Assembly: GCF_029873635.1 (NCBI RefSeq)
Contig: NC_080427.1
Coordinates: 68,950,348 to 69,014,347, forward strand
Origin: Malania oleifera
Lineage: Eukaryota > Streptophyta > Magnoliopsida > Santalales > Ximeniaceae
Length of the DNA: 64,000 nucleotides
Direction of reading: 5' to 3'
Part shown: positions 1 through 64,000 of the stretch, piece after piece
How positions within the stretch are numbered: position 1 is the stretch's first letter
Layout: each line of letters begins with the position of its first letter
Notes under the pieces: model-generated
The model's database searches: none
Told to the model about the DNA's origin: nothing
Seen by the model: the letters and a program-made list of their open reading frames with translations, nothing else
Made by a program: the position numbers and the translations under genes

Positions 1-1096
1 AGATGCTGTGATTTATATATTATGATATACCGGCGCAAATGTCGTGATTTATGTTGGCATAGATGCCGTAAATATGCATGTTATGTCAAGATTCAAGAAA
101 ATATGATCATGTCAGATATTTCTATGAAATATGAAACAGTTATGTATCAGTATTATGAAATGTATTATATGTTATTAGAACTCAGATGGTTTAGTTTAGT
201 TTCACGATGCACGGTACCGTAGTTATGTGTTCAAGATTATGTTTATGTTTATGTTAGTGTTACCACACATCTTAGATAGAGTGTGGGAGATGGCAGTCGA
301 TATGGCTTTATGATAGTGTAGGTGTCCCTCTAGCAGTCCGGACCAAGAGGGGCAAGCCCATTGTACTTACAGACTTATGTTGATTTAGCGTGGTCGACCA
401 GCTATTGCTAGGTCCCACCTGTGGGCCGCACAACCTAGTCATGTTAGGGTAAAACATTATATAAGCTAACTATCCATCTTGGGTATTATTTCAGTATTGT
501 ACAGTTATATAAGATGATTTATATGTACAGAAATTTAGTATGTTATATTATGTTATGTCAAATCATGTTTTATTAAAAAATTATACAAATAGTTTTACAT
601 GTTATACAACCAAGTACAGTTCATGTTTATGTCACGATAATACTCATGTTGCCACACACTGATGTTAGTTTATCTCCCTTACTGAGAGATATCTCACCCT
701 AACATTACAAACATTCCAGGAAATCCAGGTAAGAGGAGGAATAGAGCTCCACAGTAGTAGAAGTTGACTGAGCTACCCTATCAAAAGGGCAAGTAGTTGA
801 GCTAGGGTTAGATGGGTTTTTGGATTGAGACCCTAGGATACTTTTGGGACTTTTTGTGGATGATTGTATATATATGACAGACTTAGTAGAACTCTGGTAT
901 TGTGTTTGATGTGGTATGACATGTATGTAATTTATGTTTTCCACTGCTTAGGTATTAAAGATGTATGATAGGTATATCCCTAGTACTCATGGGTCCAGGT
1001 TGATCATGACTATGACAGTTTAGTAGGATGTAAGAATTATTATAAATATTATTGTGTGGAAAAAAAATAAATAGTGAAGATAAGCAGGTCGTTATA
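1..1096 (+). repeat. 3' part of a Tekay-type gypsy LTR (probably solo), cut by the window edge
   Basis: The segment matches in order the 3' halves of the LTRs at 26100-27002 and 39486-41766: a block with gtaccgt and the paired tgtgg motifs, the phrase around 650 (gccacacactgatgtta), the cluster near 690-780, then a terminal A-rich tract and gtcgttata at 1096 (gtcgttaca in the relatives). The sequence right after 1096 reads as copia integrase in the + direction rather than as a normal gypsy leader. I therefore infer a solo LTR inserted in copia coding DNA. Its 5' end and target-site duplication lie outside the window. Confidence 0.6.
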
Positions 1097-2677
1097 GTTC
1101 TGGTATATAAGAAAGATGGGTTCAAGCTGGGTGATCTAACTAAAAATAGGGTGGTTATTGGTGGAGACGTGGTTTTAGGTGTTAAAGCCATGGGATAGCG
1201 TACTCAAGTAGATGAAGAGAAATGGGTGGCTGAAAGTTGCAGTAGCAGCAATGAACATGTTAGACAGGTGGAGTTGGAGACTCAAGGTAGGAGTGTAGGA
1301 AGTTCTAACTCAAAAGACTTGCAGTATCACAGGATAAACAGGAATAGAAAAGAGATTGTGATACAGGTGGAGTTTCATACTTAGGGCAGAGATGACGTTG
1401 GTTATGATGCAGAGAGTTCAAACTTGGGAGACTAGCATGATCAGAAAGGGCTTAGAGGCACTATCAGGCCACCGCTCAGGTGTGATATGATGTCTTATGT
1501 AACCATTACCACCAGGAAGGATTCTACTACTTTTCAAAAGGTAGTGCACGACTAGGAGAAGGGTAGGTGGACAAGTGCCATGGTGGAGGAGATGGAGGTA
1601 TTGAATAAGAATTCGACAGGGGGATTGGTGGTGCTCCTAGAGGGGAAGAGGGAGATAGGTTGCAAGTGGGCAAGTATTCTGTGGTTTTATGTGAGTGACA
1701 TGCCGATTGTTGAAAAGGTTTCGACTAAGGTAAATTAGTTAGGGACTCTATTGAGAAAGGAAGTTGACATGAAGGTGTTGAGTGATGCCAAAAGTGTTCT
1801 TGAGTTGAAGATTTGCAAGGTTAAAGTTACAGGGAGATTGAGATTATCTTAGGGTGACTTTGTAGCTACGGGGAGATTGGTGTTATCTCAAAGCAATTGT
1901 GTGGAAAAAAAACTACATGGAGATTGTGGTTATCTCAAGGTGGTTTTGGGGATCAAGTGTTGGTGAGGTTTAGCATGGTTAGTGTTAAACTAGTCACCGA
2001 CAGACCATTGGTGAATCTAAGTAAACAGTCTACCGCTCAGTATTCGAGGATGAATGGTGATGTTTGGGTCGTGTCAAAGGGTTCTTATGTTAGTGCAGTT
2101 GGGTACTTTGGCAGACAACAAAGGGTTTCGTCAGTTGTGAGGTTCGCATATGGAGACTACACAGGGGGTTTGGAAGATAGGAGGCTTGCAACGGGGTATG
2201 TTGTGGGAAGGCCTAATTGTTGGAAGTCTGGGGTACAGTCTTAGGGTGCGCTGGTTAGAACTAGATCGAAGTTCTTGGCAGAGGCTGGCAAGGTATTTTT
2301 TTGGTTTAGAGGATCATTCAAGGAGTTGGGTGTTTAGGTAGGTGAAGTTCTTGTCACCATAGTTAAGTTCAAGCGTGGCTTGGACTTGGTTTACGTCTCC
2401 AAGTATTAGAGGGGATGCGGGTCCCAAATCTATAGACCTAGGTGGAGCAGCGGTTATGCTTTCAAATTTCCAAGGTGGTAAATATTCGCCAAGGTGGAGA
2501 TTTTTGGGGGATGTGGCTTATATTCAGAGCGGATCTCATGTATTGGAGAAAGCTACGTGACGCGAAGGACAAAAGGACAGAAGCAAGGTGTTTTTTTCTG
2601 CTCCAAACCATTGACAGTTTGGTCAAACCGTCGATGATTTTTGTCAGCCCAGTTTGCGTATTTTGAATTCGGGGGCT
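1097..2677 (+). pseudogene. Degenerate Ty1/copia pol (integrase end, RT, RNase H)
   Basis: Broken copia polyprotein read in several frames. The end of the integrase region (GFKLGD then RVVIGGDVV) lies near 1110-1180. The N-terminal reverse transcriptase stretch (AMVEEME, GCKWA) is near 1575-1675. The later RT segment with SKGSYVSAVGYF is near 2070-2115, and the RNase H segment (GGLEDRRLATGYV, CWKSGVQS) is near 2165-2240. Stops and frameshifts are frequent, so no protein is made. The domain order INT-RT-RNase H is diagnostic of copia; gypsy has the reverse order. The 5' half is missing or lies outside the window. The sequence leads directly into a 3' LTR. Confidence 0.7.
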
Positions 2678-3033
2678 TGTAGATTGGGCTTATCTAGGGT
2701 TTTTACCTCCAGGGGATCACTATAGATGTAGTTTACTTTTTCTAAAACTCTTGTATAGGCAATAGATTGTTATATAAACAATATTGTAACCCAAAAGTGT
2801 AAGCTTTGACATTGATCATAGTGAAAACCCAAATGCTACTCCTGTGGACGTAGGCTATTGCTGAACCATGTCAATCTTATGTGTTCTAGTTGTGTTTTTT
2901 ATTCTTCTTATCATTTTTTGATTGTTTCTTGAGTATATTTCATCGTTAAGTGCTTGCATTAGTGGCTGTTGATTGTTTCATAATTAATTGTGTGCTTTCG
3001 CTGCATGTGATCAAGTTAAACGAAACACCAACA
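2678..3033 (+). repeat. Probable 3' LTR of the copia fragment
   Basis: A short purine run (gaattcggggg) is followed by tgtagattggg. About 355 bp later comes accaaca, followed at once by unrelated copia gag sequence. Inside is a U5-like phrase, gtggacgtaggc (2844-2855), followed by tgaaccatg, which recurs in other copia LTRs of this window. The start and end are inferred from TG...CA ends. No target duplication is visible because the right flank is another element. Confidence 0.5.
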
Positions 3034-3522
3034 GAACTTATTTAATGATTCATGTAATGAATCTTGTGATGAATCATATGATGAATCTAATGATGAAGGC
3101 ATGCCATCTTATGAGGAACTGCAAAGAGAATTATTCAAGGTTCATAAGATTCTAATAAAGATGTCCAAACGAAACACTTCATTGAAGAATGATAATGAAG
3201 CTTTAGTGAAAGATTTAGAATCTCATACTATTGTTGAAAAAGAAAAGGACTTAAAAATTAATAGATTATAAAATAAGATTGAAAAAGTGACAAAAGAGCT
3301 AGAAGATTTAAAATCCAAAGCTACTATTGAAAATGAGAAAGATTTAAAGATCACTAGCTCAGAAAGCAAGGTTAAAAACTATGCTAAGATAATTCTCAAA
3401 TTTACAAAAGGAAAAGACAATTTCGATAAGCTAGTGTGTTCTCAAAAGATAACCTTGGATAAAGAAGACATCGGTTTCAATGGCAAAGAGAACAAGAAAA
3501 AGAAGAATCTCTATATGGGATA
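3034..3522 (+). pseudogene. Copia gag fragment, first part
   Basis: One frame (+2) reads an acidic, then lysine-rich coiled-coil-like stretch with SYEELQRELFKVHKIL near 3110 and DNFDKL near 3420. This matches the C-terminal half of the gag of the - strand element at 13249-13995 (FIEGKRNFEKLL, GLGFNG). One in-frame stop sits near 3270. The frame runs into the solo LTR at 3523 and resumes after 5506 in the same frame, so this was one gag gene split by an insertion. The left edge at about 3034 is an abrupt junction with another copia LTR. Confidence 0.65.
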
Positions 3523-3854
3523 TGTTGACTTTTTGAGTCCGATCTTTGTTTTGATGCTGACAAATACAAGTGTTTCTTATGTGTGTGTTTTAGTACGTGA
3601 ACAGGTATTATTCAGGTCACACATAAGATCAAGAGAACATGGAAGCCAAGGCAGGTCTTAAAACACAAATCTGACACATTCCATGATGTCAAAGATCAAA
3701 GGAGAAGAAGAAAACATGTTTCATTTGTATTGCATTTTTTTTTTTTTATTTGGTCTTTAAAAATGCATGCATATGCATGATATGGTTATTTGCTCAGAAA
3801 GAACCATAGATTGACCATAGGGAGCCATAGGACCGTAGAGTGACCTTAGGGATC

Positions 3855-4365
3855 ATCTTCGGTCGACCAACGTCGGATTTTTTGGGTTAACTCAGTTGTC
3901 CATAGATTGACCTTAGGAGACCTAAAATTTTGAAAGATAAACCTTTTCATAAAAGCCAAAATCATTCCAAAGGTTTAAATGATTTAAGGTAAAAAATCGG
4001 GCTTCGGGAAACCGAACTTAGAAAGTTAAAATAGTTCAAGCGACCGAACTAGCTGGAGGTCAATTCCTTCACTAAGGCTCGGGTGACCGTCCCAGTTTTG
4101 AACTAAACGTCACTGGGCGACCGAACTCTTAAAGTCACTTTTTTCACTGTCCCCGGAAGCTTAAACCTGTAGTTCAAAATCACTCAGAGTGATTGAATTA
4201 TGATGTTCGGCATATCAAATCGTTCACTGGGCGACCAAACCTCGAACGTTTGGAAAATCGCCTTGGCCCAACCACCTGAACTTTCCCTTGAGTACCCAAA
4301 CTTGAAAAGGCAACTTTTCTATCTGTGTCTATTCGGGCAATCGTCCCTAAGGACCGGGTGACCGA
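3855..4365 (+). promoter_or_regulatory. Cluster of TTCGGTCGACC-type motifs upstream of LTR TATA
   Basis: Within the U3 of the solo LTR, ttcggtcgacc (about 3858) is followed by repeated variants: gcgaccgaac, gggcgaccgaac and gggtgaccgaacc. The variants repeat roughly every 30-60 bp. The LTR TATA box (tataaata) is at 4473-4480, just downstream. The placement suggests an enhancer-like module; this is inference. Confidence 0.5.
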
Positions 4366-4947
4366 ACCTCTCTAGTTGCCAATTTTTTACCGAGTTAATT
4401 AGGGTTAAAACTCAATTTAAACATTTCCAAAATTCCCAATAGGTCCCTAACGGTCATATTTTTTAGAAAAGCTATAAATACCTTTTTCATTTGTTTAATT
4501 AGCAACTTTGATTAGTCAACTTTTCTCTCTAATTTTACCCTAATCAAAGTTCCCCCAAAACACATTTTTATTGCAAAACTCTTTTCTTGGGGCAAATCTT
4601 TTACTCTCCAAAACTCTCTTCCATTTAGTTGTAAATCATTTTTACAAGAGAGTAATTTGTATAGGCATTTTTGTTGTGCAAAATCATTTGAAACCAAAAC
4701 CCTAGGTTCTCCGGTTTGTTCTTGAAAAATATTGTTTGGAGAAAATCTTTTGTAGGGTTTAAATCTTTGAAGCTTTTTATCATATATATTCTTTTGAAAG
4801 ATTGTAAAATCATTTTTAGAAAAACACCCTTACTTTATTGAACATAACTCATATCATATTAGAGTGCATATTATAGAGCTTTCATGTTGTACATCTTAGC
4901 TTAGTTGTAGAAGCATTTTCATATGTACAAAAATATTTTTAATGTAC

Positions 4948-5090
4948 CGATTGGGTTCAGCCTAGAATTGAACTGGGGAGTCTCAGTCCCGTAAGTGAGA
5001 CCTGTTCGGTTTAGCCCGAAAATTGAACTGGGGAGTCTCAACCCCGTAAGTGAGACAGTTTGGGCTCAGCCTTATAATTGAGCTCGGTTT
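4948..5090 (+). repeat. Tandem repeat inside the solo LTR
   Basis: The phrase attgaactggggagtctca followed by cccgtaagtgagac occurs twice, about 60 bp apart, with a third degenerate copy (ataattgagctc) after it. It lies in the R/U5 part of the LTR. Confidence 0.7.
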
Positions 5091-5506
5091 ACCTCGCCCT
5101 GTAAGGAGAGGTTGTAACGGCTTCTATTCCACCCGTTTAAGTAAGCAGATTTAGTGTAATCCGTGGGGGGTATGCCCAGGGTGGGGACATAGACTGGTTT
5201 GGTTGAACCTTGATAACAAATATCGGGTGTCTCTCTTTCCTTATCTCTTTTAAATTTCCGCACTTTAAATTTAGTTTGTCTATGCATATTCATTCATGAT
5301 TATAACTATGTTGCATGCACACATATTTAATTTAAATAAGAGTTGCACCACTCATGTATGTATGTATTCATTGTTCAATTTTTTTTCATGCACGTGTATA
5401 TTTTGAATGGGATATGATTTGTGGTGAATTGACGTAAGTGTTTAAATTAGCTGAAATATTTTTAAAACCCAATTCACCACCTATTGGGATCACACCAATT
5501 CCAATA

Positions 5507-5695
5507 GGATACTTTGTAAAAGAGTCAAATTTCTATGTTAGCACTTCATTAAATAATGCTTATACTCACACTGCTTGTTTCTTATACAAAAATAAGGGTC
5601 ATATCAAATTTGATTGCCCGTTTAAAAGAAAAGGTGTGAAAACCAAAAAAATGTTGAAACCCAAGGAAGATTGGGTACAAGGAAGAATGACATAA
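5507..5695 (+). pseudogene. Copia gag fragment, second part, with zinc knuckle
   Basis: This continues the gag frame interrupted at 3522: YFVKESNFYVS, then a CCHC-like motif whose first cysteine is visible in TACFLYKNKGHIKFDCP. The second cysteine of the knuckle appears replaced (CFLY instead of CxxC). Lysine-rich sequence follows. The frame stops at 5695. The role in an intact element would be nucleocapsid RNA binding. Confidence 0.7.
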
Positions 5696-6042
5696 TCTTT
5701 AAAATAATTCTTCCTTAGATATTAGGATTAGTCATCTAATAGGGATTAAGTTGATTTAGCCATGTCTAAATGAAGAGGTTTAGTAATGACAATATAATGC
5801 TCTGATAGTGGATAATGCTTAAAATGTCAAATCTTAGTATATGAATCTACTGCACTAAGGATCTTAAGGAATCAAGTCTATATGAGAAAGTTAAAGGATA
5901 ATTCTAAATGATTTTTGTATGCTCAAATTTAAAAATTTAAAGTATAGCATACTTTATCAAATACACTAATTTGAGTTTTAGGGGAGTCAACCATAACAAC
6001 GCAAGTACTATGTACTATCTAATCCTAAACTCATCTTGAAAC
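5696..6042. other. Unassigned AT-rich sequence
   Basis: About 350 bp between the gag remnant and the next LTR. It has no ORF I can defend. It may be decayed copia pol from the same element, but I cannot align it convincingly. Confidence 0.4.
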
Positions 6043-7949
6043 TATTAGCTTTACCGTGATCCTAAGAGGGAGGGGGGGTGAAATGGTATTTTTAAAATTA
6101 ATGCCCTAGGTCAATATCCTAATAGTAGTATTTTCACAACCCTAAAGTTGATCTAGTTTAAGTAAAATAAATCAATTGCAATATGTAGCAAAAATTAAAT
6201 AATGCAATTTAATCAACTAAGCATGCACTAGAAAGCAGTAAAAGGTAAGTGACACCCAAAAGTATTATCAAGGTTCAGAAAATTGCCTATATCCCCACCT
6301 TAGCTAACAAGCACAAGGATTATCACTATAATGCTCACTTAAACGGGTGGAGCGGCACTTAAACAATCAAGTCAATTAATACAGGGCTGACCTCAATCTT
6401 TACACACAATCCTTACCGGGCTGGATTACCACCCCCTCAGGCTATGCTTGGAATACAACAGTATTTTCTCAATCAACTGGTACAGTGATTATGCTTTCAT
6501 GTAAAGCAAATATGTACCCAATACACGCAGTCACATACACATCAATAATATAGATATAGTGTAAGCTTAGTAATGCAAATAGTTGTGCTAACAACACTCA
6601 ATATGGTATTATTAATGAAATGCTCAAGAGTGTTCAATACAAGTAATATCTTGGAATTTAAGGAAATCACATTGCAATAACAAATCAAGATTCCAAATAT
6701 ATCAATAAGATATTCAAACTAGTACAAGAAGATTTTCTTCAATGAAATAAGCATACTACTAGTTTGAAAATATTTTTGCTTGTTGAAAATATTTTTGCAC
6801 AACAAAAATCAAAGCTATGGAAGTCTTGCAACAATTATGCAAAGACCCCAAAGCTTGTTAGTCTATTTCAACAATGATTTATAATGTGAAATTAGTGGGA
6901 TAAAACTAAGCCAAACTCCCCAAAAAAAATATCACAATCAAACAAGCAAATGGGAGTTTTTTTTTGCAAAATCTAGCAATCACAAGCACACTAAATATGC
7001 TCTCACAATCTCAGAATGTCTCAAGGAAATGGAAATTTGAGAGTATTTGAACAAAAAGAGTATTTGGAAAAAAGAGGATTTTTGGCTAATGAAATTGCTA
7101 ATCCTCACAAATAAGCCTATATTTATAGGCAAGGTAAAAATTATAACCGTTTGGGACTTGTTGGGAATTCTTAGAAAAGTTTCAAAATGTTTAATTGTAA
7201 TTAACCCAAAATAACCTATATTTACCACAGTTAAAATATTTTTAACCCGACGAGATTCGGGTGGCTGAACTATGGTTCAATCACCCAAACAAACATAATA
7301 ATAAAAGGTTTTTAAATTAGTTCAGTAGCCCGAGTTTCAGTTCGGTGGCCTGAATCAAAGTCAGAAACATTTCTTTGGATTTTCAAGTACCCAGTCATAG
7401 GTTCAGTAGCCCGAACTCATGTGTTTGGTCACCCGGGGCTTAATTTGAACTAAATCCCTTGGTAGCCCGAGTTGGTGAAATGTCCTTTTCAGGTGGTTCA
7501 GACGCCCGTGGAAGGCGTGCACAAATTTGTTTGGTCGCCCGAGAGCCTAAGTCAACTATTGACTTCTCAACAGTTTGGGCGCCCAAGGATTTTTGAACTC
7601 CTGGGATTTGCTTGCCTGAACTCTCTCAAATTCCCTAATAATATTCAGTTAAGTGCATTTTTAACACTCATATATTTTGTATGATATATGTGCATGAGTA
7701 TTGGGATCTAAAGTCATACTAGGGTCTTACTGAGCTTATCATATATCCTATATGCATGATATGCAGGTAATTAATACAGACCATATACCTAGTTACTATT
7801 ACAGACCCATATTACATTTATTGAATTTACAATATGAATTAAAATCTTTGGGGTCTTCATGTCTTGCTTCAAGTGTCATTCCTTGACATGCTCATCTAAG
7901 CCTACACAAACACTTGAAAACCATCAAATACCTAAGTATAAGGTCAACA
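6043..7949 (-). repeat. 3' LTR of the - strand copia element
   Basis: Aligns along its length with 14738-16678. On the + strand it starts tattagc (the partner has tgttagg) and ends gtcaaca. Compared with the partner it lacks about 30 bp just before the end (16638-16665). The U5 G-run (gagggaggggggg) is at 6066-6078, and the TATA box on the - strand corresponds to tatttata at 7120-7127. Confidence 0.9.
7240..7615 (-). promoter_or_regulatory. Palindrome-like motif cluster in copia U3
   Basis: Repeated variants of ttcggtcgcccgaa (for example gttcagtagcccgag, gtttggtcacccgg, ttggtcgcccgag) fill the segment upstream (in - orientation) of the TATA box at 7120-7127. The partner LTR has the same cluster at 15955-16325. 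Confidence 0.5.
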
Positions 7950-7964
7950 TTCTCCCCCTTTTTG
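7950..7964 (-). promoter_or_regulatory. Polypurine tract of the - strand copia element
   Basis: ttctccccctttttg on the + strand reads as a purine run ending next to the TG of the 3' LTR. Further PPT-like C runs at about 8012, 8095 and 8470 resemble the multiplied polypurine tracts known in Sireviruses. Confidence 0.75.
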
Positions 7965-8459
7965 ATGATGACAAATACATCATGCAAAAAATGGGTATAG
8001 CCTTAGAAGGCTCCCCCCTAACAATGTGCATTATGTAAAACTTTAAATAATTTTCCATTGAAGTTCAATTCAACCCAATTTTTTGCCCTCTTATCCATGT
8101 CCCCCTTTTGGCAACAGCAAAAATGGCTATGAAACTAATAGCCTTAGGCATTGGGTAAGAATCATTTGTATACACGAGAAGTTTGGAAATTTTAAAAATT
8201 TCGACAGCATACCATTTGAAAATAAGACATTTCCCAAAAATTCCTGTATAAAAATGACCTATTTTGAGTTTTTAAGACCTAACAATTTATCCACAACTAG
8301 TCAATTCAAACAGTTCCAGTATGATCAAGATATAAAACATAAGTGTAATCATCATCATGCAGAAGATATGAGAATTATGCTTTGCAAAACATAATCAATT
8401 TCATAAAGTCCAAGCCAATAAAAGATATCAACAGTTATATTAGTTGTTAGAATTTAAAA

Positions 8460-11400
8460 TTATTTAAAAGCTCCCCCCCAGAATTTATGCAAACTATGAA
8501 ATATCTTGGAGGCATCTCTACTATGCATGAGACCTAATTCACGTCTAATTTGTATGAACCTATCTTCTGGAAGTAGTTTAGTGAAAATGTCTACCCACTG
8601 CTCATTAGTGCATATAAACTCAAGAGCCACATCCCCTTTCTGCGCATGATCACAAAGGAAGTGATGTTTAATTTTAATGTGTTTAGTTCGTGAATGTGAG
8701 ATAGGATTTTTAGACATGTTAATTGCACTAGTATTATCACATATAATTGGTACTATATCATAGTGCAACCCAAAATTCATAAGTTGTTGTTTCTTATAAA
8801 GAGTTTGAGTATAACAACTTCTAGCTGCAATATATTCTGCTTTAGCTGTGGATAAGACAACTGAGTTTTGTTTCTTGGAGAACTAAGAAACGAGAGATTG
8901 TACTAAATAGTGACAAGTGCCGCTAGTGTTATTTCTATCAACCTTACTACCGGCAAAGTCAGCATCAATATAACTTACAATCTTAAAGGTAGTATGCTTA
9001 TGGTACCATAATCCTAACTCTATACTTCCAACTAGATACCTAAGGATTCGTTTAACCGCTATTAGATGAGATTCCTTAGGAGCAGCTTGAAACCTAGCAC
9101 ACATGCACACACTAGGCATAATATCAAGCCTACTAGAAGTGAGATATAGAAGATTCCCAATCATACCACGATACAGTTTCACTTCAACCGGGATTCCTTG
9201 CTCATCTTTATCAAGTTTAATGGAAGAACTCATAGGGGTAGCAAGAATTTTACAATCTTCCATATTAAATTTCCTTAGCAAGTCCCTAACATATTTAGAA
9301 TTGCATATAAAAGTTCCATATTTAGCTTGTTTAATTTGCAGCCCTAAAAAGAAACTAAGCTCACCCATCATGCTCATTTCAAATTCACTTTGAATGCATT
9401 TGGCAAACTCATTACACAATTCATCACTAGTTGCTCCAAAAATGTATCGTCAACATAAATTTGAACTAGGAGCATATCATCATTTTTGAATTTGATGAAG
9501 AGTGTAGTGTCAATCTTGCCACAGGTAAACCCATTTTCTAGTAGAAAACCACTAAGTCTCTCATACCAAGCTCTAGAAGCTTGTTTCAATCCATACAAGG
9601 CCTTAGACAACCAGTAAGCATGATTTGGATATTTATGATTTTTAAAATCGGGTGGTTGTTCTGCATATACTTCCTCATTAATATATCCATTTAGAAAAGC
9701 ACTTTTAACATCCATTTGAAACAATTCAAAGTTTTTAAAAGCGGCATAAGCAAGTAGCATATGAGTGACTTCCAACCTAGCAACAGGAGTATATGTTTCA
9801 TCAAAGTCTATCCCCTCTTCTTGATTATAACCTTGGGCGATTAGTCTAGCCTTATTCCTAGTTACTACCCCATTCTCATCTTTCTTATTTCTATATACCC
9901 ATTTAGTTCCAATAATTGTATGATCATTAGGCCTAGGAACTAGGGTCCACACTCTGCTTCTTTCAAATTGATTAAGTTCTTCTTGCATGAACATCACCCA
10001 AGACTCATCCTCTATGGCTTCTTCAATATTTTTAGGTTCTTCTTGGGACAAGAAAGTGGAATGACTCACTAGGTTCTTCAAGGAAGATCTTGTGGCTACA
10101 CCACAGGATGGTTCACCTATGATTTGATCTACAAGATGGTTCCTAATGAATTTCCAATCTCTAGGAAACTCTTGAACTTCATTTTCATTGTCATTATCTT
10201 CAGATGATTTATCATTTACTTTTGAATTTTCACTTGCATTGTTTTTAATAGATAACTTATGTAAGCATTTTCTATTGTTCATATCATCTTCATAATCTTT
10301 CTTAGAAAATGGATTAGATTCATCAAATACGACATGAATAGATTCAATGACAGTCAATGTTCTTTTATTAAAGACTCTATATGCTCTACTATTAAGAGCA
10401 TAGCCTAGGAAAATGCCTTCATCAGATTTAGAATCAGATTTCCCTAGATGTTCATTATCCTTTAGCACAGAGCATTTACAACCAAAAACATGAAAATAGG
10501 AAATATTATGTTTATGGTTGTTCCACAATTCATAAGGGGTTTTATTAAGTGACGGTCTAATTAACAACCTATTCATGACATAACAAGCAATATTTATGGT
10601 CTCGGCCCAAAAATATTTAAGTAAGTTATGGTAATGACATATTCTTTCTTTCTACCACACCATTTTGTTAAGGAGTCCGAGGTGCGGAAAAGTTATGTGA
10701 CATGCCCTCTAGGTTACAATAAGTTTCTATGCCTTTATTTTTAAATTCAGTACCTCTATCACTTCTTATATGAGTTATCTTATAGCATTTTTCATTTTTC
10801 ATTTTCCTACAAAGCTTAGTAAACTGTTCACATGATTCATTTTTATGCGAGAAAAATAACACCCATGTGAACCTAGAAAAGTCATCAACAATGACAAAAG
10901 CATATGATTTACCACCAAGACTTTGCACAGAATTAGGACCAAACAAATTCAAATAAAACATTTCAAGTGGTCTAGTGGTAGATATAAATTTCTTTTTCTT
11001 AAAACTTGATTTTGTTTGCTTACCCATTTGACATGCATCACATATTTTAACTTTTACAAATGATGTTTTAGGCAAGCCTTTTACTAAATCTTTTCTTACT
11101 AGATTTGACAATAAGTCCATGCTAGCATGTCCTAAACGCTTATGCCACAACCAACTAGCTTCATTTATTGCAGAAAAACAAGTTACTTGTTGTGAAGCTA
11201 AGTTATCAAAAGTAGTAGTGTATACATTTTCATGGCGATGAACATTAAAAAGAACTTTATGATCTGTTTTACTTTCAACTATGCATTTATCATTTTCAAA
11301 TGATACCTCATATCCTTTATCACACAACTGACTTATACTCAATAAGTTATGCTTCAACCCATTAACTAACAAAACATTATCAATAACTAGGGAAGGATCC

Positions 11401-11580
11401 TTACCAACCTTACCTATGCCGATGATGCGTCCCTTTGCGTTGTTACTGAACGTCTCATATCCTCCATCCTTGGGAATGATTAACGCAAATTTTGCCTTGT
11501 CTCTAGTCATGTGTCGTGAGCACCCGCTATCTAGGTACCACCTGTCCTTGGAGGAGGACGATCTCAAACATACCTACAAA
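8460..11580 (-). pseudogene. Copia pol: protease, integrase, RT, RNase H
   Basis: Read on the - strand. The protease end carries DSGCSRHM at about 11530-11505. The GAG-pre-integrase segment has LWHKRLGHAS near 11150 and the integrase zinc CDAC near 11040. The integrase core (FVIVDDFSRFTWVLFF, then SDRGTEF) runs to about 10700. The end of the integrase region (YELWNNHKHN, VFGCKC, GIFLGYA) spans 10530-10380. RT covers about 9990-9050, with GTKWVYRNK, DVKSAFLNG, YGLKQASRAWY and YVDD (about 9450). RNase H follows (DADFAGS, then DNTSAINMSKNP near 8720). Breaks include a one-base deletion just after YVDD (about 9445), a stop near 8880 and disruption near 10600-10660. Most of the sequence is otherwise open, so decay is modest. 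Confidence 0.9.
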
Positions 11581-11589
11581 ATAGACTAA

Positions 11590-11855
11590 CTAACTGATAC
11601 TGGTTGCCAAATTTTGTTGGGTCCACGGGGGTTAGTAATTGGATCACCTTTAACTACCCACACTTTTCTAATTTTCACATGCTTATTCCTAAGTGGACAA
11701 TCAAATTGAATATGGCCAATTTGTTTGCATTTAAAAAATTTAATTCTACACTTAGGATCTTAGGAGGGACTTGAGATTTTGATTCACGTGTGAAATGTCC
11801 CAAGTAAAGATTAGGTTGTCTAACATTTTCAATACCATTTGTTGGCCTGGTAGTA
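11590..11855 (-). pseudogene. Copia gag C-terminal fragment with second zinc knuckle
   Basis: The - strand reads gag sequence (GIENVRQPNLYLGHFTRES) and, after a frame change near 11750, a CCHC knuckle: CRIKFFKCKQIGHIQFDCP. The nested solo LTR separates it from the rest of gag. Across the insertion the frame is the same as the upstream part, apart from a stop just before the insertion. Confidence 0.75.
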
Positions 11856-13229
11856 TGTCTAGAGGGGGGGGGGGTGAATAGACTTTCTTCCGTGATGTGC
11901 TCACTTTCTATAAACACAGAAATCTTACCAAGAGCAAGTGCATAAAATTTCCGTGTAAAAGGAAATGTAGAAAATCACGATAATAATATAAATGAGATAA
12001 AAGAGAAGAAAAGCTTAACACATTGATATTTACGTGGTTCGGCACCCCGCCTACATCCACGCCTTGATACAAACTCAAGGATTCCCAAAATCCAATAAAA
12101 TCCTCCTTTGGGTGGAGAAGCCAATACACACCAGCTCACAAAGAGCTCCAACAAGGTGCTCACTTAGAGACACCCAAAAACAGCTCACAAAGAGCCCTTT
12201 TTTACAAAAAGGTAGATGAAGATTAAATGTAAGCTTGAATACTCCCTTAAGGTAGTTGAACCAATAAAATCCTTACTCAATATCCTCTATCAATAGAGTA
12301 AATGCAAGACTAAGAGTAGCAAGAAGAGGGCAAGTGATTTTGTGAGTAAACCCTAGAGATGACAACACCAATGAATGATCTTCTTGCAATATGATTTCTC
12401 TAGGTAGGAATTAAATGCTATTTACTCCTATTTATACATTAAATGGGCGAGTGCAAAGCTGGAGAGCCCTTGGGCATTTATGAATGTAAGACAAAATTCA
12501 AAAATAGTCATTCGCAGCATTTAATGTTCGCTGCTGCCCAATGTTCGTCGACGAAGCCTTGTGTTCGTCGATGAGCTCTTCAATAAATTCATCGACGAAG
12601 CCCTGTGTTCGTCGACGAGTTTCTATTTCTGAATTCAGGTACCTCTCGGTATATTTTCGTCGACGAGAACTAGTGTTCGTCGACGAGTCCTTCATGTAAT
12701 TTGTCAACGACGCCCTGTGTTCGTCAACGAGTTGCGGTTCTGAATTCAGATGCCCCTCAGTATCTTTTCGTCGATGAGAACCCTGTGTTCGTTGACGAAG
12801 TTTATACTAAACTCATCAACGAAACCCTGTGTTCGTCGACAAGATCCTCCTTCTTAAAATTTTGTCCTTTTAAGTTTCTAAGAAGGTTCTTGTCCTCTTG
12901 GGGGTTTCTTTATACACTTTTAAATGACTTTACTAGTATTTTGTTGTGTGTGTGTGATACGCCCTTTTCTTGCTCTTAGTATTGAGTTTCACTCTATGTA
13001 TAAGATATTTACAAGATGATATCTCTCTTATTTTACACACTCATTTTTCAGATGACTTTGTACATTTGTTGTATTGTTCATGAATGCTTTAAGAGACTTG
13101 TGCTTCTGGTCATGACATGAGTTGCTTTGACTGTTTGTTGGTTCAAATGCCATTCTGTATACCTGAAACATATCTTAGAGAAACGTTAGTGACCTTAAGA
13201 GAAGCTAATGGGTTGATAACATCAAAACA
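11856..13229 (-). mobile_element. Nested solo copia LTR with perfect TAGTA duplication
   Basis: The 1374-bp insert begins tgtctagagg and ends atcaaaaca on the + strand, so it is TG...CA. It is flanked by TAGTA at 11851-11855 and 13230-13234. The G-run plus tgaata at 11862-11879 is the U5 signature of copia LTRs read on the - strand, so the LTR points left. The phrase acgtggttcggcaccccgcc near 12030 is the conserved U5 module. The TATA box corresponds to tatttata at 12429-12436. It interrupts gag of the host copia and is younger than it. Confidence 0.92.
12535..12845 (-). promoter_or_regulatory. TCGTCGACGA palindrome array in solo LTR U3
   Basis: About ten copies of ttcgtcgacgag or one-base variants lie in 310 bp, mostly in the phrase ccctgtgttcgtcgacga. 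Perfect 10-bp palindromes occur near 12546, 12609, 12658 and 12677. The array lies directly upstream, in - orientation, of the TATA box at 12429-12436. Confidence 0.75.
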
Positions 13230-14682
13230 TAGTAGGAATGAAAGACCTTTAACTATTTGGTTTAACACCATTAAAACCTAGACCCTCTTTACTTAGAGAA
13301 TTTCTTTGGGCACCAAGTAGTTTTTCAAAATTGCGTTTGCCCTCGATGAATTTAAAAATAATTTTGGAGCTATCCTCCAATTTCCTCTCAATCTCGGCAA
13401 TAGTCACATCCTTTTCTTTCAAAATCGAAGCATGAGAGGTTTTCGCAATTCCAAACAATTTTGACCAATTTTCAAATTTCTTTTTCAAATCAACATTTTC
13501 TTTGGTCATTTTGTTCAACAGTTTAGATACACAAATATATTCAAATTGTAATTCTCTAAACGTAGGCATGCAATCAAAATCACAATCATTAGATGAATAA
13601 TATGAAGATAAAAAGGAAGAGGACGATACCTCATCACCGTGTGTCATCAAGCACAGATTAGCAACCTTTGAGTCGCTGCGGTCTAAGTTTGAGTCACTAT
13701 TACTTAATTTATCCCATGAAGTACCTACTTTCATGACTTTCTTCTTTTTTAGTAGTGGGCAGTCCGGCTTAATGTGCCTAACTTTGTTGCAATTGTAACA
13801 CGTCGGAGCATTTGATTTTTTTTTTCTTTTACTAGACTCTCCCTTCTCAGATGCAGACTCCCTATATCTTTTGTATGACTTTCTATTATTCCTGAATAAT
13901 CTGCTGAATTTTCTAATTAGCATGGCCATATCATCCTCAGAGTCAGGTTCGCTGCATTCACTAGATGTATTAGTAAAGGTTTTCAATGTAGTCACCTTTT
14001 TCGCTCTATTATGTTAATTGAGTCTCTCATTTATGGCTAATTCATAGGTAATCAGGGAACCTATCAATTCATCTAGAGTCATGGCCTCAAGGTCTCTACC
14101 CTTAGAAATGGTCGTAACCTTAGCTTCCCAAATAGGAGGCAAGCGTCTAAGGATCTTCCTTATCATCTCATATGTATGATAGGTCTTACCTAATGCATGC
14201 AGCGAGTTTATAATGTGTGTGAATCTAGTGTACATGCTCTGAATGGACTCACCTACATTCATCCTAAAGGCCTCATATTCACTAGTTAGCATATTTATCC
14301 TACTATCATTCACATCCCTAGTACCTTCCTATGTGACTTCTAACTTATCCTAAATTTTTTTTGCAGTAGCACATGTCATTACTCTATTAAACTCATTCAC
14401 ATCAAGACCACAATACAAAATATTCATAGCAGGGGCATTCAAACTAACAACTTTCATATCATCATCATTATATTCTTCCTTAGTTTTAGGAACTCTGGTC
14501 ATACCCTCTGTTTTCATGGGAACATAATTTCCCTTAGAGACGATCCTCCACACCTTCCAATTTGTATTTTGAAGGTAGACGCGCATCTTTTGTTTCCAAA
14601 AGGTGTAATTAACACCACTGAAAATCAGAGGTTGTGTGGAAGATGGTCCCTTAGGGAAAGGGGTCATGGAGCTATGAGCCAT
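13230..14682 (-). pseudogene. Copia gag, N-terminal and central parts
   Basis: Starts at the ATG at 14682, about 40 bp after the primer binding site. The N-terminal segment has PLIFSGVNYTFWKQKMRVYLQ. The UBN2-type capsid region (MLTSEYEAFRMNVGESIQSMYTRF segment near 14290-14230) follows. Then come an acidic/basic linker, a knuckle with CYNCNKVRHIKPDCP (about 13805-13765), and a coiled-coil tail. Three stops break it (near 14345, 14315 and 14010). Two of them look like TGG/CAA-type codons changed by C-to-T or G-to-A transitions. It would encode the virus-like-particle shell protein of an active element. Confidence 0.85.
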
Positions 14683-14723
14683 CTAAGATCTTTTGCAAAA
14701 TAACTATTAGTCTATGCTACGTG

Positions 14724-14735
14724 GCTCTGATACCA
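14724..14735 (-). promoter_or_regulatory. Primer binding site (initiator Met tRNA type)
   Basis: The + strand reads gctctgatacca, so the - strand reads tggtatcagagc. This is the sequence complementary to the 3' end of plant initiator Met tRNA used by most plant LTR elements. It sits two bases from the inner edge of the 5' LTR. Confidence 0.9.
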
Positions 14736-14737
14736 AT

Positions 14738-16678
14738 TGTTAGGTTTATTGTGATCCCAAGAGGGGGGGTGAATTGGTATTTTTAAAATTAATGCTCTAG
14801 GTCAATATCTTAACAACAGTATTTTCACAACCCTAAAGTTAATTTAGTACAAGTAAAATAAATCAATTGCAATGTGTAGCAGAAATTAAATAGCGCAATT
14901 TAATCAACTAAGCATGCACCAGAAAGCAGTTGAAGGTAAGTGACACCCAGAAGTGTTATTGAGGTTTGGCAAATTGCCTATGTCCCCGTCTTGGTTAACA
15001 AGCACAAGGATTACCACTATAATGCTCACTTAAATGGGTGAAGCGGAACCTAAACAACCAGGTCAATTAGCACAGGGCTGACCTCAACCTTTACACACAA
15101 TCTTTACTGGGCTGGATTACCGCTCCCTTAGGCCAGACCTGAAATACAACAGTATTTTCTCAATCAACTAGTACAATGATTATGCTTTCATGTAAAGCAG
15201 ATATGTACTCAATACGCGCAGTCATATACACATCAATAATATGGATATAGTGTAAGCTCAGTGATGCAAATAATTGTGCTAACAACACTCAATATGGTAT
15301 TATCAATGAAATGCTCAAGAGTGTTCAATACAAGCAATATCTTGGAATTTAAGCAAAGCACATTTTAATAGCAAATCAAGATTCCAAAGATATCAATCAG
15401 ATATTCAAACTAGTTCAAGAAGATTTTCTTTAATGAAATAAGCACACTACTAGTTTGAAAATATTTTTGCTTGTTGAAAATATTTTTGCGCAACAAAAAT
15501 CAAAGTTATGGAAGTCTTGCAACAATTATGCAAAGACCCCAAAACTTGATAGTCTATCCCAACAATGATTTATAATGTGAAATTAGTGGGATAAAACTAA
15601 GTCAAACTCTCCAAAAATAATATCACAATCAAAAAAGCAAATGAGAGTTTTTAGCAAAATCTAGCAATCACAAGCACACTAAATATGCTCTCACAATCTC
15701 ATAATGTATCAATGAAATGAAAATTTGAGAGTATTTGGACAAAAAGAGTATTTGAAAAAGAGAGGATTTTTGGCTAATGAAATTATTAATTAATTGCTAA
15801 TCCTCACAAATGAGCCTATATTTATAGGTAAGGTAAAAATTATAACCATTTGGAACTTATTGGGAATTCTTAGAAAATTTCCAAAATGTTTAAATGTAAT
15901 TAACCCAAAATATTTTGTATTTACCATAGTTAAAATATTTTTAACCTGACAAGGTTGGAGTGGCTGAACCGTGGTTCGGTCACCTGAACAGACACAATAT
16001 TAAAAGGTCTTTAAATTAATTCGGCAGCCCGAGTTTCAGTTCGGTGGCCCATATCAAAGTCAGAAACATTTCTTCAGATTTTTGGGTGCCCAGTTATAGG
16101 TTTGGTAGCCCGAACTCATGTGTTCGGTCGCCCAGGGCTTAATTTGAATTAAATCTCTCGATAGCCCAAGTTGGTGAATTGTCCTTTTCAGGTGGTTCGG
16201 CGCGCCCATGGAAGTTGTGCACAAATTTGTTTGGTCGCCCGAGAGCCTAAGTCAACTATTGACTTCTCTACAGTTCGGGCACCTGAGGAGTTTTGAACTC
16301 TTGGGGTTCGGTCGTTCGAGCTCTTTCAAATTCCCTAATAATATTTAATTAAGTGCATTTTTAACACTCCTGTATTTTGTATGATATGTGTGCATGAGTG
16401 TTGGGACCTAGAGTCATAGTAGGGTCTTACTAAGCTTACCATATATCATATATGCATGATATGCAGGTAATTAATACAGACCATATACTTAGTTACTATT
16501 ACAGACTCATATTACATTAATTGAATTTACAATATGAATTAAAATCTTTAGGGTCTTCATGTCTTGCTTCAAGTGTCATTCCTTGAAATGCTTTTCTGAG
16601 CCTACATAAACACTTGAAACCATCAAATACCTAAGTATTTGTCATTATCAAAACTGGATGTGACCTATAATGTCAACA
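14738..16678 (-). repeat. 5' LTR of the - strand copia element
   Basis: 1941 bp, TG...CA on the + strand (tgttagg ... gtcaaca), homologous to 6043-7949. The G-run is at 14761-14769, the TATA complement tatttata at 15819-15826, and the motif cluster at 15955-16325 (ttcggtcgccc, ggttcggtcacctgaac, ttggtcgcccgag). By eye, differences between the two LTRs are mostly transitions. Confidence 0.9.
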
Positions 16679-16714
16679 TAAACTTTAATGATTAATAAAA
16701 ATTGAAAGAAAGTT

Positions 16715-17110
16715 AAAAAAAAACCCATCTCGTTTGGAGGTCTTATTAGACATTCCTAGATCACATTGAGTTATTTTTTTTTTTAACTTCCTATTAATTT
16801 TTTTCATTTTGCTTATTTATCTATTCATTTATTTGTTTGTTGATTTTAAAAGGAGTTAATTAAAGGTTATTAAATTGAATTTGGGAGATAATTCATATTT
16901 AATTGGGTACCGTTCGTCAAATGGGTGTGTAGGAGGTGCAAATACCTTTCTCTTGCATAATTGAACTTCTGACCCTAACTCTGGTAAAAGTAGATCGAGA
17001 CTACTGGTTCCTTGGCTTATGTTTAGTCTAGTGACCAATCTAATGAATAGTAATTAAGTGTTTTAACCACATCTATGTAAATAATATGTTAGTGGCAACT
17101 TCAAATTCAA
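16715..17110 (+). repeat. Dispersed repeat, copy 1 (intact)
   Basis: Matches 37085-37254 plus 37738-37910 in order: tttggaggtcttattagac, the ttaattaaaggttattaaa block, aatgggtgtgtagg, and later agtctagtgaccaatc, gtaaataatatgttagtggc. The second copy is interrupted by a 483-bp element, so this copy shows the empty site. The class is unknown; it may be untranslated LTR-retrotransposon debris. Confidence 0.65.
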
Positions 17111-17173
17111 AATTTTTAAAAATCATATTTTTTTTTCACCTCGCGATCCCGAGCGCTGCTTTGGGATATCGCA

Positions 17174-17175
17174 AC

Positions 17176-17240
<65 letters not shown>
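17174..17240. repeat. Compound microsatellite (AAT)n-(CAA)n
   Basis: About ten AAT units are followed by a run of CAA units. The poly-Asn and poly-Val reading frames over it are artefacts. Confidence 0.95.
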
Positions 17241-17241
<1 letters not shown>

Positions 17242-17432
17242 AAAACCAACCTTTATAAAATAGATAAAAAATAAGTAAATTCCCAAGAATGAAATAAACA
17301 TTTTTTTGATTTTTTTTCTATGATTTTTTTGGTATTTATATTTCTTAAAAAAAAGAAAAAAAAAACAATAAAAAAGAAAAAAAATAAACAGAAACTATAA
17401 AGGTAAAGGAATAATGACAATGATATAAGGTA

Positions 17433-17560
17433 GTGTTTGAGAGCATGAATTTCAGACATTAAATTGAAATTTGGATGGATTTGAATAAATTTTAATATAA
17501 TATTATATATTATTTTATCCAAATTCAATACATCTCAAAATTCAAGACCTCTTCAAACAT
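17433..17560. mobile_element. Short MITE-like element
   Basis: Ends form an imperfect inverted repeat (gtgtttgagagcatgaattt against the complement of attcaagacctcttcaaacat) around an AT-rich middle. It resembles the element at 54628-54828. No clear target duplication. Confidence 0.45.
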
Positions 17561-18410
17561 GGGGTAGGAGTCGTATGTTCACAATTGTTGAAATTTTAAT
17601 TTTACCTTTTAACAAATATAACCATCTGAAACCAGTAAGACCCTGCAATGCCCCTAGCAATCTGAAATGATTGCCCAACTTATGTCCAACGATATCATTG
17701 AGGATATATAATGGAAACGGACTTTACGTGTAAGACAAATGAAAAGAAATGTGAATTAAATTGAACAATCAATATGGAGCTTTTAAAGTAAAAAGCAAGG
17801 CCCTACTAATTAACGAGGAAATTAAAGAATTCAAAGAAATTAATTATATTTTTATGCTAGCATTCCCCACTTATATATTTTTCCTTTTATTTATTTATTT
17901 ATTTTTATTTTTTAAGTTCGTACTACTACAAAATTAGTCAAAAGTGTTGAAATGAAGGTCTTGAATCACGTAGCGAGTCTCCCAAAGATATGCGACCACT
18001 TAATTTTTTATGTCTAATTTAAGTCTAATATGACCTTCAAATAAGTAAATAATAATAATAATAACAATAATAACGCCATGTTTGGCGTGTTTGGTGGGCT
18101 CCATTTTCCACCCTTGCCATACATGAAAATGCCATCCTGCGCAACGCCGACGGCTTTGAAGTTTGAAGCATGTGATTCATATTTCCACACGCCCCCGACG
18201 CCCTAAGTGCTCCCACCGGCCTTCCTCCCTCAATTTTTCCAAGCCCCATCGCTTTCTCTCTATGTCACCATTTATTCAAAATTCGAAGTGAACAAGTAAC
18301 TGATCAAATAAAGCAGGCCCCGTGACACCAAAAATGCCAAAGTCTTGAGAGGTCGTCTCCCCAAAAAAGATGAAAATAAAAGGGAAAAAAAAAGTAAGGC
18401 GTAGAAGACC
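17561..18410. other. Intergenic sequence upstream of the desaturase
   Basis: AT-rich, with short AAT/AAC microsatellite runs at 18049-18072 and a GC-richer stretch at 18130-18240. No coding frame I can defend. It probably includes the upstream promoter of FAD7. Confidence 0.4.
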
Positions 18411-18413
18411 TTT

Positions 18414-18420
18414 TATATAA
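18414..18420 (+). promoter_or_regulatory. Likely TATA box of the desaturase gene
   Basis: tatataa in ccttttatataaggtcc, about 360 bp upstream of the start codon. A transcript starting about 30 bp downstream would have a 5' UTR of roughly 330 nt. It is the best TATA match close to the gene. Confidence 0.55.
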
Positions 18421-18668
18421 GGTCCTCCGGGCTCCCAGAAATTGAAGACTGATCCTGACCTCTTCTAACTTCGCAAAGAGGTGGGGAGTGATCGCAGGAT
18501 CAGGACGAAGAGTAGGAGAGAGAAGAGGAGATATTTCATATTTCAGAGAAAAGCTTGGGTTTCTTGTTAAAGGGGGTAGAATTCATCCCGGTGCTAATTT
18601 CGTATTATACTGTTTTTTAGTACTCCTTTATGCGACATCTATAGATCGCTTTCGCTCTTTGTTCTTTT

Positions 18669-18716
18669 CCTCTCTCTCTCTCTACATTTGATTCTTTCTT
18701 TCTTTCTTTCTCTGTC
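18669..18716 (+). repeat. Pyrimidine microsatellite in the 5' UTR
   Basis: A (CT)n run followed by a (TTTC)n run within the predicted 5' leader. Such tracts are common in plant 5' UTRs. Confidence 0.8.
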
Positions 18717-18775
18717 TGCGGAGCCTTGAGAGACCCGGAGGTGGAATCCGTCCGTTAGCTTCACTGGGGTCTCCA

Positions 18776-21248
18776 ATGGCGAACTTGGTCTTGTCGGAGT
18801 GCGGCATCAGGCCTCTTCCTCGAATCAACATCCGACCCAGAACCGGATTCGTGTGTAACAGCCACGCCGGCCGGGCAAAGATTAGATTTTCGCAACCAGA
18901 AAAGTGGGGAACGGATCTGAAAATTCCTTTCTCGAGTAGAGGGAGAGAGTGGGGGCTAAAGGTGAGTGCTCCTTTGAGGGTGGCGACGGTGGATGGAGAT
19001 GAGAGAGGGGAGAGAATCAGCGGCGTTAATGGGCTCGGAGACGGCGCCGATTTCAATCCCGGGGCGCCGCCTCCGTTCAAGCTTGCCGACATTCGGGCCG
19101 CCATTCCCAAGCATTGTTGGGTGAAGGACCCCTGGAAGTCCATGAGCTATGTTTTTAGGGACGTCGTTGCGGTTTTTGGGTTAGCGGCGGCGGCTGCTTA
19201 TCTGGACACTTGGTTTGTTTGGCCTCTTTATTGGGCTGCTCAGGGCACCATGTTCTGGGCTCTCTTTGTTCTCGGCCATGATTGGTAACTCCATCGTTTC
19301 TGCCTAGATCTAATTTCTCCCTCCTTCTCTCCCTCTCTCTGCCTCTGTTGTTTAGTTTGGATACCCAATTGTTTGTTCTGATGTTATTTGTAATTGATTT
19401 TGATGCTGCAGCGGCCATGGAAGTTTCTCAAACAATCCCAAACTGAACAGTGTGGTTGGGCATTTGCTGCATTCTTCAATTCTTGTGCCTTATCATGGAT
19501 GGTGTGCTCCTAATAGCCTGCTTATCTTTCTGCATATATTTTCTTATGGGTTTTGAGCCATGTCTTGATTTAAATATGTACTGTCTATACAATTATTTAG
19601 CTGATGGAGCTGTTTTATCTTAATGAACTATTTATTATGAATCTTAACAGGAGAATTAGTCATAGGACTCATCATCAAAACCATGGGCATGTTGAGAATG
19701 ATGAATCTTGGCACCCAGTAAGTTTGTTTCCTTTGTTCATAGGTTTTCTATCTGTTCAGCGCCCTATTCATTTATTAATTTTAATAATCATGTATTTCTG
19801 TTGTTTTCTTGCTTACATTTGCAGCTACCTGAGAAAATTTACAAGAATTTGGATAACATTACCAAGATTTTGCGGTTCACAGCACCTTTTCCTATGCTTG
19901 CATATCCTGTCTATCTGGTAGGTTGTTTTCCTGTTGATTGATTTAGTCATTGTGTGAAGCTCCTAGCTGCTAACAACTGCTCTTTACAGTGGGTTAGAAG
20001 TCCTGGAAAGACTGGTTCCCACTTCCACCCAAGCAGTGACTTGTTTGTTCCCGCTGAGAGGAAAGATGTTATCACTTCCACTGTCTGTTGGGCAGCCATG
20101 GCTGCTTTGCTTGTGGGTTTGTGCTTTGTAATGGGTCCTGTTCAAATGCTTAAACTATATGGTGTTCCTTACTGGGTGAGTTCCATCACTTCAATCTTTT
20201 TATGTTTCTGTGCTATCAATATTGAACTTGTCTGGGTTAGCTTCCCCAATCCGAGATGTTCTCATATGACTTTGGTTCTATATCAGATTTTTGTTATGTG
20301 GCTGGATTTTGTGACTTACATGCACCACCATGGCCATGAAGACAAACTTCCTTGGTATCGTGGCCAGGTATGGATCTCCAAGGCACCATGCTACTTATGT
20401 GTTTGATTTTCTTTTCTAGATAGAAATTGAAAAATAAGAATGGCCTCCAACAATATATGTTGCTGTAATTTCCACAATGACCAGTACTAGTAAATTTTCC
20501 CTAAAACTTAGAAACCAGGAAAAGAGGATCCTTTTTTTTTTTTTTTCCAGATTTCAGAACTTTAGGCTGTGAATTGACAACTTCAACTTGATGAACAACC
20601 ACTTATGCCTCTTTTCTCAGCCAGCTTTCACCCTTGTTATATAACAAAAACTTCAGTCTCTATTCTACAAGAATTTAAAGTTTAATTTGCTTCTGTTTTG
20701 CTGTAGTCGGGTGTTTTAAAGGGCATTAAAAAGAACTGAAGTTAGTTGGCATGACTTTTCATTTGTAAAATTTACATTTCTCCATTTTTCATGGTTTCTA
20801 TGGAACAGGAATGGAATTATTTAAGGGGAGGGCTCACTACTATTGATCGTGATTACGGATTAATCAACAATATCCACCATGATATTGGAACCCATGTGAT
20901 ACATCATCTCTTCCCCCAAATCCCTCACTACCACTTGATAGAAGCGGTGAGTATCTCCTTGGTTAGATGGAATAACTGTAATGGAAGTTTCACTCCAGCA
21001 TATATTGTTTGTTCGTTCCTCCTTTGATGATTGTGTTTTTATTTTCAATTTGAACATTTTAGACACAGGCAGCTAAACCAGTGCTCGGGAAGTATTACCG
21101 GGAGCCAAAGAAGTCAGGATTTCTGCCATTTCATCTAATTGGGAGCTTGTTAAGAAGCTTGAAAAAAGATCGTTATGTCAGTGACGCTGGGGATGTTGTG
21201 TACTACCAAACTGACCTGCAGCTTAACAAGTCTCCTGAATCCAAATGA
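18776..21248 (+). CDS. FAD7: Chloroplast omega-3 fatty acid desaturase (8 exons)
   Basis: Adds the omega-3 double bond to 18:2 and 16:2 acyl chains on chloroplast membrane lipids, giving 18:3/16:3. It is a di-iron membrane enzyme using ferredoxin as electron donor (family knowledge). Exons: 18776-19284, 19412-19501, 19651-19717, 19825-19917, 19990-20175, 20287-20367, 20809-20946, 21063-21248; all introns are GT-AG and the frame is kept, giving 449 residues. The start [16 protein letters not shown] is characteristic of plastid FAD7. Residues 1 to about 75 form a basic, Ser/Arg-rich transit peptide, and the core begins at GAPPPF (96-101). Histidine boxes are HDCGH 168-172 (split by intron 1), HRTHH 204-208 and HVIHH 371-375. 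Hydrophobic membrane spans lie near 125-165 and 275-300. There is no ER-retention-type tail. The paralogue FAD8 cannot be excluded. No break is seen, so it looks functional. Confidence 0.95.
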
Positions 21249-21600
21249 AGTCTGGAGTCATTGGCTTGAACAGATGAAATCTTTTTATCCTGAATCACCT
21301 CAAATACCAATCTGGCGATCTGGTATGTCAATGGTGGGTAATTGACACTTAGGTATTGAAGTTTCGCACTGACAAAATAGATGCCTGTTAAAGATGATTG
21401 CAGCTGCTCCATCGTCCCTCCCACGATGAAAACAGAGAGAGGGCAGTTTGATGTTTGTAGGCTATATCCATACTTGTGCTGTAATAGTGGAAATTGTATA
21501 TCTATTCTTTCCAAATAATGATTACCCCAATTTTTCTTTAGAATGAAATTCCAAAGCAATGGGAATTGAAAGGAGGATGCCATCTCTGTGTTTTATTTTA
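21249..21600 (+). other. Probable 3' UTR of the desaturase
   Basis: Non-coding, unique-looking sequence after the stop, with AATAAT/AATGAA-like signals near 21506-21545 that could direct polyadenylation. The - strand ORF over this stretch is not supported. Confidence 0.45.
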
Positions 21601-23127
21601 TATTATCTTATTTTATTTTCGTTTTGGTCTTGATTTATTGGTTTGATAAGGGGACTCTGCCTCCTTGCCATCTTGTAGAAGCAGACTTTTAAAGATGAGG
21701 AATTCTGCCTATATAATATAAGGTAAACTCATGCGCGCACACACTCAATTTATTTGTCATTTTATAAAGTGGTATCCACATTTGAGTGATGGTGGTGTGA
21801 ATTCTTCACCAAAATAAGAAGACAGCTGACATCTAATGTTTTGATTAAACTAAGGGGAAAAGAGCTCTATTACTCTGCTTTTTTCACCATTGGAAAAACA
21901 AGAAGTAATGTTCAAATCCAAAGAATGAAATTTTGTAGTTTTAGTGGGAAGTTTCGCTTCCAGACAGTATATTTTGAGTTTCCATAAGGAACACCATTAT
22001 AAGCTCAATTTACTTGCACACATATTTTATACACCGAAAAACCTGTTGTCCACGTATTTATTAGGCAGTAAATTGTGCATTCAAACTCTCTGCAATTACT
22101 CATTATCATAAACTATCAAATTATTCACAGGTCAACATATGAAGGATGGTTTTACATTGTCAAGAGGGCACTGATCCTTTGTTGTGTTTCTGTGAAAAAT
22201 GCGCGGTGCAGAACAGCCCACTATCCCTCTGTGTCCTATATCCACATGTTACTGATCTCAATAGATTGTGCCTATGGGAAGGCCACCTCCTGCCTGCCCC
22301 CCACCCCATTTCCGCGTAGGGACTATATAATTGGCGGGCGTAGGACATGGTCCATGCCCAACAACTTGCATGTGATGCACAATTTCAAGCCAGACATTCC
22401 GTATCCTTTCGGATACATGCTAGTGATAGTAACCACCACATTCTTACTGGTGAAATTTTCATCTGCTTTGAGAATTAGTAACAATGCCCTAATCATCTGT
22501 AATGAGTTAGAATGCAAATATGGGTGGGAGCTACTAAAGCGTCTGAGTATTCTCATTCTTGCAATTGACAGAGACTGAGCTGACTGGAGCGAGGGCTCGG
22601 GTACACCCTCTCACGCTTAAGTGGAGATGAGATTACGCGTCCAGGTTGAATGTGCACCACCTTGGAGGGTTCTTCCCCTCTAGAGTCTAAACAAATAATG
22701 CACATAGTGGTGGTTCTCTAGCGAACGATTCGATCTAGGAAACAGGAGAGCGAAATCTGAGCTACAGCTAGTAGTCAATTTTTGGGTCTCTCCTTTGCAA
22801 AAGTGTCACCATGTGGTTGAGATCTATTCTACAACTTTGTTTCTTCATGTTGCATGTTTAGGTCCAAAAGATAAGCTACTTACAATTAGACAAATTTTTT
22901 TTCCAAAAAAATAAAAAATAAAAAATTGCAGGCAACAAATTTTGGTAGTGAGAAGCAATTCTTGAAACGTCATGGGTTTATGACTATTAATTGTATATAT
23001 TGATTTAAATTTATGGACTTTTTTAATCAATATAAATTTACTAATTTTCACCTATTAAGTGATGTATATATTTAAAAATTTTGAAGTAAAAAAAAAAAAA
23101 AAAAAAAAAATCTTATGGGACATCTCA
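21601..23127. other. Intergenic sequence with one unrecognised open frame
   Basis: No repeat or domain recognised. An open frame of 167 codons runs at 22075-22578 (+); its sequence is Cys/Leu/Ile-rich and matches no family I know. An overlapping - strand frame is also open, which argues for chance. The segment ends with a poly-A run (23089-23110) just before the gypsy LTR. Confidence 0.35.
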
Positions 23128-23212
23128 TGTAGAGATTCGAATAATTTTGATAATTTAATAATAGGAGAAGGAGAGAAAATGAATTAAAATTGAAAAATTA
23201 AACAGGGTCTCG

Positions 23213-23395
23213 TCAACGAACACAGGAGATTTGTCGACGAGTACACATGAGGAGCTCGTCGACGGGGACGTGTCTCGTCGACGAGAAGATACCGAGAGGA
23301 TATATCTCAGTTCTGAATTTCGTCAACAATGATAAGCATTTGTCGACGAATTTCCTTCTTGACCTCGTCGACGAAGTGATGTGACTCGTCAACGA
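23213..23395 (+). promoter_or_regulatory. TCGTCGACGA palindrome cluster upstream of gypsy LTR TATA
   Basis: Copies of ctcgtcgacgag and variants occur near 23214, 23231, 23257, 23275, 23340, 23366 and 23385, ending about 10 bp before the TATA box at 23405. The same module in the 3' LTR (32095-32285) is eroded by C-to-T and G-to-A changes (for example tcgatgag). Confidence 0.75.
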
Positions 23396-24070
23396 AGGCC
23401 AGTGTATAAATAGCCTAAACCTCATTTTTCAGTTGGAAATTCATGTACAAAATCCCTCCTCTCTCTCTCTTGTTCGTCTCTCCCACCTTCTCTCTAAGTT
23501 TTCGGGCTGGATTCTTACCGGTTTGACTATCTGAGGCCATCACGACACTCTTGGGGAAGTTCTCTTCAAGTCTGTTAGAGTGGATCGTTGGTGGGGCTGC
23601 CTTGGATTTCAACCCAAATTCAAGGTAAGACCTTGTATTCAATATTTGACTTTACTATAGTTATAAGAAATGTAGTACACAGAGAAATACTGAAGTTTTG
23701 TTCTGGGGGATGTTGTTTCAGGGTGTTTAACAGGAAACCCTGCGGATGTAGGACCAGTCATACTAGGGGCTTCCCAGTAGTCAAGTAAGGGAAATATGCT
23801 ATGCTAGGGATTTTATAATGTATATCAGAATGTTATGATTATATATATATTAGCCTATTGATAAGTTCTCTAGAAAATCATGATTACTATTATTACAGTG
23901 AAATTATAGAAATTGAGCATGAGATTTTAATTACTCAATTGTGTGGCATGCGTTTATTACAGTTTAGTATGATGATTATACAATTTTACAGATATCCAGT
24001 TATACAGTATATTAGTAGAAAGTATGATTTATAGTATTTTTCAGAATGACATGATTTCTAAAACCATAAC

Positions 24071-25879
24071 TGTAAGAACTCGATCCGTGAGATCTGGAAT
24101 AAATTAATAAAGAGAAAGGTAAAATAGTAATTGTGCAGAGTTCGTTGACGAAGCCAGAGTTCGTCGGCGAAGGCCTTTTGCTGCTCGGCGACGAAATGCA
24201 GGGGCTCGTCGGCGAGGAGAAATTTAGAGGTTTTGGGAAACCGAAAATCTCAGGCTCGTCGACGAGACCACCGTTTCGTTGACGAACCGTCTACATTGGC
24301 TCGTCGACGAAGATGCCATTCGTCGACGAGGTCGTCCAAGTCAAAAGGCTATAAATATCATTTTCCTTTGCTTCCAAGTTAAGTAATCTAGAAATCCTCT
24401 CTCTCTCTCTCTCTAGAACTCGAAGGGCATTCTCTCTCTCTAGATTTCTTCGTCGTACGTTGTTGGAATTGTCGATCCGACGTTACCACGAGGATCAAGG
24501 AAGGATTCTCTTCAAGATTTGTGGAACAGATCTTCATTCCGAGCATTTTCGGGTTTTGACTCAAAATCGAGGTTAGGCTCGATTTTCAATTCTGTTTTGG
24601 TAGTTTTGTAAAGAATGGAATTGTGAACATATTGTGTACTGTGGTTTATATGTTTTGGGAACTCGGTCCACTATTTAGGGACCGTAAAGATCAGGATTGG
24701 TCGTTTGGGGAAAGGTAAAGAGATTTTGTTTATGTCGATTATTTTTGAAATCATACTCGGTAGAATTGTGGTTCACGGTCCTGCGTGCGTTTTGGTTATT
24801 TATTTGGGGGGGTCTAACAGGTAAAAATTGTGGGTTTTTTATGTTACAGTTTTAGGAAAAAGGGGGCATTGGGTTGCATCTCTGGTTTTTTTGGAAAACC
24901 ATGAATATATTGTGATATATATTATGTTATGGGGATGGTCGTGCCTTGACTTGTTTAAACTGTATATTTTTGGAAAATCATGATTTTAGATTGCCAAATG
25001 GGTGTGGATTTGTTTGGTTATATGAACATGCATGAGTTGTGTTTTACTGCAATGAAATAGGAAGTGGGTTCTGAATTGTTCTAGGTTGTGAAAGAGTATC
25101 CGACTCTATATCTGAGGGTGTGAAATATCACTTGCCATATTTGGCAAGAGTGTCTGGCTTTATATCTGAGGGATTGAGCCTTACCGATTGATCACTGAAG
25201 GGTGTGGATCCACCAGTTGTAGCCGTACGATGACTTGGGAGCCTAGGCTACGCCATATGCCGGGGACGCCGTGTAATGCCGGCCGGCTTTTGAGCTGAAG
25301 GGTGTGACAACACCGGGTTACTTAATCATGTGTGTGTGCGTGTGATGTATTGTACTAGAATTGTTTTGTGAAAATACTAGAATTGCATTGAACTGTGTAT
25401 GTTTTATGTCATGATAACACTCATATGCCACACACTGATATAACCTAGATCTGCCTTACTAAGATGTGTCTCACCCCTACTTTACTACATATTTTTTCAA
25501 GTCCTTCGAGTAACCGGAACTAGCGTCCTTGTGTTGGGAGTGTAGTGGTAGTTATACTGCGGATAGCACTTGTGTAAGTGTTAGGACTTTTGTTTTTGGG
25601 TTGTCATTATGGGGTATGGTTGGCACCCAAGTTTATGTTTTGTATTATGGAGCCCAGACTTCTGTTGTATAAACTCTGGTATGGTACATTGTATATATAG
25701 AAAGAATATTTTCTGCTGCCTATTTGTCATATTTTTGAATGTATATAGGGTGCTTGGGAACCCCACGAGATCGAACCCTCATTCATTTGGTATTGTATCA
25801 TTGGTGATTTGTATGATACAGGGATATGTTAGGTTACTATTTCACCCCTGGGTCTCATTACCAGGTTCGAGGTGTGACA
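24071..25879 (+). mobile_element. Nested solo LTR with perfect ATAAC duplication
   Basis: 1809 bp, tgtaagaactcg ... ggtgtgaca, flanked by ATAAC at 24066-24070 and 25880-25884. The unoccupied site is visible in the sister LTR near 32957. It has a palindrome cluster (perfect copies near 24252, 24301 and 24321) just before a TATA box at 24350-24357, and a CT-rich stretch after it. Its length and layout suggest a gypsy-type LTR, from a different family than its host. Confidence 0.92.
24125..24335 (+). promoter_or_regulatory. TCGTCGACGA palindrome cluster in the nested LTR
   Basis: Eight or so copies, including ttcgttgacgaag, ctcgtcggcgag and perfect tcgtcgacga, in about 210 bp. The TATA box follows within about 15 bp. 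Confidence 0.75.
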
Positions 25880-27005
25880 ATAACACTCAGACAAAAAATA
25901 CAGATATTTTAGACAGATATTACAGATATTTCAGACAAATATTATAGATATTTCAGTCAGATATGTCATATATTTTAGTTCAGATATTAGTGTTATGGTT
26001 ATTTTTAAATCATGTTAAAACAGCAAGATAAGTATATATATAAGTATTACACAGTATCAGATCCCTAGAGAAATTTCAGATATATTCAAATAGTAGAGCA
26101 CGGTACCGTTGCTATTTCAGATAGAGTGTAACCACATAACTCAGATAGTATGTGGATTCCATCTAACCGTGCCAGAAGAGATTGCAGTCTCCTCAGCACA
26201 CTGGGTTGAGGTGGCCAGTTAGACGAGATAGATTTGGAGTTTGTCCGGAGAGATTGCAGTGGGCTAGATTGTCGGTAGATAGAGATATAGATTGACTTAC
26301 CTCATAGGCCAACTAGAGTAAGTCCCGTTTGTGGACCGCACAACCTTGTCATGAGGGGGTAAATCATGACATACAGATCCCAGGGTATTATCACAGAAGT
26401 TCTTATTATATACAGATATATCATACAACAGCAGTTATATTATAATATTAGAAGTATGTATGAATAGAAAACTCATATGCACAGTTGTATATTAAATTAT
26501 ATTACGAGTGTTTTGTACAGTATACTAGCATACTTGTTTTATAGTATTAGTATTATATATGTATATTAAATGTGTAACTCAGTAGCCACACACTAGTAAT
26601 AGCATATTTCTTCTTACTGAGCATTGTCTCATCTTAGTGAATTACTATTTTTCAAGAGATCCAGTTAGGCGAGCGGATCAGGCTTGCGGGTACAGGACTG
26701 CTTATGCTACCCTTACGGGAAGGGTAGGTGTTCTATGGTACCAGTAGTTCGGGGTAGATCCCAAGTTTTTGATAATTTCATTGGGTATTTTGTGATATAT
26801 ATGTATTTTGGGAATCATAGTTTTCTGGTATTGTATATAGATGTTCACAGTTTCTTGTACACCGCTGCTTAGGAATGTATGGAGTACAGAGTTTCCTCAG
26901 TGCTCTTTTGGGCCTAAGATGTTTCTAGAAGTATTACAGGCAGATTGACTTTATGTTATATTATTTATAAAAAAAAAAAGATATAAGTAGCAAGTCGTTA
27001 CAGTT

Positions 27006-27017
27006 TGGTATCAAAGC
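27006..27017 (+). promoter_or_regulatory. Primer binding site of the gypsy element
   Basis: tggtatcaaagc, three bases after the LTR end. It is one base different from the tggtatcagagc initiator-Met type. Confidence 0.85.
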
Positions 27018-27328
27018 TTAGGTTGCTAGGTTCTGTAGGCTCTAGAATGCAGCGGAAACAATACCAGAATATAGGAGAAGGATTTGAGGTTTTTTTCTGT
27101 GGTTTGGATAAAGATTTTTGTGGTGGTTTCTATGTTTTTCCTGGGGTGACGATTTCTAGAAAGCCATAGTAAATTATCAATGAGTCATGTGTTTAGGTTG
27201 CAAGATTGGATTTTGGGTCAAGAACAAAAGGGGGGGGGGGATTGTTAATAGAGAATTTGAAGTTTTAGTTGAATGTAATAAACTAGATCTGTACGAGAGA
27301 TAGGATTTTGAAATAGTGTATTTTCAAG

Positions 27329-28330
27329 ATGGATCCAGGTAGCAGTGGTACGAATGTTGGAAGATATAGACTAGGACCCTTCAGTATGGGAGTTGGAGAT
27401 ACAGATGCAGTTTTGTGCAGCGTCACCCAACAGGTGATGGCTGAGATGGCTAGGAGTGGGTAAGAGCGTGGCTACATGATCGAGTAGTTTACACAGATGA
27501 AGCCTCCCTTTTTTGCTGGAGGAGTTGACCCATTTGTAGCTGGAAACTGGGTTCAGGACGTTGAGGAGATTTTGGCGGTGCTTGCATGTACAGACGAGTA
27601 GAAGGTGTTATTTGTGACGTTTAAACTGACAGGAGAGGCAAAGCGCTGGTGGAAATCAGCGCGATTGATTGAGGAACAGAGGCCTGATCTAGTGCCAGTG
27701 ATGTGGAGTCGGTTTAAGGAATTGTTCTTCGAGCGATATTTCCCTACTATTGTTCAGAGTGCGAAGGTAGCAAAATTCCTGGATTTAGCTAAAGGGCTGA
27801 TGATAGTGTCACAGTATGTCGCACGATTTATTGCATTGTCCAGTTTCTCCCCACACTTGGCACCAGATGAGGAGAAGAAAGCAAGAAAGTTTGAGGGAGG
27901 CCCGAAATAGAATTTATTTGAGCAAGTTATCGATTTTAGGGATCAGTCATTCACGGAGGTGGTGGATAGAGCTTCTGTTATCGAGAGTGGCATACAGAGA
28001 GGTGCCGCATCTTAGAGTCAGAGGAAGAGGCCCGCGTCTCAGGATTATTAGGTGAGTTCTAGCCGAGGGCCATGGAGAGGAGATCAATATGGAGGTAGTC
28101 AGGGACAGAAGACGTGGCGTGGTGGTCCTTAGGGTGGATGAGCTATTCCTACCTGTCCTAGATGTGGTCAGAGACATTTAGGTGAATGTAGAATGGGAGA
28201 GGACGTCTGTTACCATTTTGGTAGACCTGGGCACAAGTCTTGGTTGTGTCAGGGATTGCTGGCCCAGGCACCAGCTCCTAGACCGTTTCGAGGTGGTTAT
28301 TAGGCGCCCCGTGGAGGCCAGAAGAAGAAT
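27329..28330 (+). pseudogene. Gypsy gag with zinc knuckles
   Basis: Frame from the ATG at 27329 (MDPGSSGTN). The conserved retrotransposon gag segment has KPPFFAGGVDPF (about 27500), then TGEAKRWWKSA (about 27630) and FFERYFP. Two knuckle remnants follow near 28150-28255 (CPRCGQRHLGEC, and CYHFGRPGHKSWLC, with Phe in place of the second Cys). In-frame stops occur near 27461, 27485 and 27599, most explained by CAG/CAA becoming TAG/TAA. It would form the capsid of an active element. Confidence 0.8.
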
Positions 28331-31300
28331 ACTACACCGGTGAGAGTCTCTGCGTTGACCCTGGGTGATGCCAAGGCAGTTGGAGACGTAGTTATAAGTA
28401 CCCTTACTGCTTTTTCATATAAAGCTGTTGTTTTATTTGATACAAGTGCTACCCATTCTTTTATTTCATCGGTGTATGCTAAGTTAACAGGGTATGAGGC
28501 ACGGTTGTTGGATGTTGGGTTGGCTATAGCTACGCCGACTAGATTAGTGGTGAGATGTAGGAGAATACTCAAGGACTTTCTTGTGACTATTTAGGGAAAA
28601 GTATTTCTAGCTGATCTTATGATATTAGACATGTAGGGGTTTGATATAATTTTGGGTATGGATTGGTTGGTAGTTAAACATGCTAGCATCGATTTTCATT
28701 TAAAAGAAGTGATTTTCAGACCTCCAGGTGAGCAAGAATACAAATTTCTTGGTTCACATGTACGTTTTTCACCACAACTTGCGTCAGCTATTCAGGTGAA
28801 GAAACTGATTCAAAAAGGCTGCCAAGGACTTATTGCCTACATAAAAGAACTGCCAAAAGAAGAACTGAAACAAGCCAATATTCCTGTGATTAGAAAATTT
28901 TCAGACGTATTTCTAAAAGAATTACCTGGTTTGCCACCAGACCATGAAGTTGAATTTATTGTGGATTTTCAACCAGGGTTAGCACCAATATCTAAAGCAC
29001 CTTATGGAATGGCTCCAATCGAGTTAAAGGAACTAAAAGATCAATTGCAGGAGTTGCTGGATAAAGGATTTATTAGGCCCAGTGTATCACCCTAGGGAGT
29101 ACCAATTCTATTTGTGAAGAAGAAAGATGGGACCATAAGGATGTGTATAGATTATAGAGAGATAAATAAATTGACAGTTAAGAATAAATATCCTCTTCCC
29201 ATGATCGACGACTTGTTTGATTAGCTCTAGGGGACCCAGGTCTATTCTAAAATTGATCTCTAGTCGGGTTATCATCAGGTGAAAGTTAGGACAGAAGATG
29301 TTTCAAAGACGACATTTCGAACGAGATATGGGCATTACGAGTTCCTAGTGATACCATTTGGGTTGACTAACGCACCAGTAGTATTTATGGATTTAATGAA
29401 TCGAGAATTCCATCAGTACTTGGACCAGTTTGTTGTTGTATTCATTGATGATATACTAGTCTACTTGAGGAGTATTGAGGAGCACGAGCATCATTTGAGG
29501 CTGGTATTGTAAACACTGAGAGAGAGAAAGATATACGCGAAGTTCAAGAAATGTGAATTTTGGCTGAGGCAGGTTTCTTTTCTCAGCCATGTGATCTTTG
29601 AGGCAGGTGTATTAGTTGACCCGAGTAAGATAGAGGCAGTAGTGAATTGGGTAAGGCCAAGGAATGTCCAAGAAGTTAGAAGTTTTCTGGGTTTGGCGAG
29701 TTACTTTTGATGTTTTGTTGACGATTTCTCTAGTTTATCAGGTCCGCTAATGCGACTCACGAGGAAAAAGGTAAGGTTTGAATGGACTGATGACTGTGAG
29801 TAGAGCTTTCAGAAGTTGAAACAGAGGTTGGTTATTGCCCCAGTGTTGGCTATCCCATCAGGAGAGGACGGGTTTGTGATATACAATGATGCATCTTTGA
29901 AGGGTCTTAGATGTGTATTGGTGCAACACGACAAGGTTATCTCGCATGCTTCCAGATAGCTTAAAGAATTTGAAAAGAACTATCATATGCATGACTTAGA
30001 ATTAGCTGTAGTGGTTTATGCTTTAAAAATATGAAGCCATTATCTATATGGTGGGAAGTGCGAAATCTTCACGGATCACAAAAGCTTAAAATATTTCTTT
30101 ACCCATAAAGAACTGAATATGAGGTAAAGAATGTGGTTAGAACTTATTAAAGACTATGACTGCATTATTAGTTACCTCTCAGGGAAAGTGAATGTGGTAG
30201 CAGATGCTCTGAGCAGGAAATCAGAGGGACCAGTGTTGGCAGCTATGGAGATTCAACACCCAATCCTGATGGATTTGGAGAGACTTGGTGTATAGTTAGT
30301 AGAGGATAATCCTCAGGCATTTATTGCCAACCTGGTTATGCAGCCTACGCTATATGAGAAGATTAAGGACGCTCAGGATGATGACGCAGAATTAGGAGAG
30401 GTAATAGCCAGAGTACGGGATGGTTAGGGAGAGAAGTTCAGTATCTCTAATGACGGAGCTCTGAGGTTTTGCACCAGATTGTGTGTGCCTAAAGATGATG
30501 ATATTAAAAGAATGATTTTAGAAGAGGCTCACAGATCACTATACACAGTCCATCTTGGTAGTACTAAAATGTATAGGGATTTACGAGAGTATTTTTGGTA
30601 GAGTGGGATGAAAAGGGAAATTTATGAATTTGTACAGTAGTGTTTGATGTGCGAGCAAGTTAAGGCTAAGCACTAGAGACCAGTAGGGAAGTTGTAGCCA
30701 CTCTTTATTCTAGAGTGGAAGTGGGATCACGTCTCTAGGAATTTTATTACTGGGTTACCACCAGTACGATAGGGATTGAATGCTATTTGGGTGATCGTTG
30801 ATCGTCTAACAAAGACCGCTCATTTCATCCCCATTAAAGTCGGCTATTCTATGGACAAATTGGCAGAAATATATGTTCAGGAAATAGTTCGTGTCCATGG
30901 TGTACTGGTATCCATAGTCTCAAACCGAGATCCTTAATTTACTTCATGATTTTGGAAAAGCTTTCAGGAGGCTATGGGTATACAGTTAGTCTTTAGCACT
31001 GATTTTCACCTCAGATAGATGGTCATATTGAAAGGACAATCCAGACATTAGAAGGTATGTTTCGAGCGTGCGTGTTAGATTTTGGGGGTAGTTGGACCTA
31101 GTTTTTTTCTACTAGTTGAGTTTGCTTACAATAATAACTATCAAGCTAGTATCGGCATGGCATCTTACGAGGCACTGTATGGTAGAAAGTGTCGTTCTCC
31201 TTTTTTTGGGATGAAGTAGGCGAGATGTGAGTTTTGGGTCCAAAGATAGTACAGCAAGCGCATGATAAAGTATGACTAATTAAAGAAAGAATCAGTACTG

Positions 31301-31743
31301 CGCAGAGTTGGCAGAAAAGCTACATAGACACTCATCGCTGGGAGGTAGAATTTGATGTGGGGGATCGGGTATTCTTGAAGGTAGCTCCTCTGAGAGGGAT
31401 TATGAGATTTGGGAAGAAGGGCAAGCTAAGGCCTTGGTTTATTGGCCCTTTTGAGATACTAGAGAGAGTGGGGTCAGTTGCTTATAGGCTAGCTCTGTCA
31501 CCAGCCTTGTCCAAGATACACGACATATTCCATGTTTTCATGTTGAGGAAATACGTCCCAAACCCGTCCCACATAATCAGTTATGCAAAAATAGAGCTTA
31601 ACGATTCATTAGTCTATGAAGAAGCACCAGTACAGATCTTAGACCGAAAGACACAAGCATTGCACACTAAAGAAATTCAGCTGGTGAAAGTTTTGTGGAG
31701 AAATCATGTTATAGAGGAAGCTTCTTGGGAGCACGAGGAATAG
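28331..31743 (+). pseudogene. Gypsy pol: protease, RT, RNase H, integrase, chromodomain
   Basis: Protease has LFDTSATHSFIS near 28434 (DTSA in place of DS/DTGA). RT runs about 28900-29600, with [23 protein letters not shown] and FIDDILVY (about 29446). RNase H starts with YNDASLKG near 29882 and includes ADALSRKS near 30202. The integrase zinc region (HLGSTKMYRDL, then MCEQV) spans about 30550-30660; the core has IVDRLTKTAHFIP at 30794. Two one-base changes shift the frame, near 31008 and 31203. The final open stretch 31357-31743 carries the GPFEILERVG domain and the chromodomain-like tail. Stops are numerous. Confidence 0.88.
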
Positions 31744-32003
31744 ATAAGATAGAAATACCCGCAATTGTTTCAAGAGATTTAGTTATAACCAGGTAAAATA
31801 TAGGTAGTTAGGTAATGTTTCTTTTGTAGGTACATGTATTAATTTAGTTAGTAAGTAGTCTTTTAGTTTTATATGTATAATCTCCAATGTAACCACTGTA
31901 TTCCTTCACCATAAGTATGGGTAAGTAATAAAATGAGTAGACACTTTTTCTTCAGAGAATAATGTATGGTACAAATAGTAAATTTCGAGGATGAAATTTT
32001 ATT

Positions 32004-32015
32004 AGGAGGGGAGAA
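32004..32015 (+). promoter_or_regulatory. Polypurine tract of the gypsy element
   Basis: aggaggggagaa immediately before the 3' LTR, the expected place for plus-strand priming. Confidence 0.8.
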
Positions 32016-33806
32016 AGTAGAGACCCGAATAATTTTCATAATTTAATAATAGGAGAAGGAGAGAAAAAGAATTAAAATTAGAAAATTAAACAGGGTCTCG
32101 TTGACGAACATAGGGGATTCGTCGATGAGTACACATGATGGGCTCGTCGATGGGGACGTGTCTCATTGACGAGAAGATACCGAAAGGATATATCTCAGAT
32201 CTGAATTTCGTTGATGAGGATAAGCATTCATCAACGAATTTCTTTCTTGACCTCGTCGAAGAAGTGACATGGCTCATCGATGAATGCCAGTGTATAAATA
32301 GCCTAAACCTCATTTTTCAGTTGGAAATTCACACACAAAATCTCTCTTCTCTCTCCTATTCGTCTCTCCCACCTTCTCTCTAAGTTTTCAAGTCGGATTC
32401 TTGCTGGTTCGACGATCCGAGGCCACCATGACACTCCTGGGGAAGTTCTCTTCAAGTTTGCTGGAGTGGATCGTTGGTAGGGCTACCTTGGATTTCAACC
32501 CAAATTCAAGGTAAGACCTTGTATTCAATATTTGGTTTTACCATAGTTACAAGAAATGTAGTACACAGAGAAATACTAAAGTTTTGTTCTGGGGGATATT
32601 GTTTCAGGGTATTTAACGGGGAACCTTGCGGGTGTAGGACCAGTTATACTAGGGGCTTCCCAGTAGTCAAGTAATGGAAATATGCTATACTAGGGATTTT
32701 AGAATGTAAATCAGAATGTTATGATTATATATATATTAGCCTATTGATCAGTTCTTTGGAAAATCATGATTACTATTATTATAGTGAAATTACAGAAATT
32801 CAGCATAAGATTTTAATTACTCAATTGTGTGGCATGAGTTTATTATAGTTTAGTATGATGATTATACAATTTTATAGATATCCAGTTATACAATATATTA
32901 GCAGAAAGTATGATTTATAGTATTTTTCAGAATGACATGATTTCTAAAACCATAACATTTAGACAGAAATTACAGATATTTTAGAAAAATATTATAGATT
33001 TTTCAGATAGATATTATAGATATTTTAGTAAGATATTTCAGATATTTTAGCTCAAATATTAGTGTTATGGTTATTTTGAAATCATGTTAAAAAACAAGAT
33101 AAGTATATATATATATATATATATTAGTATTACACAGTATCAGATCCCTAAGGAAATTTCAGATAGATTCAGACAGCAGAGCACGGTATCGTTGGTATTT
33201 CAGATAGAGTGCAACCACATAACTCAGATAGTATGTGGATTCCGTCTAACCGCACCAGGAGAGATTGTAGTCTCCCCAGCAAGCTGGGTTGAGGTGACCG
33301 GTTAGACGAGATAGATTTGGAGTTTGCTCGAAGAGATTGCAATGGGCCAGATTGTCGGCTGATAGAGATATAGATTGACTTGTCTAGTAGGCCAACCAGA
33401 GTAAGTCCCACCTACGGGCCGCACAACCCTGTCGTGAGGGTTAAATCATGACATACAGATCCCAGGGTATTATCACAGAAGTTCTTATTACATACAGATA
33501 TATCATACAACAGTAGTTATATTACAATATTAGAAGTATGTATGAATAGAAAACTCTGATACATAGTTGTAAATTAAATTATATTACGAGTGTTTTGTAC
33601 AGTATACCAGCATACTTGTTTTACAGTATTAGTATTATATTTGTATATTAAATGTGTAACTCAGCCGCCACACACTAGTAATAGCATATTTCCTCTTACT
33701 AAGCGTTGTCTTATCCCAGTGACTTATTTTTTTTTAAAAAGATCCAGCTAAGCGAGCAGATCAGGCTCGCAGGTAGAGGACTGCTTATGCTGCCCTTACT
33801 GGAAGG
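32016..33806 (+). repeat. Truncated 3' LTR of the gypsy element
   Basis: Aligned with 23128-24070 and 25880-26720, without the nested solo LTR. The first base of TG is changed (agtagag). TATA box at 32293-32300. Homology stops after ttactggaagg, so the last roughly 280 bp are missing. The right flank is not the sequence found left of 23128. Confidence 0.88.
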
Positions 33807-33959
33807 AATTCAAGTTAGAAAATATTGGTAATTTGAGAGTTCATTGATTTTTGATTTGATGATCACATGAATTAGGACAAGATTAAGAAGAGTGCAGTGC
33901 ATCAATAAATGGCTCTTGCAAGTACAACATCTAGGGATGTTGCCAATCATAGTAATTAA

Positions 33960-36470
33960 TTGGCCTTGTAGACACCCCATTTTGCCTCAGCCATTGCCAT
34001 GCACTTTGACTCAGTAGTATATAAGACTACAAGTGACTGCACCATAGACCTCTAACAAATAAGTCCTCCCATAAGGGTAAATACGTACCTTGTGGTGGAC
34101 CTCTTGTCATCCAACTCTCCTACGTAGTCAGCATTCACGTACCCTACTACTGATGGATCACTCTGTTGTCTACTGAACATAATGCCATATCAGGTTGTAC
34201 ACCTCAAGTACCTGAGAATCCACTTAACCGCATCTCAATGCTATCAACTTGAATTAAATAAGAACTTACTCACCATGCTAATAGCTTGTGTGAGGTTTGG
34301 CCTCATACATACCATGACATACATTAGACACCACACTGCACTAGCATAGGGAACCTTTGACATATCACGAACCTCCTCATCTGTCTTTGGGCACTGGGCG
34401 GTAGACAACCTAAAATGACTCGCCAAGGGTGTGCTCACTAGTTTAGCATTTGCCATGCAAAACCTCTCCAACACCTTCTCCACATAGTCGCGTTGAGATA
34501 ACCATAGTCTCCCTACAACTTTGTCCCTGCGAATCTCCATTCCAAGCATCCTCTTGGCTGCACCCAAGTCTTTCATGTCGAACTCTTTTCCAAATAGAGT
34601 CTTCAACTTATTCACCTTAGTCATGTCATTAGCAGCAATCAGCATGTCATCAACATGAAGCAACAGAAATATGAGAGACCTGTCCTTAAAACTCCTTACA
34701 TAGACGCAACAATCATACTCAGACATATTGCAACCAATACGGATCATATAGGTGTCAAACCTTTTGTATCACTGCCTCGAAAATTGCTTCAGCCCATAAA
34801 GTAATTTCTTTAGTTAACAAACTAAGTGTTCCTATCCAAGTTGGCCAAACCTTTCTTCCTATGTCATGTAAATCAGCTTCTCCAGATAACTATTGATGAA
34901 TGTCGTCTTTACATCCATATGCTCTAAATGCCTATCATATTGCACCACCAGTCCCAATACTACCTTGATGGAAGTGTGTCTGACCACAGGGGAGAAGATT
35001 TCATCATAATCAACTCCCTTCCTCTGCGAGTATCCTTTTGCTACCAAGAGAGCCTTGTACTTCTCTCTTTCCTTTTCTAAGACCATTTCTTTCTTCTTGT
35101 AAAACTACTTGTATCCAATTGCCTGCTTCGCAACTAGAAGCTCTACCAAGTCTCACATCTCATTCTTATGCAATAACTCCATCTCCTCCACCATAGCGCC
35201 CATTTAGCTACCTTTCCCTGGATGTGCACAACCTCTTAAAAGGTAGTAGGATCCTCATTTCTAGTGATAAGCGCAAAAGACACCAAATCGTAAAAATCGT
35301 ACTTGGGGGGTGGCTTAACGATGCATCTAGGTATGTCTATAGCTATACTACGACACGACTGCTGGTCATCTGAGCTAGAACTCCTTGTGTTCTAAACATC
35401 ATCATCTCCACCCTGAGTTTCTAACTCCACCTGCCCCACCGGCTAATCTCTCGAGCTAGAACTCCCTACATTTTTGCCCTAAGTCTTCAACTCCACCTAA
35501 GTTTCGTGCTCATTGCTGCTGCAATTTTCTGGAACCTATTTCTCTATTTTCTCTTGAGTATGCCACAACATAGCTTTTTCATTGAAAAACATGTCTCTAC
35601 TGATCACCACTTTGTTTGCCGTTGGATCCCATAGCTTGAATCCTTTCACGCCTTTCTGATATCCTAGAAAGGTGCACCATCTAGACTTCGCCTTAAGCTT
35701 TGATCTCTTCTCACCAAGAATGTGCACATAGGCTAGACACCCAAATACTCTCAATCCAAAGCAGTTTATCTCGTTACCTGTCCACACCTCCTTAGCAACT
35801 TTCCTATATTGTGATGCCCTTGGTGTTACCAAAAAAGAAGCTGTACTAACCGCCTCGGCATATAAATTCATAGCGAGCACAACATTCAATTTGAGATACC
35901 GAGCCCTTTCAAGTAGGATTCAGTTCATCCTTTCTGCCACACCATTTTGCTGCCGTGTCCGGCATACTATAAAATGCCTCCTTATGCCATGCAGCTCACA
36001 TAACTCTCTGAAACTCAAGTTTGTGTACTTAGTTCTATTTTCTGTCCTGAGGAACTTAATATTTATCCCGGTCTGGTTTCCACCTTAGCTTTTCACAGTT
36101 TAAACTTGAAAAACGTCTCCGAATTGTGCTGCATGAAGTACACTCAAACCTTCCATGAGTAATCATAGATGAAACTCATGAAATACACATGTCCCCCTCG
36201 TGACACCACTCTCACTGACCCCCAAATGTTCGAATGAATGTAGTCTAGTATTCCCTCCGTTTTGTGCATGACTATCATGAATTGAACCCTATTATGCTTC
36301 CTAAGCACACAATACTTGCAGAAATCTAGCTTACATAGTTTGACCCCTTTTAAAAGATTTCTTTTTTGAAGTTACTTCATTCCATGCTCACTCATATGCC
36401 CTAAACGCATATACCATAAAATGGTACTATCAATGATCAGCGTCAAATTCCTAGAACAAATCATGTTTTT
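33960..36470 (-). pseudogene. Ty1/copia pol fragment (pre-integrase, INT, RT, RNase H), - strand
   Basis: From right to left: GAG-pre-integrase (LWYMRLGHMSEHGMK near 36415-36375), integrase to its end (VFGCLAYVHI, CTFLGYQKG, GFKLWDPTANKVVISRDMFF, 35770-35580), RT first part (YSQRKGVDYDEIFSPVV near 35050), RT second part (LLHVDDMLIAAND near 34660), and RNase H (about 34230-33965). The frame is broken repeatedly and no LTR or gag is visible. The domain content resembles the copia fragment at 1097-2677 and may be the same family. RT contains HVDD in place of the usual YVDD. Confidence 0.82.
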
Positions 36471-37084
36471 TTTAAAAAAAGTAAATATAAAAAAAATTGT
36501 GCCACGTGTCACCATTATTGGCCAACACATGGCCGCCCATCCCTTCGTAATCAAGTCAACTTAGTCTTATCTAGGTCAACTTGAGTTGACCTGTTGACTC
36601 GGTTAAGATTGGTCCAATCAGTCTGACTCTTCTAAACCATCGATTCAATTTATTTAATTTCAAAATTTATTTTTAATTTTTAAAAAATTTTTAAAAATAG
36701 TAAAAAAAAAAAAATAGGAAAAATTATTTAAAAATCAGAAAAAACAAATAAAAATTACTTGAGTTATTTTGACTTGGATAAAAAAATAGAAAATAAAAAT
36801 ATCAAAAATGAAGGAAAAAATCTTTAAAATTTCCAAAAAACTATAGAAAAATGTTGGAAGATTTTCAGAAAATTATAAAAAATTTTGGAAAAATCTGGAA
36901 ATGTTCTAAAGACTCTTTTTAATCAAATTTGATGAATATGTTTAATTATATATATATATATATATACATACAAACAATATTATATTTTTATGTGTGTGCG
37001 TCCCAGTGATTAAACAAAGGGAAAAAAAGTATTTCAAACTTCACCTATATTAGTCTTGAGGAAGGGTATATCAAATAAGATCCT
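36471..37084. other. AT-rich unassigned sequence
   Basis: Long A/T runs, an (AT)n microsatellite at 36948-36966, no coding frame. Nothing recognised. Confidence 0.4.
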
Positions 37085-37910
37085 CTCCTTTGGAGGTCTT
37101 AGTAGATATTCTTGAATCACACCTTATTTTATGTTTTTTTTTTTTAAATTTTAGTATTTATTTATTTTTAAAAATAGTTAATTAAAGACCATTAAATTTA
37201 GTTTAAGGATAATTTATAGTCAATTACGTTTTGTTCGTAGAACGGGTGTGTAGGTAGGGGTGAGCATAATTCAGGCAAACCCGAATTAACCGATCGAAAT
37301 TGGTCGGTTTGATTTAGTTAAGAACACAAGATCTGTCAGTTCGGTTATGATTTTACAAAGTTCGGTTAATTGGTTCGGTTAAGAGGAATGTTAATTCAAT
37401 TAACCGAAATAACCGAATTAATAATTAATTAAAATTTAAATATAAATTAGTATATATTAATTTGTTAATATGTTAATTAGTACATGCTAATTTGTTAATA
37501 TGTTAATTAGTATTTGGTAAAAAAATCTACAATTATATTATGTTTTTATTAATTAATTTCAAATTAATTCGGTTAAATTCGGTTAACCGAATTACCCGAA
37601 AAGGTAATTCGGTCGGGTTTGGTTCGGTGAGGCCCCTCTATTCGGTCGGATCGGTTAACAGTTCTCATTAACTGAAAATTTTGGTTAATTCAGTTAATTA
37701 ACCGAATTTGGCCGAACCGACCATTTGCTCACCCCTATGTGTATGTGGCGTTAGTATCTTCTCCTCACATTACTGCATGTCTTATCCCAACTTTGGTAAA
37801 TGCAGATCAAGACTGTTGAATCCCTGACGTAAGATTAGTCTAAAGACCAATCAATAAGTAGTAATTATATAAGTTAACTGCACTTAAGTAAATAACAAGT
37901 TAGTGACAAC
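37085..37910 (+). repeat. Dispersed repeat, copy 2, interrupted by a hAT-type element
   Basis: The flanks 37085-37254 and 37738-37910 together match the uninterrupted copy at 16715-17110, giving a natural before/after pair for the insertion. Confidence 0.65.
37255..37737. mobile_element. Non-autonomous hAT-type inverted-repeat element
   Basis: 483 bp with perfect 12-bp terminal inverted repeats taggggtgagca / tgctcacccta-type end (tgctcacccctatg at the right edge). It is flanked by tgtgtagg (37247-37254) and tgtgtatg (37738-37745), an 8-bp duplication with one mismatch, as expected for hAT. The body is rich in ttcggttaa and its complement near both ends, so it could fold back. No transposase is encoded. 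Confidence 0.85.
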
Positions 37911-38091
37911 TCCATCAAAATTTTGTTATTATTATTCTTGACCATTCTGAACCCTTTTCTGGGACGTTGCGATAGACCTTAGACATGAAAAGGACCTCAA
38001 AAACATTTGGACTCAGCGTTGGTTCTTCTTGCCAAGAGTTGCTTATAATTTTTATTGCAAAAAATAAATAAATAAATAAATAAAAATTAAT

Positions 38092-38159
<68 letters not shown>
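38092..38159. repeat. (CA)n(TA)n microsatellite
   Basis: A CA run directly followed by a TA run of more than 40 bp. The - strand ORF over it is an artefact of the repeat. Confidence 0.97.
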
Positions 38160-38165
<6 letters not shown>

Positions 38166-38845
38166 TGACTATAACAAATAGCGGGTTATAAAGTGTTGTC
38201 AATAGTTGAAGAAGAGCAGCACATCTGGGTCACATCTGGCTCCAGTGGTCTTTCTCTTTCAGCCCAGCAGGCTTGAACAGCATGGGAAACTGAAATGGGT
38301 CATGGGTTGGGTAAGGCATTAGGAAGACACCATGGAGAGTCTGATCCACGTTGATTTGGGTCTCTGCTGTTAGTTTTCAACAAGGCCCATGAACTATATG
38401 GAATAAAAGTTCATGAAATGGAGCTCAGCGAAGAGGAGAGAAGCAATTGATACAGGGAGAGGATCTTGCGCTTAGAACCACCCTGAGGCTGAACTTCGAT
38501 TGTCTAGGGGATTGCAGAATTGATTTTAACTCCACCATGAGTCACAAAACGTGCCACCATTTGATTTGATGAGTGGCTCCTCACCAAAATGTTTAAAATA
38601 GGTTTGGGTCTAAGGGAGGATAATCCATTTATAAATGGATCAATCTAAACCTAATCTAATTAATAAACAACAAGATTAGATTCCTAGATTTCTATCAATG
38701 TCTAGTTCATATATACTGCACTCATTACTAATTTTGACCCATTCGATTTTTAACGCAACCCATTATACTTGTAGCTACTTGTTTGGCCATTGAGAACTTG
38801 AGGCAAATTACATAATAAATCAGAATCTGTGTACATAATTCTTGT
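38160..38845. other. Unassigned sequence, low repeat content
   Basis: The part at 38200-38580 has balanced base composition but no long ORF and no recognised motif. Nothing further can be supported. Confidence 0.35.
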
Positions 38846-39335
38846 GTACATAACTTGTAATTGTAGACATTTCAGTTCAAATATGTATGTAATTGTGCAA
38901 TTATGTATTTATATATTTGGTTCGTTCGTTTATCCAAACCAGCCTATATGCGTGCATGTACGTAACTTCTTAATTGATTTGGTTTAAATATGTCGGTAAT
39001 TATATAGGTATGCCTCCACAGTATTGACTGCAATTATAATTTAAAATTAAACTACATAATTTCGCAATTAATACTAAATTTGAGAAATGTATGTATGTAT
39101 ATAATTCTATAACTGTGGACAATTTAGTTCGAATATGTATGTGACTACATAATTATGAATATACACAATTGGTTTAGTTCAGTTATCCAAACCAATTAAT
39201 ATGTATGCGTGTATGTAATTAGGTAATTGGGTTGGTTTAGATATGTTGATATTAAATAAGTATGTGATTATGGTATTTGTGATACCATTTGAAAATTAAG
39301 CTACATAAATTATGTAATCAATACAATTAATGGTT
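38846..39335. repeat. Degenerate tandem duplication, period 251 bp
   Basis: Copy 1 (38846-39078) and copy 2 (39097-39335) share in order: aatatgtatgt, atttggttcgttc/attggtttagttc, tatccaaacca, tatgcgtg, atgtaa, ttggtttaa/agatatg, aattaaactacataa and aatcaatac-type ends. Divergence is considerable. Confidence 0.65.
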
Positions 39336-39356
39336 ATTTAGCCTTTTAGCATTATT

Positions 39357-39400
39357 ATAATTATAATAATAATAATAATAATTATTATTATTATTATTAT
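39357..39400. repeat. (ATA)n/(ATT)n mirrored microsatellite
   Basis: An AAT run turns into an ATT run, giving a self-complementary AT tract right at the left edge of a copia LTR. Confidence 0.9.
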
Positions 39401-39485
39401 TTGTTAGAGTTTTGGTTCGTAATAAGTGTGATGGTCATTCCTATTGCTGTAAGGGTATTATGGTCATTCCAATTGTACTTACATA

Positions 39486-41766
39486 TGTAGGGACTCGGAA
39501 ATTATAATAATTAAATAATAGAGAGAAATGAAAATTTTAAAAGGGTCAAGCAGGGTTGGTCAACGAATGCCTTGGCTTCGTCAACGAACACCCTTATACG
39601 GTTCGTTAACAAGTCTCAGTGTCTCGTCGAAGAAAAGATACAGAGAGGGGGTAATTCATAGCTATTGGTTTGTCATCGAGCTCTTCACCTTCGCCGACTA
39701 ACTTCCTTCTTCGGTTCGTCAACGAGGCCATGTGTCTCGTCGATAAGGCCACGTGGCCAGCTACCTATAAATATGCAAAAATCACATTTCCAGCGACAAA
39801 TTTCATCTCTTTCTATTTCTCTCTCTAGGAAATGACTGCTTTGCCTTCTCTCTAAGATTTCAGTTTTGTTTCTCCCTAGTTCGACGATCAGAAACTACCA
39901 TGATGATCCTGGGGAGATTCTCTGCAACTTAGTCGGAGCAAAATTTTAGTTTGAGGAATTTGGACACCATCCCAAAATTAGGGTAAGTAGGTTGTTTAAG
40001 GGTTTAGTAGTTATCAGAATTTTTTGAACCCAGATTTTGGGTTAGATGGAAATATACTGGTGTTTGGGTTGATTAAATTAGGGTGTTGTGATTGCAGGGT
40101 TTGAGTTTCCAAATACCTCAGGCATAGGTTGAGGATCCCAACAAGTGTTTTCCCAGGAACTCAGGTAATATTGATAAATAATTAATAGTTCATAAATTTT
40201 ATGAATAAAAGATAAATGTGAGCTTGGGGAAAAGGCAGATATGGTTATTATTCTAAGATGGGTTAATTGAATTGGGAAATGTATATTATTATAGGATTAT
40301 AATTGAAGTCAGACCTCCTTGCCAGTTAGGTAAGGGAAATATGCTATGTTAGTAAATTCAGAAATTTTATCAGTAAATTATAGTATTTGATTATGAGATA
40401 CAGAGTATAAATTATATAGTTATAAAAATTTCAGTATAGAGTTCTATTTATTAATTGTGTGGCTTGAGTCTATATTTATTCAGTACAGTATTTATACAGT
40501 TTTCAGAATATCATGATCTGCAGTATTCATGTACAAAAATATGTTTTACTAGATTTATGGAATCATGATTTACAGTATATACACAGATAGATATTTTACA
40601 GTATTCACAGGATACCAAGATTCCCATAATTACAAAACTATAACGCTTAGATATTACAGTTTATTAAGTTGAGATATTATAGATCATACATATCAGATAT
40701 TACAGTTTATTCAATTAAAATATTATAGATCATACAAATCAGATATTACATTTATTTTAGCTCAGATAATACAGTATATTTAGATCAGTTTTACAGTGTT
40801 ATGGTTATTTTGGAATAATGATGAAACAATAAGATATATACAAAAAATAGTATTATATAGTATCAGACCTTGATGAATTAGATCAGTATTAGAACACGAT
40901 ACCGTAGCTATTTCAGTTTAGAGTGCAACCATACATCTCCGATAGAGTATGGAACAGCCAATTGTGCCACAGTAGTGTAGAGTGCTCCCGAGCATCCGGA
41001 CCAGGTGGAGCAGGCCTTTCGTGCTACAGGCATATTTATGCATACAGTTAGACTAGCTTTGGTAGACCAACCAATGTTTAGTCCCGCCTACGGGCTACAC
41101 AACCAGTTATGTGGGGTAAATCATGGGATACTATTTTCCAGGGAAGTTTTCACAGCTATTTATATGTATACAGATTTACAGTATAACAGCAGATATATTA
41201 TAATACTAGAAGTATGAATAAATATAAAGCTCAAATATTACAATTACATTTTAAGCCACATAGGTGTGAGTTATACTGTATATTATTTTACATCCTATCT
41301 CAATTTCAATTATTTATCAGTATGTTATTCATGTAAACTCAGTTGCCACACACTGGTAATAACATATTTCGTCTTACTGAGAGTTGTCTCATCTCAGTAA
41401 TTTAACATATTTCAAGTGACCTAACTAGACAAGCAGATCAGGCTCGGAGGTAGAGGGGATAGTTATACTGCCCTGTCAAAAGGGTAAGTGGTTTTGGGGA
41501 GATGTACTTATCAGTAGTTTATAGGGGATCTGGTGGAGGATTTTTGGGTAGATATGTATGTATTAATGTTTGAGAAATTATTGAATTCTGGTATTGTAAA
41601 TATAGGTGTATGACTTTATGTTTTCCGCTGCATAGGAATGCTATCTTGTGAACAGGAATTTCCTCAGTGCCCACCTGGGGCCTAAGATGTTATAATAGAT
41701 AATAAAGGGGTATCAGAGTAATTTTAATATAGGAAAAAAAATGGTATGAATTTTCGGGTCGTTACA
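39486..41766 (+). mobile_element. Solo gypsy-type LTR inside the copia LTR
   Basis: 2281 bp, tgtagggactcgg ... cgggtcgttaca. Its 3' half aligns with 1-1096 and with 26100-27002. It contains palindrome-cluster variants at 39550-39745 (ctcgtcgaagaa, ttcgtcaacgag, ctcgtcgataag) just before the TATA box at 39766-39773. No clean 5-bp duplication: acata on the left, atgtt on the right. Confidence 0.82.
39550..39745 (+). promoter_or_regulatory. Degenerate TCGTCGACGA cluster in solo LTR
   Basis: About eight variants (ttcgtcaacgaac, ttcgttaacaag, ctcgtcgaagaa, ttcgtcaacgag, ctcgtcgataag). The TATA box follows at 39766. Confidence 0.6.
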
Positions 41767-41834
41767 ATGTTTATAAATAGAGGGAGAGACCTATCATTGA
41801 GTTTAGGTTTTCCATTTTACCCAATTACTCAACA

Positions 41835-41846
41835 TGGTATAAGAGC
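41835..41846 (+). promoter_or_regulatory. Primer binding site of the short-LTR copia
   Basis: tggtataagagc directly abuts the LTR end, one base away from the initiator-Met type. Confidence 0.75.
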
Positions 41847-44028
41847 ATGATCCAAACTAAACCCTACTCTCCTTAGGTGTTGTCGGAAAACACCATTCTT
41901 GCGGTTGTCCTTCCTAGATTCACCTCCATCCCAAATTATTTCACAAAGCCAGCCATACACCTATAAACAAACTCCCCCAATGACTCACCTTACAAAACCC
42001 CATCACTGGAGGGCCCCACCACACGCCTCAACGTGCAACCCAAATGCCAGCAAGGTTGATCCCACGTGCGGGCACGCGAGTGAATTTCTGACCAGCTTTT
42101 TTTTAAAAAATTTTTTTTTCCTCTACCATGCTTTGATTCCTTCTTTAGAATATATTATCAAGCTGTTAGGTCAATTTTTTACTAAAAAATTCAACCTTTT
42201 TTGACTATGCACTCGCGACATTCCATTAATGTCTATTCAAGGCTCGTGAAATATTTTTTGTGATTTTTTTTTGGGAGCGATGGCAACATTCACATGTTTA
42301 GTTGTGAGGCTATGGCAGTGCTATCTTCATTGGTGAGTTGTTCACCTCATTTGTGGCAGTGCAACACTCAAGGAATGGTTATTTAATGCCTCATGAAGCT
42401 ATTTATCAATTGTTGTTTAAGTTTATTAGGTCTAAAATAGTGGGATTTGTTATGTTTTTTGATTCACTATTCTAATTCCTTCCATATACCAAAATATAAC
42501 ACTATTCAGCATGTGTTTTTGCTCTAAGATCCAATATTTTTTGTGGCAATGCACTTATGTGTTGCTTTCTTGGGGCTGAGTCTGAGGTACGTTGTTGGTC
42601 ATTTGTTCATGGTTGTTTTGGTGGTTCACCTCTCCAATTGTCTTAGTGTGGAGTGTTGCTTTCTTGAGGTTGCGTAAGAGTTTCTTGGTGCTATGGCAAC
42701 CTTGTACTGATTTATCTATGGCTTGTTCATTGCGATTCACCTTGTTTGTGGTTGTCCCGATTGTTCCAGAAATTAATCTTATAATCATTGGTCTGAGTTA
42801 TTTAATGTTGGGACATCGTTTGCAAATTATGAAAGTATGATTTATTTTTTAGTCACTTGTTTGAGTGAACTGTGTACGATTTTGGAGGAGGAGTATTCAA
42901 GGTTTCTACTGTATTAATTATCTCAACAAGAATCATATCACATTACTTCTTTTGCCCAGAAAGGTATTCCTACAGTTTGCATGTCATTTGGTATCCTTCC
43001 TACTAGTATTTGGATTATTGATTTTGCTGCCAGTGACCATATAATAGGTGCAACTAACTTCTTTTCTCTAATATCCTAGAAATCTCTCTCAAGTTACCCT
43101 TTGTGATGGGTCTACTATTGCTATTAAGGGGATAGGAACAACAAATCCTATTCCTTCCATCTTTTTTTTTCTTTGGATATTCCTAAATCTCCTGTCAATC
43201 TTATGTCAGTTAGTAAGCTTACAAAGTCACTAAATTATTCTGTCACATTCCTTCTTGATTCTGTGGTTATCCAGGATTAGAATATGGGAAAGATAATTGG
43301 CACAAGACATGAGGCTTGTGGACTTTGCTACTTTGAGTTGCCTCCTCCATCCATTGCCTACACAGTCGCAGCTACACCACTTTAAAATCCATTGTTGCCT
43401 TGGTCATCCATCCATGGATAAGTTGAAATAGCTAGTTCATACATTCAGTTCTGTGTCTAATCTTGAGTGTGAGTCCTATCAGGGCAAGCATCATTGTGTT
43501 CCCTTTGCTCTACAAGTTGACAAACAGGTGGTTAGTCCTTTCATGCTCATCCATTATGATATTTAGGGTCCTAGTCATGTGACATCAAAGTTGGGATTCG
43601 GTACTTTGTTACATTTGTTGGTGACTTCTTTAGGATGACTTAGTTATATTTAAAGAAAGATTGTTTCGAGTGTTTTTGATATCTTTTGTGCTTTTTGTTC
43701 CCAAATAAAGACTCAATTTGATATGCGAGTCAGGATACTTCATAGTGATAATGCTAAGGAGTACTTTAGTACCAAATTCAATACTTATATGACTAACTCT
43801 AGTATAATCCATCAATCCTCATGAGCCCACATTCCAAAGCAAAATGGAACTATAGAACGAAAAAAAAAGACATATTCTTGAAGTCACTCATATCCTATTG
43901 TATCAAATAAATGCCGCCAAAGTCTTTTGGAGTGATGCTATACTCACAACTTGCTTCCTCGTCAATAAAATACCATCCTCTATCCTTGGTGGTAAAATCT
44001 CATATTCAGTTATCTTTCCTAAGGCTCT
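41847..44028 (+). pseudogene. Ale-like copia gag-pol remnant, cut at the integrase
   Basis: The gag part (41850-42900) is barely recognisable. Protease: WIIDFAASDHIIGATNFFS near 43008-43065 (DFAA where DSGA is expected). Then the GAG-pre-integrase linker (SPVNLMSVSKLTKSLNYSVTF, about 43190), LGHPSMDKLK-like sequence near 43400 and integrase core with LHSDNAKEYF near 43735. Stops and shifts are common. At 44028, within the SVIFPKAL segment of integrase, it is cut by the LTR of the next copia element. I do not see it resume further right. Confidence 0.72.
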
Positions 44029-46020
44029 TGTTGGAATTGGTATATTCCTAAGAGGGAGGGGGGGGGGGGGTGAATTGGAAATTTAAACTTTCACCTAGGT
44101 CAATTCATATTCCTTAAGCAGTATTGCACAAACCTAGGGTCTTTCTATACAATCATAAACCCAATCAAGTATTTAAACAATTAAATGCAAACATTAAAGT
44201 GTTGAAATTTAAAGTGCGAAAATTAAAAGTAGGCACAAGTAATGTTATCGGGGTTCGGCAAATACTGCCTAAGTCCCCGCCTCAAGCTCACAAGCAAGAG
44301 GATTCCACTATAGCTCACTTAACGGGTGGAGCGGCACCTAATACAACACCTTAATAGGATGGTGCACCTAGTTCTCCTAATTGGGTCTGAACCAGTCCGT
44401 GACTTTTCACAGGGAAAGTCTCCCTCTTCCAACCACACGTCGGGAATACAACAGATATGAAATTTTTCATACAAACAAATATGATTCTTACACTAAGAAG
44501 ATATGTACCACTATGTACAATCAATTAATGCACTCACATATGATAGGATATTAAGCTCAAGTGAGATTTCGTTAACCAATGTGTTAACTCTCAACAATAT
44601 GTGTGTCAATATGTATATGTGAGAGTGAGACCTTTGATTTCAAGATAATGTATTTGCAATGTGAATATTCAAAGCATCTCTAGAACCTTAAACAAACATC
44701 CCAAAAACATTTTTCAAATATCAAGCACAATGGATTTAGGGTTTAAGCTTGCTGAAAAAAAATGATTTTATCAAAGCACAAAGCAAGCTTATGAAACTTG
44801 CAATAAGGATGAAAGTTCTTAAGCCAGTGAAGAGTTTTTCCCAATCTAATATTTATAAGTAAAATTCCATGGGAAAAACTTTAAGCTACTCTCCAAAATC
44901 AACAATCAACAAATGCAAGTATGGTAGAGTTGTTAGCTTGCAAAGAGAATAAATGAATACCCACAAAAATAATCTCTCTCAAAGACATATAATTTAAATG
45001 AGTATGAGAAGGAGATTTTGTAATATGCTTTGTAAAAAATGGGAGTATGAAAGATTTAGCACAATCAATTTTCAGAAAAATTTTTTGCTAATCTATATTC
45101 TAATGATTTACTAATTATGACAAATAAGGGGGTATATATAGAGTAGGACAAAAATCTAACCGTTAGGGACATATAAGGCCATTGGGGACATATGAGGTAT
45201 TTTAGAAATTGTTTAATTATGTTTAATAAAAATTAATCCTGTTTAACATGCGGTAAAAATGTCCAACCCGAGAGGTTTCGGTTGACCATATTTGAGGTTC
45301 GGTCGACTATATTATTGAGTTCGGTTGACCGTGGCCATTTTTGAACTGGAGATTTGGTTGACCGTATCAAGGCATTTTCGAACCCTTCGAAGTTTGGTTG
45401 ACCAAGGTAGTTTCGGTTGACCATTTTCTAAGGTTCGGTCGACCAAGTCAGTTTTGAACTAGTGGTTCAGTTGACCAAGTTGTTAGGAGTCAGCCACGTG
45501 TTAGTTCGGTCGACTGTTGAAGGCAAGTTCATTTCAGAACGGTCGACCGAGTAGTCAACATGTTGACTTTGATAAGTTTAGTTGACCGAAGCTTCTATAT
45601 AGCTTTGGGTTCGGTTGACCGAGACCACTTAAAATGAGCATTTAAGTTTTGTTTTGGTCTCAGTGCTTCATCAACTTAGTGTAATTAAGCATGAGACATT
45701 TTAAGTTATATGGGTGATGATTCCTATGGTCATTCTAAGGCCTCTTGAGCATACACACCCTATCACACATGATATGCAAATATTACAGACCATTATTATA
45801 GACCTAGAAACTACATGCAATTAGCATAAAAGAAAATGTGTCTCCTTACTCTTCACTTTATGGAGTAAGCTAGGTATATGTGTATTATTCGTCTTGGCCT
45901 CTATTCTCTCTATCCCTTATATGTGATCTCAATTATGGACCTATTCACATGCTAAATACACACATAAGTTCACTGTGTTTCGTCAGCATCAAAACAGAGA
46001 TTGGACTCAAAAAGTTAACA
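44029..46020 (-). repeat. 3' LTR of a Sirevirus-like copia, - strand
   Basis: 1992 bp, tgttggaa ... gttaaca on the + strand. The right end plus the C-rich run at 46022-46034 is the LTR/PPT junction of a - strand element. It is the same family as the solo LTR at 3523-5506 (matching outer ends, U5 ttccaaca end). The G-run is at 44050-44069, the U5 module ttcggcaaatactgcctaag near 44255, and the TATA complement tatatata at 45133-45140. Confidence 0.85.
45265..45640 (-). promoter_or_regulatory. TTCGGTTGACCG/GGTCGACCGA motif cluster in copia U3
   Basis: About a dozen copies of ttcggt(t/c)gacc and variants, including ggtcgaccgag near 45542, sit upstream (in - orientation) of the TATA box at 45133-45140. 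Confidence 0.65.
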
Positions 46021-47285
46021 ATCTCCCCCTTTTTTATGATGACAAACATGCATGAGCAAAATGGGTCCAGCCTAAAAAGGTCCCCCCTAAGAATATGCAT
46101 ATCGTAAAAAGATAATCAATAATCAATGATTTAGTTCAGGCATATTCAGAAAAATAAGACATAGGACGTTTCAACAACATTTGCATTTTGTCTTGTCAGT
46201 TAGATACAAGCACTCATGCATTTTGCTCAATAAAACCTCTCCCTCTTTTGGCATCAGCAAAAGAGTTAAACTAAGAAGAATATGTGATGGCTGTAAAAGA
46301 ATTCTTAGATTGAGAATGGCGGTCCCCTTTTCAAAAGATGTTCATTTTGCTTAAATGAGTTCTCCCCCTTTTTGATTCAATATTTTGAATATATGCCCCT
46401 TTGATTTTAGAAGATTGGGCATAGCAATTTGGCACACAAACAAGAAACAAAGAGTATATTTAATGTTCAACCATTTCATGCCAAATAAAACCGTAAGAAT
46501 ATATAAAGATTTAACAATCACATGCAAAATCATATGGCAGAATCAAAGTCTATGTGGCAAGTATTATATTTTCCACTTAAGGTGTTCAATAAAAAATGTA
46601 ACAATCAAGTGCATGCCACAATATGTTTCAATGCATATCTAAGCTTAAGAAGATTGGTAAGGACAAACAAGATAAGAAGTTTTTTTTTTCAAGAGCTCCA
46701 CCTATCGATTTGAGATCTAGCTTAAATGAAGTAAATTTGCTTATACTAAATAAGGTTAATCTCATTAAGCACGCTAAGCAGTATAAGCAACTATCTTTTC
46801 TCCCCTAAATATCTGATGATTATGTAAGGATGAATTTGGTATTTATTTTGTTTTCACTCATCCTTTCAAAATGATTTTATCATTTTCATCTTTATATTTT
46901 GGAAAAATTTCTGTCGAAATTTCAGCAGCATGCCATCTGTAAAATGAACATTTTCCAAACTTGTAGGTCAAGAAAAAATCATACAGAATATGTGCTAGTA
47001 TTACACATCATTGCATCAACCATGCAGGTGGCATTCTTGATATAAACGATAAAACATAAATAGTAGTGATAGTTGGTGCATGATCAAGTAATATAGTCAC
47101 CAACATTATCAGTTCAACCATCAACAGTAGCTATCAGTAATTACCCAACCATCAAATGTGTAGGGCAAATAGTGGGTGAAAGTGCAGTGCAATCGATGGA
47201 AAGAAAAATGTATGATGTTTATTTATACAGACCAAGATAAAAAGTAGGCAAATAAAGATATACTAAAAGCAAATTTCTTCATGAT
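46021..47285 (-). mobile_element. 3' non-coding internal region of the Sirevirus-like copia
   Basis: Homologous to 7950-8460 (ctccccctttttgatgatgac, atgggt(a/c)(t/c)agcct, tcccccctaa). Repeated PPT-like runs are at 46022, 46080, 46238, 46321, 46363 and 46800. The stretch 46898-47040 (ggaaaaattt, cagcagcatgcc, tctgtaaaatg, cattttcc, later acacatcattgc, gcaggtggcattct) aligns with the 865-bp satellite units. Confidence 0.8.
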
Positions 47286-47833
47286 GCTCTTTCTAGGCCT
47301 CTGTGCCACCCCTATCATTAGAAAAGTCTCCCCTATCTCTAGCAATGTCCATCTACTCCTCATTTCCATCCTCGTGCAACTTATGAATAGGATCATTCAG
47401 CTAATTGAAATTAACAGCCATAAGCCTCTCTAGCTCACTGTACATGTACTCTGAAGTGATCAAAAATTCTCTGAACTCATTCTAGAGGGTTGTGTACTAA
47501 GCACTAGATGATGAGGCCAACTCCTTGACATCTGTCTGTATGGACTGTGTGATATGGAATTGGGAATCCCTATACTCAATAAAGGAATTGGTGAGTCCCG
47601 TGATGGCTGCCATCAAATCAGCATTTGACGATTGTGCGGGCTGTGGTGGCAGTTCCTATGGAACTTCCTGCTGATCTGCCTGTCTCCTACCAGAACATAT
47701 CCCATGAGCCTCAAGGTGACCAAGGAGAACATATCTGCATTCCTCCTTCTTTTAAGCAGAGCATAGTTTGTTTGGGTAACTTCAATCCTCTTAAACAACA
47801 AGTTCAGTATGCCCCTATATGGCATGATAATCC
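47286..47833 (-). pseudogene. Extra ORF (third ORF) remnant between pol and 3' LTR
   Basis: Read on the - strand, two overlapping frames give coherent protein: LKRRRNADMFSLVTLRLMGY (about 47755-47696), then, after a one-base shift, SSNADLMAAITGLTNSFIEY and a helical, coiled-coil-like tail (REFLITSEYMYSELERLM). Five in-frame stops have replaced apparent Gln/Trp codons. In element orientation it lies 3' of where pol should be and 5' of the 3' LTR, which is where Sireviruses carry an env-like ORF. I cannot say whether it is env-like or another accessory ORF. The rest of the element is cut off at 47834 by the next LTR. Confidence 0.5.
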
Positions 47834-49611
47834 CATTGGCCTAACAAGGCTCACGACTCTTAATTTTGATGATAACAAAGTAAAGTAATTTAATATGCTT
47901 CAAAGTTGTGATGTTTTAGGAAAAATAGATTTTGGAACTCAGCATACTTTATATGACCACACGAAACATTTTTAAAGTTCACATCAATACAAGTAATCAA
48001 GAATGAAAGCTCGAAGAACAATGAAGCTTAGGACCAAGAGAACTCAAAGAAATAATTTCAAGACTTCAAGGAGTTCAAGAAATGAAGAGTTGAATGAGTC
48101 TATAGGACATATTTTGTAAGTACTTCAAGTATACTCAAATATGAAATTCGTTGAAGCTCATTAGGTGTAAGAGACCTAGAGACCTAAAACTTAATCTTGG
48201 AACATATTTTTTTTAAGTAAATAAATTAAAATTCCAAAAATTGAGAAGCAAAGACAGTTCTTACAGAAATATAATAAAAACAACATTTTTGTACTTGACA
48301 GTAGCCTAATTGAAATCCTTAGTAGGCTAACAATTTACATGTTTTTAAAATGCACAAACATAAGGTCGTTAGGGTATTGCCTAGACCCTGATAGGCGCTT
48401 GACAAGGCAAACTGAGAAGCTTGACTGGGTTTTGCCAGGTGAATGCCACCCTACTGACTTTGAATTTAAACAGTGTATTTAGTGAAAGACGCCTAACCAA
48501 AAGGTGACAGGCTACTGCCAAGCGGGAAATTTTAAATTTTTATAAAGGAGAGATTTTTTAAATCGGATTGCTTGGGGATCAAACTTAATTAAAACTTGGA
48601 CACTACTCCAAGTAAAATTGGGGATCAAGCTAAATGCTTTTATAAATCTATAAATAGCCCCCAAGGCCATTGATTTTATTCACCAAGCATACAATTCAAC
48701 TCTCAATCTCTCTCAATTGCTCTCATCATTCAAAGGTGAAATTAGGAATAGCTTCCCAAGAGGGGGGGGGGGGTGAATTGGCTTTTAAAACTTTCTTTTT
48801 AGTTCTTTTTTAAAGTCCTTAACTTCTTTTAATATTTAACCAATTCTTTAACTTATTTATCTATTTTTTCAATCAAACAATAACTTGGTTTCTCTTAAAC
48901 AATAAACAAGACAGCTAATAAAACACTCAATGTTCAACCACACAAATAATTAAACTAGTCAAGCCCATCAACCACAATGCTCAAACCAATAACCAATTTG
49001 ATTGCCAAATATAAATTCACTTCAGCACTATTAGATTGATGAAATCATTCAAGATTTAGCACTTTCTGAAATATAAACACAGTTCACTCAATCTCAAGCT
49101 TTATACCATACAATCACAATATATTAATGGTATATGTAACTTTCAGCTTTTGTATTGTGTTCATCTCTGTAGTAAATGTGAGTTTGAACAAAGCCCTGTA
49201 TATATGAAAATGCTTCTTCAATGTGATGTTCAATATAAGATCCAATTGCCTTTTCCAAACTTCAGAATTCAAATAAACTCTTAAGTTAGTTTATCTTTGG
49301 GATGTTTAGCCAAGTAACGTACTCCCGTATGGTTTCCGCAAAGAATGGTTCAACCAACGTACTCCCTTTCGGTTTTCGCAACCCAAATCAAAATCAAACT
49401 TTAAGGTTTACTTGATTTCCAAATATACATAGTTTATATGATTTTCAAATTTAAACCATCAATGCAATTTAAATATGTATTGAAAATAAAGAATAGGGAA
49501 AGAGAGAGTGAGATGGAGATTTTTACGAGGTTTGACTTATACCCAACCTATGTCCTCGCCTTTGGCAAACCACCAAAGGAGTCACTAAACCTATTCCATT
49601 GATGGGTGGAA

Positions 49612-49750
49612 AAAAACCTTTACAAGCGATACCCCACCCTCAAACACTCCTTCACTAGGCTAGAGTCCGCCTCTCCAAACGATATCCCCTCGTTCGGTCA
49701 CTCCTTTAGGCTAGAGCCCGCCTCTCTAAGCAATATCCCCTTGCTTAGCC
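49612..49750. repeat. Three-copy tandem repeat (about 50 bp) in the nested LTR
   Basis: Repeated pattern: gcgatacccc/cgatatcccc/gcaatatcccc, followed by cactcctt and ggctagag(t/c)ccgcctct. It falls in the R/U5 part. Confidence 0.7.
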
Positions 49751-50234
49751 AACGATCCAAACAATCCTTGGAATGTCAAAGAACTACAAGAAAACAAGAT
49801 ATAATCTGCGTACAAGTATACTCTCTCAAAGAGCAAGTTAGTACAAGTTTAGCACTATATACTTCAATGTAAAATATCAATATGAAATACAATGAAGTTT
49901 AAGTATAGAATTCACCAATATCCTTATTAGATGAGGATTAGCAGTAGGAATTCAGATAAGGAAGGATTAGAACTTTAGAATATCTCAGCAAAAGAGATTT
50001 TCAATGAGTGAACAAGAGAGCTTTGGAAGAACAAGAGTGCTTTCAGCTTCTAAAACATATTTTTCAATTCATTGTTGAGTTTTGATTTGGAAAATCATGT
50101 ATTTATAGGCAATTAGACTTGTTTCCATGTTTCTAAAGTTTCCTTGGAGTGTTTCCCAAGTTTTTAGAAAGTTTGGAGCCCAAGCAAATAATATTTAAAA
50201 AGTAAAATTTTTGAAATTTCTGCTCGTTATCAGT

Positions 50235-50455
50235 GTTTAGATGACTATAGTCTCGGGTTCAATCATATGAGGTGGTTTTGCCTCTAAAAAAAATTTAGAA
50301 AAAAATCTTCAAATGACTGAACTTAATCATCAATCATATGAAGTTATTCTTCAGACATCTGACGTTACACTTCGGTCGTCTGAAGTGGCTCTGTCTACTG
50401 TTCAGTCAGTTGAAGTTCCTCCCGTGAACAGTGTTCAGTTGGCTGACATCTGTGA
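50235..50455 (-). promoter_or_regulatory. CTTCGGTCGTCTGAAG-type motif cluster
   Basis: Repeated palindromic variants (cttcggtcgtctgaag, cttcagacatctgac, ttcagtcagttgaag) upstream, in - orientation, of the TATA box at 50100-50107. This is a third motif flavour in the same position. Confidence 0.5.
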
Positions 50456-52078
50456 CCCCGCTTTAGTATTTTGCTCATAACTTTTTATATATAACTCCAA
50501 ATTAGGTGTCTTGGTGTCAAAAGAAGTCTAAGAGAAAATAACACAACTTTCACGTTGAAAACGTTTTAAAATAAGGAGGTTTTGATAGTGAAAAATGCAC
50601 CTCAATGCGGATGTATAAAAACTGACAGCATTTGGAAAAACTCTTTTTGGTGCTTTTCATTCCAAAAATGATTTTAACCTTTATAAAATAATTTTTGACT
50701 TTATAAAAATATTTTCTAAGTATTTTAAAAGGTATCTAGGTCCAAGAAGTTCACCTAAGAGTTTCATAATATTTCAAATGATATTTAAACATTAAAATAC
50801 TTACATAAAGACTTCTAAGACTTTTCTCATTCTAGGTTCTTAAGTCTTCATGCTTTGTCCTTGGATTAAGTTCATATTTTTTTCAAACTTTCATATTCTT
50901 TGAGCTTTCTCACTTTGCATTTCTTTGGCTCTTTTGACTTTAATCTTCCTTGACTTTCAACAACTCATTCATGTCCTCATATTCTTCAAGGTTTAATATA
51001 TCATCTTTAAATCCATGCTTTGACTCTTTTAAGCTTCATTTGATCCTTGTGAGCACTTTGACCCTGCTTTCTCATATATGAGCGCTAAAATAACATTACT
51101 CACACAAATACGTTAAATTCCACTTGTTTGTTAGCATAAAAACAAGATAACAAGATTTTAAGCCTTGTAAGGCCAACAAAAGGCTCTCTTGCTACCATAT
51201 TGTGCACAAATGCTACTAAGTGTTGCTGACTTTTAATCACTGATCTTGTGCTTCAAATTTGAATCTTTCAATCATTGAAAAAATTAATCGGTGATAAACT
51301 TCCTTGAACTTCAATTTCAATTTCATATTGATTTACTTTGAAGTATATAGTTTGAAATTGTACTAATTAGCTCTTTTGAGAGTATCTTGTGTACAAAAAT
51401 ATCTTGATTATTTTCTTGTAGATTGTTGACAATTCCAAGGTATTTGAATAGTTGGACCAAGCGAGAGTTGTAAAAGGTTTGCTCCACTCGAAAAGGAGCA
51501 TTCATAGTGGAATCCTTTGGTGGTATTGGCCAAAGGCGAGGACGTAGGCTAGGGATAGGCCAAACCTTGTAAAAACATGGTGATATTCTTGCCCTATTCT
51601 TTTAAGTTTCAGTACTTTATATATTGGTTATGTGTGCTAAGTGCAGGTTGAAGGTTTCAAACGCTGAATTAAAAGAAGACTCTTAATTGAAAGAAAGTAC
51701 ATTTCAATTAACCGTTTGCAGAAACCTGCAAGGGAGTACGTTGATTAATTTGTGAAAATCTTAATTAAGAGAATGCAATAAAAATCAATTCAAAAACAGG
51801 GTTTGCAAATTGCTTACTGGGCTGCTTACAAAAGCAAAAGCTGATATTCGATAAAGGTCTCCAAATTGTGATTAGTTTGGTATTTGTGATTCGTTATTCT
51901 TAAATTGGTTGGTTGTTTAAGTTTTCAGTTAATTTGTTGTTTGTTTTAGTTGTGAATTGATTGGTTTGCTTAAGCTTTGCTGTGTATATCAAACAAGTAA
52001 GTAAAAAATTGAAAAAGGAACTTAAGGTTTTAAAAACCCAATTCACCCCCCTCTTGGGATCACTATTCCACTTTCAAT

Positions 52079-52090
52079 TGGTATCAAAGC
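52079..52090 (+). promoter_or_regulatory. Primer binding site of the + strand copia
   Basis: tggtatcaaagc two bases after the LTR end. Confidence 0.85.
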
Positions 52091-52133
52091 TAAGTTGTAA
52101 AAAATCCTAAAGAATAGTTACACAAAGATTTGC

Positions 52134-52975
52134 ATGGAAAATATAGGAGTAGCTCCCTTCGGAGCTACCTTCAAAGTATGGATTGGAAGGCTTGGAAGGT
52201 TGTCACGGATGGTGACTTAATTCCTACCAAGTTGGTAGAAGGAAAACAAGTCCCAAAAGAAGAAAAAGATATAACTGAACTTGTTCATAAAATGCTTCAA
52301 GTAAATGCAAGTGCAATTAATACCCTATATTGTGCACTAGATATCAAGGAATTTAATAGAGTCATGACTTGCAAGACAGCTAAGGAAATATGGGACAAAC
52401 TTAAAGTAACCTATGAAGGAACCGAAGATGTAAGAGATAATCGAATAGATATGCTAACTAGTGAATATGAGGTCTTCAAGATGAATCCTGACGAATCCAT
52501 CACTAGTTTGTATACTAGATTCACCCATATAATAAACTCCCTAAATGCTTTAGGAAAAACTTATTCCACCTATGAGACAATCTGAAAAATACTTAGGGGT
52601 CTTCCATCCATATGGGAACCAAAGGCTACGACCATTACCGAAGGAGGAAACCTTAAAACCACATCTCCAGATGAACTCATAGGATCACTACTCACTTATG
52701 AAATGGCTCTAAAAGAAAGAAATCCTAAAAATAAGAATAAGAAATCCATAACTCTTAGAGCATCAAAAGAAAGCTCAAATGATGAAAATAGTGAATCAAG
52801 TGACTTAGATCAAGATGAAATGACCTTTATTACTAAAAGACTTTGAAAATTCTGTAAAAAAAAACACAAGAAGTTATCTAGAAAATTTAGAGGATCAAAA
52901 ATTGAAAAAGGTGAAAGAAGTAAGAAGGAGAACAAAAACAGGAATGATCCACTGACTTGTTATCATTGAAAAAAG
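52134..52975 (+). pseudogene. Copia gag (UBN2 type), truncated
   Basis: The likely ATG is at 52134; a frame change soon after leads to the long frame with YLQSMDWKAWKVV (about 52166), NTLYCALDIKEFNRVM, TAKEIWDKLKVTYEG and RFTHIINSLNALGKTY. It continues after a stop near 52583 to a Ser/Asp-rich linker and the start of a knuckle (LTCYH near 52955). The element ends abruptly at about 52975; no pol follows. It is close in sequence to the gag at 13230-14682. Confidence 0.85.
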
Positions 52976-53623
52976 GGAGTGATTATGCGCTTAAATTGCA
53001 TAATTAGGTATTTTAATTTAGGCATTGATGCGTATTTTTTTTAATTAAATGTCTAATTATGCTCAAATATTTTAACATTATGCTCTATTTATAATATTTG
53101 AGTTTTATTGAATAATTTGTGAATTTTTTTGGTATTTTATTTTTTTTTGCGAGTAAGTTATGGACATTAAAGTCGATGACACTTTATAATTCAAGTGTAA
53201 TTCCCCCACTCGAGCTCTGATTAAGGGGATTAAAAATTCTATGGAAAGTCAAGAAAGTGTTCTACAACTTTTGTGTTTTGAGTTTTGAAAGTTATGGGTT
53301 GTAGGATGGTCAAAATTGGGCTTGATCGTTGGGAAATAGAAAAAAGAAGAAAAGAAGAAACAAGAAAATATATATATATATATACAACATACCTTGATTT
53401 GACCTGGCTATGCAGCTGGGTCCTCTCCACCTTGTGCGCTGGGTAGGTCTTTGGGGGGGGGGGGGGTTTCCTATATATATATATATATTCCTTCCTTTCT
53501 AACCAGCACTCTCTCCCAGCTATTCTTCTCTCCTTTCTCAGCACCCTCTCTCAGCTCTCCTTCTCTCCTTTCTTAGCACCCTCTCCTAGCTCTCCTTCTC
53601 TCATTTCTCACACACCCTTTCCC
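52976..53623. other. Unassigned sequence with CT-rich tandem repeats
   Basis: AT-rich start, then two (TA)n runs (53371-53385, 53473-53489), a G-run (53454-53466) and three copies of a roughly 38-bp repeat (agctctccttctctcctttct) at 53503-53610. No gene recognised. Confidence 0.5.
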
Positions 53624-54100
53624 CACTACAAAAAATTAGGGTATTAGTGACGATTTTAAAATATTTGCTATATGTGCCGTTACTACTAACTTTTAGTGAT
53701 GAATTCAAAATTTCGTCACTAATAATGGAGTATTAGCGACAAATTATAACTATCACTAAAACCCTAATACTGTCACTATATAGTTTCGAATGGCTCAACT
53801 CAAATTTGTCACTAATAGTAGGGTATTAGTGACGAATTTGAAATTTGTCACTACTAGTAGGGTATTAGTGATAAATTTATAATTCGTCACTAAAAGTAGG
53901 GTATTTGTGAAGGATTGAAATTCGTCACTAATAGTTTGGTATTAGTGACGAATTATAGATTTGTCACTAATACTCTGGCATTAGTGAAGGATTCAAATTC
54001 GTCACTAATACCCTGGCATTAGTGAAGTCAAATTCGTCACTAATAGTAGGGTATTAGTGACGAATTTGAATCCTTCACTAATAATTAGAAAAATAAAAAA
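53624..54100 (+). mobile_element. One end of a CACTA (En/Spm) transposon
   Basis: Starts with cactacaaaaaatta, the canonical CACTA terminus. About 450 bp of subterminal repeats follow: ttagtgacgaatt and its complement aattcgtcactaa alternate many times, each pair able to form a hairpin. The opposite terminus was not found, so the element is truncated or its right border is eroded. Confidence 0.75.
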
Positions 54101-54627
54101 ACCTTAATACTAATTTTTTTAATCATCAATTCTTATATAAAAATCTATAATTACATTTTTGAATACATAAACTGAAACCATAATTACTACAAAATTCGTA
54201 AATCATTCAAAATTTTGAATTTAAATTTAAATACAAATTCAATTAAAACAAAGAAATAACATATGTTCAGAAAACAAAAATTATTTAAAAATATTCAAAA
54301 TTCAAATACAAATACAAGTACAAATTCAAATTAAAATACAAAAACTCCATTTGTTCAAATAACAATAAAAATTAAAAAGAAATAGTCAAAAGTTGCATCT
54401 GACGACTGTAGTGCATGCATGCATGGCCTCGTGCTGATGTTATGATAGTCGCGAATCCTACAAATTAAGAGTTATTAAAAAAAATTTAGTATACAAATGG
54501 AGGAGAGTTGGCGCTCAGTATAATCAGGAAAAATAATTATATGACATAACAAATTCGCAAAAATTTCATAATCATGCATATTACATAATTTGTACGGTAG
54601 TAATATCAATAATGAAAAATGTAACGT
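54101..54627. other. AT-rich sequence, perhaps internal CACTA DNA
   Basis: Simple A/T-rich words (aatacaaattcaa repeated around 54225-54345) and no ORF. It could belong to the CACTA element; not provable here. Confidence 0.35.
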
Positions 54628-54828
54628 TGCGTTCGAGAGCATAGATTTCAAACATTTTGAATGCATTTGGACAAATTTTAATACAATTTGATATTACGTT
54701 TTATTTAAATTCAATGTAAATTCAAGTCTAAAGTGTCTCCAAACACGTGGAGCATATAATTATATTGAAATTTATTAAAGTCTATTTAAATCTAAATTTA
54801 AGATCTAAAATGCATGCTCTGGAACGCA
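54628..54828. mobile_element. MITE with imperfect terminal inverted repeats
   Basis: tgcgttcgagagcatagattt at the left matches the complement of the right end (aaaatgcatgctctggaacgca). About 200 bp. Same family as 17433-17560. Target duplication not resolved. Confidence 0.6.
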
Positions 54829-55501
54829 GCATGAGATTAGTTTGTGGGGGATTTGCACAATGACTCAATGAGGTATTAGCATTGCGTGGGGAAGGGGATG
54901 CAATGAATAAATCCAGTCGGGGACATGTGTCCATTAGCATGCTTTACTGTTTCGTAGACAAGCATTATTGCTCTACTTGAAATAAAATTCTAGACATTGA
55001 TTGTGGGAAATGAGAAGATTCATGGAGAAAAAGGTCATGAACTGGCATGAGCAAGTGTGTATCTTTTCAAGTCTCAATAAGAAAATATAAGAACTAAGTA
55101 AAATATGCCAGTCAAATGGACATGAAATTGGTTATTTGTTTGGTAGCTGAGAAAATCATGGAAAATAAAATATGCCCTAGGCGCTTTCATCGGTGATCTT
55201 GTGCATGGACCCTTTTTTTTTTTTTTTCCACTTTTTTTTTATTCTTTTCTATAGTGACATTGCAACCCATATGTCCAGACGAATCCCTAATTTGTGTCAC
55301 ATCTTGGCATTCCTATGGATTTTCAAAACTTGAAATTTGAAGCATAAATGGAAGAAGGGTGAATGTGGCTACGTGGGCAATATTTACATTTAACTATCCA
55401 CTTTTTAGATGAATCCAACTTAGAATTTGACCTTATCTGTGTAATATTTTAATTAGGACTGATGGAGATGTCAATCCAATCGTTATTACTTTAAAATTCA
55501 T
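54829..55501. other. Unassigned sequence
   Basis: No coding frame, repeat or element signature recognised, apart from T runs near 55211-55240. Confidence 0.35.
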
Positions 55502-55788
55502 TTTATCATAATTATCTGTGTTCATGGTTTTTTTTTTTTGGGAAAATTTTAACGAAAATTCGGTAGCATGCCGTTCATAAATTGGACATTTTTCCATAAA
55601 ACCTACACCTAATAGGTTCAAATAGATCATTTATAAGAAGTTCAAGGCATACGAGAACCTATATCCACTACCAGCATGCAATACACATTAACTGCATCTG
55701 CTGTGCAGGAGGCATTCTAGACTAGCATGCAATCATGTAGCAATCAACAATTCACGACAGTAATACATGTATCCATTAAATTCAGAAT
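55502..55788 (+). repeat. Divergent partial satellite unit outside the array
   Basis: Aligns with the first ~290 bp of the array unit (tatcataattatc, gcatgccgtt, cacctaataggttc, catgcaatacacatt, tgcaatcatgtagc) with clearly more differences than between array units. It lacks the ggaggatgcat block. It looks like an older relative of the array unit. Confidence 0.8.
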
Positions 55789-56118
55789 ATAAATAGCAGA
55801 AAACAGTGGATAGTATTGAGTTCAGTGTAGTATTGTTATTCATCTAAGAATTTGGACATGAAAGTTATGAGATGATGAGAGTATTTAATTTAAATAATTA
55901 TGAAAATGATGCTCCCTCTGAGTTATTTATATATTCAACTTATGCCTTTTTCAAATTTTCAAATCCTTAGTCAAGTGTTTATAATATTTTCAATGATTTC
56001 GGCTCGGCAATGAATGCTTTAGACTTACCGGACCAAAAACATATAAATGAATGCTTCTTTAAACGAACTAAGCCTATATTGCCTCATTTCTTATGATTCC
56101 TGACTTTCACTCATCATT
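55789..56118. other. Unassigned spacer before the satellite array
   Basis: AT-rich and not part of the repeat unit. Nothing recognised. Confidence 0.4.
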
Positions 56119-56523
56119 TTAAAAATATTTTAACATCAAAGCTTATCATAATTATCGGTGTACATGGTTTTAATTTTTTTTTTTGGAAAAATTTTAACGA
56201 AATTTTAGTAGCATGCCGTCTGTAAATTGGACATTTTCCCATAAAACCTGCACCTGATAGGTTCAAATAAGTCATTTATAAGAAGTTCAAGGGACACGAG
56301 AACCTATATCCACTACAAGCATGCAATACACATCAACTGCATTCGCCAAGCAGGAGGCATTCTAGACTAGCATGCAATCATGTAGCAATCAACAATTCAT
56401 GACAATAGTACATGTATCCATTAAATTCAGAATATCCAACAAGTAAAGCTATCATCCGTACAAGATGAATAGCTATAATATAAAAATTTCCCAACTAAAC
56501 AAGATATACAACTACAATAACAA

Positions 56524-59500
56524 TTGAAAAAAAAAAAAAAACTCGTACGCATTATGCAACCATATCAAGTAATTAGAAATGACAACATCCAAAAGCAGGA
56601 TGGATCCATAAGGAGGATGCATTTAGAAGGAGCATATATCCAAAATGACGGTCCGTTCATAGGAAGCCGCATCGAAAAAGAAGATGCATCCTCAAGGAGG
56701 ATGCATCAAAAGGAGGTTGAATCCGTAGAGAGGATGCATAGGCATATCCACAAGGAGGATGCTTTCACAAGGATGATGCATTCAAAAAGTGCAACACTAA
56801 TGGAACTTTTTGAAACAAGAAAGATTAAAAAATAATATTACTCTCAAGTCATATCTGTTTGTAATATTGATTTTTTGCATTATTCATGCAAACTATCTAT
56901 AACTACATAATATAAAAATTGCCCCAAATATGAGACTTTAGTTCTTCCCTAAATTTGTACTTTTCCTAGAGAATACATGTAATGCTAAAAATATTTTAAC
57001 ATCAAAGCTTATCATAATTATCGGTGTACATGGTTTTCATTTTTTTTTTGGGAAAATTTTAACGAAATTTTAGTAGCATGCCGTCTGTAAATTGGACATT
57101 TTCCCATAAAACCTGCACCTGATAGGTTCAAATAAGTCATTTATAAGAAGTTCAAGGGACACGAGAACCTATATCCACTACAAGCATGCAATACACATCA
57201 ACTGCATTCGCCAAGCAGGAGGAATTCTAGACTAGCATGCAATCATGTAGCAATCAACAATTCATGACAATAGTACATGTATCCATTAAATTCAGAATAT
57301 CCAACAAGTAAAGCTATCATCCGTACAAGATGAATAGCTATAATATAAAAATTTCCCAACTAAACAAGATATACAACTACAATAACAATTGAAAAAAGAA
57401 AAAAAACTCGTACGCATTATGCAACCATATCAAGTAATTAGAAATGACAACATCCAAAAGCAGGATCGATCCATAAGGAGGATGCATTTAGAAGGAGCAT
57501 ATATCCAAAACGACGGTCTGTTCATAGGAAGCCGCATCGAAAAAGAAGATGCATCCACAAGGAGGATGCATCAAAAGGAGGTTGAATCCGTAGAGAGGAT
57601 GCATAGGCATATCCACAAGGAGGATGCTTTCACAAGGATGATGCATTCAAAAAGTGCAACACTAATGGAACTTTTTGAAACAAGAAAGATTAAAAAATAA
57701 TATTATTCTCAAGTCATATCTGTTTGTAATATTGATTTTTTGCATTATTCATGCAAACTATCTATAACTACATAATATAAAAATTGCCCCAAATATGAGA
57801 CTTTAGTTCTTCCCTAAATTTGTACTTTTCCTAGAGAATACATGTAATGCTAAAAATATTTTAACATCAAAGCTTATCATAATTATCGGTGTACATGGTT
57901 TTCATTTTTTTTTTTTGGAAAATTTTAACGAAATTTTAGTAGCATGCCGTCTGTAAATTGGACATTTTCCCATGAAACCTGCACCTGATAGGTTCAAATA
58001 AGTCATTTATAAGAAGTTCAAGGGACACGAGAACCTATATCCACTACAAGCATGCAATACACATCAACTGCATTCACCAAGCAGGAGGCATTCTAGACTA
58101 GCATGCAATCATGTAGCAATCAACAATTCATGACAATAGTACATGTATCCATTAAATTCAGAATATCCAACAAGTAAAGCTATCATTCGTACAAGATGAA
58201 TAGCTATAATATAAAAATTTTCCAACTAAACAAGATATACAACTACAATAACAATTGAAAAAAAAAAAAAAACTCGTACGCATTATGCAACCATATCAAG
58301 TAATTAGAAATGACAACATCCAAAAGCAGGATGGATCCATAAGGAGGATGCATTGAGAAGGAGCATATATCCAAAACGACGGTCCGTTCATAGGAAGCCG
58401 CATCGAAAAAGAAGATGCATCCACAAGGAGGATGCATCAAAAGGAGGTTGAATCCGTAGAGAGGATGCATAGGCATATCCACAAGGAGGATGCTTTCACA
58501 AGGATGATGCATTCAAAAAGTGCAACACTAATGGAACTTTTTGAAACAAGAAAGATTAAAAAATAATATTATTCTCAAGTCACATCTGTTTGTAATATTG
58601 ATTTTTTGCATTATTCATGCAAACTATCTATAACTACATAATATAAAAATTGCCCCAAATATGAGACTTTAGTTCTTCCCTAAATTTGTACTTTTCCTAG
58701 AGAATACATGTAATGCTAAAAATATTTTAAAATCAAAGTTTATCATAATTATCGGTGTACATGGTTTTCATTTTTTTTTTGGGAAAATTTTAACGAAATT
58801 TTAGTAGCATGCCGTCTGTAAATTGGACATTTTCCCATAAAACCTGCACCTGATAGGTTCAAATAAGTCATTTATAAGAAGTTCAAGGGACACGAGAACC
58901 TATATCCACTACAAGCATGCAATACACATCAACTGCATTCGCCAAGCAGGAGGCATTCTAGACTAGCATGCAATCATGTAGCAATCAACAATTCATGACA
59001 ATAGTACATGTATCCATTAAATTCAGAATATCCAACAAGTAAAGCTATCATTCGTACAAGATGAATAGCTATAATATAAAAATTTTCCAACTAAACAAGA
59101 TATACAACTACAATAACAATTGAAAAAAAAAAAAAACTCGTACGCATTATGCAACCATATCAAGTAATTAGAAATGACAGCATCCAAAAGCAGGATGGAT
59201 CCATAAGGAGGATGCATTTAGAAGGAGCATATATCCAAAACGACGGTCCGTTCATAGGAAGCCGCATCGAAAAAGAAGATGCATCCACAAGGAGGATGCA
59301 TCAAAAGGAGGTTGAATCCGTAGAGAGGATGCATAGGCATATCCACAAGGAGGATGCTTTCACAAGGATGATGCATTCAAAAAGTGCAACACTAATGGAA
59401 CTTTTTGAAACAAAAAAGATTAAAAAATAATATTATTCTCAAGTCATATCTGTTTGTAATATTGATTTTTTGCATTATTCATGCAAACTATCTATAACTA

Positions 59501-61160
59501 CATAATATAAAAATTGCCCCAAATATGAGATTTTAGTTCTTCCCTAAATTTGTACTTTTCCTAGAGAATACATGTAATGCTAAAAATATTTTAACATCAA
59601 AGCTTATCATAATTATCGGTGTACATGGTTTTCATTTTTTTTTTTGGGAAAATTTTAACGAAATTTTAGTAGCATGCCGTCTGTAAATTGGACATTTTCC
59701 CATAAAACCTGCACCTGATAGGTTCAAATAAGTCATTTATAAGAAGTTCAAGGGACACGAGAACCTATATCCACTACAAGCATGCAATACACATCAACTG
59801 CATTCGCCAAGCAGGAGGCATTCTAGACTAGCATGCAATCATGTAGCAATCAACAATTCATGACAATAGTACATGTATCCATTAAATTCAGAATATCCAA
59901 CAAGTAAAGCTATCATCCGTACAAGATGAATAGCTATAATATAAAAATTTTCCAACTAAACAAGATATACAACTACAATAACAATTGAAAAAAAAAAAAA
60001 ACTCGTACGCATTATGCAACCATATCAAGTAATTAGAAATGACAATATCCAAAAGCAGGATGGATCCATAAGGAGGATGCATTTAGAAGGAGCATATATC
60101 CAAAACGACGGTCCCTTCATAGGAAGCCGCATCGAAAAAGAAGATGCATCCACAAGGAGGATGCATCAAAAGGAGGTTGAATCCGTAGAGAGGATGCATA
60201 GGCATATCCACAAGGAGGATGCTTTCACAAGGATGATGCATTCAAAAAGTGCAACACTAATGGAACTTTTTGAAACAAGAAAGATTAAAAAATAATATTA
60301 TTCTCAAGTCATATCTGTTTGTAATATTGATTTTTTGCATTATTCATGCAAACTATCTCTAACTACATAATATAAAAATTGCCCCAAATATGAGACTTTA
60401 GTTCTTCCCTAAATTTGTACTTTTCCTAGAGAATACATGTAATGCTAAAAATATTTTAACATCAAAGCTTATCATAATTATCGGTGTACGTGGTTTTCAT
60501 TTTTTTTTTTGGGAAAATTTTAACGAAATTTTAGTAGCATGCCGTCTGTAAATTGGACATTTTCCCATAAAACCTGCACCTGATAGGTTCAAATAAGTCA
60601 TTTATAAGAAGTTCAAGGGACACGAGAACCTATATCCACTACAAGCATGCAATACACATCAACTGCATTCGCCAAGCAAGAGGCATTCTAGACTAGCATG
60701 CAATCATGTAGCAATCAACAATTCATGACAATAGTACATGTATCCATTAAATTCAGAATATCCAACAAGTAAAGCTATCATCCGTACAAGATGAATAGCT
60801 ATAATATAAAAATTTCCCAACTAAACAAGATATACAACTACAATAACAATTGAAAAAAAAAAAAAACTCGTACGCATTATGCAACCATATCAAGTAATTA
60901 GAAATGACAGCATCCAAAAGCAGGATGGATCCATAAGGAGGATGCATTTAGAAGGAGCATATATCCAAAACGACGGTCCGTTCATAGGAAGCCGCATCGA
61001 AAAAGAAGATGCATCCACAAGGAGGATGCATCAAAAGGAGGTTGAATCCGTAGAGAGGATGCATAGGCATATCCACAAGGAGGATGCTTTCACAAGGATG
61101 ATGCATTCAAAAAGTGCAACACTAATGGAACTTTTTGAAACAAGAAAGATTAAAAAATAA
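56524..61160 (+). other. Recurrent 93-103-codon open frame in satellite units
   Basis: Open frames at 56524-56835, 57389-57700, 59149-59430, 60014-60295 and 60879-61160 (and 62609-62890 beyond). They encode a peptide with repeated RRMH / EDAS / KEDAFTRMMH motifs, produced by the ggaggatgcat microrepeat. Units starting at 57872 and 61332 have a TGA in the frame (atgcattgag), and unit 63062 has a one-base deletion (gaagagc). It is therefore unlikely to be a selected gene. Confidence 0.6.
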
Positions 61161-61331
61161 TATTATTCTCAAGTCATATCTGTTTGTAATATTGATTTTT
61201 TGCATTATTCATGCAAACTATCTATAACTACATAATATAAAAATTGCCCCAAATATGAGACTTTAGTTCTTCCCTAAATTTGTACTTTTCCTAGAGAATA
61301 CATGTAATGCTAAAAATATTTTAACATCAAA
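57872..61331 (+). repeat. Higher-order repeat block 1 (four units, 3460 bp)
   Basis: Units starting at 57872, 58738, 59602 and 60467 carry private variants that reappear in the same order 3460 bp downstream: cattgagaagg and ccatgaaacc; aatcaaagtttatc and gaaacaaaaaag; gtcccttcat; gtgtacgtgg. Confidence 0.88.
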
Positions 61332-64000
61332 GCTTATCATAATTATCGGTGTACATGGTTTTCTTTTTTTTTTTTTGGAAAATTTTAACGAAATTTTAGT
61401 AGCATGCCGTCTGTAAATTGGACATTTTCCCATGAAACCTGCACCTGATAGGTTCAAATAAGTCATTTATAAGAAGTTCAAGGGACACGAGAACCTATAT
61501 CCACTACAAGCATGCAATACACATCAACTGCATTCGCCAAGCAGGAGGCATTCTAGACTAGCATGCAATCATGTAGCAATCAACAATTCATGACAATAGT
61601 ACATGTATCCATTAAATTCAGAATATCCAACAAGTAAAGCTATCATTCGTACAAGATGAATAGCTATAATATAAAAATTTTCCAACTAAACAAGATATAC
61701 AACTACAATCACAATTGAAAAAAAAAAAAAAACTCGTACGCATTATGCAACCATATCAAGTAATTAGAAATGACAACATCCAAAAGCAGGATGGATCCAT
61801 AAGGAGGATGCATTGAGAAGGAGCATATATCCAAAACGACGGTCCGTTCATAGGAAGCCGCATCGAAAAAGAAGATGCATCCACAAGGAGGATGCATCAA
61901 AAGGAGGTTGAATCCGTAGAGAGGATGCATAGGCATATCCACAAGGAGGATGCTTTCACAAGGATGATGCATTCAAAAAGTGCAACACTAATGGAACTTT
62001 TTGAAACAAGAAAGATTAAAAAATAATATTATTCTCAAGTCATATCTGTTTGTAATATTGATTTTTTGCATTATTCATGCAAACTATCTATAACTACATA
62101 ATATAAAAATTGCCCCAAATATGAGACTTTAGTTCTTCCCTAAATTTGTACTTTTCCTAGAGAATACATGTAATGCTAAAAATATTTTAAAATCAAAGTT
62201 TATCATAATTATCGGTGTACATGGTTTTCATTTTTTTTTTGGGAAAATTTTAACGAAATTTTAGTAGCATGCCGTCTGTAAATTGGACATTTTCCCATAA
62301 AACCTGCACCTGATAGGTTCAAATAAGTCATTTATAAGAAGTTCAAGGGACACGAGAACCTATATCCACTACAAGCATGCAATACACATCAACTGCATTC
62401 GCCAAGCAGGAGGCATTCTAGACTAGCATACAATCATGTAGCAATCAACAATTCATGACAATAGTACATGTATCCATTAAATTCAGAATATCCAACAAGT
62501 AAAGCTATCATTCGTACAAGATGAATAGCTATAATATAAAAATTTTCCAACTAAACAAGATATACAACTACAATAACAATTGAAAAAAAAAAAAAACTCG
62601 TACGCATTATGCAACCATATCAAGTAATTAGAAATGACAGCATCCAAAAGCAGGATGGATCCATAAGGAGGATGCATTTAGAAGGAGCATATATCCAAAA
62701 CGACGGTCCGTTCATAGGAAGCCGCATCGAAAAAGAAGATGCATCCACAAGGAGGATGCATCAAAAGGAGGTTGAATCCGTAGAGAGGATGCATAGGCAT
62801 ATCCACAAGGAGGATGCTTTCACAAGGATGATGCATTCAAAAAGTGCAACACTAATGGAACTTTTTGAAACAAAAAAGATTAAAAAATAATATTATTCTC
62901 AAGTCATATCTGTTTGTAATATTGATTTTTTGCATTATTCATGCAAACTATCTATAACTACATAATATAAAAATTGCCCCAAATATGAGATTTTAGTTCT
63001 TCCCTAAATTTGTACTTTTCCTAGAGAATACATGTAATGCTAAAAATATTTTAACATCAAAGCTTATCATAATTATCGGTGTACATGGTTTTTATTTTTT
63101 TTTTTGGGAAAATTTTAACGAAATTTTAGTAGCATGCCGTCTGTAAATTGGACATTTTCCCATAAAACCTGCACCTGATAGGTTCAAATAAGTCATTTAT
63201 AAGAAGTTCAAGGGACACGAGAACCTATATCCACTACAAGCATGCAATACACATCAACTGCATTCGCCAAGCAGGAGGCATTCTAGACTAGCATGCAATC
63301 ATGTAGCAATCAACAATTCATGACAATAGTACATGTATCCATTAAATTCAGAATATCCAACAAGTAAAGCTATCATCCGTACAAGATGAATAGCTATAAT
63401 ATAAAAATTTTCCAACTAAACAAGATATACAACTACAATAACAATTGAAAAAAAAAAAAAACTCGTACGCATTATGCAACCATATCAAGTAATTAGAAAT
63501 GACAACATCCAAAAGCAGGATGGATCCATAAGGAGGATGCATTTAGAAGAGCATATATCCAAAACGACGGTCCCTTCATAGGAAGCCGCATCGAAAAAGA
63601 AGATGCATCCACAAGGAGGATGCATCAAAAGGAGGTTGAATCCGTAGAGAGGATGCATAGGCATATCCACAAGGAGGATGCTTTCACAAGGATGATGCAT
63701 TCAAAAAGTGCAACACTAATGGAACTTTTTGAAACAAGAAAGATTAAAAAATAATATTATTCTCAAGTCATATCTGTTTGTAATATTGATTTTTTGCATT
63801 ATTCATGCAAACTATCTTTAACTACATAATATAAAAATTGCCCCAAATATGAGACTTTAGTTCTTCCCTAAATTTGTACTTTTCCTAGAGAATACATGTA
63901 ATGCTAAAAATATTTTAACATCAAAGCTTATCATAATTATCGGTGTACGTGGTTTTCATTTTTTTTTTTGAGAAAATTTTAACGAAATTTTAGTAGCATG
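61332..64000 (+). repeat. Higher-order repeat block 2 (partial)
   Basis: Repeats the unit order of block 1, variant by variant. The fourth unit (63926 onward, with gtgtacgtgg) is cut by the window edge. Confidence 0.88.

Follow-up and report, generated by a model that had tools for sequence, protein, structure and literature searches.

A 13-unit tandem array inside a CACTA transposon of Malania oleifera, with a repeat unit probably derived in part from a Sirevirus-type linker

The window analyzed here, a stretch of 64,000 nucleotides on contig 11 of the 1.49-Gb Malania oleifera assembly, contains two Sirevirus-type elements and a tandem array, and the repeat unit of the array resembles the 3' non-coding region (linker) of these elements. 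How did retrotransposon-like sequence become part of a tandem repeat? The initial annotation had regarded the array as a satellite that descended from a Sirevirus 3' region by way of a dispersed single copy. The reading favored here, to which we assign a probability of about 85%, is that the array expanded in tandem inside a single member of an abundant CACTA (En/Spm) transposon family, following the capture of a Sirevirus linker fragment and its spread with the element.

Sequence shared by Sirevirus-type linkers and the repeat unit

The retrotransposon features relevant to this question are:
7940..8480, minus strand: 3' linker of Sirevirus element 1, with a diverged copy of the shared block at 8182-8465 and a polypurine octamer at 7952
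44245..46018 (left end approximate), minus strand: 3' LTR of Sirevirus-type element 2, which aligns over 1774 bp at 86% in the related locus L033
46023..46030, minus strand: octamer AGGGGGAG (polypurine) with the AT/TG junction at the element-2 3' LTR, read from the sequence
46852..47045, minus strand: linker block of element 2, from self-blastn and shuffle-tested alignment, with relatives at 82-88% elsewhere

Element 1, a copia element, is oriented on the minus strand. Its LTRs are at 6045-7939 and 14740-16638 (pair identity 89%), and its copia-type pol is recognized by the Pfam domains RVT_2, rve, and related domains. According to the accessible part of a published account (PMC2829016), Sirevirus linkers contain multiple polypurine tracts, with an octamer and an AT/TG junction rule at the 3' LTR, and CGGTCGACCG-like boxes are the motif given for a Vitis element. 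The window resembles that description in the AGGGGGAG octamers of its linkers, the AT/TG junction of element 2, and the CGGTCGACCG-like boxes, for which 9 of the window's 21 matches (≤2 mismatches) fall in the element-2 3' LTR. All three exact AGGGGGAG octamers in the window lie within the two linkers, at 46023 and 46362 in element 2 and at the 3' LTR (7952) in element 1, where the junction is AA/TG rather than AT/TG. The accessible part of the same account mentions neither the block described below nor its occurrence in CACTA elements. Two further observations from the window concern clusters of TCGTCGACGA-like palindromes (12545-12842, 23210-23395, and 24142-24329; 31 window matches at ≤1 mismatch), which resemble the repeated boxes of Sirevirus LTRs yet are located partly inside element 1, and an omega-3 fatty acid desaturase exon at 18692-19288 (PF11960 in relatives).

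No pol was seen in element 2, which is interrupted near 47840. A genome query with its block retrieved the block itself and 39 other places at 82-88% identity (best 40 of 1551 candidates), 14 of which were read at 10 kb each. Element-2-like LTR sequence was found in 13 of these 14 loci (all except L037), in some over only about 100 bp. Pol matches were absent from five relatives flanked by LTR sequence on both sides (L030, L034, L035, L036, and L064), and the element-2 family therefore looks largely non-autonomous as judged from its sequence; weak gag matches were obtained in L030, L035, and L064, and RT/RNase H-like matches of about 30% identity in L032.

The homology between the linker block and the repeat unit is real by the alignment measures applied. 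Within the window, self-blastn matched 46883-46956 to the array units at 81-84% identity over 74 bp (E down to 3e-13), and a gapped local alignment placed 46863-47040 against 56142-56366 in the same order and on the same strand. Aligned to the unit on the plus strand, the element-2 linker scored 118, compared to a maximum of 68 in 200 dinucleotide shuffles and a score of 49 on the other strand, which bears out the initial proposal that 46898-47040 and the unit share short runs in the same order and orientation. A weaker match proposed at 8180-8260 in element 1 also proved real (score 88; shuffle maximum 69) and is longer than had been stated, pairing 8182-8465 with 57047-57354. Scanning the window with a profile built from the known copies gave no additional block with an E value below 0.17.

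The block core around GGCATGC is retained even in very diverged Sirevirus-type linkers. A conserved RNA hairpin in this core was unconvincing, its RNAalifold value of -2.8 being equalled by 10 of 200 column shuffles. The letters of the block had no match in a literature text search; short block patterns had no matches in viral contigs and 11 in prokaryote contigs, all in bacterial records and taken as chance.

The CACTA transposon and its sister copies

The array and the single block copy at 55487-55790 both lie inside one 24.4-kb CACTA DNA transposon, which extends from 53624 to 78056:
53624..53653, plus strand: left terminal inverted repeat, with its partner ending at 78056, 14 kb outside the window
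53640..54090, no strand assigned: subterminal repeats GTCACTAATA / TATTAGTGAC, mirrored in inverted arrangement at 77137-78030
55487..55790, plus strand: block A of the CACTA element, found in all 10 other copies fetched
55791..56121, plus strand: flank, homologous to the Sirevirus-type linker beside the block; its polypurine tract, at about 55910, is degenerate
56122..64000, plus strand: 13-unit array continuing to 67339, each unit of about 865 bp comprising block B and about 550 bp of CACTA-specific sequence
56586..56784, plus strand: 17-bp subrepeats, which recur in the CACTA-specific portion of every unit

The terminal inverted repeats at 53624 and 78056 begin with CACTA and are identical at 29 of 30 positions, and both ends of this copy are flanked by CCC. 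CACTA elements create target duplications of 3 bp. The minus strand of the element encodes Transposase_21 (tnp2-type; E 2.7e-64), Transpos_assoc, DUF4218, and DUF4216 in separate frames. Terminal inverted repeats, a 3-bp duplication, tnp2, and inverted subterminal repeats are thus all present, as in CACTA (En/Spm) elements. The tnp2 frames of the window copy are interrupted, and therefore it probably makes no whole transposase. Genome-wide, the terminal repeat occurred at 1065 places with ≤2 mismatches and its reversed control at none; several hundred ends related to those of this copy are present in the genome. A diverged block copy is also found further along the same CACTA span (L020 and L021: 73856-74106, 75527-76203), with fragments of copia RT and integrase at a distance of about 1.4 kb on the minus strand. 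These copia fragments at 73-76 kb probably represent a Sirevirus-type insertion nested in the window CACTA copy.

Sister copies were sought in the 1.49-Gb genome with the part of the unit outside the block (57301-57980) as query, and the best 40 of 2483 candidates were scored. Thirteen matches belonged to the array and the other 27, at 90-94% identity, to places outside it, and all of them stopped at query positions 545-552, no more than 7 bases from the right border of the unit. Any two of the 27 outside matches were more than 60 kb apart, so that no tandem pair exists among those listed. Counts for sister copies rest on 10 of the 27 places. In all 10, block A was followed by the 330-bp flank and then by a single complete 865-bp unit, and the array thus is an expansion inside a dispersed element. 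The right flank of the array was matched over at least 160 bp in nine sisters and over only about 40 bp in the tenth (L052), and in all four sisters tested, a left terminal repeat was located no further than about 110 bp from its predicted place. Two sisters (L052 and L059) had three modules of block A plus flank, the first of which was at or cut by the edge of the fetched sequence, and L058 had one extra partial module of this type.

In structure, the CACTA family thus contains the block in two modules, one consisting of block A and the flank and the other of block B and about 550 bp of CACTA-specific sequence. The number of first modules varies between copies, and the two-module arrangement is dispersed over the chromosomes along with the transposon. 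Block A and the blocks of the array units are 88.7-89.8% identical across 292-309 bp (self-blastn). The homology to the element-2 linker probably starts slightly further left than the array, at 46852 versus 56105; for this leftward stretch alone, 24 of 200 shuffles reached its score, and at the same place in the sister loci a 33-bp match was found in 8 of 10 (E 4e-8 to 7e-7). The second block of the sisters is preceded by the same sequence as the block of element 2, and the second module therefore begins like a linker. The copy at 55502-55788, initially seen as an intermediate between retrotransposon and satellite, is block A of the very element that carries the array, as in all 10 sisters. 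The unit was also considered as a Helitron or MITE, but it has no terminal inverted repeats and its borders, judged by eye, are unlike Helitron ends.

Origin of the linker-like sequence

About 315 of the 865 bp of the unit are linker-like. The sequence from 55489 to about 56100, comprising block A and the flank, formed one continuous alignment with the linker of LTR element L034, in which the flank matched at 76% over 314 bp (E 3e-55); the corresponding value for L064 was 75% over 314 bp. Identities between CACTA and LTR copies ranged from 79 to 82%, and L034 and L064 were 89% identical to each other. The polypurine octamer of the flank was intact in both LTR copies (L034 and L064) and in none of 16 CACTA flank copies, which derive from the ten CACTA loci and the window; four pattern matches elsewhere in the loci were left out. 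A 1200-bp query from the L034 linker recovered itself, element 2, and 38 other places (best 40 of 8713). Of these 38, 25 spanned the block, the flank, and more than 220 bp beyond, and they count as L034-like linkers because a CACTA copy would not cover the sequence beyond the flank; L064 is the one of the 25 that was read. Among the 14 loci found with the element-2 block, only L034 contained the flank.

It is quite improbable that the block was originally neither Sirevirus nor CACTA sequence but an independent mobile or conserved piece which entered each of them separately. Such an origin would agree with element 1, in whose linker it is the block region that aligns to the unit, but the homology between the CACTA copies and L034/L064 continues through 330 bp of flank, and the block is therefore not a self-contained piece.

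The remainder of the unit, including the 17-bp subrepeats, had no match at E 1e-8 in 18 LTR-element slices (L024-L037, L064, both window elements, and the 73-kb region), and homology to the end of the element 1 pol, which was also tried, did not exceed shuffles. The proposed derivation of the unit from a Sirevirus 3' non-coding region thus most likely holds for about 315 of its 865 bp, whereas the remainder belongs to the CACTA element. LTR elements with 865-bp units near their 3' LTR, which the initial annotation had suggested looking for, were absent from the 18 slices, and an Ogre-like situation with arrays inside the retrotransposon was not observed. Occurrence of the block in unrelated, non-element DNA had been named as evidence against a Sirevirus origin; the block does occur in other DNA, yet this DNA is itself a mobile element.

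Breadth of distribution, position, and the octamer, all read from sequence, suggest that transfer proceeded from a Sirevirus-type element to CACTA. Block trees, from which the too diverged block of element 1 was left out, do not prove this direction. With the 73.9-kb row included, a grouping of all LTR-element blocks against CACTA blocks was not rejected (p-AU 0.44), and without this row the LTR-element blocks already formed one side of a branch. The opposite course, in which block and flank originated within the CACTA family and were taken up by Sirevirus-type elements from a CACTA insertion, is unlikely. It would be consistent with the reciprocal groups that the trees permit and with the abundance of CACTA copies (the 2483 first-look candidates for the unit part), but the block also occurs, strongly diverged, in the linker of the pol-bearing element 1 and, at 73.9 kb, at a distance of 1.4 kb from a fragment of copia RT, the flank has an intact Sirevirus octamer in LTR elements only, and none of the 18 LTR-element slices contains the CACTA-specific part of the unit. 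We therefore retain capture by CACTA, in which an ancestral element would have taken in about 560-630 bp of Sirevirus-type 3' linker, consisting of the block and the flank with its polypurine tract. The fragment would then have been duplicated within the element and spread with it, before the second module expanded in one copy. No CACTA copy free of the linker piece was seen among the copies read, and the capture borders are estimates.

Growth of the array and comparison to known systems

The 13 units of the assembled array follow the order u1 u2 A B C D A B C D D A B, with a period of four units. A search of the 1.49-Gb genome gave 12 exact occurrences of the unit-to-unit junction, all of them in this array; the string with one mismatch was not among the matches listed, four listed matches had two mismatches, and the total at ≤3 mismatches was 118, compared to 95 for the reversed control. 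Because the exact junction is found only here, inside the CACTA element and not at several loci or in carrier-independent arrays, the array is a single-locus expansion and not a genome-wide satellite family, as far as this junction tells. Birth of a true satellite directly from a Sirevirus linker, with 55487-55790 as its dispersed intermediate, is accordingly very improbable: the block homology itself would be expected, but the array, the single copy, and the flanks are parts of one CACTA element common to all 10 sisters, the junction is unique to this array, and the 18 LTR-element slices lack the unit remainder. From the path initially drawn from retrotransposon over dispersed copy to array, the linker source remains likely, whereas dispersed copy and array belong to one CACTA element.

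Units within the array differ by 1.0% (0.12-1.5%, 78 pairs) and dispersed copies by 7.5% (5.9-9.5%, 45 pairs), and therefore the spread came first and the expansion later. The array junction joins AATGC to AAAATATTTT over TA, and TA is present at both borders; the left TA is found in the window copy and L053, in place of the CA of most sisters. In all 10 sisters, TATC and a run rich in C come directly after the right border of the unit (C15 in the window copy). In the window copy, the 865-bp second module was duplicated head to tail, presumably by microhomology over TA, and the array may then have grown to exactly 13 units by unequal exchange or slippage of multi-unit blocks. Most likely the array has no function for the host and is a passenger, a length-variable stretch 3' of the transposase genes.

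Several published systems are comparable, as far as the accessible parts of the sources go. The Jozin CACTA element of Chenopodium quinoa has an internal array of a 171-bp satDNA, and its authors termed arrays inside CACTA elements "captured (or possibly generated)" (PMC8978399). Like the array described here, that of Jozin lies 3' of the coding region within a CACTA element of the tnp2 type, but it occurs in several elements and its source was not traced (PMC8978399), whereas the Malania unit contains a retrotransposon linker piece, sister copies have one unit, and the array is present in one copy only. A CACTA element was likewise the source of tandem repeats for the Chenopodium satellite CficCl-61-40, derived from a tnp2 fragment of Jozin (PMC7320549); there a transposase stretch of about 40 bp served as start monomer and the resulting satellite occurs genome-wide, compared to non-coding DNA of mixed origin at one locus here. 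Retrotransposon 3' non-coding regions also feed tandem repeats in Lathyrus, where satellites originated from 3'UTR tandem repeats of Ogre elements (Ty3/gypsy); those arrays grow from repeats within the retrotransposon (PMC7004042), in contrast to the growth after transfer to a DNA transposon proposed here. No report of a Sirevirus piece inside an amplified CACTA segment was recognized among the open-licence papers listed by the searches.

Three stages are thus found side by side in Malania: an LTR-element linker as source, a CACTA carrier with a single unit and many copies, and a 13-unit array with a higher-order period. Because block A plus flank has been tripled in L052 and L059 and the block B module forms 13 units in the window copy, it is conceivable, though rather doubtful, that the Sirevirus linker block is an amplification-prone seed that was tandemly multiplied at least twice independently in CACTA, with the transposon as a relay to many sites where arrays can start and the C-rich run at the right border of the unit as a possible stall or break point. 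For arrays in CACTA elements, the sister copies analyzed here point to generation in place. The case unites a retrotransposon linker, a DNA-transposon carrier, and a local array, and it cautions that a tandem repeat with a match to a retrotransposon did not necessarily arise in that retrotransposon.
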